Below are positions 1 to 64,000 of a stretch of 64,000 nucleotides of DNA, in pieces. Each line of letters begins with the position of its first letter. Positions within the stretch are counted from its first letter, which is position 1. The notes beneath the pieces were generated by a model, which had not been told where the DNA came from, searched no databases, and saw only the letters and a list, made by a program, of their open reading frames with translations. The stretch is from Haliotis asinina. Its lineage: Eukaryota; Mollusca; Gastropoda; Lepetellida; Haliotidae. The stretch is taken from positions 55,716,753-55,780,752 of the forward strand of contig NC_090281.1 in NCBI RefSeq assembly GCF_037392515.1, written 5' to 3'. The position numbers and the translations under genes are program-made.

Positions 1-715
1 GTATTTCCCGAGCCAGTGCGACGGATATTCAGATATTTCAACACGAGTGTCCTGAACAAAGTATGATACAGGCTCGAATATATTGTTCTGTTTATTACCG
101 AAGTCGTCAAATTGAAGAACATTTTTTTAAAAAATTACTTTCAATCACAGGCTGGATAACCGCAGTCTCCGCACATGGATCGCAACGTCAGAGAAGAAAC
201 GTGACGTCATAGCATTGTTCATGACGTCACGTCACCATGGCATTGTGATAGTTTGTCCTAGGGCATCGTATGAAAAATATGAACCTCGATTTGTTCGTCC
301 TCTTCGGTAATAAATAGAGGATGTTATATTCGTGTCCATGTCATACTATGTTGACGACAGGAGTGTCTAAATTTTGGTATTTCCCGAGTGAGAACGAGGG
401 ATTGACCGATATATAGACACGAGTGTGGTAAACATGGTAGGTTATGGGCACCAATATAATATTCTGTTTATTACCGAAGTTAATAAACTGAGGAAAATAA
501 ACGCAAATCTACTTTCAAACATGGGCTGACCACCCAACGTCACAGAACGCGTCACAGAACGCGTCACAGACCTGTGACGTCATGGCATTGTTCATGACAT
601 CATGGCATTGTTCATGACGTCACGTCGCCATGACAAAGTAACATTTTGCACTAGGACCCCCTATGAGAAATATGAAACCCGATATGTTCGCCCTCGTAGG
701 AAATAAATTTGGTTA
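1..715. repeat. Tandem pair of a CRE-bearing ~375-bp repeat
   Basis: Two diverged copies (about 1-377 and 379-715) both start GTATTTCCCGAG and share TTCTGTTTATTACCGAAGT, GGCATTGTTCATGACGTCACG and a YCTAGGRC-type stretch. Each copy has two perfect TGACGTCA palindromes (202-209, 222-229; 575-582, 615-622). No coding frame is evident. The family is unknown to me. Confidence 0.6.
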
Positions 716-1044
716 ATCCCGAGTATCTACACCAACCAAGGCCATATTGAAAACATATACCGCATTCCTCTATTAAGCACCCGGGAACTTACTTGTCAAA
801 GGTCTTCAAGACCCGGCAGTTATTGGAGGCCCGGCGCATATTTCATGATAACCTACTTTACTTATTAGATGTCCGCTGCTTATTAGAAACACAACGCTTA
901 TTAGAAAAGAAATAGTATACTCCTCAAGACTGAACAGACTGGACCACAGACCTAGGATTAGCAAAGAATCCTGTCTGATAAGGATTACAATTACATGTAG
1001 ATTCAGCGAACTTATGTAAAATTAGAGATTACACTCTCTCAATA

Positions 1045-1125
1045 AAGTACTGATTCTAGTATGTTTGTTTGGGAGTGCCATGCGGAATTCGAACCCACCG
1101 TCTCAGGCACCTAGTCCTGATAGAT
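1045..1125 (-). repeat. Diverged tRNA-derived SINE (family C)
   Basis: AGTACTGATTCTAGTA followed by GGAATTCGAACCCACC and CTCAGGCACCTA matches, with divergence, the better preserved family C copy at 53630-53795. GGGTTCGAATTCC on the minus strand is a pol III B-box. The remaining 715-1286 stretch shows nothing else I can name. Confidence 0.5.
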
Positions 1126-1311
1126 TCAACTATTTGCATAATCATTGGCCACGATGCTTCTGTGCTTCGTACATGTGATATCTTGCCATCTCAGGCTACT
1201 GGGACGTCCACGCTCATTGTACTTTTACGGGGCATGCATAGCATCGAACATCGAACATCACACACCTCATACTGTTTGGAATAAACAGAAGAGAAACAGT
1301 AGTCAAAAATA

Positions 1312-1317
1312 TTTATT
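1312..1317 (-). terminator. Polyadenylation signal candidate for the TNFR gene
   Basis: AATAAA reads on the minus strand about 185 nt downstream of the TAA stop of the TNFR gene. The spacing is normal for a short 3' UTR. This is a motif match only. Confidence 0.4.
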
Positions 1318-1500
1318 CAAGTGTTGCATACACTGCATCAGCAGTGGTTTGGATTTAATTTGTTACAGCCTATTAAAAATAAAAGTAGACTACTGTATCC
1401 CTGAAGTCCATGGAAATAAGGAATGAAAGTTGTATTGAACACGTATTTATACATGTATACATTTTTTTAGAAAGGACAATCAACTTGCAACATTTGTAAC

Positions 1501-4500
1501 TTAATCCCTTTGTGTAAAGGTGTCCAGTTTGGAGTACGACTCCAGAGTTCCACTGCTGAGGTGGAATCCCAGTATTCCAGGATTAGAGTGACGTCTCGTT
1601 TTTCTCTTCAGACGCCCTGATCGACGTCCTGAAGAAGCAGGTCTGGTCTGACCCCTGTCAAGCAAGGTCTTCATGTCCACTACATCTGAGTCATAGTCAC
1701 TGGACATGTCTGTCCGCTGGGATGAACCCTCGCTATCTGTACTTACGTCCACGAAACTACTCCCGGGTTGCTGGAGATCTCGGGAGGTGGAGACTTCTGG
1801 AACTGAACACGCACCTGTCTGGGGAGGAGCCGTGCTAAGATGGCGGGATGAGTTCCCAGATCTCTCTGTATCTGTTCCTACTTCTGCTATACCGCTATCC
1901 ATGCGCTGTACCAGCCGTGACATTGCTGACTGTGCAGCGTCTTGCTGGACACAAGGGAGTCCGCTGTCATCTGAATCGTTACTTCCTACTCCTAAGGGTT
2001 CTTGGAGCATCAGCCTGTAGTCACCTGAAAGTGGTTCTGAGGCTTGGATACTTCCTCCCTGGTTCTGCTCTTTCATCTCTGAAATGGACACTGGAGGGCT
2101 GGGATTAGTCACCAAAGCTTCTTCACATTCAAACCCGTTATTGTTAGCAAACGGAGTTCCTCCTACGGAATCACCCGGATCCTCATTTCCACCTTCACGA
2201 TCTGATGGGGACGTGAACACCGGAAGGCCATTTCCACTGCTAGAAACAAAGTTAGATTCAGAATCATTCGGTACAAAATGCACTGGATTTGGACAAAATG
2301 GTTCAGCGTCTAATTCAACTACGCATGTTTCTTGTAACTGAGCTTTGTCACGTGTTTGATTCTGACCAACCACAAGGTCTACAGTCTGATTTGCTTCCGA
2401 CCCACCACCGATGCCGTAATGAATAAGGCACTGGCTACAAGACACCATTGGGACTTCATCACTGTAGGCCTGTCTCCTGGGAACAGAATTGGTAGATTCA
2501 GGTTCACTGGTGATGACAAATTCGATCTGTTTAGATAAGAGAGAGGGCGGTGGAATTTCCTTGCCACGTTTCATTTTCAGATCGGAACCTTCACAACGAC
2601 ACATCTGACAGAGGAAGTTTATTGTTTCAGATTTTTTTGGTAACTGTTTCCGTTTGTGAAGAATACATAATATTGCAAGTATGACCATGATCATTATCAC
2701 ACATACAATAATTATTGCAGTTGCCACTCTCGGGGGTATAGGGACGTTGTAGGACTCGCCATAAAGGAATGGTACAGATGAAATTATGTGGCCCGTGGAC
2801 ATTGTTGTTGACGACGTTGATGAAGATGCTCGGTTCTTCGCTAGGGACCCTTAAAATACAATGTAACAATGTAACAATGTGAACAAATGTAACCAATGTA
2901 ACTAATCGACAAATATAACATAGGTACCTAGATGCCATGGGGAAGAGATCGTATTTTTTGCTCCTTATTTACAGATAAACGCTACTCAAACCTCCTCCAC
3001 CCACACCCCTTCATCTCCAACCTTCTTTCGACTGCAAGAACTACCTTTAATATACACATTATTCCTATACTTCGCAAATAACAATCTTTATTTTATCATC
3101 ACGTTCATCACGATTCACGCTATCTACAAGACGATTTAAGCGCAAGTGATGCAAGACAGATAAAAGAAATATTTGTTTGAGAAGTGCTAACGTCTACAAA
3201 GAGAAAACAGTGCTAACCAGCAAGAAATCCCCAAACAGGCATGCACCTCATTTCTGGGTCCTTGCTCTTGGTCCGACACTCGTTCACCACCACGGTGACA
3301 TTCGGGTTGCCGGGGTAACAGTAAGAGCACTTGATGCACGTGTTGGGTAGGTTCGGGTGGCGGTAGTACCCTGCAAGAGGAAAGACAGATGTAAGGTTTT
3401 AACAGTTATAGCAGGATGCAGTTTAGCCCCTCTCCAGTGTGGGAAACGTTTTGGGGAGTATTGTTTTCCAATAAATATCACTCGACTGCAAAACCTGTTG
3501 CCGGAGCAGAGAAAACAAATTGCATTTCATGTGATTCCATTAAATGTCTCAGAAAATGCTTGCAAATAGAACTTTTGGATAAGGTGTTGAAAACTAAGAA
3601 AATAGTACGTCACAAGAAATATACTTTGCTTTGTTTTAGAAAAGTGTATTTAGATCCTAAGGTTTAAAGTAGAAAATATATCTGATTTTCCATAGGAAAA
3701 AAATACTCCATGTTGAATTTGGAATTTTGGTCCTGGATCATGAGTGTGTTTGGATTTAAGCCGCTTTTAGCAATTTTCCAAGCAATATCACGACCAAGGA
3801 CACCGGAAATGGACTTCACACAGTGTACCCACTTGGGGAATCGAACCTGGGTCTTCGGCTTGATGCTTTTACCACTTTTATGTCAAGAGTCTTCACAACT
3901 GCATGTGATGCTGCTGATGTTGCTGTTGCTTCCTAAATCAACTGTCTTACACTGATATATTATGTAAACCTATCTATCATAGCTCTACCTTCGATACAAT
4001 CTCCACATTTGTAGTCATGGGTGTCGCTGCACTTTGTCTCTACTGTCACCGCTTTCCCGCATCGACTGCACGGTATGCAGAATTCAGCTGACCAATGAGA
4101 AGAGTACATGTTTTTTGCACACGGTTCGCACTGAGTATCAGAGGTCAAAGTGCAGTGGCGCGACACAAAGGTTCCTGGGGAACAATGGGAACAGTTCTGA
4201 CATTTTAATCCCCCGACGGAATAAGTTCCAAGCTCACATGACCTGCAAACCGTGTTTGATTGGTTTGTACACGATTCGACCGACATGAATCCATCGCTGC
4301 ACTGTGAACACGGTTGACAGCCAAAACTTTTGTCCATGTAGTAATATTCTGGACAAGTGGAATTCTCCTCACACTGCAAATAGAAAATATGATGGATTTA
4401 AAATGTCATATCCAGTATATCCAAGGTGTTTAGCGTTGCATTATACCTGTGAGCTTATAACTGCGGTCTGGAAATATCATTCGAATCTCCGGCAGTGTTC

Positions 4501-6660
4501 CTCTGTTGAGCCGTTGTCTTAATTAGATTCAGCCTGGAATTTAGTAAGTTAAGTCACATGCAGTAATATTCCACCGGCGGTCTGTAACTAATCGAGCCTG
4601 GACCAGATAATCTTGTGAGATCATGAGCATCGTCCGGCGCATTTGGAATACGGTGACGTGTGTCAACCATGTTAGCATGCGTGACTACCCAATCCCATCC
4701 GTCCACAGCCAAGTCCGGATAGCCAGTTCAAAGTTTGGTTAATTCACTCAGGGATACTCTACATCTATATAGGCTCCCTGGTTCACTGAAAATCAATCCT
4801 AACCCAGGTCAACAATCATTCACAAGAGACCCGTGAAAGTCCAGGGTAGAATAGGCCTTCAGCAACCCATGCTTGCCATAAAAGGCGACTATGCTTGTCG
4901 TAAGAGGCCCCGAACGGGATCGGGTGGTCAGGCTCGCTGATTTGGTTGATACATGTCACCGGTTCCCAGTTGCGCAGATCGATGCTCATGTTGTTGATCA
5001 CTGAATTGTCTGGTCCAGACTTGATTATTTACAGCATAAACAAACATCGAAACGTCGTGATTTGTATTGCTGCAAACTAACGTGTGTGTCATTTCAAACG
5101 TAGTGTCAGTTACTTCTACTGTTATTCATGTTTCAGTTTAAATTTTCAATATCTAACCGCTGGCTGTGCCGTTGAACCTATTAGACGTTGTCAGTAGCTA
5201 TTCTGAAGAAGCACTGACCCAGCCGACAAGGAAGTATTTCTCTCTGTGTGTGCACAAAGTAGGAGGTCAATTTTGTGATCCGTAACAGCTGATAGTTCAG
5301 GTAATATATGCCTGTCTCTCGCTCCACCACACTCTCATAACTCACGCTGGATACATACAAGTGTGTCATTTCATTTGTACCAGGAAGTTGAGAGTGATGG
5401 CATATAGCAGTGACCCAACAGCAGACGGATCGAGGGTGGCATGTACTGGCAGGCATATGGATTAATTACCATTTACCTCACACCGACTCGTCACTACTAC
5501 TATTACTCCTACTTGGCTCACCAATTCACTTATTGTACCCATGTGTAACTTCGAACCCGGACTTTCTAGCTCATGCCTCACAATGTCCACACAACCCCTA
5601 CTTCAACACCCCCCCGACAATAAACATATCTTCTAAGGGGGAAATGTTGCCTCTTGCTCTTGAAATTTTAGTTTTAGGTCACATTTAAATAAGGATGCGT
5701 CATTGCAAAATCATTGATTAGTAGTTTTAGACATATATATATGTTGCTTTTAATGCAACCAACAACTAACCCGTGTTTGTAGAGTACCTTAATCCTATGG
5801 ATACCTTAATCCTATGGATACCTTAATCCTATGGATACCTTAATCCTATGGACACCTTAGCCCTGTGGACACCTTAATCCTGTGGACACCTTAATCCTAT
5901 GGACACCTTAACTCTGTGGACACCTTAGCCCTGTGGATACCTTAATCCTGTGGACACCGTAAACCTATAGACACCTTAACTCTGTGGATATCGTAATCGT
6001 ATGGATACCTTAATCCTATGGACACCTTAACCCTGTGGATATCTTAATCCTACGGATACCTTACTTAATCGCATGGATACTTTAATTCCGTGGACACCTA
6101 ATTCCTGTGGACACCTTAATCCTGTGGATATCTTAATCCTATGGATACCTTAATCCTATGGATACTTTAATCCTATAAATACTGTACCCCGTGGAAGCCA
6201 TTTTGTCATTAGTTACGTACAGATGATCATTTGTGCCATACTGGTTGTACAGAAATACCATGAGTTTCGTAAAATCAGTATGATACACGTACGAGTGTTA
6301 TTTTGTCTTGATTACCCATTAGTTCTGAATATACTGAGCTCCCCTGCTAAATATCCCGATCACTACAGTCGCCTTCGAAAATCACAGTTAATGACATCAA
6401 CACTTATTACTAGCTATTGTATGAGGTCAATTATATGTCACAAAATGATTCGAATGACGTCAACACCATCATCACCCCCCCTCTTGCGATCAAGTATGAA
6501 CGGCCTCTTAAGACAACATAGAGAAGATTACGTTCACACATTACACTTTCACATAGAATTTATCTCGTAGTGTATCAAAACACATACTTACCGTGTGAAG
6601 TGAAATATTAAGGAATATAACCATCACGAGATGACAGGAGAATAGAAACGTGCGCCACAT
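1501..6660 (-). CDS. TNF receptor superfamily member, 651 aa, 4 coding exons
   Basis: Exons in transcript order: 6592-6660, 3989-4373, 3218-3370, 1501-2849. All introns are GT-AG and the phases agree (0, 1, 1), giving one open frame of 651 codons plus TAA. Exon 1 is a 23-aa signal peptide (MWRTFLFSCHL...). Exons 2 and 3 encode about four TNFR cysteine-rich domains, with repeated CxxCxxC and C(x)TxxDTxC patterns, including SDTQCEPC and CSDTHDYKC. The last module is unusual: GYYRHPNLPNTCIKCSYC. A Ser/Thr-rich stalk leads to a hydrophobic segment at about residues 244-266, then KRK, then about 385 cytoplasmic residues rich in Ser, Asp and Gly. I see no death domain and no clear TRAF-binding motif. 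The family binds trimeric TNF-type ligands at the cell surface. p75/TNFRSF16-like is possible for the ectodomain but not proven. An AATAAA lies near 1312 on this strand. Confidence 0.9.
3741..3880 (-). repeat. tRNA-derived SINE, family B
   Basis: Contains CCGCTTTTAGCAATTTTCC, ACACCGGAAATGG, TTCACACAGTGTACCCA and a B-box (GGTTCGATTCCCC on the minus strand). It lies in an intron of the TNFR gene. The tRNA head is at the high-coordinate end. Confidence 0.75.
4545..4800 (+). repeat. SINE family A copy, diverged
   Basis: Shares AATATTCCACCGGCGGTCTG, CGAGCCTGGACCAGA and GTGTGTCAACCATGTTAGC with the family A consensus. It lies immediately before an inverted family A copy (4826-5030), so the two form an imperfect inverted pair in intron 1 of the TNFR gene. 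Confidence 0.6.
4826..5030 (-). repeat. SINE family A copy
   Basis: Reads in reverse the family A body: CAGCAACCCATGCTTGCCAT, GCTTGTCGTAAGAGGC, CGGGATCGGGTGGTCAGGCT, TGTCTGGTCCAGACTTGATT. Well preserved. The remaining intron sequence at 5030-5785 and 6190-6590 shows no gene. Confidence 0.8.
5786..6190 (+). repeat. Minisatellite, 17-bp unit
   Basis: About 24 copies of ACCTTAATCCTATGGAT with variants (CTGTGGAC). Located in intron 1 of the TNFR gene, 400 bp downstream of the signal-peptide exon in transcript direction. No splice site is repeated here. Confidence 0.9.
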
Positions 6661-6722
6661 TTCCGCGGCCTGTTGTCACCGAGAGAGACGGACGCCATGA
6701 AAAAACTGGGTCCTATATTTAG
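6592..6722 (-). promoter_or_regulatory. Putative promoter and first coding exon of the TNFR gene
   Basis: The stretch upstream of the ATG at 6660 holds a TATA-like CTAAATATAGG on the minus strand at about 6713-6723, some 55-60 bp before the start codon. The ATG lies in GCGGAAATGTGG, an acceptable start context, and opens a classical hydrophobic leader that ends exactly at a GTAAGT donor (6587-6591). The transcription start has not been observed. Confidence 0.4.
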
Positions 6723-7194
6723 ATATTACGGGGATTTCCCCACATGATGGTGAACAAGGGCTGTTAGTGTCGGATAATGAACTGCGCACTACAATGTCTT
6801 TTGTCACCAGCTATCCACTTGCAGTCAGAGCATCAGAGAAGCGTAGGTTCTGTTAAATCAATCTGAAGGCAGTTTCTGTGGGTCAGACACTTTATTAGGG
6901 GAAACATACGATCTGTGTAGGAAAATGTGTACTGTTAAGTTCGAGTTCTAAACTTTGTACCAACCAATGAAAACCTTATACCCTGTGTCCAATCAATCTA
7001 CACCAGTTAGTAGTCGAACAACCTCTTACACGGACCCGAAGCAAATATATCCAAGAAAGCCCACACAAGTCTGAAAAATGTGGCAAGTCTAGACTTACTT
7101 ATCTATATAACAACAAATGCAATGTGTTAAATAAATAATCCAGTTTCAGAGAGCGAGTGTGAGACGTTGAACTCACAAAAACTCTGAACTACAG

Positions 7195-7455
7195 AAAAGA
7201 ATGAGTAGAGTATTGCACATGTCTACTATGAAAGACAGTATTGTGCTGTAGTGTGTTATCTGCTATGAGAATTGCACTGTACATGTCTACCATGGAAGAC
7301 AGTATTGCGCTGTCTATGCGAATAGTACTGTACATGTCTACAATGAAAGACAGTATTGTGCTGTCTACTATGCGAATAGTACTGTACATGTCTACAATGA
7401 AAGACAGTATGTATTAGTTTGCGCTGTAGTGTGCTGTCTACTATGAAAACAGTAT
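7195..7455 (+). repeat. Minisatellite, ~55-bp unit
   Basis: Four to five copies built around GTACTGTACATGTCTACAAT and GAAAGACAGTATTGTGCTGT. It lies upstream of the TNFR gene. Short open frames here come from the periodicity and are not genes. No gene is seen in 6720-7190 or 7455-7850. Confidence 0.8.
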
Positions 7456-7849
7456 TGGGATGACTACTGTACAGATAGCGTCTGTCTACTGCCCCCAAGG
7501 GAGTTGCTTTCATGTCAGTACAGATCCCCTACCCTTCATGACCATCACAGTGCGGGCAAAACAGGGTATTCCCCTGAAGGATGGATTGTATTGCCATGAC
7601 GTGGTTGTTCAAACATTCTTTATCTGCAGACAGGTATTTCCTCACCACCTGTCGGGTATCAATTTACTGACGCCATATATAGACACAAGTCATGCCGGGA
7701 GATGACGCCAGCGTCTTTGTGTAATAATGTCGAGTCATGTAACACACCCTCACAGTTTCTATAGAAATGCTGTGGCAACGTTTATAGAGCGCCATGTTCA
7801 CCTTTGCCTAACAAGCACTGAAACGGTGGCATGTGAGCTTTACATAACT

Positions 7850-8670
7850 ATCCCTTACAGACAGGCCTCTTCAGCTTTACATAATATGCACTTACAGAGT
7901 GACATGTACAACTCAAAATAACAAGGACGTACAGAAAGCATGTTCAGCTTAACCTAAAATGCACTTACAGAGAGGCATATCCAACATAACATACACTTAC
8001 AAAGTGGCATAGCCAACATAACATGCACTTACAGAGCAGCATGTTCAGCTCAAGATAACATGCACTTACAGAGCAGCATGTTCAGCTTAACATAACACGC
8101 ACTTGCAGTGGCATGTTCAGCTTAACATAACACGCACTTGCAGTGGCATGTTCAGCTTAACATACACGTACAGAGTGGCATATCCAACATAACACACACT
8201 TACAGTGTGGCATAGACAACATAACATGCACTTACAGAGCGGCATGTTCAGCTCAAGATAACATGCACTTACAGAGCAGCGTGTTCAGCTCAAGAAAACA
8301 TGCACTTACAGAGCAGCATGTTCAGCTTAACATAACACGCACTTGCAGTGGCATGTTCAGCTTAACATAACATGCACTTACAGAACAGCATGTTCGGCTT
8401 AACATAACATACACTTACAGAGCAGCTTGTTCAGCTTAACATAACATGTAGTTACAGAGAAGCATGTTCAGCTTAATATAACATGCACTTACGGAGCAGC
8501 ATGTTCAGCTTAACATAAACTGCACTTACAGAGCAGCATGTTCAGCTTAACATAACGTGCACTTACAGAGCAGCCTGTTCAGCTTAAGATAACATGCACT
8601 AGCAGAGTGGCATGTTCAGCTAAACAAAACATGAACATACAGAGCAGCATGTTCAGCTTAAGATAACATG
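7850..8670 (+). repeat. Minisatellite, ~37-bp unit
   Basis: About 20 imperfect copies of ACATGCACTTACAGAGCAGC + ATGTTCAGCTTAACATA. Units vary in length where segments are lost. It lies between the TNFR gene and the next gene's 3' side. Confidence 0.9.
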
Positions 8671-9049
8671 CACTTATAGTATGTTTATCAGAAATTGTAT
8701 TACATTTCAATTAACTCCCGAAAGAAGAAAAGAAATTCAGCAAATGTGAAATAATCCCATGCATGTTTTGTATCGTATATCGCAATGGTGTGGTGATTGT
8801 ATTGCTGGGCCAGGTAAAATATTAATGTTGTGTCTACACTGATTCGGGTACACCAAACCAACCGAGCCTAGTTGCATGATCTGGTCCTAAAGAACCAACA
8901 TATTATGGGCCATTGTGCTAACTGTTGCTCGTCAATGCGTTGGTTATAGGTAGGTAAATGGACTACTTGCATAACCCTGACGCTCAGTCCAGATACTCAG
9001 CCCTGCTGAACGCTGAGTGAGTGAGCAGGTTTTGACAGTTAGAACCAGA

Positions 9050-9170
9050 CAGTTCAGTGATCAAGAGTAGTGTCAGCATGTGTCATTCGGGTCAGCAAGC
9101 CTGACCATCCGACCCAGTTCGTAGCCTTTCACAATAAGCATGGGTTGCTGATGACCAATCTTTTCATGGG
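9050..9170 (+). repeat. SINE family A fragment
   Basis: CAGTTCAGTGATCAAGAG, GTCAGCAAGCCTGACCATCC and AAGCATGGGTTGCTGA match the central and 3' parts of family A. The core with the AATATTCC motif is absent. Confidence 0.65.
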
Positions 9171-9296
9171 TTTGTAGATGTAATGTATGTATACAACTGA
9201 CTATCCCATTGGTTAAATTTTTGCTTGTTATGATTAGTTTTCGCGTCTCAACAAATGTGATTACTTTGTTCATTACTCAGCATTATTACTTATATG

Positions 9297-9425
9297 TGGT
9301 CCGTAAATAATCAAGTCTGGACAACACTTGAACATGTGAACACCATGCAGCTGGGATATCATGAAAGGCACTGAACCAACTCAGCAAGCTGACCCCTTAG
9401 CCTCATGGGTTTCTGGGTTCCATTT
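9297..9425 (+). repeat. SINE family A fragment
   Basis: TGGTCCGTAAATAATCAAG + TCTGGACAA and CAACTCAGCAAGCTGACCC match family A. It is a second fragment only 130 bp after the one at 9050, so the two may be parts of one copy split by later sequence. Confidence 0.6.
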
Positions 9426-9429
9426 CCAA

Positions 9430-10300
9430 ACAGGATATTCTTGTAGTGTCAGTTTCCATTCGGGGACATGGCCCTGACAAAGATGGTAAAACACAAGTAC
9501 CACATACTTGTATTCAAGCAGTTTAATAGTACAACAATCTGCACAATCCAGCTGTACAACTAAATTAAGAATATATTATATACATCACCTTTCCATAATT
9601 TATGTTTCTTCTGTTTTCTTCACAACCAAAATCTTCTGCAGATTCTCCCTTCATTTGCTATTTCTCCATCAGAATAAATACATGTAAATTTCAGAATACA
9701 AATCCTAACCAACAAAAGTGATTAAAAACTATGATCGTTTGGTAAACAAGTTATATCCTAAGTTGAATAAAATTCTGAGATTTAAAAGTTTAGCTAGCAA
9801 GGCAAAATTATGAGAATTCGCAATCTTAATTTCATTTTATTCAATTTACATTTTTGTTTGAAGTAAAATTTGTCAGTACTTTTTCACTGCAAACAGACTA
9901 CAGTTGCTAGGGATGTTTTCTAACAAGGAGTCTATATGGAATAACATCAGTACTGCAGAAACATTTCAAGCCCATGCCAATAATAAACAGAATTACAGTA
10001 GTTAGATATATGTTTTTAGATTATAAAGGTAGAAAAATATCTCTGCAAGAAAGAAGATAAACATATATAACATATCAACACAAAAACAGTGATGACAGTG
10101 ATTTCAGCAAATGCACTATACATGGAAAATCTAGAGAAACTTTCAGCCATCAAAGATCTGTCTGATGAACATACAGGTTTCTATAATTGTACACTTCTGA
10201 AACTATGTACGTGCATACATATACAAAAGTTGCAAAAATATAATCAATCTTAGCTCAACAGTAATAGATGTAAGAATTACATAATGCGCAGTGAATTAGA
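9430..10300. other. AT-rich non-coding stretch
   Basis: No reading frame, splice-consistent exon or known repeat is visible. Together with 10835-11335 and 11970-14080 it forms a long, uniformly AT-rich region downstream of the death-domain receptor gene. It could be a long 3' UTR or plain intergenic DNA; the sequence alone does not decide. Confidence 0.4.
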
Positions 10301-10304
10301 TGGT

Positions 10305-10834
10305 TAGTCTAAGTAAACTTAGTCTCAGTATTATTTGTTGCACTCTACTGAGTCTAACAAACCCTAGTAGGAGATCGCGTCAGGTAACCTTTGAGAATGA
10401 CCAATCGGAGCACAGCTTACCAAATCGTGAATGTGGACATTGGCAAATACCTTCTGAACAGTCACCTCAAAAGGTTTGTACCTGAACTATTCTGCATGCT
10501 ATTTTCCATGTGACCACTTCTGGATGATGCACATGGAGCATGCTACAACTCTGTAAACAGTGAGTAAACAGTCACTGGAAAGAACCAATGGTAACCATGT
10601 CATCAGAAAGCCCTAAGTGTGTATACTACAGCTCAAATATACATGTATGTGTTTCACACAAATTTTCGTTTGTGGAGCGATCAGAGTCAGTGACTGGGAA
10701 ATTTTGTAAGTCCTGCCAAACCCTAAACAGTAATCCGTTCTGATGTTGCACATTTGATTGGACGGTCTTTGATTGATCAAAGGTTACCCGATGCAACCTC
10801 CTACTAGGGTAGAGCAGTGTAACGAATAACAATA
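10305..10834. mobile_element. TIR MITE, same family as 14092-14721, right end eroded
   Basis: The left end AGTCTAAGTAAACTTAGTCT, then CTAGTAGGAGATCGCGTCAG and GGTAACCTTTGAGAATGACC, matches the family. An inverted arm occurs near 10760-10834 (AAAGGTTACCCGATGCAACC...CCTACTAGGG). The last ~30 bp of the right TIR are not recognisable. Short frames inside are not genes. Confidence 0.75.
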
Positions 10835-11344
10835 TGGTAAAAACCTGGTCCTCAAACGACAAAGTCACATGGTGTCATCTGTGTAATAGTGATTCATTAA
10901 CAGTTGCTCAAGACATTGTTGGAAGTGTGCATGAAGTCAGACTTTAGCAGACCTCTCCTGTGATCATGGAAAAGGTTTTGTTGTGAATATATCAGTGTGT
11001 TAAATGGTTTCCAAATTTTGCTAGCCATTCGGACAGGCTAAACCTCAGAGTTACTAACCCACAAAATAATTCACTTGCCTGAAATCTGAATGTAAATACT
11101 AAGCAAACAACTTAAAAATGGATGAGAATAAGATACTGTTGACATGACATGTGTTTGATCTTGAAGCTACCAATATGATGAAACTTTTTATCAGGCCAGA
11201 GTCTTGTACCAATACTTAATTAGTCGGAGATAGTGATATATTTACAAAACGATCCCATGAAAATTCACTAGCCACTTGGGCCAGTGACTGTGGAGATTTA
11301 CTGGCCTGACAGGATTCTTACGAAATGAGGGCCAGTGGCTAGTT

Positions 11345-11970
11345 TGCACATTGGTATAGATACATATGCATAGATACATTCTTGGGTATACATACATATG
11401 TATAGATACATTCTTGGGTATAGATACATATGTATAGATACATTCTCGGGTATAGAGACATATGTATAGATACATTCTCGGGTATAGATACATATGTATA
11501 GATACATTCTTGGGTATACATACATATGTATAGATACATTCTCGGGTATAGATACATATGTATAGATACATTCTCGGGTATAGATACATATGCATAGATA
11601 CATTCTCGGGTATAGATACATATGCATAGATACATTCTTGGGTATACATACATATGTATAGATACATTCTTGGGTATACATACATATGTATAGATACATT
11701 CTTGGGTATAGAGACATATGTATAGATACATTCTTGGGTATAGATACATATGTATAGATACATTCTCGGGTATAGAGACATATGTATAGATACATTCTTG
11801 GGTATACATACATATGTATAGATACATTCTCAGGCATAGATACATATGTATAGATACATTCTCGGGTATAGATACATATGTATAGATACATTCTCGGGTA
11901 TAGATACATATGTATAGATACATTCTCGGGTATAGAGACATATGTATAGATACATTCTTGGGTATACATA
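11345..11970 (+). repeat. Minisatellite, 32-bp unit
   Basis: About 19-20 copies of GTATAGATACATTCTCGGGT + ATAGATACATAT, with T/C and A/G variants. 32 is not a multiple of 3 and no frame of the unit contains a stop on the minus strand, so all three minus frames stay open for about 200 codons. Those frames are artefacts. Confidence 0.95.
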
Positions 11971-14080
11971 CATGCTCAGGCTATTTGCATAGTACATAAA
12001 TTCACAGGAGGTTTTCTACTATCACCTATAAAAATCCTTGATATACGTACATCTATGAGCATCAGAACTAATTTGAAAACATTTTAACTGTCTTTTAACA
12101 TAAGATGGATAAATTGGATTATAAAATGAACAAAAACTATAAAGAAAATAATGCACAGAAAAATCAACACATTTCATACATACACCTGCAAACAGCGAAG
12201 CCCTGCTTAGAATATATTTCTACGTGAATTCAGCAGTTCTGAAATGGATCAGGAACTTAATTTCTCATCAAACACATATATTTTCTTAAAATTTCCATAG
12301 CGAATGAGATCAAATACATGAAATAAGTGCCTTGGTACCTGAAATAAGTGCCCAGGCAGTAAATTGGGTTTTTTTTCTTATTTTGTCAACAAGATGGGGT
12401 TTCAAAATTGTTATTTTTAATTCCAAACTAAGAATATTTGCCATTTGTTGCACAGTAGAGAATACTGTCTTCTGGGCATGTTTAATTAAATCCCTACAAC
12501 CTGTCACCTGGCACCCATAGAATCGAATAATTTTCTAAAACTTCGATTGACCGGGATATTTTCAAAACATATGGAGAAGCTGAAGAATATGAGCCAAAAG
12601 AAGGTTTGATGCGTAACTTATTTCCAGGTGTATTTTTCTCAATAACATGCTAAATATGTTGAATATACAATCTAATACATATAAACTAATGGATAAATAT
12701 TGGTCCAAACACCAAAATCACCATCACCTAAAACATACACTAAAAATATATTGTGTAAACAGCAATTACATCGATCTGACACAGTTAAGGTGCTTGAATC
12801 TGTCACAAACAAAATGGATAAAATACACATACACTAAAATGTCACATATACTTCCTTTCAAAATTCACTTAAAACACTATATGTTATAAATCTATATACA
12901 TATGGCTACAATGAGGACTGATTTCTCCACTAACTGCAAACCTTATGCATATAAATTTCGCAAAGATCATCTATAAAACTGCTAAAAAGCATGTGCAAAT
13001 ATTGTGCATGTGAACAGCGGTTTTGTTAAGAATTCACCCATTTTCACTGGTTTTGTCATTTACTGAACTCTTGTCAAAAATCTTTTCAACGTTACAAATT
13101 TGTTTTACACTACATCAATTCATGTGTAAAGAGAATCTGTACATGTGTAACCAATACCTTGAAACCTTATAGAATATTTTGCAAAATGTAGTTTAACACA
13201 ATTGCCTGAAGTAAGAAGCTATATTTACACTAGTGAGTCTTAACTTTTGAAAGGAAGTATACAAAGATGCTTAAATAGTTTCTTTTATATACTGTCAGAG
13301 ATGATATTAAAAATCAAAAATATAAAACTTTATATTCATGCGTCCATGCATGTAACTGCCCAGCTTGACCAGCAAGCTTCAGTAACAGTTCATAAAATGT
13401 GGTTTAAAGGAATCAGTACCAAACATTTCACATATATGGTCAATCCAGTTAATATTTTAAGATTTTCAACAATGAAAAATAACATCATAAAAGAGAACAG
13501 ACTGTTAAATTCTCTTCCAAAATAACATCCGAGCATGTTTAAAGAATCATATGTTTGGAAAGAAATTTTAAAAAAGATAAATTGAAACAGTCCTTTAAAA
13601 ATATCATGTTGAAACATTATTTTCATGACCCTCAAACCACATAATACAAAACATGCCCCATGAACACACTGACAACACTGTCAATCTCTGATAAATATTA
13701 TCAAAGTACTGTCTGCATGAAACTTTGATATGATACATATCAACATAAGGATCATGCAAAAAATGATTCCTGTTTGTTCCAGTGACCAGTCAGTCACTAG
13801 TACAAATGGTAAAATATAACTGTGCATCTGTGCATTTAAACACAGCTTTGTTCATAATCACACACCTTTGATGCCTTGATCCTTATGAGACTGGATTAAT
13901 GTTTAAAAAGTTACAGAAATCATTCTCATAAGTTAGCATACATACAAAAATTTTGCACTGAAGAGGACCTTGTAAGATTCTTGAAGAAATTAAATAACTC
14001 ACAATAGAAATTCTTAATATTTGGTTAATAAATTTTGCATTTGTTTGCGAAGTGTTTGAGTTCATTCCTGGGAGGTGTAG
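11970..14080. other. AT-rich non-coding stretch
   Basis: No gene, tRNA or recognised repeat is visible. Short frames are scattered and lack domain content or coding-like composition. It may be part of a long 3' UTR of the minus-strand receptor gene, but this is not shown. Confidence 0.4.
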
Positions 14081-14878
14081 CCTAGTACTTACAGTCTAAG
14101 TAAACTTAGTCTCAGTGTATATCGTTACATTCCACCACTGAGTCTAACAAAACCTAGTAGAAGGTCACGTCATCTAACCTTTGAGAGACCAATGACTGTC
14201 CAATCAAACACAAGATGGTTAAATAGATTTCACCAATCAGACAACAGCTACTATTTAGGGATCGGAGGGACTTTCAAAATATTCAGGTCACTGACACAGA
14301 TCTCTCCACGAACAAAAATCTGCATATAAAACACAGTTATTTGACCTGCAGTATATACGCTTTGGGGTTTCTGTTGATATGGTTACCATTAGCTAATATT
14401 TCCGCAAGATGACATCCTTGAATATTGCCCAAAACACTATTTTCAGCGACTGTTTACTCCCCTTTGTCATGGTTGTAACGTACGCCGTGAGCATCACCTG
14501 TAAGTGAGCATCTGCTAAATAGCATTCGGAACCGTTTGGGTACGAACCTTTTCCAGATAAAAAGTTCAAAAGGTATGTGCGAATGTCTACTTTCGCGATT
14601 TGTTAAGCTGTGTTCTGATTGGTCAATCTCAAAGGTTCCCTGATGCGACCTCCCATAACATTTTGTTATACTCAGTCGTGTAGTGTAATGAAAAGTACTG
14701 AGGATAAGTTTACTTAGACTGCTAGTACTTAAAGCGGCCATTCTTGATGCAAAAGACTTGGGTTTGATTCCTGACAATTGGTGCAAAGTGTAAAGCCCAT
14801 TTATGGTGTTCCCGCTGTGATATTGCTGGAATATTGCTAAAAGCGGAATAAACCAAACTCGCTCACTGAATCTAGAGA
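14070..14878 (+). repeat. SINE family B split by a MITE insertion
   Basis: The head GGAGGTGTAGCCTAGTACTTA ends at 14091 and resumes after the MITE at 14722-14731 as CTAGTACTTA + AAGCGGCCATTC, then GGGTTTGATTCCTGAC (B-box), GTGTAAAGCCCATTT, ATATTGCTGGAATATTGC and the CTCGCTCACTG tail. The 10-bp CTAGTACTTA belongs to the SINE and was duplicated on insertion. Confidence 0.85.
14092..14721. mobile_element. MITE with long TIRs and 10-bp target duplication (MULE-like)
   Basis: This 630-bp element starts CAGTCTAAGTAAACTTAGTC and ends with the inverse (AAGTTTACTTAGACTG). Similarity between the arms runs over about 130 bp, including the TCTAACCTTTGAGA-type block. It is flanked by a perfect 10-bp duplication CTAGTACTTA (14082-14091 and 14722-14731). 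Long TIRs and 9-11-bp duplications are typical of Mutator-like elements; that class is inference. It has no transposase frame. Confidence 0.85.
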
Positions 14879-14905
14879 GATGTGTAATGTGGACTGTCTT
14901 CCTCT

Positions 14906-17900
14906 TCACAAGTACTTCTCCAAGACTGCAATAGCTTTGCTAGAGGATGGTTGGTAGTGCTGCAGAAGCTGGATCAGCTCCTCCACAGTTGTTCCGTTCT
15001 GTTTCATCAGAGTCAGGATGTGAAACATCGGCCCGTCGTACATCTTACCTTTCCGGTGGTACCTACACACACATGGAGACATATCAACACTTCATTTATG
15101 AGAAGTAAGATTTATCAACACATCAAATACAACATGTATACAAATGGTTTAAAAATACAAAAACAACAGTCATCAACAAAAAAACTAGGAAAACCTGACT
15201 TTTGCCTCATTTGCACATCACCACCACGTGCACATTAAACTAGTAGGGAAAAGTCACCAACAATATAACGTTCTTACTCTTGGAATACTCAGGCTGGTTG
15301 ACCTCACTATGGGCCTTTTCAGTGATGCCAAACCCAAATTGGTGCAGTTAGGAATCTGAGCTAGAAATAGGAAAATATAGCAATTTTCCCAACAAATTAT
15401 GAATCCTTATGAATGCTTTTAAGGGATGAAACTATTCACTGACATTACACATAGAGATCCTTTTACAACTGAAACTGGTTTGCAGTAGTCGCCAGCAATG
15501 TTTGTGAGCGATAAGTGCATAAAATAAACAGCCATGGAATTTATTAGGCTGAGTAAGCAGCTTCTGGATTACTTTCTATGTGTAAACAACTTGAGAACTT
15601 CTGTAAACAAAGTGTTGTATTTATTTAATTATCATTATTGATGGTCATAGATGCCCTAGTCATCCAGAAAGTAAGTCTATCTTCATCTTTGTTGAATTTT
15701 TACAAAAATCAGAATGAGTTTGGCTTTGTCTGGATTGTGAAATTGACATGCATTTTTGGGGATCATCCCCAAAAAATTGGTAAGATTGGCATCCCTGCCC
15801 TTGACTCCTTTATGAAGGAAAATCCTGGAAACTTGTGAATGTGATGTGAAACCACAAAGACAATCTTACTCTAGGAAGGAGACAAAGTCCCTGTCATATC
15901 CCAGCAGCGGTGATGTGACAATGACATGCCATGATGCAAGTCCATCCTGCTCATCTCTGTCCAGCAGACGACAAAGAGTGTGGACATCTTCTCGTGTCTG
16001 CATTAGTCTGGCGTAGCCTTCCATCTTGTTCCAGGTGGGATGGGGTTCTGGAACACAGGTCAAGGACATTATTAGGTAATAAAGATCATATCGCCCTGCA
16101 CTGGTCACATTTACCCTGCAACAACTCCCATAAACTATGGTAACCTGGTAATGCTTCCTCTACAGAAACCTGGTAACATGTTGCGGAGATCACCATGACA
16201 ATACAGTAACAGTCGCTGATTTTCTTTTGTACTACATCTCAATTACATGAATATATGCTCATCATGTCAATCACTTGAATGTCTGATTTGATAATCAAAT
16301 AAAAGGCCATCATATAGCTGAAAAATTGCACAGTGCTGTTTTACAGTGGTCACCAGTGGTTTGTTGTAATGGTCACCATGACAACACTTGACAAGGAAAT
16401 AGCATCTGATCATCAGTCCAACTTACCGATAAGTAGGAATAGTCTGCATATGTGGTTACCATGACTACACCTACCCTGCAATTGCTCCAGATCTTCTGTG
16501 GCTGTAGTAACCAGGATGAGGGAGGTGTCTGGAACTGCTTGTGGATGGGTTCCCAAACTTCCTATGTATATGTTAAGAAAAGCTATTATCTAATTATTGC
16601 AATTTCCACATGAAACTATTCCACAAGATGGTATCATGCTAGTAACTAGTATCATGAAGGGACAGGTGCATCAGCAGAAATATACCTGGTTGTCTTGATG
16701 ACCTACCTGGCTGAGTGTGAGACAGTCTATCATAAGCCTCATCATCTGGTGATACAGGATGCTGTCCAACAGAACTATGGAGGGCAACTGAAGTATTTCG
16801 GGGAGGAAGTAATCCTAAAACAAGCAACAGTCACGTCCCATCATTCACAAGGAGACCAAAAACAAATGTTTATTCAAATTTGTGGTAGTCTAACTGTAAA
16901 CTAAATAAACTTATCTGTACCTAATGACTTGTCCACAGCCATCACAATATCCATCAGTGATTAAGCTACTGATAGGCTGATGTCAAACAAGTCAATGGGC
17001 ACAACACAAGAGATAACACAATCTCTTGACACTCTTTATACCTACAATGGACTAGGCAGGATCTAAAATATAACCAATTAACCACAGACTAACACTTGAA
17101 AAAGATACTACTTGAGTTAAAACTATAGACAATGACAACTTCAAATGAACCAAATCTTACATGACTTCATACCTGCCACATCCATAAGCAGATTTTTGTG
17201 AGAAAAAGCATTTTAATTTTAGCTACAGAGTGAAACACACCAACATGGCAAATTACTTGAAGCCATCTCAGTTTCTAAGCAATAGGGTAAGCGAGTGAGT
17301 ATAGAATTTTACTCCACTTTTAACAATATTCCAACAATACCACAGCAGGGGACACCAGAAATGGGCTTCGCACATTGTACCTATGTAGGCAATTGAACCC
17401 TGGTCTTCAGTGTGATGAGGGAACATATTTACATGGCATTACCTGAATAGAGTGACCACCCGTGAGACATGTGCTTCTTGACCACCAGCTTGAAGTGTCC
17501 TCTCTCCGTGACACCATCTGTTCGTCGGACGATCCAGTTGTATGACCCCTGGTGGAAGCGGTCAACATTGACCAGGTCCACTTGGCTGGGACCATCAGGC
17601 TTGCTGGAATACACTGCTGGATCTCCTGTTTTCGAGTCCTGCTTCAGCAGGACAAGATACTCGATGCCACATCCTGAACTGTTGGCCATCACTGATACTG
17701 TACTGCCTAAAGGTCAAGATCAGACTTTCACAGCACTTCCATGGCAACAGAAGAGATTAAATGTGGTATTAACGTCAGAGTCAAGCGTGTGTGTTCGGTT
17801 TATGTGTGATGATGCCAGTTTGATGATGATGATGATGAGGAGGAGGAGGAGGGTTTGAGGGACATTGTGTATTTCACCAGGATATTTAGTCTTTGATTGA

Positions 17901-20115
17901 AAGGTGTATGATTTGACTGATGAGCAGTCAGGGTTTCATAATTACGAAATTTGCCCACTAACATACCATGCTACTGGTTTCCTAGGCTATGAGGAAGACC
18001 ATGTTTTTTTCCCCGACTAAAGCTGACTTATCAATGGTAATCTGACATGGGCAGTCATAACAATAAACAAGGAGAAGTGGCATGGTTGGACAACTTGTAT
18101 ATGGCAGCTGAGAGTCAATGGATAATATGACGGGATTAACAATATAATGTAAAGTTGGATAAAGCACATTCAAAGGAATTTAAGTGATTGAGGACATACA
18201 CGTGCCATGCCTTCACAGTTGCTTTAAAAGGTCAAGGTCAGTATGTCAAAGTGCACTCTCATAGCAATAGCTTGGTGAGTTACAGCCTGTTTGATTCCAT
18301 TTAAGACAAATGAATTGCTAACTAACACAAAATCTAATAATTGCAACAAAACCAAATTTTGCACAGCCACTTGAAATCGACAGACCAACTCGGATGATGT
18401 GCAATTCATCGGTCTCAAATAGAATCAAGCGGACTGTAATATGAGTTTAACATCATGCTCCAGTGTGTGAAAGGAGTTGGGGGTGGGAGGAAAGAGGGTG
18501 GTGTCGGTTGGGTCTGTGTGTCAACATGTTTTCGTGTTTTTGCTAGTTTGGCTAGCGGAAGACCTTAGTTTCTCTGGTTTAAAACTTATCTACCAAAGAT
18601 CATCCGACAAGTCAAAACCATATACGACAGCAACACATTGGATGTAAGTAAGAATAAGAAGTAAGCAATGGCAGTTAAGTGATTAAAGATTTATACATCT
18701 CATGGCTGCAGGGGAATTCATTTAAAGTCGTTCCAAATCAGTCACTTCACAACTAAACACTTTAACCACTGATCTACTCAAATACCTGGAACCTACCTTT
18801 CTGAGCAAACCACTTGTGTAGCTTGTAACATCTCTGAGTGGCATTAGCCAGTCTTATGCTGACATTCCTCTGTACTGGAGGATCTACAGAAATGTACAAC
18901 ACAAACAGTATGAAACAATTCATAACTGAAAATATGTTCATAATATAAAAGTCTATAAACAAGCTGTACCAATTTGGAATCACACCTTGCTAATACACCA
19001 TGGTGTATGTGCTTCAACTACACCATGTCGTCAGTGATACCTTCTTTCATCAACCAATGATGGATTTATGCAAGAACTTGTGGTCCTAATAAAATGGAAC
19101 TTCTAGAATTGAACTACACTAACGTTAAGTGTGTAAATATATACAATTTTCAACAAATAAACCAACTTAATTTGAAAAAGGCCCCAGCGAGACCAGTGAT
19201 TCTGAACCTGGGGAAATCTAGACTTGCTTCATTTGGGATTCAACACTGCAGGGATTGCTGTGCTGTAGGGCTGCGCTCTGGGGAAAATAATGTGGTTCAG
19301 GGACAGACTGCTGGATTTTCATCAAATAAATTTTCCATGGTGCACTGGGTAACCTTTTCTTGGAGATTCATAAAATATGTTATCTTTTCTAAATATATTT
19401 TTTTCAAACCAACCCTTAAGCTGAAAGAATGTCAACAGCATCATCATCAGAAGCACTATTTTCCATATTTTATACTTTTTACACTGACACAACAAAGCTA
19501 GTTTTTTAAAAGTCATTGCTTGAGAAAGTCATGTTAATATTTTCACATCCTATGCCCCAGACACAGAATTAATGATTGTAATTTAACTTAAGACAGTCTC
19601 ACATATCTCTTATATTACTATCCACACAGCTAACCTTGCTCTTCTACATCAGTATCTGCAGCAGTTGATGATTTCTTTTTAACACAGATGAAAATAACAA
19701 CCACAAGGACGACTACAGCCAAGATCACTATCACTGGAAATAAACATTGTTAATTAACATGCATCAAATACAAAGAAACAGCTTTATTATGTAGGTGCAA
19801 TCAATCATTTTCTGATCTTTGGAAATGTGTGTTTTCTATATATTCAGCAGTATTCCAGCTATATGGCAGTGGTCTGTAAATAATCGAGTCTGGACCACAC
19901 GACGCAGCGATCAAAAGCATGACCATCAATCTGCACAAATGGGATACAATGACCTGAGACAACCAAGTCAGGGAGTCTGGCCACCCAATCCTGTTAGCCA
20001 CCTCTAATAACTAGCATCATTTGCCTAATATCATCTGTGAACCGGACCTTCACGGGTATAGAAATATGTGAGGTGAAATTAGGTAAAATAGTATTGCACT
20101 ATACTTCAATGAGCA

Positions 20116-20175
<60 letters not shown>

Positions 20176-20352
20176 AGTGAGCGTGTGAGAGTGTGTGTGA
20201 GCGTGTGCGTGTGCATGTGTGTGTCAGTGTGTGTGTGTCAGTGTGTGTGTGTGATATAAGTTCTTTTGAGCTTACTGACCAATGCAGGTCATGAAAATGT
20301 TGATGTTGCTTTTTTGTGTGTTGCTTTGTGTGTGAGAGAGAGAGAGAGAGAG

Positions 20353-20390
<38 letters not shown>

Positions 20391-23300
20391 CAGATGCAAG
20401 TCAGTTGTTAAGTCAGTGGGGTAGCCATGTTCAACTACAGCAAGTGTCTTGTTCTTCTAGTCCTATATAACCAACCCTACTGCAAACACACATGCGTCTA
20501 CTAGTGCATAAAAAAGACGAATTCACAGCTAAGCCCAAATCTGGCTAACTGCAAAGATTCCATGACTTACCTACAAGAACAATCGCCACTGTATCCAGAG
20601 CTATGGCATCACCGTCACCTGAAATACACAGTGATGTCCCTGTGATGTCTTCTCTTTGGGTTTGGCGATGGAGTTACAGGCAAGTTATCATGTGTTTCAG
20701 ATTCTTATAACATTATTTTTATAAGAGTCTGTCTGCTTCAAAGATGTAGCAATTGCTAGCATTCACTGACACAAAACCTATTAAATCATTTGTCATTGAA
20801 TTTGAAAAGAAACTTTCCAATTTGATATAGCTGTGAGATTTACAGGTATGTGCACTGTGTGCAGTTATTTCTGTATTAGAGGTATGGGTCATATGGTTCC
20901 AAATACTAATTAATTTGTCACCTGTCACTGTGGGTTTCGGACTAAAAAGTGAAAACTAGATGACAAGTGTTTGAGAGTACTTGACAAATCAGCAGCAGTC
21001 CCTTCACTGGCATTTCCTCAATCCTCTAAAACAGTATATACCACTCTCAGTAGAAAAACTGTGTTCCACTTTAATCAAAACAACAATTATAAGTCTTAGT
21101 ACAACCATACTATATAATAACCTTGACCTTTGATATACATGGGAACAACATTAGTGATTGAGTAAGTTTAGTTTTACGCTGTACTCAGCAATATTCAAGC
21201 TACATCGCCACGGTCAGTAAACAATCAAGTCTGGACAAGACAATCCCGTGATCAACAGCATGAGCAGTGATCTGCACGATTGGGAACCAGTGACATGTGT
21301 AAACCAAGTCAGCAAGCCTGACCACTTGATCCTGTTAGGTGCCTCTTACGACAAACACTGTCACAGAACAGGAAGAAGACAAAGCAACTGATATGCACAT
21401 GTACCATGAAAAAATATTTGAAACTTTCTGCCATGCACGGTTGAATCTTATTTTGTTGACAGAATCTAAAACTATGGGTAAGAAACAGTTCATCACTGTT
21501 CACCACACCACCCAGTATGGAGAGGAAGTATTGTATTGAATTTCAAGATCTGCTTCAGAAATGCAGCATTCCCAGTCATAGTCAGAGTTGTTGCCATGGA
21601 AACTTAATTCTTTTTAAAGGTCACATGCAACCCAAAAATCAAACATAATTTAAACACAATTATCACTTATTCATGACATATAATATACACTGATGCTTGT
21701 CCAAAAAACAAATAAACAAAATTCCAAGTGTTCAATTGCGATTCAAAATATTTTATAGTTGGGTTTAGTTCCCTCGAAATGAAGTCCTCGGGAGACCGCA
21801 CCCAGTCATAGCGGGGTCGGTGTACACTCAAGTGCAACGACGGCTTCCGTCTGCCTGGTTCATTTGCTGAAACACCGAGAGCTCATTGTGTGTACAGAAA
21901 GATGATCTGTTTGATGGGCATTTTAGAAATATGGCGAGTCATAAGAAAGTAAGGTTCTCTATGGATAACAACTTCTTTTATTGTACTTGATGTGTTGTTT
22001 CAGTATGGATTCATATACCGTTGTCAAACAAAGTCATATACACTAGAAGAAGTTGTTATCCATAAAGAATGTAAATAGAGATGTTGGGTCTGGTAAATAC
22101 ATGTTCTCTGAATTTGCGTTTGATCGAATCAAAAATCATCTCAGTAGAGATGGTGAACTACGATGTGGCTGGAAACTGTCATCCGTCCAAGTCAGAGCAG
22201 GACTTAAAACTGACAAGGGTTTGCACCAGTTTCCTTCAGATCCAGTCATTCGAGGAAAAATGGTCATAGTTTGTTTGCAACCCACAGACATAAAAACATG
22301 TCATGTGTACAAGTATCACACCTGCCTAATTACATAATGTGGCAGAGACAGGACTCAGGTGCACCAGTCATAAATCAATTTATTTTGTTTATGGCATATA
22401 GTCTGATAGGAGTTAAGTACTGTTTCAAGCTCTATTCACTGCGCATGCGTTATGGGTGCAGCGCAGCACAGCTGTTGAAACCAGTTTTTCCCCCAGCGTT
22501 GGGGGAAATTTAGTGAATCGTTTGAACTCCAATTTCACAGGCATTTTTTTCATTGCATTTTTTTCAACTTTATAGGCTGAATTGGCATTTTTCATGATTT
22601 GTTTCGGTAAGTGTATACTGAAAGGAATCGGACTCTGCAAACTTGTGTTTTACGTTGCAGGTGACCTGTAAAATTCCAAACTATCAAAAAACTCACCAAC
22701 AGCTATTTTACAAGTTTGGTGAAGTAATATTGTATGTTCTTCAAAATCTGCTCTAGAAACATGCACAACCACTATTTCACTTCAGTCAAAGTTGTTGCCA
22801 AGGAGATTCAAACCTTTGTTTTTACCAGAAACCTAAACCAGCAAAAGGTACCATTCAACCATTAGAGATAGCCATGTTCCAAGTTGGTGAAGAAATAGTG
22901 TATGGTTTTCAAGATCAGCACTAAAAACGACATCATACATGGCCAGATGCAGGAACAAATAGGGGTGGGATTTAGCAAGGACACATCCAAATATAAAGAT
23001 CCAGAGATGCTACCTTTTTGACTCCTTTTGACCAAAACCACATCAAATGTTTAACTTCAGATAAGTCACCAAAACCAACAATAAATTCACTAAACTGATG
23101 GTAACAGTGTGGTCTCACCTATACAGTGTGAAAACTGATGGTCCAAGTGTGGTCTCACCTATACAGTGTGTAAACTGATGGTCCCTGTGTGGTCTCACTT
23201 ATACAGTGTGTAAACTGATGTTAACTGTCTGGTCTCACCTATACAGTGTGTAAACTGATGGTCCCTTTGTGCTCCCACCTATACAGTGTGCAAACTGATG

Positions 23301-26165
23301 GTCCAAGTGTGGTCTCACCTATACAGTGTGTAAACTGATGGTAACTCTGTGGCCTCACCTATACAGTGTGTAAACTGATGGTAACTGTAAGATCTCACCT
23401 ATACAGTGTGTAAACTGATGGTCCAAGTGTGGTCTCACATATACAGTGTGTAAACTGATGGTCACTCTGTGGTCTAACCTATACAGTGTGTAAACTGATG
23501 GTCCAAGAGTGGTCTCACCTATACAGGGTGTAAACTGATGGTAACAGTGTAGTCTCACCTATACAGTGTGTATACTGATGGTCCCAATGTGGTCTCACCT
23601 ACACAGTGTGTAAACTGATGGTCCAAGTGTGGTCACACCTATACAGTGTGTAAACTGATGGTCACTGTGTGGTCTCACCTATACAGTGTGTAAACTGATG
23701 GTCACTGTGTGGTCTCACCTCTACAGTGTGTAAACTGATGGTCCCTGTGTGGTCTCACCTATACAGTGTGTAAACTGATGGTCCAAGTGTGGTCTCACCT
23801 ATACAGTGTGAAAACTGATGGTCCCTGTGTGGTCTCACCTATAAAGTGTGTTAACTGATGGTCCCTGTGTGGTCTCACCTACACAGTGTGTAAACTGATG
23901 GTAACTGCGTGGTCTCACCTATACAGTGTGCAAACTGATGGTAACTGTAAGATCTCACCTATACAGTGTGTAAACTGATGGTAACTGTAAGATCTCACCT
24001 ATACAGTGTGTAAACTGATGGTCCAAGTGTGGTCTCACATATACAGTGTGTAAACTGATGGTCACTCTGTGGTCTAACCTATACAGTGTGTAAACTGATG
24101 GTCCAAGAGTGGTCTCACCTATACAGGGTGTAAACTGATGGTAACAGTGTAGTCTCACCTATACAGTGTGTATACTGATGGTCCCAATGTGGTCTCACCT
24201 ACACAGTGTGTAAACTGATGGTCCAAGTGTGGTCTCACCTACACAGTGTGTAAACTGATGGTAACTGTGTGGTCTCACCTATACAGTGTGTAAACTGATG
24301 GTCCAAGTGTGATCTCACCTATACAGTGTGTTAACTGATGGTCCCTGTGTGGTCTCACCTATACAGTGTGTAAACTGGTGGTCCAAGTGTGGTCTCACCT
24401 ATACAGTGTGTAAACTGATGGTCCCAGTGTGGTCTCACCTATACAGTGTGTAAACTGATGGTCCAAGTGTGGTCTCACCTATACAGTGTGTAAACTGATG
24501 GTAACTGTGTGGTCTCACCTATACAGTGTGTAAACTGATGGTCCCTGCGTGGTCTCACCTATACAGTGTGTAAACTGATGGTCCAAGTGTGGTCTCACCT
24601 ATACAGTGTGTAAACTGATGGTCCCTGTGTGGTCTCACCTATACAGTGTGTAAACTGATGGTCACTGTGTGGTCTCACCTATACAGTGTGTAAACTGATG
24701 GTAACTGTCTGGTCTCACCTATACAGTGTGTAAACTGATGGTCCAAGTGTGGTCTCACCTATACAGTGTGTTAACTGATGGTAACTGTGTAGTCTCACCT
24801 ATACAGTGTGTAAACTGATGGTCCAAGTGTGGTCTCACCTATACAGTGTGTTAACTGATGGTAACTGTGTGGTCTCACCTATACAGTGTGAAAACTGGTG
24901 GTCCAAGTGTGGTCTCACCTATACAGTGTGTAAACTGATGGTCCCAGTGTGGTCTCACCTATACAGTGTGTAAACTGATGGTCCAAGTGTGGTCTCACCT
25001 ATACAGTGTGTAAACTGATGGTAACTGTGTGGTCTCACCTATACAGTGTGTAAACTGATGGTCCCTGCGTGGTCTCACCTATACAGTGTGTAAACTGATG
25101 GTCCAAGTGTGGTCTCACCTATACAGTGTGTAAACTGATGGTCCCTGTGTGGTCTCACCTATACAGTGTGAAAACTGATGGTCACTGTGTGGTCTCACCT
25201 ATACAGTGTGTAAACTGATGGTAACAGTGTAGTCTCACCTATACAGTGTGTATACTGATGGTCCCAATGTGATCTCACCTATACAGTGTGAAAACTGATA
25301 GTCCATGTGTGGTCTCACCTATACAGTGTGTAAACTGTTGGTCCCAGTGAGGCTGTGGCTGGTCGATGCACGTGATGTTTGAGGACTTTGAAGCTTTATA
25401 ACCCACAGAGCACTCAAGGAAGCAGGTGCTATAGACAATGTTGTCATCGCTGCAGACAGCTTTTCCATTACGAGGGATCCACTTCACACAGGCTGTTATC
25501 ACATATTGAAATGTAAACAGTTTTGATTGCCATTGTCCCCCTCAAAAAAGATATTGAATAAACTGCACTTGTTTCCTAAGACTCTTTTGACAGTAAACCC
25601 ATGCATTTCTTTGGAATTTTAGGTTGCCAAAAACTCACTGAGGATTTTACAAAATATTTCCAACAAGTTTCAAATAAGAACAAAAAATTTATATTGATTT
25701 TAGCAATAAACTTATAAACTTATACTAATTTCTTGAAGGAGGAATTCAAAGTCCCCTGTTTGAAAAGAAACAGACCTATTCCATAATTATTCTGTCAAGG
25801 GATTCATAAACAAAGTATTGAGAGGCATGCACGCACACATCCATGCATGCAAAGTCACATTAAAGAATATTCAACAGGCAAGCAAAATACTGTTCACACA
25901 GGCTCGGTTTGTTGCTCAGCAACGTTTATATACCGGGTTGATATGCTGCATACATACAGGGTTTGTCAAAGGAGGTGCTGTGGCAGTGAGCCCTTCGTCC
26001 ATCTGGGAGAGCAGGGATCTGTCGACATTGTTCTTGAAGGTGTTCTTCATATAGCCTGGGATTGTTGAAAACCTTATGGGGGCAAATACGGCACAACTCG
26101 CAATAACTGGGGCGGTTCGGCAACTTGTAGTAGCTAAACATGGAAATGATAATCATGATAATCAT

Positions 26166-26216
<51 letters not shown>

Positions 26217-27390
26217 TGTCATCATCACTGTCAGCAACAGCAGCAGGAGCAGCAGCAGCAGCAGCACTGTTATGTGTTTTGTAACATTACTTACACCCGT
26301 TACTTATATGTCTTTTGTACACCTTGAATGTTTTGATAATAATAATAATACACCTTATTATGCACAGAAGGGTTTACCTCTCTGACTTTGGGATACTTGA
26401 GAAAACAAATATGTTTCCATGATTTTTTAACAAAAACGATATTAAATGATATTAATGATTGACAAGTAAAAAAGTCACAGCTTATTACCAGCATTTGGGA
26501 ACAGATTTAACCCAGAATCACTACAGATGTACCAAATAGTGTCCTAAGTGTTGGCAAATAGTTTTACACTTTCAGAACTCCTTTGTCAAGTAGTTAGTGA
26601 TTCAGATTTTACACTTGCTGCATAGAAAATACACAGAATGGGAATATGAATTATCTAATCAAGCTCCAAATAAGATTCAGCCCATGTGGGTGGCTGTATT
26701 TTTGGGGTCGGTATTATTAATGCTGAGTATTTCATTTTCTGTTACTGTTTTCAAATATGTGGGTATTTCGGTGGTCTTACTTACCTAACTAATATGACAT
26801 TGAAAATGTTTTAAACCTTTTGTCTATCTAACATTTTTTAATGGGTAATTGGTAAGCTACAGTTATTTTTCAAGGTGTAATTATAAATTTTCGATGCATA
26901 TTTTACAAGAGTACATGGCTCATCAGGGTCACTGATCTAACATCCAATATTTGTACCATAAATATGCTGTGATTTCAAGGGACCTGATTGGCTAAACAAG
27001 CCTTTTGTTTCATTTATATTTTTTATAAGTCTGCAGAAGAATACTTACAACTTCTTGTCTGAGCAGTGCGCCTGAACAACCTGAAACATACCAATGGGCT
27101 ATAACTGTGAGCTGTGGTTGGTTGAATAAAACAAACAAGTGTATGGTCTTAGACAGTGGCATATTGTTTATAATATACAGGTCTGTTACTTTCATAATCA
27201 TAATGCAGGTCCATCCCATTTCATAACTTATACTTATAGGTCCACGTTGTTTGTAAGATACAGGTCCAATTCTATATATCATTATACATACAATGATTAC
27301 AATGAATTTCAGTATTACCTTGCCAAAGTTAAGCAACAGCAGTATAATGGCGCCAGTCACGAGTGGCAGCAGGCCCCCACATAGCTTCAT
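14906..27390 (-). CDS. TNFR-like/sushi/death-domain transmembrane receptor, 493 aa, 12 coding exons
   Basis: Exons in transcript order: 27319-27390, 27049-27080, 25958-26133, 25319-25492, 20571-20618, 19635-19733, 18797-18883, 17443-17706, 16707-16814, 16475-16561, 15870-16047, 14906-15062. All are GT-AG; the phases fit throughout (0, 2, then 1 until the last intron, which is 2), giving 493 codons plus TGA. Residues 1-24 are a signal peptide (MKLCGGLLPLVTG...). Residues 27-93 form a cysteine module beginning FYYKLPNRPSYCELCRICP, close in pattern to the last module of the neighbouring TNFR gene. Residues 94-151 are a 6-Cys sushi domain. The membrane segment is at about 161-185, followed by KKK. 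Residues 201-317 are an unrecognised, probably beta-rich cytoplasmic module; 318-382 is a Pro/Ser linker. Residues 383-493 look like a death domain, with SWHVIV near helix 2 and TTVEELIQLLQ near the end. The likely role is a surface receptor coupling a ligand to death-domain adaptors, by inference from domains. The individual modules are recognised by pattern, not by database search. Confidence 0.85.
17290..17425 (-). repeat. tRNA-derived SINE, family B
   Basis: GCGAGTGAGTATAGAATTTT, then CACCAGAAATGGGCTTCGCA, TGTACCTATGTAGGCAATTG and AACCCTGGTCTTCAGTGTGA are the family B landmarks. It abuts the 3' end of the receptor's exon at 17443-17706. Confidence 0.75.
19838..20065 (+). repeat. SINE family A copy
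   Basis: TATTCAGCAGTATTCCAGCT, GTGGTCTGTAAATAATCGAG, TCTGGACCACACGACGCAGC, CAACCAAGTCAGGGAGTCTG and ACCTTCACGGGT. It lies in an intron of the death-domain receptor gene. Confidence 0.8.
20118..20255 (+). repeat. (GT)n microsatellite
   Basis: A pure GT run of about 55 bp followed by interrupted GTGTGTCAGT and GAGTGTGTGTGAGCGTGTGC segments. Intronic. Confidence 0.95.
20333..20388 (+). repeat. (GA)n microsatellite
   Basis: About 56 bp of GA repeats interrupted once by AAAAAA. Same intron as the GT repeat. Confidence 0.95.
21160..21350 (+). repeat. SINE family A copy
   Basis: GAGTAAGTTTAGTTTTACGC, CTCAGCAATATTCAAGCTAC, CAATCAAGTCTGGACAAGAC, AAGTCAGCAAGCCTGACCAC. Intronic in the receptor gene. 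Confidence 0.85.
21618..22667 (+). mobile_element. Non-autonomous DNA transposon with THAP-like remnant
   Basis: The ends are imperfect inverted repeats: AGGTCACATGCAACCCAAAA on the left against AGGTCACCTGCAACGTAAAA read back from the right. Inside, a plus-strand frame at 22053-22337 contains GLHQFPSDPVIRGKMV, which resembles the FHxFPxDPxxRKKW core of THAP DNA-binding domains found in P-element and Kolobok-type transposases. The first Trp of the core is replaced by Met and upstream frames are interrupted. No clear target duplication is visible. It sits in an intron of the receptor gene. Confidence 0.5.
23092..25345 (-). repeat. 40-bp minisatellite repeating the sushi exon's 3' end and splice donor
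   Basis: About 56 copies of a 40-bp unit (plus strand GGTCTCACCTATACAGTGTG + TAAACTGATGGTCCAAGTGT). On the minus strand each unit is about 30 bp of exon-like sequence (CAGTTTACACACTGTATAG) followed by GTGAGACC, identical to the true exon end and donor of the sushi exon (25319-25492). Larger duplications are visible: a segment from about 23370 recurs at +600 bp (15 units), and one near 24360 recurs at +520 bp (13 units). The unit is not a multiple of 3, so it could not extend the protein in frame. Confidence 0.95.
26167..26275 (+). repeat. (ATC)n and (CAG)n microsatellites
   Basis: A run of about 50 bp of ATC is followed by CAGCAACAGCAGCAGGAGCA-type repeats to about 26270, just upstream of the acceptor of the TNFR-like exon. 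A short TAA run is at 26335-26350. His or Ser homopolymer frames here are artefacts. Confidence 0.9.
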
Positions 27391-27825
27391 GCCAGTGACC
27401 GACCACTGTACAGACCCTCATCTAACCTGTAACAGACCACAGATATATACCTAGCTTCATGCCAGTGTCCGACCAGTGACTGTACAGACCCTCATCTAAC
27501 CTGTAACTGACCAAAGATATATACCTAGCTTCATAACAGTGTCCCGCCACTGTACAGACCCTCATCTAACCTGTAACAGACCACAGACATATACCTAGCT
27601 TCCATAGAAGGGCAATATATGCCAGTGTCCGACCACTGTACAGACCCTCATCTAACCTGAAACTGACCATAGACATATACCTAGCTTCACAACAGTGTCC
27701 CACCACTGAACAGACCCTCATCTAACCTGTAATAGATCACAGACATATACCTAGCTTCATAGCAGTGTCCTGCCACTGTACAGAGCGTCTTCTAACCTGT
27801 AACAGCCTCAGGTATATGTGCCTCG
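27385..27825 (-). repeat. ~70-bp minisatellite repeating the start-codon region
   Basis: About six copies of a ~70-bp unit directly upstream of the receptor's start codon. On the minus strand each unit ends near GCATGAAGCTAG, copying the authentic GGCATGAAGCTA (27390). Most copies keep ATG, and then read a 12-codon frame (MKLGIYLWSVTG) to a stop. One unit carries an extra insertion near 27605. Confidence 0.85.
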
Positions 27826-27829
27826 CTGA

Positions 27830-28515
27830 TTCTGAATTTGTATCAGATTTCAAAGCCTGACTGAACACAATACATGTAATGTCTCTTTCTGAACAAAGAC
27901 TTATACTAGCGTCTAGTAAAGAGTCTTAAAGTAGGATGAAATGACTTCATGAACGAACACCATTCATCAAGCCCCATTGAATCTGAGTATTTTGCTGCCA
28001 CAAAAGTTAGGTTTCATTTAATAATTGACATTTGATAAATATCTTTGTGAATAGATAAATAGCACAGAAATAACAGAATAGGGTCCATGCAGGAAGCAAC
28101 AATACCATAAGACCCCATGGTCTCTATTATTGTGATCCACTTTCAGTTGTTGGCAATCTATAGCCAATTTTATATTGTTTTGTCTGTATGAGTTATTTTC
28201 ATGCTAGTTTTCTGTGACAATCATGTTTTGATTTTCTTTTGTCCACAATATTTCATACTCTGAGTTTATATGTCTTGAAAGTATACCTTGTTTTGGTAAC
28301 AGCATGGCTGAAATTCTGCTTATGTGACTAAAGATCCCAAATCGTTTACTCACTTCATAAATCTTAAAATAATCAACTCATTCACTCACTTATAAATCTT
28401 AAAATAATCAAACACAGAATTTGTCATTTTAATTTTGTTGTATTTATATTGTATTTAGGTTGTATTGTGCTTCATCATTATGAAATACGTAGACAGACTT
28501 TCGTGCTATCATGAC
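27830..28515. other. Non-coding stretch
   Basis: Upstream of the receptor gene. I see no exon, RNA gene or named repeat; a short duplication of TAAATCTTAAAATAATCAA-type sequence occurs near 28360-28405. Confidence 0.4.
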
Positions 28516-28517
28516 TG

Positions 28518-28690
28518 ACTGACTGAGCTTAGTTTCATGTCGCTTTAACATGTTTAAACAATATCTCAGCAATATCAGACTAGGAACACCAGAAATGGGC
28601 TTCACACATTGTACCCATGTGGGAAATTGAACCTGGGTCTTCAGTATGACGAGCAAATGCTTTAACTGCTAAGCTACCCCACCGTCCCTA
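28518..28690 (-). repeat. tRNA-derived SINE, family B
   Basis: GAGCTTAGTTTCATGTCGCT, ACACCAGAAATGGGCTTCAC, GTACCCATGTGGGAAATTGA and GCTTTAACTGCTAAGCTACC cover tail, core, B-box and A-box on the minus strand; nearly full length. Confidence 0.85.
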
Positions 28691-28930
28691 TGACATCATG
28701 AATTGTTCCTCAGAAACATGCAATTCTCCCCATAAGGTCAACACTCATATGTGAACTGATTTGTCTTCAACTTGATGTTTGTGACAATCCTGTTATGGCA
28801 GTTGTGTTCAAGTTCCACCATTCTCATTCAATGTACCAAACAAACATGTTTAAGCAAAAACCATAAACGTTGCAGTGAACTAATATGCATATCAATCTGG
28901 GTTAGAAGTATAGCAAAAAACATGCATCTG

Positions 28931-29022
28931 AGGTTTTGGTACACAATGTAAAACCGGAGGGGGAGGGAAATCCTGAGGGGCAGAGCCCCGATGGTTTTAC
29001 ATTGTCTACCAAAACCGAGAAG
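28931..29022. mobile_element. Small hairpin MITE
   Basis: GAGGTTTTGGTACACAATGT + AAAACC is inverted as GGTTTTACATTGTCTACCAA + AACC about 50 bp later. The loop is GC-rich (GAGGGGGAGGG). Near-identical arms suggest recent origin. Family unknown. Confidence 0.55.
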
Positions 29023-29164
29023 TGTTTTCTCTATCATATATACCGTCAATGATGGGTAATTACAATGCATATGATCATTTAATGAAGCTACATAGCAATA
29101 CCTGAAGCGAGCGTAAAATCAATGTAATGACAGTAACTATAATTAGATAATTTAACCCTTCCAC

Positions 29165-29260
29165 CTTTGATGGCCTGATGGCCATGCAGTAGGGCGTCTG
29201 CCTATGGATGAGAGAATTAAGGTTCCAATCCCGCGTCAGAAAACCTTTGTATTCTGACTT
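29165..29260 (+). repeat. tRNA-like SINE head
   Basis: TGATGGCCATGCAGTAGGGC resembles a pol III A-box and GGTTCCAATCCCGCG a B-box about 45 bp later. It does not form a full tRNA cloverleaf I can trust, so a tRNA-derived repeat is more likely than a working tRNA. Confidence 0.4.
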
Positions 29261-29479
29261 TAGTCTTGAACGATATTTTTCAATTGATTTCAAACACTCA
29301 TGGATCATTTGAATGTTGATGTTCATATAAAGTTAGGAAAAGTAAACCTTGGGAAGCAGTCTTACTAACGAAAAGTAAAACCTGGGAAGCAGTCTTACTC
29401 CAAAACAAAAACTGCAAATGTGGTTATTTTGGATATTCTAATGTATAGTGAGAAGCACACTTTAGGTTTATAATTTTGT

Positions 29480-29685
29480 CTTCAGCAACCCATGCCTGTT
29501 GTAAGAGGCAACTATCAGGGTCAGGTGGTCAGACTTTCTGACTTGGTTGACAAATGTCTTTGTATCAAAATTGTTTATGTTTGATGTTCATGCTATTGAT
29601 CTCTGGATTGTCTGGTCAAGACTTCATTATCTACGGACTGATGCCATGTTGTAGGAATATTGTGGAGTGCAGCCTTAAACAAAAT
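29480..29685 (-). repeat. SINE family A copy, diverged
   Basis: CAGCAACCCATGCCTGTTGT, AAGAGGCAACTATCAGGGTC, TGTCTGGTCAAGACTTCATT and AGGAATATTGTGGAGTGCAG read family A in reverse. Confidence 0.7.
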
Positions 29686-29689
29686 ACAA

Positions 29690-30660
29690 AACTAACAAAA
29701 GCATACATTCAGACATCTTATCATTGTGTCCATATTTGGTGGCTCGATGCACTTTTCTCAATCTTTTTTCAGACAGTTCTTAGAATCTCAGCTTCGCCCT
29801 GAAGCGTTTTCTGGAGGGCTAGATGTCATGCATCGTTTCCTCTTCAGTGAAATATGCTGTTACAGTTTAAGCCTATCTCTGGGGAATATTCACTGTAATT
29901 CCCAATCTATTTATATCCCATCAGTCACGATATGCATTGTCCTTGACTCTCACATCAAGTCAAGATACTGAACTGTTTATATCAAATAGGCAGCAGTGTC
30001 ACCTTGACATGTATACAATAATAAACACTAGTATTGTGATCCATTCATGTCATTTTCATTTGCCTGTAAAAACCTGGAAGCTGTTTCAGCAGACAATCTA
30101 GACAGGTTATCCTCCAGTGTGGATGTTTTATATGAAACGTATATGATTAAACATGTTTGTTTGATTGTTTGTTTATTTGTTTCCTACATACTCAACAAAA
30201 TCACTGGTCTGAATACCTGCTTTGTATGACATGTTACCATGTCTGTCACCACATCCTCCTAAGAAAAATAGCTAAATTGTGGAATGGGAGCACATCAAGC
30301 TGTCATTCTGTTTAATATATCATTTCAAGTCCCCTGGCTCTAGCTGCCTTAAAGAACAAAACTTCTTGTTTGATGGCCTTGACCCTAAATATCCGTGACT
30401 CCTATGACATGCTTTTAAAGTTGGGTATGGATGTAGGGGTGCTTTACCTCTGGAGACACATCACAAAATCAGAAGAATTGGGTCCACAAGGTGCACTACA
30501 CTAGAAAACAAACTCCCCACTGATCAGTCATTTCACTGACCTGGACCTCCCTTAAAGGTTGTTCAAAATATGCCCCAACCTTAGGCTGAAATATTATGCC
30601 TCTAGGTGACCTTTGAACAAAAAATTTGGACATGCCACTCATGGAAAAGACAGGTGTAGA
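29690..30660. other. Non-coding stretch
   Basis: Nothing recognisable: no exon with supported splice sites and no tandem repeat. Short frames lack domain signals. Confidence 0.4.
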
Positions 30661-30663
30661 TGT

Positions 30664-30683
30664 AGTCTAAGTTTACTTAGACT
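30664..30683. mobile_element. Fold-back of MITE terminal sequence
   Basis: AGTCTAAGTTTACTTAGACT is the 8-bp terminus of the 14092-14721 MITE family directly facing its inverse with a 4-base centre. It may be a remnant in which all internal sequence was lost. Confidence 0.4.
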
Positions 30684-30764
30684 GATTGTAGATATTATAC
30701 CTCAGAGCATATTGTTTGATATATTAGAGACTATATGTAATAGATCCCTTTTATGGTCTCTGGT

Positions 30765-30850
30765 TATACTCAGCAGTATTCCAGCTAAAAAACATGGGCT
30801 CTGAATAGCTTTGTCTGTGACTAAACAATCCAGTGACTGTTATCATGACA
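30765..30850 (+). repeat. SINE family A fragment and TG-rich tract
   Basis: TATACTCAGCAGTATTCCAG + CTA, then CAATCCAGTGACTG, matches family A in part. It is followed to about 30935 by a degenerate TGCATGCATG/TGTGTG-rich stretch. Confidence 0.5.
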
Positions 30851-30939
30851 TTGACATGTGTGTGTCTGCTTGCATGAGTGTGTGCATGCATGCGTGAGTG
30901 TGCTTGTGTGCGTGCATGCGTGCATGCTTGCATGCATTA

Positions 30940-32440
30940 TTTGCATGTCAAAACAAAAACTGGAAGGGTGAAAGGCAGTGTTCTTGTTGAAAGAACAGTA
31001 GTGTCATGACAAACAAGATAGGTTTGAGAAGGGGAACATATTTTAGTTATCAGTATTAAATTCTCATTTACACTTTTGTTTTGTTTTTTATATATAAACA
31101 GGTGCTTATATATCCTTTCTTACCATGCGAGTTGCATATGCAAATTGCTTGATGAAAATAGTTCATAAAATGTTAAGGCAAAGGAATTTGTGATGAGCAT
31201 GTATAACATTAATATATGCACAGTGATGCAAATATCAAACTGCACATAAACACCTTTCCATAAAAGTTGAGTTAAGAGAGTTTTTCGACGTGAATATCAT
31301 GCTGTCGGCAGAAACATCAGAGAAATCTGATTCTTTGGAAAAATGTTTTATTTCAGTCAATCATTTATGGTTTTCATGCACTACCCGGTATGTTACCATG
31401 TATTCAGTCCGTGAAATTTAGCATTTGATTTTCATCTGATATTAGTGAAAATACAGGTCTGATTGAACCAAGCCTATACACTAACACCATGAAATGCTAT
31501 CTTATTAATATTTCTCACGGCAGGAACATGATATTCTGTTTGTAAGCGTAACAAAGTTTTGGCAGAACATTGTTCCAATAGAAAATAGGTCACGACCATC
31601 TCGTAAACATTCATTTACTTGTGAAGCAAACGCATGATAATGACACCCTCAAAATGATTAATGAAACAGACATGTCACAACATACCTGCATCATCCGTTG
31701 TTGAGAACAGTTTGTTTTGAAGCCATTCAACAGTCGAGCACGACTATGTTTGCTGGACGTAAAACGCAGTAGGAAATCCCAGCTCTGAACTGAGCCTCTG
31801 AGGGGAATTCCCTTTCAACACAGAGCGATGCAGTAAAAATCCTGCTGGCAAGAATCTCTTCTTGGAATAGCCAATTTGCATTTTGATTGTGTGTGAATAA
31901 TAACTTTCAAAAGATAATTCTCATGACTGAAATACATTCAAATGTCATTCACTCAAGATAATCAAAATAAATATGCGCATTTGTTCTTTCAGGTCTAAGG
32001 GAGATAACTCATTCGTTATGTTTTGCCAGGTAGTGTGATCTGTCATTGAGCTCCAAATGACTGTTATACATGCTATACAACCTTAATGTGTTGCACTTGA
32101 GTTGGTAAATTTACTTCTTATAGCATAGTGACCTAAATTACATTTCATCTAATTTAAAGATCGTTCAGAATGTATAGCTAATGTGTGCGTGTGCTGTTAC
32201 TGATTTTTATGGAGAGGCATGTAGTAGTGATCAAGTACAATGTGAATGAAGTGAGCTCTCACAGTGCCTCTTGAAGTCATAAATTCGTCTTGTTCCAACA
32301 ATAAAGGTCTGTACAAATTTGGTTTCTGTGTAGAAGTAAGTCTGACACAACTCTCATCTGGATGTATTCCCTGGCATTGTCAGCAGAATGGATTCATCAC
32401 GTGGAAAGAGGCTTGAGTTAATGAGATATGTATCAGTTAC
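30940..32440. other. Non-coding stretch
   Basis: AT-rich and without supported genes, apart from the possible untranslated exon near 31686. No tandem arrays are seen. Confidence 0.4.
31686..31855 (-). other. Possible 5' untranslated exon of the death-domain receptor gene
   Basis: This stretch is less AT-rich than its surroundings and ends on the minus strand in GATGATGCAG followed by a GTATGT donor at 31681-31685. It lies 4.3 kb upstream of the signal-peptide exon. A possible acceptor (TCTGTACAG) sits just before the ATG at 27390. It has no long open frame. The call is weak and rests on one good donor and position. Confidence 0.25.
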
Positions 32441-32443
32441 TAG

Positions 32444-32643
32444 CAGGGATTGGGAAAGGCAGGGTCCATGGGCCATTTTGCACATTAGAATGAAAAATGG
32501 CCCATTAAAATTTGGAAGCTTACAGTAGTATAATATTCTACTATTTAATATTGATACAAGGGCAATGGCCCATTCTAAATTCAAGGTAATGGCCAATAAT
32601 CCTGAAAATGGCCCATTGTCAAAGTGCTCTTTCCCAATCCCTG
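32444..32643. mobile_element. hAT-like MITE, 200 bp
   Basis: CAGGGATTGGGAAAG at the left end is inverted as CTTTCCCAATCCCTG at the right end. Inside, AATGGCCCATT-type segments recur in both orientations. CAGGG termini suit hAT elements, but no convincing 8-bp duplication is visible (only ACTAG-like similarity), so the class is tentative. Confidence 0.65.
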
Positions 32644-33517
32644 CACTAGAAAACACAATGCATGAAATGCAAAGTTTGCAAGGTAAAATACTGTTTCTTC
32701 TGTTAAGATCAAGTTTCCTTGCTTGTTTTATAACATGTCACAAAAATGACATTACCTGGGACCTCAGCTTTATTTTTTTTATATAGTACAGTTCTCAAAG
32801 TCAAGTATTTTTGCATGTGGTGCTTGTTCCCAACGTTTTGGTCTGAAGCCAATGCCTCATACAAATACTAGTATCATTATGTTTTGGTCCATATCATACA
32901 CATGGTAGAGGGATCACTTTGTGACATTTTCCACTACAAACAAGACTGGTGATTTTCAATTTGAAATGATTCTTATCTAAAGGTTACATCTATAGTACAG
33001 CGATCAGTTTTGTGTGCTGACTCCAACAAGTCTGCGTACCACAACACATGACTTGAAATAACACGGACCGATTTCAATTTGGGTTTGTTTTTCATTTCCA
33101 TCAGTACCAGCACTCAGTGGAACCTGGCTAAAAGGTTTGGCTGAACCATCAAACTTTTGGTTGCAGGGTTTATTATTACCTCCCCAGGTGCAACCTATTA
33201 CCATGGTTACAAAACGCAATTTGCACCAGCCATTTTGAACATGCACATGTAAATAGTGAAAACGCACTCTGAATAACAATCTGAAACCATGGCAGACTGT
33301 CGTTCACAACTGTTTTTTTCTTTTTTCACTAAACATTATGGCTGATCCTGTCAGAAAACCAAAGATTACTATTTAAATAGTACCCTGATCTTTTCACAAG
33401 CTGAAATTATTAGAAAGGGATTTGCGATGTAGTCAAAATTTGTACCTACTGATAAGAATTCTGACATGTAGGAGTGAGTTTGTCGTTGAATGTCATAAAC
33501 TGATTATGAATTCATTT

Positions 33518-33745
33518 ATGAGTGAGTTTAGTCTTTTGCCGCACTCAGCAATATTCCAGCAATATAGCAGCGATCTGTAAAGAATCGAGTCTTGATGAGG
33601 CAATTCAGTGATCGACAGCATGAACATTGCACTGTGCAGCTAGGAACCAATGATGATTCAACCAAGTCAGCGAGACTGACCATCAAATCCCCTTACTTGT
33701 CTTTCATGATAGAGTGGGTTACTGAAGGCCAATATTCTAACCTGG
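33518..33745 (+). repeat. SINE family A copy
   Basis: GAGTGAGTTTAGTCTTTTGC, CACTCAGCAATATTCCAGCA, GATCTGTAAAGAATCGAGTC, CAACCAAGTCAGCGAGACTG. Confidence 0.85.
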
Positions 33746-33809
33746 ACTTCCACAGATTCATTTGACAGACTATTATGGACATATCTCAAAAACTAATTAA
33801 CATGATTAA

Positions 33810-33984
33810 TAATTATTAACATGATTACATGCTGAATAAAGGAAGGGAGATAACTCTGATTAATTACTGACAAATGATATGAGGACATTTCATCAACAGA
33901 CTATTTCACTTTTTCTCTCTATGTGAAACTCAGGACTCAATCAACCCTCAAAAAAGTGGTGAGATCTTGTTGAAACTAAAACAG
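33810..33984 (+). repeat. Dispersed direct repeat, copy 1
   Basis: About 175 bp, roughly 97% identical to 35606-35779 (TAATTATTAACATGATTA through TGTTGAAACTAAAACAG). No inverted termini are visible. Either a young interspersed repeat or a local duplication. Confidence 0.8.
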
Positions 33985-34442
33985 ATTCAAATATTGCCAG
34001 AGTACAAAATGAGTTGGTAGCCAAATAACTGGTACAAACTGGTATACAGTTTTAAAAATCAAGCACATTTCAAACATAAACCGATCGAGTATTACACTAT
34101 CAGCACAGCCATGGTATATGCATTGCAAGATGACTTCATCTGTTGTATCACTCTGACAAAAAAAAGACAAATTGAAATCACTATTGAAATACTTTATTCC
34201 TTGTATCAAAATGGGGGTTAGAATACTCACTGATATGAATAATTGCATAGGTCAGTGATGAACTATGAACATGCCCAAAGGGTCTGTTTATAAACTGGAA
34301 TGAGAGGATGTTCAATAGGGATTAACAATGTGATCAATAGTACTGGTACATCATAGTAATGAGTATTTGTTTGGTTAACACACTAAGATACACTTTAACA
34401 TGGACGCCCAACACAAAGAGGACACTGTACTTTTTTGTTGTA

Positions 34443-34650
34443 GTTAACAATGCAGTCAGCAATATTCCAGTTTCATGGTGAGACTGGACCAGACAATCCA
34501 GTGATCAACTGTAAGAGCATCGATCTGTGCAGTTGGGATATGATGACATCTGTCAATCAATTCTGCAAAAGTGGCCCCCCAATCCAGTTAGTCGCCTCTT
34601 ACGACAAGCACTGGTAGCTGAAGACCAATTCTAACCTGGATATCTCCCAA
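34443..34650 (+). repeat. SINE family A copy, diverged
   Basis: CAGTCAGCAATATTCCAGTT, GAGACTGGACCAGACAATCC, AGTGATCAACTGTAAGAGCA, AGTCGCCTCTTACGACAAGC. Confidence 0.75.
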
Positions 34651-35605
34651 CTGACCAGTCCTTGTTTATTTCCCTTTACGGGGAGCGCCATGTCATGCAA
34701 GGAAACAAGTACAATAAATACTGTATCATCCTCTGGTGTGCCTCAGCCAGGGATCAAACCACAGACATTCCACCCTCTGGGACAGACACATTATCCATAA
34801 ACCAGTCTTTGCCCTGATGCAGAAACTACAGGTACAAAAGATAACCATAGTAACTAGGCCTAGCTATCGATTTATATCATTCAGATCAATCACCATTAAA
34901 TCAATAACAGAGAAGTAGCATGGAGTCAAAATGCAGCGAATGAAATACGCCCCAAACCCAGACAGACACGTTCATGATCCCGGGGCCTGGTAACTTTAAA
35001 AGACCATCTATCAGAAATCAAACCCGTCTCAGCCGGTTGGACAGGCCTTATTTCATACACTGCAAAATGACTAAAAAATATGAAAGAAATCAATACATTT
35101 CACATTAGTCGCAGTGAGCAGTGACATGTAGGCTTGGATGACTGAGAAACTCTGTCTTGAACATAGTTAGGAGCAGTCCATGAATTAAGACTTAACTTGG
35201 TGTATTTCTGAGTAAATCTAACAACTTATTTATCACAATAGTTCATGTGTGATATAATTTACACATTATGACAATTTTCATATAGATAAGCATTAATAAT
35301 GAATCCCATCAATGATATTTCTGATTACCAATCTTTTTAGACAGCACTAGAAGTAACCTGGCATTATTGTCATGGATGAAGGGTAACGTATGCCATCCAG
35401 CACACATACATATCATGTATATAGACTGAACTCATCATACCACTTGTGTCATGTCTAAAACTACCCCCAATATTCCAGGTAACAGAGTTGGACTGCCTAT
35501 GTATTATTTACTTTGCACAAAGAAACCATGTTTATATTTGTTTAAATTCAATAAATCATAAAAACAAGTATGGTTGTATTGCCAATTTATAGTGCCATCA
35601 CCTAA

Positions 35606-35779
35606 TAATTATTAACATGATTAAATGCTGAATAAAGGAAAGGAGATAACTCTGATTAATTACTGACAAATGATATGAGGACATTTTATCAACAGACTAT
35701 TTCACTTTTTCTTTCTATGTGAAACTCAGGACTCAATCAACCCTCAAAAAGTGGTGAGATCTTGTTGAAACTAAAACAG
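35606..35779 (+). repeat. Dispersed direct repeat, copy 2
   Basis: Second copy of the element at 33810-33984, same orientation, 1.8 kb away and about 350 bp downstream of the BTB stop codon in transcript direction. The 34650-35605 stretch between holds no recognised gene. Confidence 0.8.
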
Positions 35780-36130
35780 TACTTTAATAAGATACAATAA
35801 GTTTTTCGTTGATACCTTAAATCTATACCACTGAATCCCTCCAATGATCCTTACAAAACATGCAAACAGATTTCATGTCCATTTGTTCAACACGTTATGA
35901 ACTGTACAGGAATGAACATGATTACCACGGCAGTGATTGATGGCATTCACTGTTGCAAATAACATGGCAACGAAAAAACTACACTGACGGTTATAAACCA
36001 AACCCTCATTACCATGGCAACAGGCATACTCATTAATTATTGACATATTGAAAGATATCAATTTGTTCACCAGAGCATGACTCAAGTCTGTAGCCATGGT
36101 TAGCATGGCTAACTAGCATGTTTAGCATTA

Positions 36131-39100
36131 CTAGCATGTTTCTTGTTTTGTACTTGGAATGAGAGAGATCAATAAGGATGGAATCTGTCCACTGACAGTG
36201 TCAGTTTGGGACTTGGAAGTAAGGTTTAAATCTGGCGCATCATGGAATGTGATCTGTACAAGACCATGTGAGTAAAAACAGACCTCAGAACGTCCTCCCA
36301 GACCAGTGTAACACTGCGGACCCTCAAGATCAACATACAAGGTGTGCATAGTGTTCTTCTCAATCAGCACCTTTCTCTGAAAATACACCCGGAAAACTTC
36401 CTCGTTGGTACGTCTATGAACACCTTTCCTTTTCATCCAGATGTCAAGGTCATCAATTTTGTCGAGGACTTTGGTGTTCAATTTACAAATAACCTCCTTG
36501 TCTTTGAACACTTGAGAGTGGATTTTGTACAAACACGTTTTGCCTGTGCTGGTTCCAAACAGACTGAAGCCATGCAAATACAAGTCTTCATTTGTTGTAA
36601 AGGACACAGCATGGTAACTGTCATTCTTACTGCACGTCTCTTCAGATGTGCATCGGAATCGGGGCACTGTGCGAATGTTTTCATGCGGACCTCTACGCTT
36701 CATGTTACAAATTTTAGACTTTGCCTTATTTGGTGGTGCAACAACATGTTCAAGAATCATGCATCTCTCTTCTAAGGACAAAATTTTCATTTTGGACACC
36801 TCTGTCACTAAATAGTTGGGTGGAAGTTGCGAGAAGCGAACTTCCCATAAAATGTCACCAAGGACCTTCCGCTTGTTCTTCCCTGTAGCCTTGACCTTGT
36901 TTTTAACACACTGATGAGTTGCCCACGTCATGACACCCGTCAATACAGACTTCTCCAATTCAGCTGATGCTGTTTTTCGTTCCGCTTCCTGTAAGTCCCT
37001 TCTAACCCCGAGTTTGACATGTAAATTATCAGATGACACAACTTTCTTCAGACAACCAGCACACAGTGCTGTGACTTCTTTAGATTCCAACACGCTGGTT
37101 GCATGATCTTCGATATATTCCAGGGCTTTAGTCTCCAGCATGGGCTCGTTGAAGAGATGGGCCTGCTCCATGACAACACAGGCACTTTCAATGGACATGT
37201 GGGCATCAATGTAGGCGACTATGGCTGTAAGTAGTGGCTCTACATTGTACTTCTTGGCCACATACATCATCTGCATGACGGTGTCAGGTGTCACATCCAG
37301 CTCCTCTGTGTACACATACCTACAACAGTAACCCAGCAGAGTTAGCTGACATAAGCTGTGTGTGGTGTGTGTACCTACAACAGTAACCCTGCAGAGTTAA
37401 CTGACATAAGCTGTGTGTTGGTGTGTGTACCTATAACAGTAACCCTGCAGAGTTAACTGACATAAGCTGTGTGGGGTGTGTGTACCTACAACAGTAACCT
37501 GACAGAGTTACCTTACATAAACTGTGTGGTGTGGTGTAGCGTGTGTATGTGTGTATACCTTGCAGAAATCTTGCATGAGTAATAGGTTTAAGCTGTCGTG
37601 TGTGACTGTCTATGTGTGTGTGCGTGCGTGCGTGCATGCGTGCGTGCCTACAACAGTAACCTTACATAGTTAACAGACATGAGCTGTGTGTGGTGTGTGT
37701 GAGTACCTACAACAGAAATCTTGCAAGAGTAATACGCTTGAGTTGTGGTGCGTGTGCATGTGTGTGTGCCTACAACAGTAACCTTACATAAGTAACAGAC
37801 ATAAGCTTTGTGTGGTGTGTGTATGTGTACACCTACAACAGAAATCTCACACAATTAATACAAATAAACTGTGAGTGGTGTGTGTATGTGCGTGCATGTG
37901 TGTGTGCGTGTGTGACATTGTGAGCAACAATCCTTCCTGTCAAGGTACACACAATTCCCATTTGTTGCCGAGGACCTCCAAATGTAAATAGCCAGAGGTA
38001 GTGGCCTTTATATTTGATATGATTTATAATGTGATGCTATAATGGAAGCCAGTTATATTACTGTAAATCTTACTTTCAAAAGTGCATGCACAACATATTT
38101 TACACCTGGCTGTATTCTTCAAAATGAATGGACAAAGACACTGAGACTTCTACATTCCTGGTGAGTGAGTGAGTTTAGTTTTACGCAGCACTCAGCAAAA
38201 TTCCAGCTATATGGCGGCGGTCTGTAAATAATCAAGTCTGGACCAGACAATCCAGTGATCAACAACATGAGCATCAATCTACGCAATTGGGAATCGATGA
38301 CATGTGTCAACCAAGTCAGCAAGTCTGACCACCCGATCCCGTTAGTCATCTCTTATGAGAAGCATAGTTGCCTGTTATGGCAAGCATGGGTTGCTGAAGG
38401 CCTATTCTACCCAGGGACCTTCATGGGTCACATTCCTGGTGAAACCTCTGGGATGATCATTAGTCAAATGATCAATGATGAAATACACTTGTAATCAGCA
38501 CCGATTCATGAACTTCTCTCCAAACACATCCATTGTGTCAGCCATTTTGACATCCTGTATGTTATGTGAACCTAACATGATGTACTGACTTACTGAGGTA
38601 CTAAATTTTGCAGACAAGAAAAACAGATTTAGAGTTATCTTCCATCAGTTTGCATTCACAAGACATCTGTAATTTCCATCTTTACTACCATTAAGTACCA
38701 AATCAGTTTGACATTCCCAGTGGGATGTATAAAAAATGATACTAGCTTGTAAGTGGGATAGATTGAAAATAACAAAGGAGCGCTCAGCCAATCCGAAAGA
38801 AACATTTATGTGTGAGGTGATATAAATGCTAATATGACTTCTCATTTTGAAGATTTATTCCATTTTAGGCTAGAGCTTGTGAAAGTGGAAGTGACTTCTT
38901 AAATTACTCACCTTAAAAAGGCTTTGAAAGTGCCCAGCTCGATGTCTGGGATTTTGATTGTACTGTCATGTTCTGCCATAGGCCCAAGCAGCATTATGTA
39001 GAACACATCAGATACTGCCAGGAGCTTGTATTTGTGTGCTCCATACCTGTCCTCATTCACTCCTACAGTGAAGAAGACATCACAGGCCACCTGATTGGTC

Positions 39101-40060
39101 AGCATGTACTCGTGACACTGCGTCAGGGTCTTCCCCTTCCTCCACTCCTCCAGCTCTGGGAACATCAGAATTGGGGGTGAGACTGGAGGGGAACTGCAAA
39201 GGAAACGTCATCTTTCAACATGTTCAATGATATATTCTCTTCAGCATGACGCTTTTCTTAATGTTCTGAAAAAAACATGCTGGCCCTACTCTGTTCAAAT
39301 CTGGACCAAGCTAACCAGTGGTTGATATGAGCTCCACCCCATGATGTCAGGTTTTGATCACAGTTTATGAACCAAGTCAGTGAGTGAGGACCAAACAACT
39401 GGTGACTCATAGTTCTTGCCTCTTGCACAAAACAGGAAGGTCATTAGAGTGTTTGAGTGAGTTCGAGAATGATTGAGCGGTTGAGTCAGTGAGTGCAAAC
39501 AGGAGTAGGGAGTGATGCTTTGAACAGTAGCCAGTGTCAACTAACTAGGATAGAAAGCTGAAGGGACGCAAGGATATTTAAGCTGACAAAGAAATATAAT
39601 CATGGTAAACTGAACTCCAACCCTGAGTATAGTTTACCTCATGGGAAAGGGAGCAACTCCGCATAGTAAACTGTTGTGTGTAAGACCACCTGTTCCAATT
39701 TACCACTTTGATGAAGAAGAACAGAAGGATGTTAACTGTCATACTATCACACAGAAACAATGTTTAGACAGCTTTCAATTAATGCTCTTTTATTGGGCAT
39801 GTGCAGAGCAAACTGGACTGGCAAGCAGACGCTGCATGGGACCATGCCAGAGAAATTTAAAGTGCACTATGCTGCTTTACTGAAACCAGCAATAAATCCC
39901 CAGTATGAAGATCATCAGTTCACATATTCTGTGACATAACTCACCTGCTTTTCAATGTTTGTGGGGTCTGTTTCACATCAGATCCCATTGCATACCCGGT
40001 ACTCTCTGATGGCGAAGTCTGCATCCTGTTGGTCCGTCGAGCTTTTCTCTTGGGCTGCAT
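36131..40060 (-). CDS. BTB-BACK-PHR protein, BTBD3/BTBD6-like, 528 aa
   Basis: Exons in transcript order: 39945-40060, 38912-39193, 36131-37319; GT-AG introns, both phase 2. The start is MQPKRKARRTNRMQTSPSES, a basic Ser-rich leader. The BTB/POZ domain spans about residues 55-165 (ACDVFFTVG, then HKYKLLAVSDVFYIMLLGP, then IKIPDIELGTFKAFLRYVY across the second junction). A BACK domain follows (AYIDAHMSIESACVVMEQA, LEYIEDHA, GVMTWATHQC), then a PHR domain (SKNDSYHAVSFTTNEDLYLHG, FSLFGTSTGKTCLY) ending SGQIPSLLISL, which matches the GGQIPEL end of BTBD proteins. The length suits the family. These proteins usually act as substrate adaptors of cullin-3 ubiquitin ligases in the cytoplasm. Invertebrate genomes often hold many BTBD6-like paralogues, so strict orthology is uncertain. 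Confidence 0.92.
37320..37910 (-). repeat. ~55-60-bp minisatellite repeating the BTB exon 3 acceptor
   Basis: About nine imperfect copies (CCTACAACAGTAACCCTGCA + GAGTTAACTGACATAAGCTG + TGTGTGGTGTGTGTA). On the minus strand each carries TACTGTTGTAG-G, the authentic acceptor of BTB exon 3 (AG at 37320-37321). Later copies vary to TTTCTGTTGTAG. TG-rich spacers separate the copies. Confidence 0.85.
38160..38430 (+). repeat. SINE family A, near full length
   Basis: GTGAGTGAGTGAGTTTAGTT + TTACGCAGCACTCAGC, ATTCCAGCTATATGGCGGCG, TCGATGACATGTGTCAACCA, CCACCCGATCCCGTTAGTCA and GGGACCTTCATGGGTC. It is the best complete copy here and lies in the second BTB intron. Confidence 0.9.
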
Positions 40061-40079
40061 GGTTGACTTAGCTTCTGAA

Positions 40080-41045
40080 AAATGTTAACATCTCATTTAG
40101 GGTCTTATATCAACTTACGCTGAAGAAAATACATGGCCCACCAAACATCAGTAAACATTCTTAAGTTAAGAATAGAGACTGACGTAATCTCACTTCAAAT
40201 CTGATTAGCTCATGAAAATATACATTATAGCAATACACTGCAGTAAAAAAATTCAGATCTATAAAGTTTCCTAATGAATCAAGCCGACTGTTAAATGTTT
40301 GGACATTTCACTTAAATTGAATGACCTGCTTCTGCACTTGTTCTTGTAATTTCAATCAAGGTTTCTCTTGTCCACATGTCTAACTGGAAAGTCCAAACAC
40401 ACACACAAAATCTGCTAAAACCAATAATAATGCAATGTACTAACTAGGTCTAGTTTTGTTCATAATTTCTAATTATGCTGTAACCTTGATCTGTATAAAT
40501 TCATCCGTTAATTACCGTGAATGTTATCCTGATTATTTATAGCTCTGGTCAGTTGTTGAAAGAAGTAGTTACCATCACTGAAGATTTGTTGATGGAACAT
40601 ATTGTAGCATGTTGGACAACCAGATGAGTAGGAAATATGCAGCTACAAACAACAATTTATCTGTCATAAACACAAATATACACATATGAAAATATGGGGA
40701 TACCCAACACTAACATTACGTGACTAACTTGATCAGAATGATCAATCCGGAAACCCGTGTCGAGTCAATTAAAAGAATTCAGTGTGCTCCCGATGAATTG
40801 CATGTCTACCTGATAGGAGCTTGGGGGTACTTTGTTCGCAAGTGAACTACGTGTCACCTTTGTTGTTACCTGATGTTCTTTATTTTACTCAGTGCCCACG
40901 TCACTTTCGGTTTCGATCTGGTCTTTTGAAAAGCAGCGCCAGAAGAGCCGGAAATGAACCAAACACATCATGCGAGTAACTCTTCTGCGAACTCAACTAA
41001 TCAAAGCTGAACAACAGCGCATGCATGCGCACATTGTCCCTGCAA
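40080..41045 (-). promoter_or_regulatory. Upstream region of the BTB gene, with NRF-1-like palindrome
   Basis: The intron or 5' UTR acceptor TTTTCAG lies just upstream of the BTB start exon, so a non-coding first exon is likely farther up. At about 41017-41033 the sequence CGCATGCATGCGCA resembles the palindromic NRF-1 site seen in housekeeping promoters, in a less AT-rich patch (40,890-41,050). No TATA box is evident. The promoter call is inference. Confidence 0.3.
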
Positions 41046-41239
41046 AGAGTTTATTTGGCGTAAAACCTTCGATATTTTTCCGAGTGCACAGCCATTCCAT
41101 TCGTAACTACTCGCCTCTTTCCGTAACCTGCAAGAAGGCATTTTTTTTCATCATAACCACTCGAAACGTTTCACGTTCGAACCCCACAAATGTAATATTA
41201 AAACATACAAAAACATGGGAGTTTTAAAAACTAGTTATT

Positions 41240-41785
41240 TGGTATTATTATCACATATGCTATATACATATGTACATGCTATACATGTAAGATGCATGAA
41301 ATATTGATTTATACATATCAATAGATAACAAGAGTAACATACACGCGTTCACACCTTTACCCAATTGCTGAAAAATATTACATTCGGACATTATAATTTT
41401 GGGTGGAAATTACTTTACACGAGACTAAATTTTTGCAAAATATTTGCTGATTTCCTAATTGTTTTTTTGTTCTTTTATATATTGCAGTGAAAATACATGA
41501 GTCATTCTAAGCACATTTGCAAAAATAGTTATGAATATACCTTTCCTTCATAAACAAAGGTAGAGCAACTATCAGTAAACAAAATTAGAAAATGTGTTAA
41601 TTACCCAACCTATGGGTTAATTTCTTTCAGTTTATTCCCATTAAGTGCTTTTAGAGTGTTTAAATGAATATTTTCTACCCGATGTATTACCGAAATCCTT
41701 TAAAACACACCCATAAAGAAGGACAACAAAAATCGCATAATACATCTTAATTGACAGTCACTAAATAAATTATGTAATATTCCTG
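41240..41785. other. AT-rich non-coding stretch
   Basis: No gene or named repeat is seen between the BTB upstream region and the SINE cluster. Confidence 0.4.
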
Positions 41786-41935
41786 ACTGATCCATTTAGT
41801 GGTTAAAACGGTGGCTCGTAACGCCGAAGGCCCGTGTTCTATTCCCTACTTGGGTACAATGTGTAAAGCCCCGCCGTGTTATTGCCGATATATTGCTAAA
41901 CCCGATCGCGTCAAACCTAACTCACTCACTCTATC
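41785..41935 (+). repeat. tRNA-derived SINE, family B
   Basis: TTTAGTGGTTAAAACGGTGG (A-box side), CGAAGGCCCGTGTTCTATTC (B-box), GGTACAATGTGTAAAGCCCC, then the AACTCACTCACTC tail. The 5' end is lightly truncated. Confidence 0.85.
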
Positions 41936-41984
41936 ACCAGCATCCACATGATCATTAACAAGTATTTTGTTCGATTCTCTAATG

Positions 41985-42205
41985 GAGCGACTGTGCTTGT
42001 CGTAAGAGGCGATGAACGGGATCGGGTAGTCAGGCTCGTGGACTTGGTTGACACAGCCATGTCATCAGTTCAAAAACGCGCAGATCGATGCCCATGTTGT
42101 AGATCACTGGATTTTCTGGTCCAGACTTGATTATATACAGACCGCCGCCATATGGCTGAAATACTGTTGAGTGCGACGTAAAACTATTCTCACTCACTCA
42201 CTCTG
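41985..42205 (-). repeat. SINE family A copy
   Basis: GCTTGTCGTAAGAGGCGATG, AACGGGATCGGGTAGTCAGG, TTTCTGGTCCAGACTTGATT and GCGACGTAAAACTATTCTCA read family A in reverse. It forms an inverted pair with the copy at 42340. Confidence 0.85.
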
Positions 42206-42339
42206 TCAGATGATATATGTTTGCAGAAGCACCCATCTCATTAAGGAAGCTGCACAAAGAGGACATTCCGTTGCAGTTCCACTGGGTATGATGCATGGCA
42301 CGACTTCCTGACGTGATCTGTAACGTCATCAGAACTGTT

Positions 42340-42560
42340 AGTTTAGTTTTACGCCGCACTCGGCAATATTCCAGCTATATGGCAGCGGTATGTAAATAAC
42401 TGAGTCTGGACCAGAACATCCAGTGATCAACAGCATGGGCAGTGATCTACGCAAGTGGGATACGATGACATATGTCAACCAGATTAGCGAGCCTGACTCG
42501 CCTATCGCCTATTACGACAAGCATGGGTTGTTGTCGATCAGTTCTACCAGGATCTTCACC
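42340..42560 (+). repeat. SINE family A copy
   Basis: AGTTTAGTTTTACGCCGCAC + TCGGCAATATTCC, GTAAATAACTGAGTCTGGAC, TATGTCAACCAGATTAGCGA, CCTATTACGACAAGCATGGG. The 42570-43660 stretch beyond it shows no gene; its 3' part is probably HSP70 3' UTR. Confidence 0.85.
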
Positions 42561-43161
42561 GGTTTCAAAGCTTTGGTATTTGATTACTTTGGCTGAAGTA
42601 CAGTTGAATTCCTTGGGTTGCATACCTCGCGTATGCCCAACATAAACCATTTTACTAAGTAGATGCATCCAGTACCTATGCACAGGAGCTATGATACACA
42701 TACATGTGCATGCACGAATGTGTTTGTCAATGTTAAATCAAGTAGCGCAGTGCCAACTCACTGATCGAGGTTATATGCCAGGTCCGGATACAACAGTTTG
42801 TTTTATTTGAGTGTGTGCGTGTGCGTGTGCTGCTCAAAATGTTATGCAAAATGGGCTCCTCTCTTCACTTGCGCTCCTTTTCACGACAGTTTCAATGGTC
42901 ATTTAATAACCTTCTGTGGAGAAAGCGCACCCCCTTCTCTGTATCCGCCTGTGCATACCATAAATTTGAGTGGGTGTGTCAAGCACTATTTACTGACCTA
43001 CTGTCCACCTGTCCGGGTGCCATCCCCTTAATGAAGGGGGAGGAGGATAACACCAAGCGATCCAACTATAACACTCCGCTCAGCCACTGAGCGGATTGTA
43101 TATCGTAAGCATGCACATAATCAGTACATACATTAAACAACTCATCAGTAATTTCAAGAGT

Positions 43162-43167
43162 TTTATT
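43162..43167 (-). terminator. Polyadenylation signal candidate for HSP70
   Basis: AATAAA on the minus strand about 500 nt downstream of the HSP70 stop. Motif only; a nearer cleavage site could exist. Confidence 0.25.
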
Positions 43168-43666
43168 ACATACACGTAACATCAAACATTAAACCGGTGG
43201 AAACACAAATACCACCGATGGATACTTTACGTTCGTGATGGAAATATATCGATATGTGCTATAACTGCATGAAACCGAGGTAGTGAGTTCATTTTCATAG
43301 AGCATTCTGTTCATTTGTATCTGTCCATGCTCCAGTGTTGGACGAAGTAAACAGTTTAACCTGACTTTTAAGAAGGAATCAAACCACATTTCCGACAGAA
43401 TTTTCGATCCAAGCAAATAAAGTGATAGAATGTTAATCAACCTACTTACACTAAATTCGAAGTTTCATTCATGACATAGTTAAAACCGCCGGTTTATAAA
43501 AACAAAACATTATTTAACCTTTAGCCCTTATATGTAAATCAGATCATTATATCCATGTACTCTTTGTGATCAGTATTATTACTTACATAGTCCTATAGAA
43601 AAAATACAGTCCAACACAGAACAATAACATTCACATCCGCGAGAACAAATTTCGATTACAGTCCAG

Positions 43667-45577
43667 CTAATCGACATCCATATCATTCGATGCCCCACCT
43701 TTGGGGTGAGATTCTTGACCATGCCCATTCTGCCCCGCCCCATGTAGTTTAGCCATGATAGAACTGCACGTCTTCTGAAGTTCCGTGTACTGATGTTCGT
43801 ATTCCTCTCGATCAGCAAGCATGTTATTGTCCAGCCAAGTGAGTGTCTCATCGCATGCCTGCTTCACTGTCTCCTTGTCCCCATCCCCTAGTTTGTCCCC
43901 AGCGTCCTCCAAGGCACCTTTAACGCTGAAGATGTACGACTCCAACTTGCTCCGACTGTTTATCCTTTCCTTCTGTTTTTCATCTTCCTCCTTGTACTTC
44001 TCCGCGTCGTCTACCATTTTCTTTATCTCCTCGGCACTGAGACGCCCACTGTCGTTCGTGATGGTGATCTGGTTGGTTTTCCCTGAGCCCTTCTCCACTG
44101 CGGTGACATTGAGGATGCCATTGACATCGATGTCAAAGGTAACCTCGATTTGTGGAACACCCCTTGGAGCTGGCGGGATGCCAGTCAGGTCAAACTTGCC
44201 CATCAAGTGATTGCCTTTGGTCATGGTTCTCTCCCCCTCGTAAACTTGTATGGACACAGCGGGTTGGTTGTCGGAGTAGGTGGTGAAAATCTGGTTTGTT
44301 TTGGTCGGGATGGTGGTGTTCCTTGGCACAAGTTTGGTCATGACGCCACCCGCTGTCTCTATCCCCAGGGACAGAGGAGCAAGGTCAACAAGAAGCACGT
44401 CTTTGATAGCGTCGCTTGTGTCACCGGTCAAAACGGCAGCCTGGACAGCAGCGCCATAGGCAACGGCCTCGTCGGGGTTGATGGATTTGTTCAGTTCCTT
44501 CCCATTCATGAAATTTTGCAGAAGTTTCTGGAGCTTTGGAATTCGAGTGGACCCTCCAACAAGAACAACTTCGTGGATGCTCGACTTGTCCATCTTGGCG
44601 TCACGAAGGGCTTTCTCCACTGGTTCCAGGGTACCTCGGAACAGGTCGGAACACAGCTCTTCAAACCTTGCTCGTGTTATTTTACTGTAGAAATCGACGC
44701 CTTCGAAAAGAGAGTCAATCTCTATTCCCGCCTCGGAACTTCCTGAGAGGATTCTCTTTGCACGCTCACATGCTGTGCGCAGTCGACGCATAGCTCGAGC
44801 ACTCACACTCAAATCCTTCCTATGTTTTCTCTTGAATTCCTCCACAAAGTGGTTCACCATCCTGCTATCGAAATCTTCACCTCCCAAATGAGTGTCGCCG
44901 CTTGTCGACTTCACCTCGAACAGGGACCCTTCGTCAATTGTCAGAACAGACACATCAAATGTCCCTCCCCCGAGATCGAAAATGAGAACATTTTTCTCAC
45001 CTTTGAGATTCTTATCAAGTCCATATGCTAGCGCAGCTGCTGTCGGTTCGTTGATGATTCTGAGCACGTTTAGACCGGCAATTATCCCGGCATCTTTTGT
45101 CGCCTGCCGCTGTCCATCATTGAAGTATGCTGGCACTGTGATCACAGCGTCCGTTACCTTGGTACCCAGGTATGCTTCGGCAGTCTCTTTCATCTTAGTA
45201 AGAACCATGGAACTAAGTTCCTCAGGTGTGAATGTCTTTTCCTCATTTTTGTATTCGACCTTAACACGAGGTTTGCCGCCATGACTGACAACTTTGAAAG
45301 GCCAGTGCTTCATGTCGGACTGGACAGTAGCGTCGTTGAAGTCTCGGCCGATGAGTCGCTTTGCATCGAACACGGTGTTTTGGGGATTGAGAGCCACTTG
45401 ATTCTTGGCCGCATCTCCTAACAGCCGCTCAGTGTCCGTGAAAGCGACGTAGCTCGGAGTCGTTCTGTTTCCCTGGTCGTTCGCAATAATGTCCACCTTT
45501 CCATGCTGAAATACTCCAACACAGGAGTATGTTGTTCCCAGGTCGATCCCGATAGCTGGAGCTTTACCCCTTGTCAT
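43667..45577 (-). CDS. HSP70: Cytosolic/inducible-type heat shock protein 70, intronless, 636 aa
   Basis: A single uninterrupted frame encodes an ATP-dependent chaperone. All three HSP70 family signatures are visible: [10 protein letters not shown] near residue 9, [15 protein letters not shown] near 200, and [14 protein letters not shown] near 340. The basic stretch [19 protein letters not shown] near 250 matches the bipartite nuclear signal of the cytosolic/nuclear class. The substrate-binding part ([20 protein letters not shown]) and helical lid are complete. The tail is [10 protein letters not shown]. Canonical cytosolic members end in EEVD, which docks the TPR co-chaperones Hop and CHIP; here only the final VD remains, so docking may be altered. 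The absence of introns and the heat-shock elements upstream fit a stress-inducible copy. Long open frames on the opposite strand are shadows of this gene. Confidence 0.98.
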
Positions 45578-45713
45578 TGTAAGTATCGAGAAGAGATGTG
45601 GTCCGAGAATATAACTTGAGTCAAGTTAAGATCCCTTTCGAGCTCTTACTGAATCTGCAGTGTTCCCTCTGCTGTCAATGTGTTGTATGTGCGGTAGTTA
45701 TGGGCGTTCCAGG

Positions 45714-45720
45714 TTATATA
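45714..45720 (-). promoter_or_regulatory. TATA box of HSP70
   Basis: TATATAA reads on the minus strand 137 bp upstream of the HSP70 start codon, which leaves room for an uninterrupted 5' leader of about 110 nt. A heat-shock element lies about 35 bp further upstream, the usual arrangement for an inducible HSP70 promoter. Confidence 0.65.
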
Positions 45721-45753
45721 GCCGATCAGGGCGGACCAGAAACACGGAGGAGC

Positions 45754-45761
45754 TTCTAGAA
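45754..45761 (-). promoter_or_regulatory. Heat-shock element, proximal
   Basis: TTCTAGAA is a perfect head-to-tail pair of nGAAn units (TTCnnGAA) just upstream of the HSP70 TATA box. HSF trimers bind arrays of such units. Confidence 0.6.
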
Positions 45762-45934
45762 AAGCACATGCCGTGATGTTTACTATGTATTTTTAGTTCC
45801 TCGTGGCGTCATGAATAAATCAGGAATTCCCCATGGGAGACAACTCTTTCCATCCTCAATGGACAATTCGGTTATTTCCGTGAGCATTGAAAGCCTTATT
45901 CGGCTCAGTCGTCCTTTTCCGTTGACTTACGGCT

Positions 45935-45942
45935 TTCTCGAA
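45935..45942 (-). promoter_or_regulatory. Heat-shock element, middle
   Basis: TTCTCGAA is a second perfect TTCnnGAA pair, about 360 bp upstream of the HSP70 start codon. Confidence 0.45.
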
Positions 45943-45991
45943 CTGACACGACTGTTCACGAGGGCCTACGGAAATCTCCGAAGAACAATCT

Positions 45992-46004
45992 TTCCAGAAT
46001 TTTC
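45992..46004 (-). promoter_or_regulatory. Heat-shock element, distal, three units
   Basis: TTCCAGAATTTTC contains three alternating GAA/TTC units with exact 2-bp spacing, the minimal high-affinity HSF trimer site. It lies about 415 bp upstream of the HSP70 start codon. Confidence 0.55.
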
Positions 46005-46059
46005 GAGGCTCGTGGCGTGCAGTGGTGAAAACGATATTCCCTGAATCACACAACATACT

Positions 46060-47830
46060 TGTGTGGTTGCTGGTCCAATGTGGAATATTCGAGACGCTGT
46101 CGCAGCAGAAAACAGTGATGGGAATACCATGAATAAATACTCTATCGCAATAGAGAAAGACAACATTAGAGTACGTGAAAATTAAATTACTATTTTTATA
46201 TATCTATACGTGGAGAGAAGGAAAAAGACTTAATGAAAGGTGTGAATTGCTAGGATTATATAAAATTGTACCCACGGTTGTTAATGTCTTCGTTTTTATC
46301 GTAGGAGACACACTAAATTGAAATTATATTATCAAAGAACTATCGCATGGGATTTCAAGGGGGAGTGAACACAGAATGAATCATCTAGTCAATGGCCAGG
46401 GTTGGAGGGTGATGAAGATTTTAGGGTCTGTCATCTTTTTTGTTCTTGGATTGGGGGTGGAGGGGAGCAGTCAGGGGATGTCGTCATTCACATCGTACAT
46501 GCTCCTGCCTTGCTGATTTATGACAACCCTCAGGGTCTAAACCAGAATTAACACTTACTATCGGTTCACCTACAAATCCCTGTATTTTATTCCCAATGAG
46601 GAACAAAGTGTGTATATTCGGTATGTACCCCTTTCAGCTGAACTCATTTTATTGTTGTCAGAAAATGTCATACCAGATTCAAACTCGTGTTGTATTGAAT
46701 TTCAAAACAAAAAATGGCCACCGGAAAAAACTGTGTAGACTGTTAGATATACAAACGTGAATTATAAAAGTAATTGAAATGAAGTTTCAGTATGCCTGAA
46801 TTTTCTCTTTTCATTGTAATGCAGAAGCACAGGTAGATATGTGACACTCTCGTAGACTGGAATGAAGGGATTTAATGTGCGCTTGAGTCAAAGAAAACAA
46901 TTGTCCACAGGGGCAGTGTCAGGTATTACCCCAAAAGCGGCTATTGCCAGACAAAATTCCATTTCCGTATATTTTTCTCAACTTGTTCGTGGCAGCTTTC
47001 CCCAGAGTGTTCAGCTTCAGAGCTTCCGGAGTATATTTCAGCAAAACTGTCGTTTCACACAGAAAATATAAATCGAAGCAAGAAGGAAAGTGAGAGAAAA
47101 GGGAAAAGACAAAGAACGGACACATCGTACACTTAATGCGTTATCCCATATCTTACATGTTCTTTCAGTGTAGCATGAATAATTTTCATGGAGTGCGTTT
47201 TTTTTAAATCATCTCTGCTCTGCGCACACGATTTCAGTTTAATTCCTCTACCACAATTTCATTAATTACATCACATTTATCAACTAACGTACGGTTCCAA
47301 AATGCACAATCCCACAGGTCGCCATTTTTAAGGGCGTTCACGGCACTTTAGATATGTTGAAAATTTGACTTGGATCACTTGAAAATTAAATTCATGAAAA
47401 TTATATAATTATTAATGTTACACTTGACTTGCAAAAGCCAACGGGTCTCCGAAAAGCTGGGATACCTCTTTTAAAAAATAGCACATGCCAGAGTTCGTAC
47501 AGCACAGAATTCAAGACCATGATGCAAGTTTTTGTCCGATATCATAAGTACTTGACTCAGGTATGTATTCCAAATACGTACCAGTGTCGAGCGCCTGTGA
47601 CCTAAGTCTAAAGTAACCTTAAAAATGTTAAAGAATGGGAGGTAGGACGTAGCAAATAAATGAGTTATCTCCCATGTGTTGGTAGTTGATCTGGCAATTT
47701 TGCACCCACTAATATTTCCCACAAAACAAACTGCTCAGTGACAAGCTGTATACAGATATGCTCACTCCTAAACTCCCAGTTTAACTATCACGGCTGGGAC
47801 ACTAGTGAATATGGTGTACGCAAGTGTTTG
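46060..47830. other. Non-coding stretch upstream of HSP70
   Basis: No exon, RNA or repeat that I can support. Scattered small frames have no domain content. Confidence 0.4.
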
Positions 47831-47834
47831 ATGT

Positions 47835-47994
47835 CACAGGGGCTTGTATTGCTGGAAATAAAACATCCTGGGTCCAACAAGCCTACACTGATATCCATAT
47901 ACATATAAAGAAAGAAGGATGTATATCCTACTGGATATCAGTGTAGGCTTGTTGGACCCAGGATATTTTATTTCCAGCAATACAAGCCCCTGTC
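47835..47994. mobile_element. hAT-like hairpin MITE with 8-bp target duplication
   Basis: About 60-bp arms (CAGGGGCTTGTATTGCTGGA ... inverse ... CAATACAAGCCCCTG) with only one or two mismatches and a ~40-bp loop. Flanks carry an 8-bp duplication TTTGATGT (47827-47834 and 47995-48002). CAGGGG termini plus an 8-bp duplication fit the hAT superfamily. No coding capacity. Confidence 0.8.
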
Positions 47995-48465
47995 TTTGAT
48001 GTTATTTTCATTGCTATTGTATTGACATCAACATAAATGATGTCGTCCTTCACTTTCTGTTTATTCTACAGACTATCACACAATGTTATGAATAAACAAC
48101 ATGACACAGATCATGATATTACTATTTTATTTGACAAAATCTGTGATATATATCCATACTATGAACTATCATCAGAAGTTAAAGCCAGCACAAACCCAAT
48201 GATGATTCAATGAATAACCTTTCCATTTTTGTGAAATATATATCCTTAATTTCTAAATACAATTGTGATTTTATGTACAAATGAAGAACATTTTCCCCCA
48301 ACTTATTCCAGGCACCTACAAGATATTTTTAACCAAATTCTGCCTACAGTAAAATGGTATAAATGATACACTTACACCGTATTTATTATAGTGTTGATTG
48401 TTCTTACACTCAAGCATAAACCTGAAAATACTCTTTACAATAAATAAAATATGTGAAACTCAGTG

Positions 48466-48785
48466 ACATTTAGATTAGTTTAAGGGGGTAGAAACGAGTC
48501 TATTATTTGAAAAAAAAAGGATACTTCAAGACTGCATAATCATTTCATTTTCACTCTTTCATGCAATGGTATATTCAATAAGAAAACATATATATTCATG
48601 GATGTGTGTGGACTTCAACGACACCATAAATTGGTAATGAACACATTTAGATTAGTTAAGGCAGGTGAAAACCAACCCATAAGAGAAGGCCCTTCTTGCA
48701 AGATCTTTTTCATTTATACTCTTTCACGAAATGGGACATTTCAAAGAAAAAAATATATATTCATGGATGTGTGTGGACTTAGGCA
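48466..48785 (+). repeat. Imperfect tandem duplication, ~175-bp unit
   Basis: Two copies (about 48466-48617 and 48640-48785) share TTTAGATTAGTT, CTCTTTCA-GCAATGG-like segments and ATATATATTCATGGATGTGT + GTGGACTT. Function unknown. Confidence 0.65.
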
Positions 48786-49148
48786 AACCTGTGAACAGAG
48801 TATGAGCTTGCTGAGGAGTATTATCTTGTAGATATGTTTCAAGTGATGAAGGGAACCCTACTTTTCCACAAACTACCCTTAAACCATTGCAGGGTCATTG
48901 TAGTGTTCACTGAATAAGAAAGTCACGAACAGAAGAAATCAGTGTGCAGAAACATTATTCAGTATTTGTTTTCTTTGTTCTGCCATGAAATGATGACAAG
49001 TTACATTTAATTTTCTGTTTTATTAAGAAATCATGGGACCACCATAACCATGATAATTTTCTGGATGTCCAGCAAAGTTGTCTTCTGTGACTGAATCACT
49101 GTGCTGCTGACCATCCTCTACAATATGTTTTTTGTGTAATAACACAGC

Positions 49149-49232
49149 ATTCTCTACCCACAGAAGTTACTTGTCACATCTTCCTACGAACGTAGGAAGA
49201 TATGACAAGTAACCACTGTGGGAAGAGAATGG
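49149..49232. mobile_element. Near-perfect hairpin, ~83 bp
   Basis: ATTCTCTACCCACAGAAGTT + ACTTGTCACATCTTCCTACG is followed at once by its inverse (CGTAGGAAGATATGACAAGT...). The centre is almost loop-free. It could be a tiny MITE or a structured RNA element; nothing decides. The flanking 49235-50360 stretch shows no supported gene. Confidence 0.55.
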
Positions 49233-50516
49233 TAACACTGTTACATTTTGCCAAGTTACATTTTGAATTCTGAACAATCAAAGCCTGCCCCTTTCCCAGA
49301 ATGTCAATGGTATTGACTATGATCAACAACATACACTACCCATATTGATGTAGTGACAAGTCTTATTCTGTTGCAAGTCTGTACTGAGTGTCTGTGGGTG
49401 CAAATGGATGAACTACTTGTAAAGTGTTGAGTGCCGCAGTGGCCAAGTGTGAACAGGAGGTGTGGACAGATCTATCACAGGCTTCAGGAAACCAACAGCA
49501 GCCAAACTATGACATACATCAGAGAGACCCCAAGACCACAACATCCTCATTAGAGATCAACCCATCCTTGATATCTCCAGGGTATATGGTCTGATAAATC
49601 TCCACTGTACCCTGGATGCATCTACGGCAAATTTATTACCTCCCTTGGCTGGCTTTTTATCCAATCAGGTGTCTGCCAAGTTGAACATACTAATCACGAC
49701 TCACTTTCACTTCTTAAATTGTCTAAATGATTGAACCTGACAACACAAATCATGCAGAGGTACTGACAGAAAGAGGTAGAAGGAGTTCTTGCATACTAGT
49801 ATGTTTTTTTTCAAGTTACGAACTTGTCATTTTGTCTGAATGATTTCCCAAAATCTGAGTCGCACTGCAAACAACTCTTCACATATGCGACTGCTATCTT
49901 TATTGACACTGGTAAGCTCGGTTGTAACAAAGGCTTAGCTGATAGGCTACTGTTAGAATATGGAGCCAGCAAAGGGAGCTAATAAAGTTATCACGCCGTT
50001 GAAGTGAAGATTTATCAGAATGCATGCCTTGGAAATATAGAGGATGAGATCATCCAACAAACTCGAACATATCATGTTACATTCATCAACATTGCAACCA
50101 CACCACCAGCCCCACGGCCTAGATACCACCCTATAAACAACAGTTCCTAAAATGCCTCTTGAAGACATAGATTAATGAATGAGTGTATCTATGTTTATGT
50201 GTTATAAAAGAATGCATTTAGCTATAAAATATGTAACAAGTTTTCGGTCTCAATTATGACAGGCTGCACAAATTATCCACAACAAAATCATGACGTAAGC
50301 CAGTAAACTTCTCTCTCAAAATACAGATATCAGATAAGCTGATAAGAATGCTTGCTTGTCTATGCTAAGAAACTCAGAACGCATGAATGCTGATGAGAAA
50401 TTCTCTTTCTTCTAAGATCTCCAAGCGCACAGGTATTGCACCAGAGTAAATCTCTGATTTTAATGTTTGCAAGCAGGGAAAGTGATGACATGTCTTGTCT
50501 TCCATTAGAATTCACG

Positions 50517-53500
50517 TCATACTTCGTTGACTGTCTTCTTCTTGCGTTTTTCTGAAAAGATAAATAACAATGAGAATTTAACAGTAACAACAGCAAAAAA
50601 TGCAATTATCTCACAAATGCAGTTATAATTAAATTTATATTATTCTGTATTCTGACATAGCCCCCAAAGATGCCTGCAAACCTGACAAGAGTGATGTGTT
50701 GCATGTAATTACCTTGCACACATCTGGGTTTTTTCGAACTGCTCCAGCGTTGACTGGCTTTACACTTGGTTGCCGGTTTCCCTATCATGACATAGCCTTT
50801 GTTACACGTAAACATACAACGTTGTTTGAATGGTACAGAGTTCGTCAGACACACTGGGGGCTGGACACTGCCATTTTTTGGTTCTGTTAAAGCAGGACAG
50901 TATACTCCTGGAAAATATAATTGGATCTGATATGAAACCCAGGCTAATGTAACTTTCATGTTTAAATAACAAAATGGGGGCCCCTACTCTGTGGCTGCAG
51001 ACCTTTATAATTTCTGACAGTGGTCAGTGAGTGGGTTTAGATAAATTTTGATTTATTGAAATATTTCAGTTTAATCACTGATAACAATTTTCATGAGGAA
51101 GGATGCGAACTGCGACCTGATTTCTTAAAACCTTTTGAAGTCTGGGTTTTCACATAAGTCTGAGTTTTAATTCAAATTTGAGAAAATTCAGCAAAATTAA
51201 TTTCTAGAGTTCAGGTCATCTGGGTGAAGGTGAGGTGAAATGGGGTTAAATGGTTTACAATATTTTGCTCAGATGATGAGATGCTTTGTGTGGCTGCCTG
51301 TACTAACCCAGACTTGAGCTGGTTTTACACTGCCAGCTCACTGAGATTCCATGCCGCAGTGAAGAATGAATACCTGACACCAAGCAGACCAGTACTTCTT
51401 GTATCCATCTAATAAAGTGCCAGGCAGAGACCCAACAACCAAGTACCATATTTTAATGTCTATTGGCATGACGTGGCCGGGCATCAACCTGTGACCTTCC
51501 ACTCTTCAGAGGGATGTTCTAACAACACCACTGAGCTGATTGGTCATCTAGGTTTACTCCGTGAGGGAAACCCACTAATGACTGAGTTGGGTTTTACGCC
51601 ACTTTTAGCAATATTTCAGCAATTTCAGGGCAGGAGACACCAGATGTGGTCTTCACACATTGTACCTATGTGTGGAATAAAACTCCGGTCATTAAGCATA
51701 AGGAGGTAACCCTCAGGGTACCCCACAACCCTTAAATTCACAAGATACATGATAATAAACAGGTGTCCTGTTGATACAGCTTTCTTAGTGACCTATGACT
51801 AAAGTCACACCATCATAAAGGTATTCTTGATGCTGTTGTAAACCTATCGCAATGTTCAAATAAATACATGGTGTCATCTTTTTCACTAGCATCTGGCATT
51901 CCTAATGTTCTTGTTTTGTACAAGTTTTATTGTACAGCTGTTGCAGTTTGTAATTGTATCCACAGAGAATTGAAAACATAACTCATAAGAAAATGTGCCA
52001 AATTATTTTGGCAAAAGTTATTTGCATGTGGCACAGTGGCAGGGCATCACAAGAACATGTGAAAAATATCGAAAGCATGTAGTCATATCACACACTACTA
52101 TATAGCACTGACCATTCTGTGACAAACTGTTGAAAACCAAAACCAGCAGTCTGAATTATTATGTTAGGAATTATTTTCATGACACTGTCGAACTAAAACA
52201 AGCAATGAAGCACAGTGTGATCAGTCAACTGTTTACATATAGTTTAAGTCTGTGTATTTGATATATCATCCTCTGTATCCCAGAATCTTGATTTTCACAC
52301 CTCCTACACTAAACCCTGAATCCATTCACATGTTACTGAAGGATCACACATCAAACAATTTACTTCTCAACCCATCAGACTGCATACACACTCACACGTT
52401 ATTTCACAATACCTAACAACACCTGCAACCCTGAAACTTGGAATGTTTATATACTGAGCAAGCATACCCTGACAGTGAGGCTGGGATCCCGACCATGTGC
52501 TGTTGGCTTGACAACTCCGATACCGCAGACCAATCAGCTCAAATCCACGTGAACAGCGAAAGGAGCAGATTGTCCCCTTTTTCAGTTTGCTGAGAGCGAG
52601 GGGGGACGTGCAGGCAGGGGGCCAGATGCGACCATTGGGAAAGCGTTTCAGTGTGGGGCAAGTCACACCTGTGAAATATCATCAACATTCTGTCCATTAT
52701 CAACACTTCATGGTTTTGTGTGAATATTTGGTTGGGGATGAATATATGTGAGGAATTGTAAGGCCAATCCTCACTATAAACAAAACTCCACACAAATATT
52801 CATGTTGCCTCACTTTTCTTGTTCATGAAGAATTCTTCCTCTTGACATCATTGTAGTGGTTCCCCAGAAAAATATTTTTCCATTTACAGTCAAATCACGG
52901 TGAGTCGAATGCCAGCATCTCATCGGGATTTGACTGTAATTTGATTACTAGTTTGATTCTATTCCTGTCCCAATTCAACCCTCTGCACAAACCATCACTA
53001 CTTACACATAAACAAGCCAAGAATACGTACGTCTACAGGACTTCTTGTCATCTTGCAGTGTGTAGGATTGGCGACAGGTGCAGGAGAAGCTCCCAGGGGA
53101 GTTGATACACCGATGTTCACAGCCGCCGTTCTCCTTGTCACATTCGTTGATGTCTACAAACAGTCATAAAGAACAACTTTAGGCACCATAACTCTCATCT
53201 TACTGCAGCGTCATGAACACTGAAGTGCACACATGTATGGAATGGGGAAAGAACAACATGCATGGATGTACACAGGAATTAAATCAGTATTCTGGGTGAA
53301 TGGTAAAAACAACTGGGAAATCTGTCAGTTCTTATGTGTGTTATCGGTGCATACATTTAGTTTTTGTCTTGACTTCATATGTTCACATACACTGAGAGAG
53401 TGAGTTTAGTTTCATGTTGCTTTAAGCAATATTCCAGAAATATCACAGTCGCTCGTATACACCAGAAATGGGCTTCACACGTTGTACCCATGTGGGGAAT

Positions 53501-56500
53501 CAAACTCAGGCCTTCAGTGTGACCAGCAAATGCTTGAACCACTGAGGTACCCAAATGCCCCTGTTTACATGCAGAGAGAAAAGCATCTAAATACATCAAC
53601 ATTAGTTTTTAAAAGTTCAAAACTAAGTCTCGTTGACATATGTCATATTTGGGATTTCACTTTCTTAGTAAAGTACAAATTCTAGTACTTTTTTTGGTTG
53701 AGTCCCATCCGGGATTCGAACCCGCACCCTCAGAGTAAGGCACCTAATCGCCAGCACACAAAGTCAGCCGCCTAGCCCGCTCAGCCACCGCGACTTCCAC
53801 AAAAATGAAAGTCGGACAACTGGTAGTTTAGACTGCGTAGGTTGTGTACCCCTCTGATGAGTGTAAATTGGCACGGCTCCCAAGGCCGAAAGCTATGATT
53901 ACACGATGCCATTTAGAAAGTGGTCAAATGCGACATATGTCATATTTGGGATTTCACTTTCTTAGTAAAGTACAAATTCTAGTACTTTTTCCGGTTGAGT
54001 CTCATCCGGGATTCTTTACTAAGAACCGAAAAAAGTACTAGAATTTGTACTTTACTAAGAAAGTGAAATCCCAAATATGACATATGTCGCATTTGACCAC
54101 TTTCTAAATGGCATCGTGTAATCATAAGTCTTGTTGAGTCATTAAAATATCATAAGCAGCTACATATACTGATTGGTGAGAGAGTGTAGTATGAAAGCTT
54201 AACATGAATTATTTTGCATTTAACCTGGTATTAAGTGGTATACCAGCTTTATCAAGGCAGCCTATAATAGACTGAGATCAGGATGTCGACAGCATCATAA
54301 ATGGCCTCTGACGATAAGTATGAGTAGTAGGGACTTAGTAAGCCCTCAGCGCCTAACACTCTGTGTTGGGATTTTGTTTTCTGCAGTCAGCACTGACAAA
54401 CTGTGTGATGGCAGCTTGCAAATAATTAAGTCTGGACAAGATTATCAAGTGACTGATATTATCAACAACATACAATTATCTGTAATGTGATGACAAGTAT
54501 TAACCGTGTCATCAAGCAGAGCCTCTGATCCATAAATATGAAGTTGAACAATTATTATATGGGTACATGTACTTATATAGCACTATAGTCCATTCCGAAC
54601 ACTCAAAAAGCTTCCTTGTTTTTCCCTCAATCATTGGATGTTATTTCAGCAAAGAATTTAACAATTATTATATGGGTACGTGTATCTATATAGCACTATA
54701 GTCCATTCCGAACACTCAAAAAGCTTCCTTGTTTTTTCCTCAATCACTGGATGTTATTTCAGCAAAGAATTTAACAATTATTATATGGGTACATGTACTT
54801 ATATAGCACTATAGTCCATTCTGAACACTCAAAAAGCTTCCTTGTTTTTTCCTCAATCACTGGATGTTATTTCAGCAAAGAATTTAACAATTATTATATG
54901 GGTACATGTACTTATATAGCACTATAGTCCATTCCGAACACTCAAAAAGCTTCCTTGTTTTTCCCTCAATCATTGGATGTTATTTCAGCAAAGAATTTAA
55001 CAATTATTATATGGGTACGTGTATCTATATAGCACTATAGTCCATTCCGAACACTCAAAAAGCTTCCTTGTTTTTTCCTCAATCACTGGATGTTATTTCA
55101 GCAAAGAATTTAACAATTATTATATGGGTACATGTACTTATATAGCACTATAGTCCATTCTGAACACTCAAAAAGCTTCCTTGTTTTTTCCTCAATCACT
55201 GGATGTTATTTCAGCAAAGAATTTAACAATTATTATATGGGTACATGTACTTATATAGCACTATAGTCCATTCTGAACACTCAAAAAGCTTCCTTGTTTT
55301 TTCCTCAATCACTGGATGTCATTTCAGCAAAGAATTTAACAATTATTATATGGGTACATGTACTTATATAGCACTATAGTCCATTCTGAACACTCAAAAA
55401 GCTTCCTTGTTTTTTCCTCAATCACTGGATGTTATTTCAGCAAAGAATTTAACAATTATTATATGGGTACATGTACTTATATAGCACTATAGTCCATTCC
55501 GAACACTCAAAAAGCTTCCTTGTTTTTCCCTCAATCATTGGATGTTATTTCAGCAAAGAATTTAACAATTATTATATGGGTACGTGTATCTATATAGCAC
55601 TATAGTCCATTCCGAACACTCAAAAAGCTTCCTTGTTTTTTCCTCAATCACTGGATGTTATTTCAGCAAAGAATTTAACAATTATTATATGGGTACATGT
55701 ACTTATATAGCACTATAGTCCATTCTGAACACTCAAAAAGCTTCCTTGTTTTTTCCTCAATCACTGGATGTTATTTCAGCAAAGAATTTAACAATTATTA
55801 TATGGGTACATGTACTTATATAGCACTATAGTCCATTCTGAACACTCAAAAAGCTTCCTTGTTTTTTCCTCAATCACTGGATGTTATTTCAGCAAAGAAT
55901 TTAACAATTATTATATGGGTACATGTACTTATATAGCACTATAGTCCATTCTGAACACTCAAAAAGCTTCCTTGTTTTTTCCTCAATCACTGGATGTTAT
56001 TTCAGCAAAGAATTTAACAATTATTATATGGGTACATGTACTTATATAGCACTATAGTCCATTCCGAACACTCAAAAAGCTTCCTTGTTTTTTCCTCAAT
56101 CACTGGATGTTATTTCAGCAAAGAATTTAACAATTATTATATGGGTACATGTACTTATATAGCACTATAGTCCATTCTGAACACTCAAAAAGCTTCCTTG
56201 TTTTTTCCTCAATCACTGGATGTTATTTCAGCAAAGAATTTAACAATTATTATATGGGTACATGTACTTATATAGCACTATAGTCCATTCTGAACACTCA
56301 AAAAGCTTCCTTGTTTTTTCCTCAATCACTGGATGTTATTTCAGCAAAGAATTTAACAATTATTATATGGGTACGTGTATCTATATAGCACTATAGTCCA
56401 TTCCGAACACTCAAAAAGCTTCCTTGTTTTTTCCTCAATCACTGGATGTTATTTCAGCAAAGAATTTAACAATTATTATATGGGTACATGTACTTATATA

Positions 56501-59500
56501 GCACTATAGTCCATTCTGAACACTCAAAAAGCTTCCTTGTTTTTTCCTCAATCACTGGATGTTATTTCAGCAAAGAATTTAACAATTATTATATGGGTAC
56601 ATGTACTTATATAGCACTATAGTCCATTCCGAACACTCAAAAAGCTTCCTTGTTTTTTCCTCAATCACTGGATGTTATTTCAGCAAAGAATTTAACAATT
56701 ATTATATGGGTACGTGTATCTATATAGCACTATAGTCCATTCTGAACACTCAAAAAGCTTCCTTGTTTTTTCCTCAATCACTGGATGTTATTTCAGCAAA
56801 GAATTTAACAATTATTATATGGGTACATGTACTTATATAGCACTATAGTCCATTCTGAACACTCAAAAAGCTTCCTTGTTTTTTCCTCAATCACTGGATG
56901 TTATTTCAGCAAAGAATTTAACAATTATTATATGGGTACATGTACTTATATAGCACTATAGTCCATTCCGAACACTCAAAAAGCTTCCTTGTTTTTTCCT
57001 CAATCACTGGATGTTATTTCAGCAAAGAATTTAACAATTATTATATGGGTACGTGTATCTATATAGCACTATAGTCCATTCCGAACACTCAAAAAGCTTC
57101 CTTGTTTTTTCCTCAATCACTGGATGTTATTTCAGCAAAGAATTTAACAATTATTATATGGGTACGTGTATCTATATAGCACTATAGTCCATTCCGAACA
57201 CTCAAAAAGCTTCCTTGTTTTTTCCTCAATCACTGGATGTTATTTCAGCAAAGAATTTAACAATTATTATATGGGTACGTGTATCTATATAGCACTATAG
57301 TCCATTCTGAACACTCAAAAAGCTTCCTTGTTTTTTCCTCAATCACTGGATGTTATTTCAGCAAAGAATTTAACAATTATTATATGGGTACATGTACTTA
57401 TATAGCACTATAGTCCATTCCGAACACTCAAAAAGCTTCCTTGTTTTTTCCTCAATCACTGGATGTTATTTCAGCAAAGAATTTAACAATTATTATATGG
57501 GTACGTGTATCTATATAGCACTATAGTCCATTCCGAACACTCAAAAAGCTTCCTTGTTTTTTCCTCAATCATTGGATGTTATTTCAGCAAAGAATTTAAC
57601 AATTATTATATGGGTACGTGTATCTATATAGCACTATAGTCCATTCCGAACACTCAAAAAGCTTCCTTGTTTTTTCCTCAATCACTGGATGTTATTTCAG
57701 CAAAGAATTTAACAATTATTATATGGGTACGTGTATCTATATAGCACTATAGTCCATTCCGAACACTCAAAAAGCTTCCTTGTTTTTTCCTCAATCACTG
57801 GATGTTATTTCAGCAAAGAATTTAACAATTATTATATGGGTACGTGTATCTATAAAGCACTATAGTCCATCCCGAAAACTCAAAAAGCTTCCTTGTTTTT
57901 TCCTCAATCACTGGATGTTAATTTCAGCAGCACAACATATTACCAATCTGAACTCCCTGGGGACCATCAAGCTCTTGCAGCCACTTGCTGCATCAAGTTA
58001 ATGTGGCTTTCCCATCCAAATAAACACAAGAAGTTCAGGACCAACTGAAGCCCTGGCTTAACTAAAGTAAGATGACTGTACTGACCCATACAATTGATGC
58101 CCTCTGCTGGTGTCCCTGCAAAGCCCTTGGCACAGACACACTCCGTCATGGAAGTGCTGCCTTTTTGTAGAGTGAAGGATTTGGCAGGGCAGGGGACACA
58201 AGCTCGTCGGTTGGAGAACTTGGGGCTGAACGTTCCCAGAGGGCACACTGAAACACAAGTCATGGGTACTGAGAATGTTTACTGCATCCTTCTAGCATGA
58301 CTTCCAGTAAGAGTCTGCAGTTACAGGAAACTTCAGTTGAAACAAATTCAAAGAATCAGTAATTAAGGAGGAAAAGGATTTGGTGCAGATCACACGTCAT
58401 GACAGTGTTATCATCACCATTCCAGTCATGTTGAAACCAGTGACTGAAATCATGAGCAACAACCCACAACAAACCATCAAGAAAACTCTGACAACACTGT
58501 CATGCCATAAGCTCTTCTAGGGAGGTAAGCAAAGTGTATGATTCTAAATGAGAGACTAAGCATCTAACACGATGGCTTATCATCCCTCTGATACCAAACA
58601 TCCTCACCCCAGGACCACACTAATATTTTTCTGATCCATAAGTATGAAAAGGATCATCATTTATTAATATATGAGAGTCCAGCGTTGGCAGTGAGACAGT
58701 CTTAATATGTTAGGTAAACAAGTATTAGTTAACAAGAAAGTTTACATTTGCATCCTGCGCCATCATAGTAGTAGCCGGGTCTACATTCACAGCGGTAGGT
58801 GCCTCGTAGGTTCACGCACTTGTGGTCGCAGATGTTCGGGATAAGACACTCGTTTTTATCTGAAACAAGCAGGGAGTTTAGGGTGAGAGCAGTGAAATGA
58901 CCATATTCTGATCTTATGGGTCATGGATCATGAATATGATTGCTGCTGATCCTCTCATGACTGGTGATCGCTTCAGTTTCTGGTATCACAGAACATCACA
59001 GAACATCACCAACATCAGAGAACATCATCAACATCACAGAACATCATCAGCATAACAGAACATCATCAGCTTCACAGAACACCATCAGCATCAAAGAACA
59101 TCACCAGCATTACAGAACATCACTAGCCTCACAGAACATCATCAACATCACAGAACATCATCAGCATCACAGAACATCACCAGCTTCACAGAACACCATC
59201 AGCATCAAAGAACATCACCAGCATTACAGAACATCACTAGCCTCACAGAACATCATCAACATCACAGAACATCATCAGCATCACAGAACATCACCAGCTT
59301 CACAGAACATCACCAGCATCACAGAACATCATCAACATCACAGAACATCATCAACATCACAGAACATCACCAGCATCACAGAACATCACCAACATCACAG
59401 AACATCATCAGCATCACAGAATATCATCAGCATCACAGAACATCAACATCACAGAACATCACCAGCCTCACAGAACATCATCAGCATCACAGAACATCAT

Positions 59501-62500
59501 CAGCATCACAGAACATCATCAGCCTCACAGAACATCACCAGCCTCACAGAACATCATAAGCATCACAGAACATCATCAGTATCACTTACAACACTATCAG
59601 ACACCATGGCACAAGACATCTAACAAAACAGTCGACAGAACAGCACTAGATATAAAAGTATGCAATCTACATAGCATGTCACCAACACAGGCTTTTTGCA
59701 GTTGTTCATTCTGACACATTTGCAAACAGTGTACAGGTGACTTCAGTTTCAGAGAACCATTTACATATACCAAAACTGAAAAGATGACAAGCATACACTG
59801 TTACTTGTTCACTGTTTCTGTGTGGGCTTCACATATCCCGGCCAACACGTCCCGTCCTTCCACTTACCGTAACACTTGCGACCATTTTCAGACATCACAA
59901 GTCCAGTTCCTCGACACCGACACTTGTAGGAACCATATGTGTTCTTACATAAATCTTGACATGGGGAAAATCGAATACACTCATTGATATCTGAAATAAT
60001 ACACAGACTTATCAGTATCTTGACATCGTGACCCATCTGAGATTAAGTTTTGAATGGTATTTAGGAGTGATAAGGGGAACAACTAAATTCTGAAATGGAA
60101 CTTGTGAGTTCAAAGTGAAATCATTTGGTGAAGGAGAACAGATATACTAAGAAATATTGTGTTCTTTACAAAACAGAACTTGACATTCATATAGCCCCTA
60201 ACGCTTTGCTGTAATACTCCATAAAATTGATAATAGCAGAGTAAAACACAACTGACTCGCTCACTCACTCACTCACTCACTCACTCACTCACCTTGAGCT
60301 GGAAGGGAATGTAATCTGCTTTAGTTGTTACCTACCAACACATTTCTTTGTGTCATAGTGGTATTTTTCAAATCCAGCTTTCTGACATTCACAGTTGAAG
60401 GAGCCGATAGTATTGATGCAGACGTCATCACAGCCGCCGTTGTCAGTGAGACACTCATCCTCATCTGCAGAAGACACATCTGCTCACAAATCTTACTCTC
60501 CATTTTTAACATGGATTTGGAATTTGGGCAACTGACCAAAATAAGATTTCAAAATGAATAAAGAGAGAGGGAGTTTTTCAGACCTTGAACAAGAAAATAC
60601 ATGCAACATTAAAACGTCCTGAAAGGTAAAAGCTGTAAAGGAACATTTTGAAAGTGCAGTTTCAAGAATCAATTACTACCTTAAACAGCCAGTCCATTAA
60701 TTACACCTTTCTTCTTGTTTGCACTTTTTCGATCCCCAATTTTGTCCCCTTACCTACTACCAGCAATTAAAAAGAAAAATATATATATATTTCAAAAAGA
60801 ATATACCTAGTTTTTACCAACCTACATGCAATTTTGGGTAAAATGTCTGTACCCTCCCCTCTCCCCTCCACAACAAAGGAAACCATGAGGAGAATATGTA
60901 TGTAAGTCATACCAATACATTCCTTGCCTCCCTGGGTCACGACGTAGCCAGTTGGGCACGTGCAGTGTGCTCCGCCAACTGTGTTGACACACTCGTGCGC
61001 GCAGCCGAAGTTGTTGTCTTCACATTCGTTAATGTCTGCAACATTGATTCTTGGTTTAGATATGCATATTGCAATGGATAATTTACATGCCACACTGACA
61101 TATTTCCGAACTAGTACTTTTAGCTAGTATTTATTATTTCAAATCCTACATGCAGTCATGAGGATTACCCGACCAATGTCTTCAGATAGTTACACAGAAC
61201 AGGTTGGTTTGGGTGTATGTTACATGGTGAAGTAAATTAGCATATAATGTGAGTGAGTGAGTGAGTGAGTGAGTGAGTGAGTGAGTGAGTGAGTGAGTGA
61301 GTGAGTGAGTGAGTGAGTGAGTGAGTGAGGTTCTCAGCAATATAGCAGCTATATGGCAACACTGTAAATAATCAAGTCTGGACTAGACAATCCAGTGATC
61401 AACAATATGAGCATTGATCTACATGCTCAAGGTGCTGGTAATTGTTTCCCTCAATTACTGGATGTCAATCTCAACGTCACTTCATATTATCAATCCTCAT
61501 CTCCCTGGGGAGTATACAACTCTTGCTGTGGCTAGGTGCACTGAGTTTATTGTGGTTCTCTCCTCTTAATGAGGTACCCAGTTCACAGCTGGGTGGACTG
61601 GGACACATAGTCACAGTACTTTGTCCAAGTTTACTGCACGTTGCTGTACCATCCTATCTAGTTAGTTGCCTCTCATGACAGTTACAAGCAGGCATGGATA
61701 ACTGAAGATCTTATGTGAATCTCACCTGTGTGATGTTGTCCTGACTTGTGTCAGACCAACACATACTTGTGAATCTCACCTGTGTGATGTTGTCCTGGGT
61801 TGTGTCAGATCAACACATACTTGTGAATCTCACCTGTGTGATGTTGTCCTGAGTTGTGCCAGACCAACACATACTTGTGAATCTCACATAAGTGATGCAG
61901 TCCTGGGTAGTGCCAGACCAACACATACATTTGAATCTCACTAATGTGATGTTGTACTGGATAGTGTCAGACCAACACATACTTGTGAATCTCACCTGTG
62001 TGATGTTGTCCTGGGTTGTGTCAGATCAACACATACTTGTGAATCTCACATAAGTGATGCAGTCCTGGGTAGTGTCAGACCAACACATACTTGTGAATCT
62101 CACTGATGTGATGTTGTCCTGAGTTGTGCCAGACCAACACATACATTTGAATCTCACTAATGTGATGTTGTACTGGATAGTGTCAGACCAACACATACTT
62201 GTGAATCTCACCTGTGTGATGTTGTCCTGAGTTGTGCCAGACCAACACATACATTTGAATCTCACTAATGTGATGTTGTACTGGATAGTGTCAGACCAAC
62301 ACATACTTGTGAATCTCACCTGTGTGATGTTGTCCTGAGTTGTGCCAGACCAACACATACATTTGAATCTCACTAATGTGATGTTGTACTGGATAGTGTC
62401 AGACCAACACATACTTGTGAATCTCACCTGTGTGATGTTGTCCTGGGTTGTGTCAGATCAACACATACTTGTGAATCTCACTGATGTGATGTTGTACGGA

Positions 62501-64000
62501 GTAGTGCCAGACCAACACATACATTTGAATCTCACTAATGTGATGTTGTACTGGATAGTGCCAGACAAACACATACATGTGAATCTCACCTATACATGTC
62601 CGGTGATCTGAGGTGGTGAAGTATCTGAGGTCACAGCCGCACTGGTAGCTGCCGATGGTGTTGACGCAGTTCTGGTCACAGTCATGGCTGGAGGTGGCAC
62701 ACTCATCAACGTCTGCAGTCAGTAAACAGCTTGACAAAACATTTATTCATGCAGACGACATAATACCCAGTGGGTCTTCACTCACTCACTCACTCACTCA
62801 TTCACTCATTTAACGACATACCCTCAGAAGTTTTCACTCACTCACGATTACTAATATACCCTGAAGGGTCTTCATTCACTCACTAAATAATTACATATGT
62901 TGTGAAGTCTTCACTCACTCATCCACAGCCCCATTTCCTTAAACACTCGTCCACTCAGTCACTCACTCAATTACCCTGAGAGGTCTTCACTCACTAACTC
63001 ATCCACACATCCCCATTCACTCATTCAATTACCCTGAGAGGTATTCACTCACTCACTCATCCACACACCCCTACACATGCACTACATAAAGCCTTTGCTT
63101 TGTTATTGCCAAGGCTTCATTCACTCACTTACCCTGACAAGTCATCCTGTCTGGTTTAAGTCTGTAACCTCCAGGACAGGTGCAGTAGGCACTTCCGTCT
63201 GTGTTCATACAAACATGGCTACATCCAAGAACGTTGTCGGCACATTCGTCAAAGTCTGAAAAACAGCTCATTATCAATGCGCTGAAGCTTAATATGATTC
63301 ATACTCACAGCAATACTTGCTCGGACTGAACTCTGACAAGCTAGAAGTTGTACAAGTGACATTTTCCACCATCTAACTTTCAAACAGAATGGTAACAAAG
63401 TCAAAAGGTAGCGTGTGGCATACCACTGAAAACAGTCTTAGGGATAAACAGTCTATCCACGGCATTGTGTTGGCCTAAAAGGGTTCTTTCACTTCATGCC
63501 AAAACAGAATCAGACCCACCCTTACTGTTCCCTGGACGCCTTTCAAGGTACCCACCAGTTTCCACAGTAACAAAGTCATAAGCACATTTATGACATCACT
63601 TCTGGTTTGGAAAACACATGCCCGAGGCCAGGTTTTTTAAATATGGTCCTATTTCCCTGACTATCTCTACAACAAATTGATAAGAACTTCTGGTTTGGAA
63701 AAACATATGAATCACCTCCAAAAACCACGAAAACAGAAAACTAATACAGCTGTTACTACTTCAGTAAGATTTGGTGTCAGAGATAAGTCTTTCAAAAACA
63801 TTCCACAGGTTTATCTAAAACAACATTAAAGATAGATAATAATAGTGTACATAATATACATACTGCATTATAAGAGGAGAAATAAGTTGTCATCTACTAG
63901 ATATGTTGCCTATGTCTCAGGAGTCAAAACTACCCTACATATGACAATGCCGACCTGTGCAGGGGATGTTGTTGCTTGGGTCACCGACATAGCCACTGCG
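50517..64000 (-). CDS. Multi-EGF, GCC2/GCC3 and sushi secreted protein (SCUBE/SVEP1-like), 3' part
   Basis: Exons in transcript order: 63955 to beyond the window end, 63133-63255, 62590-62712, 60913-61035, 60336-60464, 59868-59990, 58746-58859, 58086-58247, 53031-53153, 52468-52668, 50713-50907, 50517-50551. Every junction is phase 1 and GT-AG, the hallmark of shuffled extracellular modules. The first is the end of an EGF domain. Six full EGF modules follow, most calcium-binding (D[IVEF][ND]EC starts: DFDEC, DVDEC, DINEC, DEDEC, DINEC). Next come a GCC2/GCC3 ephrin-receptor-like module ([19 protein letters not shown]), a seventh EGF ([16 protein letters not shown]), and two 6-Cys selectin-type sushi domains ([11 protein letters not shown]..., [11 protein letters not shown]...). 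The tail is [11 protein letters not shown] then TGA. The EGF-GCC2/GCC3 order recalls SCUBE and SVEP1; no CUB or pentraxin is seen. There is no membrane segment, so the product is probably secreted, and the basic tail may bind glycans. The 5' part lies outside the window. Confidence 0.9.
51576..51725 (-). repeat. tRNA-derived SINE, family B
   Basis: GACTGAGTTGGGTTTTACGC + CACTTTTAGCAATATTTCAG, GACACCAGATGTGGTCTTCA, TTGTACCTATGTGTGGAATA. Intronic in the EGF/sushi gene. Confidence 0.75.
52885..52935. mobile_element. Tiny Tc1/pogo-like MITE remnant
   Basis: TACAGTCAAATCACG is inverted as CGGGATTTGACTGTA within 50 bp, flanked by TA on both sides. TA targets and CAGT termini occur in pogo/Tc1 elements. 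It is short, so chance is possible. Confidence 0.35.
53394..53562 (-). repeat. tRNA-derived SINE, family B
   Basis: GAGAGTGAGTTTAGTTTCAT, ACACCAGAAATGGGCTTCAC, TTGTACCCATGTGGGGAATC and TGCTTGAACCACTGAGGTAC. Nearly full length. Confidence 0.85.
53630..53795 (-). repeat. tRNA-derived SINE family C, with intact pol III boxes
   Basis: On the minus strand the head reads GTCGCGGTGGCTGAGCGGGC (A-box) ... GGGTGCGGGTTCGAATCCCG (B-box) with a long variable arm, like a type II tRNA (Leu/Ser class). It continues into a body AAGTACTAGAATTTGTACTT...CATATGTC. The body and its recurrence nearby mark it as a SINE, not a working tRNA gene. Confidence 0.8.
53800..54128. repeat. Inverted pair of SINE family C bodies (palindrome)
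   Basis: From about 53880 to 54010 a family C body runs through TTACACGATGCCATTTAGAA, GTGGTCAAATGCGACATATG and the GGTTGAGTCTCATCCGGGAT head border. From 54015 to 54126 the same body returns inverted, nearly identical over about 110 bp. Confidence 0.8.
54220..54535 (+). repeat. Diverged SINE family A fragments
   Basis: Pieces such as AATAATTAAGTCTGGACAAG, ATCAAGTGACTGATATTATC and CGTGTCATCAAGCAGAGCCT match family A loosely. It precedes the large array. Confidence 0.45.
54535..57940 (+). repeat. 113-bp satellite-like array, ~30 copies
   Basis: The unit contains AACAATTATTATATGGGTAC + ATGTACTTATATAGCACTAT + AGTCCATTCYGAACACTCAA + AAAGCTTCCTTGTTTTTTCC + TCAATCACTGGATG. Copies are about 97-100% identical. 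Two subtypes (GTACATGTACTT and GTACGTGTATCT) occur in a partly regular order, with a 3-unit block near the start, pointing to higher-order amplification. It lies in the intron between the GCC2/GCC3 exon and the last EGF exon. Confidence 0.97.
57895..58020 (+). repeat. Parent interspersed repeat bordering the array
   Basis: After the last array unit the sequence continues ATATTACCAATCTGAACTCC + CTGGGGACCATCAAGCTCTTG. A related stretch occurs at 61445-61580 (ATATTATCAATCCTCATCTC + CCTGGGGAGTATACAACTCTTG), also preceded by CTCAATTACTGGATG. So the 113-bp unit derives from a longer interspersed repeat. Confidence 0.65.
58990..59590 (+). repeat. Minisatellite, 19-bp unit
   Basis: About 31 copies of ACAGAACATCATCAGCATC with variants. 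The 19-bp unit has no stop in any plus frame, which makes a 219-codon frame with a 19-residue period. That frame is an artefact; the array lies in an intron of the minus-strand EGF gene. Confidence 0.92.
60258..60294 (+). repeat. (TCAC)n microsatellite with SINE tail
   Basis: CTCGCTCACTCACTCACTCA-type run following a weak family A/B tail (CTGTAATACTCC, AGAGTAAAACACAACTGACT). Confidence 0.7.
61250..61440 (+). repeat. (GAGT)n and SINE family A copy
   Basis: About 80 bp of GAGT repeats run into GGTTCTCAGCAATATAGCAG, CTGTAAATAATCAAGTCTGG, ACAATCCAGTGATCAACAAT. The SINE's 5' GTGAGTGA end has expanded into a microsatellite. Confidence 0.85.
61445..61715 (+). repeat. Interspersed repeat related to the 113-bp array's parent
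   Basis: CTCAATTACTGGATGTCAAT, CTCCCTGGGGAGTATACAAC, CAGCTGGGTGGACTGGGACA, GTACTTTGTCCAAGTTTACT, then a family A-like end (TAGTTGCCTCTCATGACAGT). Possibly a longer composite repeat inserted in or fused to a SINE A. Confidence 0.6.
61720..62589 (-). repeat. 54-bp minisatellite starting at an EGF exon's splice donor
   Basis: About 16 copies of a 54-bp unit. On the minus strand each has GTGAGATTCACAAGTATGTG + TTGGTCTGACAC, the same as the first intron bases after the EGF exon 62590-62712 (GTGAGATTCACATGTATGTG). Several units carry CACACAG-GTGAGA, a better consensus donor than the real ATAG-GTGAGA. Confidence 0.92.
62770..63132 (-). repeat. Degenerate TCAC-rich array repeating an EGF exon donor
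   Basis: Five to six irregular units mix TCACTCACTCA tracts with ACCCTGAGAGGTCTTCACTC. On the minus strand the units read CTCTCAGGGTAATTGAGTGA, resembling the EGF exon end and donor TTGTCAG-G-GTAAGTGAGTGA at 63132. The similarity is clear in three units. Confidence 0.7.
63260..63950. other. Intron of the EGF gene
   Basis: No further exon, tandem array or recognised SINE is visible in this intron before the partial exon at 63955. Confidence 0.5.

Follow-up and report, generated by a model that had tools for sequence, protein, structure and literature searches.

The locus examined here raises the question whether a single minus-strand gene, at 14906-27390 of the window (the whole stretch of 64,000 nucleotides of Haliotis asinina DNA that was analysed), encodes a receptor in which a TNFR-like module and a sushi domain outside the membrane are combined with a death domain inside it. 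Molluscs are reported to possess TNFRs, some of them with death domains (PMC4979521), and oysters are reported to have an expanded TNFR set (PMC4979521; PMC4346834).

The original prediction joined 12 exons with matching phases into 493 codons. When the exon edges were located and joined by script, this predicted model was confirmed: the joined frame is open over 493 codons and ends with a TGA stop codon at 14906, the phases match throughout, and the introns are GT-AG in 11 of 11 cases. Exons 4 to 10 are, every one, of phase 1-1, which is the usual arrangement of shuffled extracellular modules. Neither AATAAA nor ATTAAA was found as a polyadenylation signal in the 1 kb 3' of the stop. The exons, together with two tandem repeats that run into them, are as follows.

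27382..27805, minus strand: 70-bp tandem repeat, extending into exon 1 and including its start-codon context
27319..27390, minus strand: exon 1, contains the start codon and the greater part of the signal peptide (residues 1-24)
27049..27080, minus strand: exon 2, end of the signal peptide and first Cys of the six-Cys module
25958..26133, minus strand: exon 3, TNFR-like six-Cys module (Cys 30, which lies in exon 2, and Cys 46, 49, 52, 71 and 85)
25319..25492, minus strand: exon 4, six-Cys sushi domain, about residues 94-151, phase 1-1
23091..25349, minus strand: 40-bp minisatellite, 55 repeats of the exon 4 3' end together with the adjoining splice donor, beyond the real one
20571..20618, minus strand: exon 5, juxtamembrane residues and beginning of the membrane span
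19635..19733, minus strand: exon 6, membrane span with KKK stop-transfer, hydropathy 4.0
18797..18883, minus strand: exon 7, start of the cytoplasmic module
17443..17706, minus strand: exon 8, cytoplasmic module, a six-strand beta sandwich in a low-confidence model
16707..16814, minus strand: exon 9, linker, contains DDEAYDRL
16475..16561, minus strand: exon 10, linker
15870..16047, minus strand: exon 11, death-domain-like region, first half
14906..15062, minus strand: exon 12, death-domain-like region, second half, and stop; three modelled helices, mean pLDDT 79.7

With edges set by eye, the predicted protein comprises a signal peptide (residues 1-28), a six-Cys module (29-93), a sushi domain (94-151), a membrane span within 152-189 that ends in KKK, a cytoplasmic module (201-317), a linker (318-382) and a C-terminal domain (383-493). 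The N-terminus is signal-peptide-like as judged by inspection of the sequence rather than by a dedicated predictor, and there is a single membrane span, with a mean hydropathy of 4.0 over a 19-residue window (residues 164-182) followed by KKK. Both features had been anticipated, and the predicted span is firm. Also firm is the predicted sushi domain, for which the Pfam Sushi model gave 21.8 bits with the segment alone against a cut-off of 20.7, and 15.3 bits, under the cut-off, with the full protein. The exon 4 domain has the six Cys expected from the original prediction and a Trp ahead of the last Cys (W..C) at its end; its extra Cys pair recurs in two further sushi exons of the window, which score 39.6 and 36.4 bits. 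The gene and its parts hold up to the extent that sequence can tell.

The C-terminal 111 residues had been predicted to form a death domain, a claim on which two kinds of search differed. On the one hand, Pfam Death was not listed for this region at E up to 10, a search in which filters drop most matches above 0.1. A sequence search of the PDB matched no death domain, and NCBIfam gave two matches, both far under cut-off. On the other hand, hhalign against 11 known death domains gave a score of 23.3 in an alignment of 69 columns, which puts the query Trp on the helix-2 Trp and was read as spanning helices 1 to 5. None of 300 shuffles reached 23 (maximum 18.6), a separate set of 60 shuffles had a maximum of 17.2, and the best of 45 real-protein controls, namely 42 windows of HSP70, BTB and TNFR-tail open reading frames from the window and three helical proteins, scored 14.2. 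True death domains, each left out in turn, scored from 28.1 (Fas) to 70.7 (RIPK1), which places the query just under the most divergent of them. AlphaFold modelled the exon 12 part alone as the three helices listed above; a VIA second look at exon 12 alone, with one chain compared, gave no match. Taking these results together, we regard the C-terminal region as a probable death domain, for which profile-profile comparison speaks but Pfam does not.

A HMMER profile of known death domains, run on 3002 sequences (the query, 3000 shuffles and one reversed sequence; 2542 reported), placed the query first, but at only 7.2 bits against 6.7 for the next, a shuffle, with the score carried by TTVEELIQLLQ, and it was dropped as proof. 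CARD and DED gave no match for the C-terminal domain, with hhalign scores of 11.2 and 8.1, both within their own shuffles, against small profiles of three sequences each; pairwise comparison with the APAF1 CARD gave a z of 1.2. Pairwise comparison with the 11 death domains was likewise weak, five of them having z below 0.6, and the top values for IRAK1 (z 2.9) and IRAK4 (z 2.4), next to Pelle at 0.5 and MyD88 at -0.6, do not suffice for assignment to a class. IRAK/Pelle and MyD88 proteins are soluble kinases or TIR adaptors.

The least secure of the named parts is the putative TNFR-like module. Its spacing, C-x15-C-x2-C-x2-C, fits the Cys pattern of TNFR domains as far as the fourth Cys. A tblastn search of the window with the receptor protein gave a match at 3368-3318 (E 0.65) in a neighbouring minus-strand TNFR gene, whose exons at 1.5-4.4 kb encode four CRDs and a long tail; Pfam finds three clear TNFR repeats in it (83.8 bits), and the fourth CRD, to which the match belongs, scores 18.1 bits (E 0.0038) under a cut-off of 29.4. 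The match pairs YYKLPNRPSYCELCRIC with YYRHPNLPNTCIKCSYC; among 2000 full shuffles 1 scored as high, and among 2000 shuffles with Cys fixed 19 did. No better than shuffles were the comparisons with the other three CRDs of the neighbour. Against the third CRD of EDAR, the letters of which were checked against PDB 7x9g, 12 of 2000 full and 61 of 2000 Cys-fixed shuffles scored as high as the module.

An alternative is that the receptor is as described except that this module has an unrelated fold, disulphide-rich or zinc-finger-like, in which case it would be a sushi and death-domain receptor outside the TNFR superfamily. Pfam on the module segment preferred zf-met (E 0.048) to TNFR_c6 (E 0.2), both under cut-off, and a C-x2-C...H-x4-C pattern lies within the module. 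The loops after the fourth Cys, of 18 and 13 residues, are long, and the score of 14.0 against a mixed CRD profile, though reached by 3 of 150 full shuffles, was reached by 89 of 150 shuffles with Cys fixed. Against this stand the position of the six Cys behind a signal peptide and the motif YY..PN.P..C..C..C, which is common to the module and the fourth CRD of the neighbour and in part to EDAR. We consider such a non-TNFR fold unlikely, but a serious competitor. The six Cys of the TNFR-like module originally proposed are present, and the module resembles two other CRDs; the domain models do not recover it. Identification of the module as a divergent TNFR CRD is plausible, its basis being the short motif common to the fourth CRD of the neighbour and the third CRD of EDAR.

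For the cytoplasmic module encoded by exons 7-8, sequence comparison gave no support for an Ig or FN3 domain. A UPA domain, as in UNC5B, was rejected, since 999 of 2000 shuffles scored as high in local comparison and 53 of 100 in hhalign; in global comparison the figure was 77 of 2000, from an overlap of the ends that has no meaning.

A feature absent from the original prediction is the 40-bp array in intron 4, which is new and consists of repeats derived from the end of the sushi exon itself, donor included. It is about 2.3 kb long, starts inside exon 4 and occupies part of an intron of 4.7 kb. The unit corresponds to the last 32 bases of exon 4 (29/32 match) followed by the intron start GTGAGACC. 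With the real donor counted, 51 of 56 donor positions read GTGAGA, and the six donor columns are conserved at 98.5% on average against 92.5% elsewhere in the unit. By its sequence, the array is a 'mirage', that is, a set of tandem copies across an exon-intron boundary with splice signals. In amphioxus, mirages described for Adh3, globin and PGBD5 are likewise minisatellite-like boundary copies with AG/GT signals, which reportedly have no apparent effect on regular splicing and for which a role in intron gain is proposed in one of the papers (PMC3087553; PMC3902484); an AGGT duplication model has also been put forward (PMC4974935). The Haliotis asinina array differs from these in having 55 extra 40-bp copies at the donor of a sushi exon. 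With a minisatellite at an exon end in a mollusc, mirages would no longer be confined to amphioxus, the animal for which the cited papers describe them, and the array provides a natural test of how splicing picks the first among dozens of near-identical donors. Within the window, minisatellites were not significantly enriched at splice junctions: of 17 arrays, 3 include or touch a junction against 3.5 expected, and 4 have an edge no more than 35 bp from one against 1.6 expected (P 0.075), as tested with 49 junctions entered by hand, some of them accurate to within a few bases.

The array bears on two further alternatives. The locus might mainly yield a soluble receptor, with use of the array donors, or retention of intron 4, giving a secreted decoy. 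All 56 insert lengths tested, as well as intron retention, are predicted to give the identical 165-residue secreted ectodomain, and most of the donor positions read GTGAGA. However, the transcript would bear a premature stop and may be degraded, and the amphioxus arrays are reported to leave regular splicing undisturbed (PMC3087553; PMC3902484). A part for the array in making a decoy receptor is possible but, because of that reported neutrality, not favoured, and we regard a mainly soluble product as improbable. The size of intron 4 and the array within it could also be read as a boundary between two genes, with exons 1-4 encoding a secreted CRD-sushi protein and exons 5-12 a separate protein with the death domain, or as a sign of a decaying gene. 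Yet the phase 1-1 join of exons 4 and 5 keeps a single stop-free frame, and exons 5-12 as modelled are open and carry a membrane span without a signal peptide of their own. Division or decay of the gene seems to us quite improbable.

The explanation that we favour, and hold to be reasonably probable from the predicted protein, is a TNFR-type, single-pass type I death receptor built by exon shuffling, with its modules as laid out above. In order, these would be a signal peptide, one divergent CRD, one sushi domain, the membrane span, a beta-sandwich-like module and, after a linker, the death domain at the C-terminus. An extracellular ligand, either a TNF-family trimer or a surface-bound molecule, would be recognised by the cysteine-rich domain and the sushi domain together and would cluster the receptor. 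The clustered death domains might then recruit an adaptor of the FADD, CRADD, EDARADD or MyD88/IRAK type, with NF-kB signalling or the activation of caspases as the outcome. Such a receptor may have an immune role; the lineage-specific innate immune receptor of the original prediction is likewise an inference. A far more elaborate version can be imagined, in which a bipartite ligand is read by the single EDAR-like CRD and the sushi domain, the signal passes through an intracellular Ig-like module and the death domain, and a length-variable array of 55 decoy donors sets the balance of membrane receptor and soluble decoy for each allele or cell; we would give this combination very little credence.

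The favoured receptor shares with the death receptors of the TNFR superfamily (EDAR, TNFR1, Fas and p75NTR) the type I membrane layout, the cysteine-rich ectodomain and the C-terminal death-domain-like region, and the third CRD of EDAR has a motif similar to that of its six-Cys module. Unlike those receptors, it would have only one divergent CRD with a membrane-adjacent sushi domain, and a beta-sandwich-like module between the membrane and the death domain. UNC5-type ZU5-UPA-death receptors have the same succession of membrane span, cytoplasmic beta-rich module and C-terminal death domain, but differ in that the Haliotis module is without sequence support for UPA. The TNFR-caspase and other hybrid receptors of amphioxus (PMC2575513) are alike in that domain shuffling has placed a TNFR-type ectodomain on a new cytoplasmic effector; there the effector is a caspase, and the main text of that paper does not mention sushi/CCP. 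The original prediction held that no receptor with a sushi domain between a TNFR module and a death domain had been described. In agreement with this, no description of a TNFR-sushi-death receptor was found among the titles and abstract openings listed by searches of open-access literature. Its surprise is nevertheless smaller than first implied, because domain-shuffled TNFR-type receptors such as amphioxus TNFR-caspase are known (PMC2575513). If true, the architecture would represent a new invertebrate wiring of a complement-type recognition domain to death-domain output.

As to the genomic surroundings, the receptor gene lies about 10 kb from the ordinary TNFR gene on the same strand, so that it should be possible to trace whether it arose by duplication in place and shuffling of exons. 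In this neighbour Pfam detects no death domain in the long tail, and its first exon was not found. Among viral and prokaryote contigs a search pattern matched 1 and 3 stretches, respectively, none of them a relative, as expected for an animal gene. The dispersed repeats of the window may be akin to abalone repeats. Elsewhere in the window, all on the minus strand, are a BTB-BACK-PHR gene at 36.1-39.2 kb, a 652-residue open frame for HSP70 at 43.7-45.6 kb, and exons of EGF, sushi and ephrin-receptor-like type at 50.6-63.3 kb, which may form one gene.

Tandem repeats touch two exons of the receptor gene and lie at splice junctions of two other minus-strand genes:

23091-25349, 40-bp minisatellite, whose unit is the 3' end of the sushi exon with its splice donor
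27382-27805, 70-bp repeat that includes the start-codon context of exon 1
37317-37537, 55-bp array terminating at the BTB-BACK-PHR exon's acceptor
61714-62591, 54-bp array beginning at an EGF exon's donor

The 40-bp minisatellite holds the real end of the sushi exon and 55 further copies of it. Units of the 70-bp repeat carry an acceptor-like TGTTACAG/G and a donor-like AAGCTAG/GTATAT (slash, junction), those of the 55-bp array end in TGTTGTAG/GTA or TGTTATAG/GTA, and GTGAGATTCAC and near variants recur in the 54-bp array.

The linker of the receptor (16707-16814) contains DDEAYDRL, a motif similar to a hemITAM. A neighbour of the receptor gene lies on the same strand:

1504-4397, minus strand, TNFR gene

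It encodes three clear cysteine-rich domains (CRDs) and a fourth, divergent CRD, and its long cytoplasmic tail gave no death-domain match in Pfam. Past the stop of the receptor gene, a signal-peptide-like stretch running from an ATG and followed by GTAAGT was seen by eye on the plus strand (14409-14499), and may be due to chance. ARAGORN also predicted a tRNA:

53700-53794, minus strand, tRNA-Thr (tgt), 95 bases
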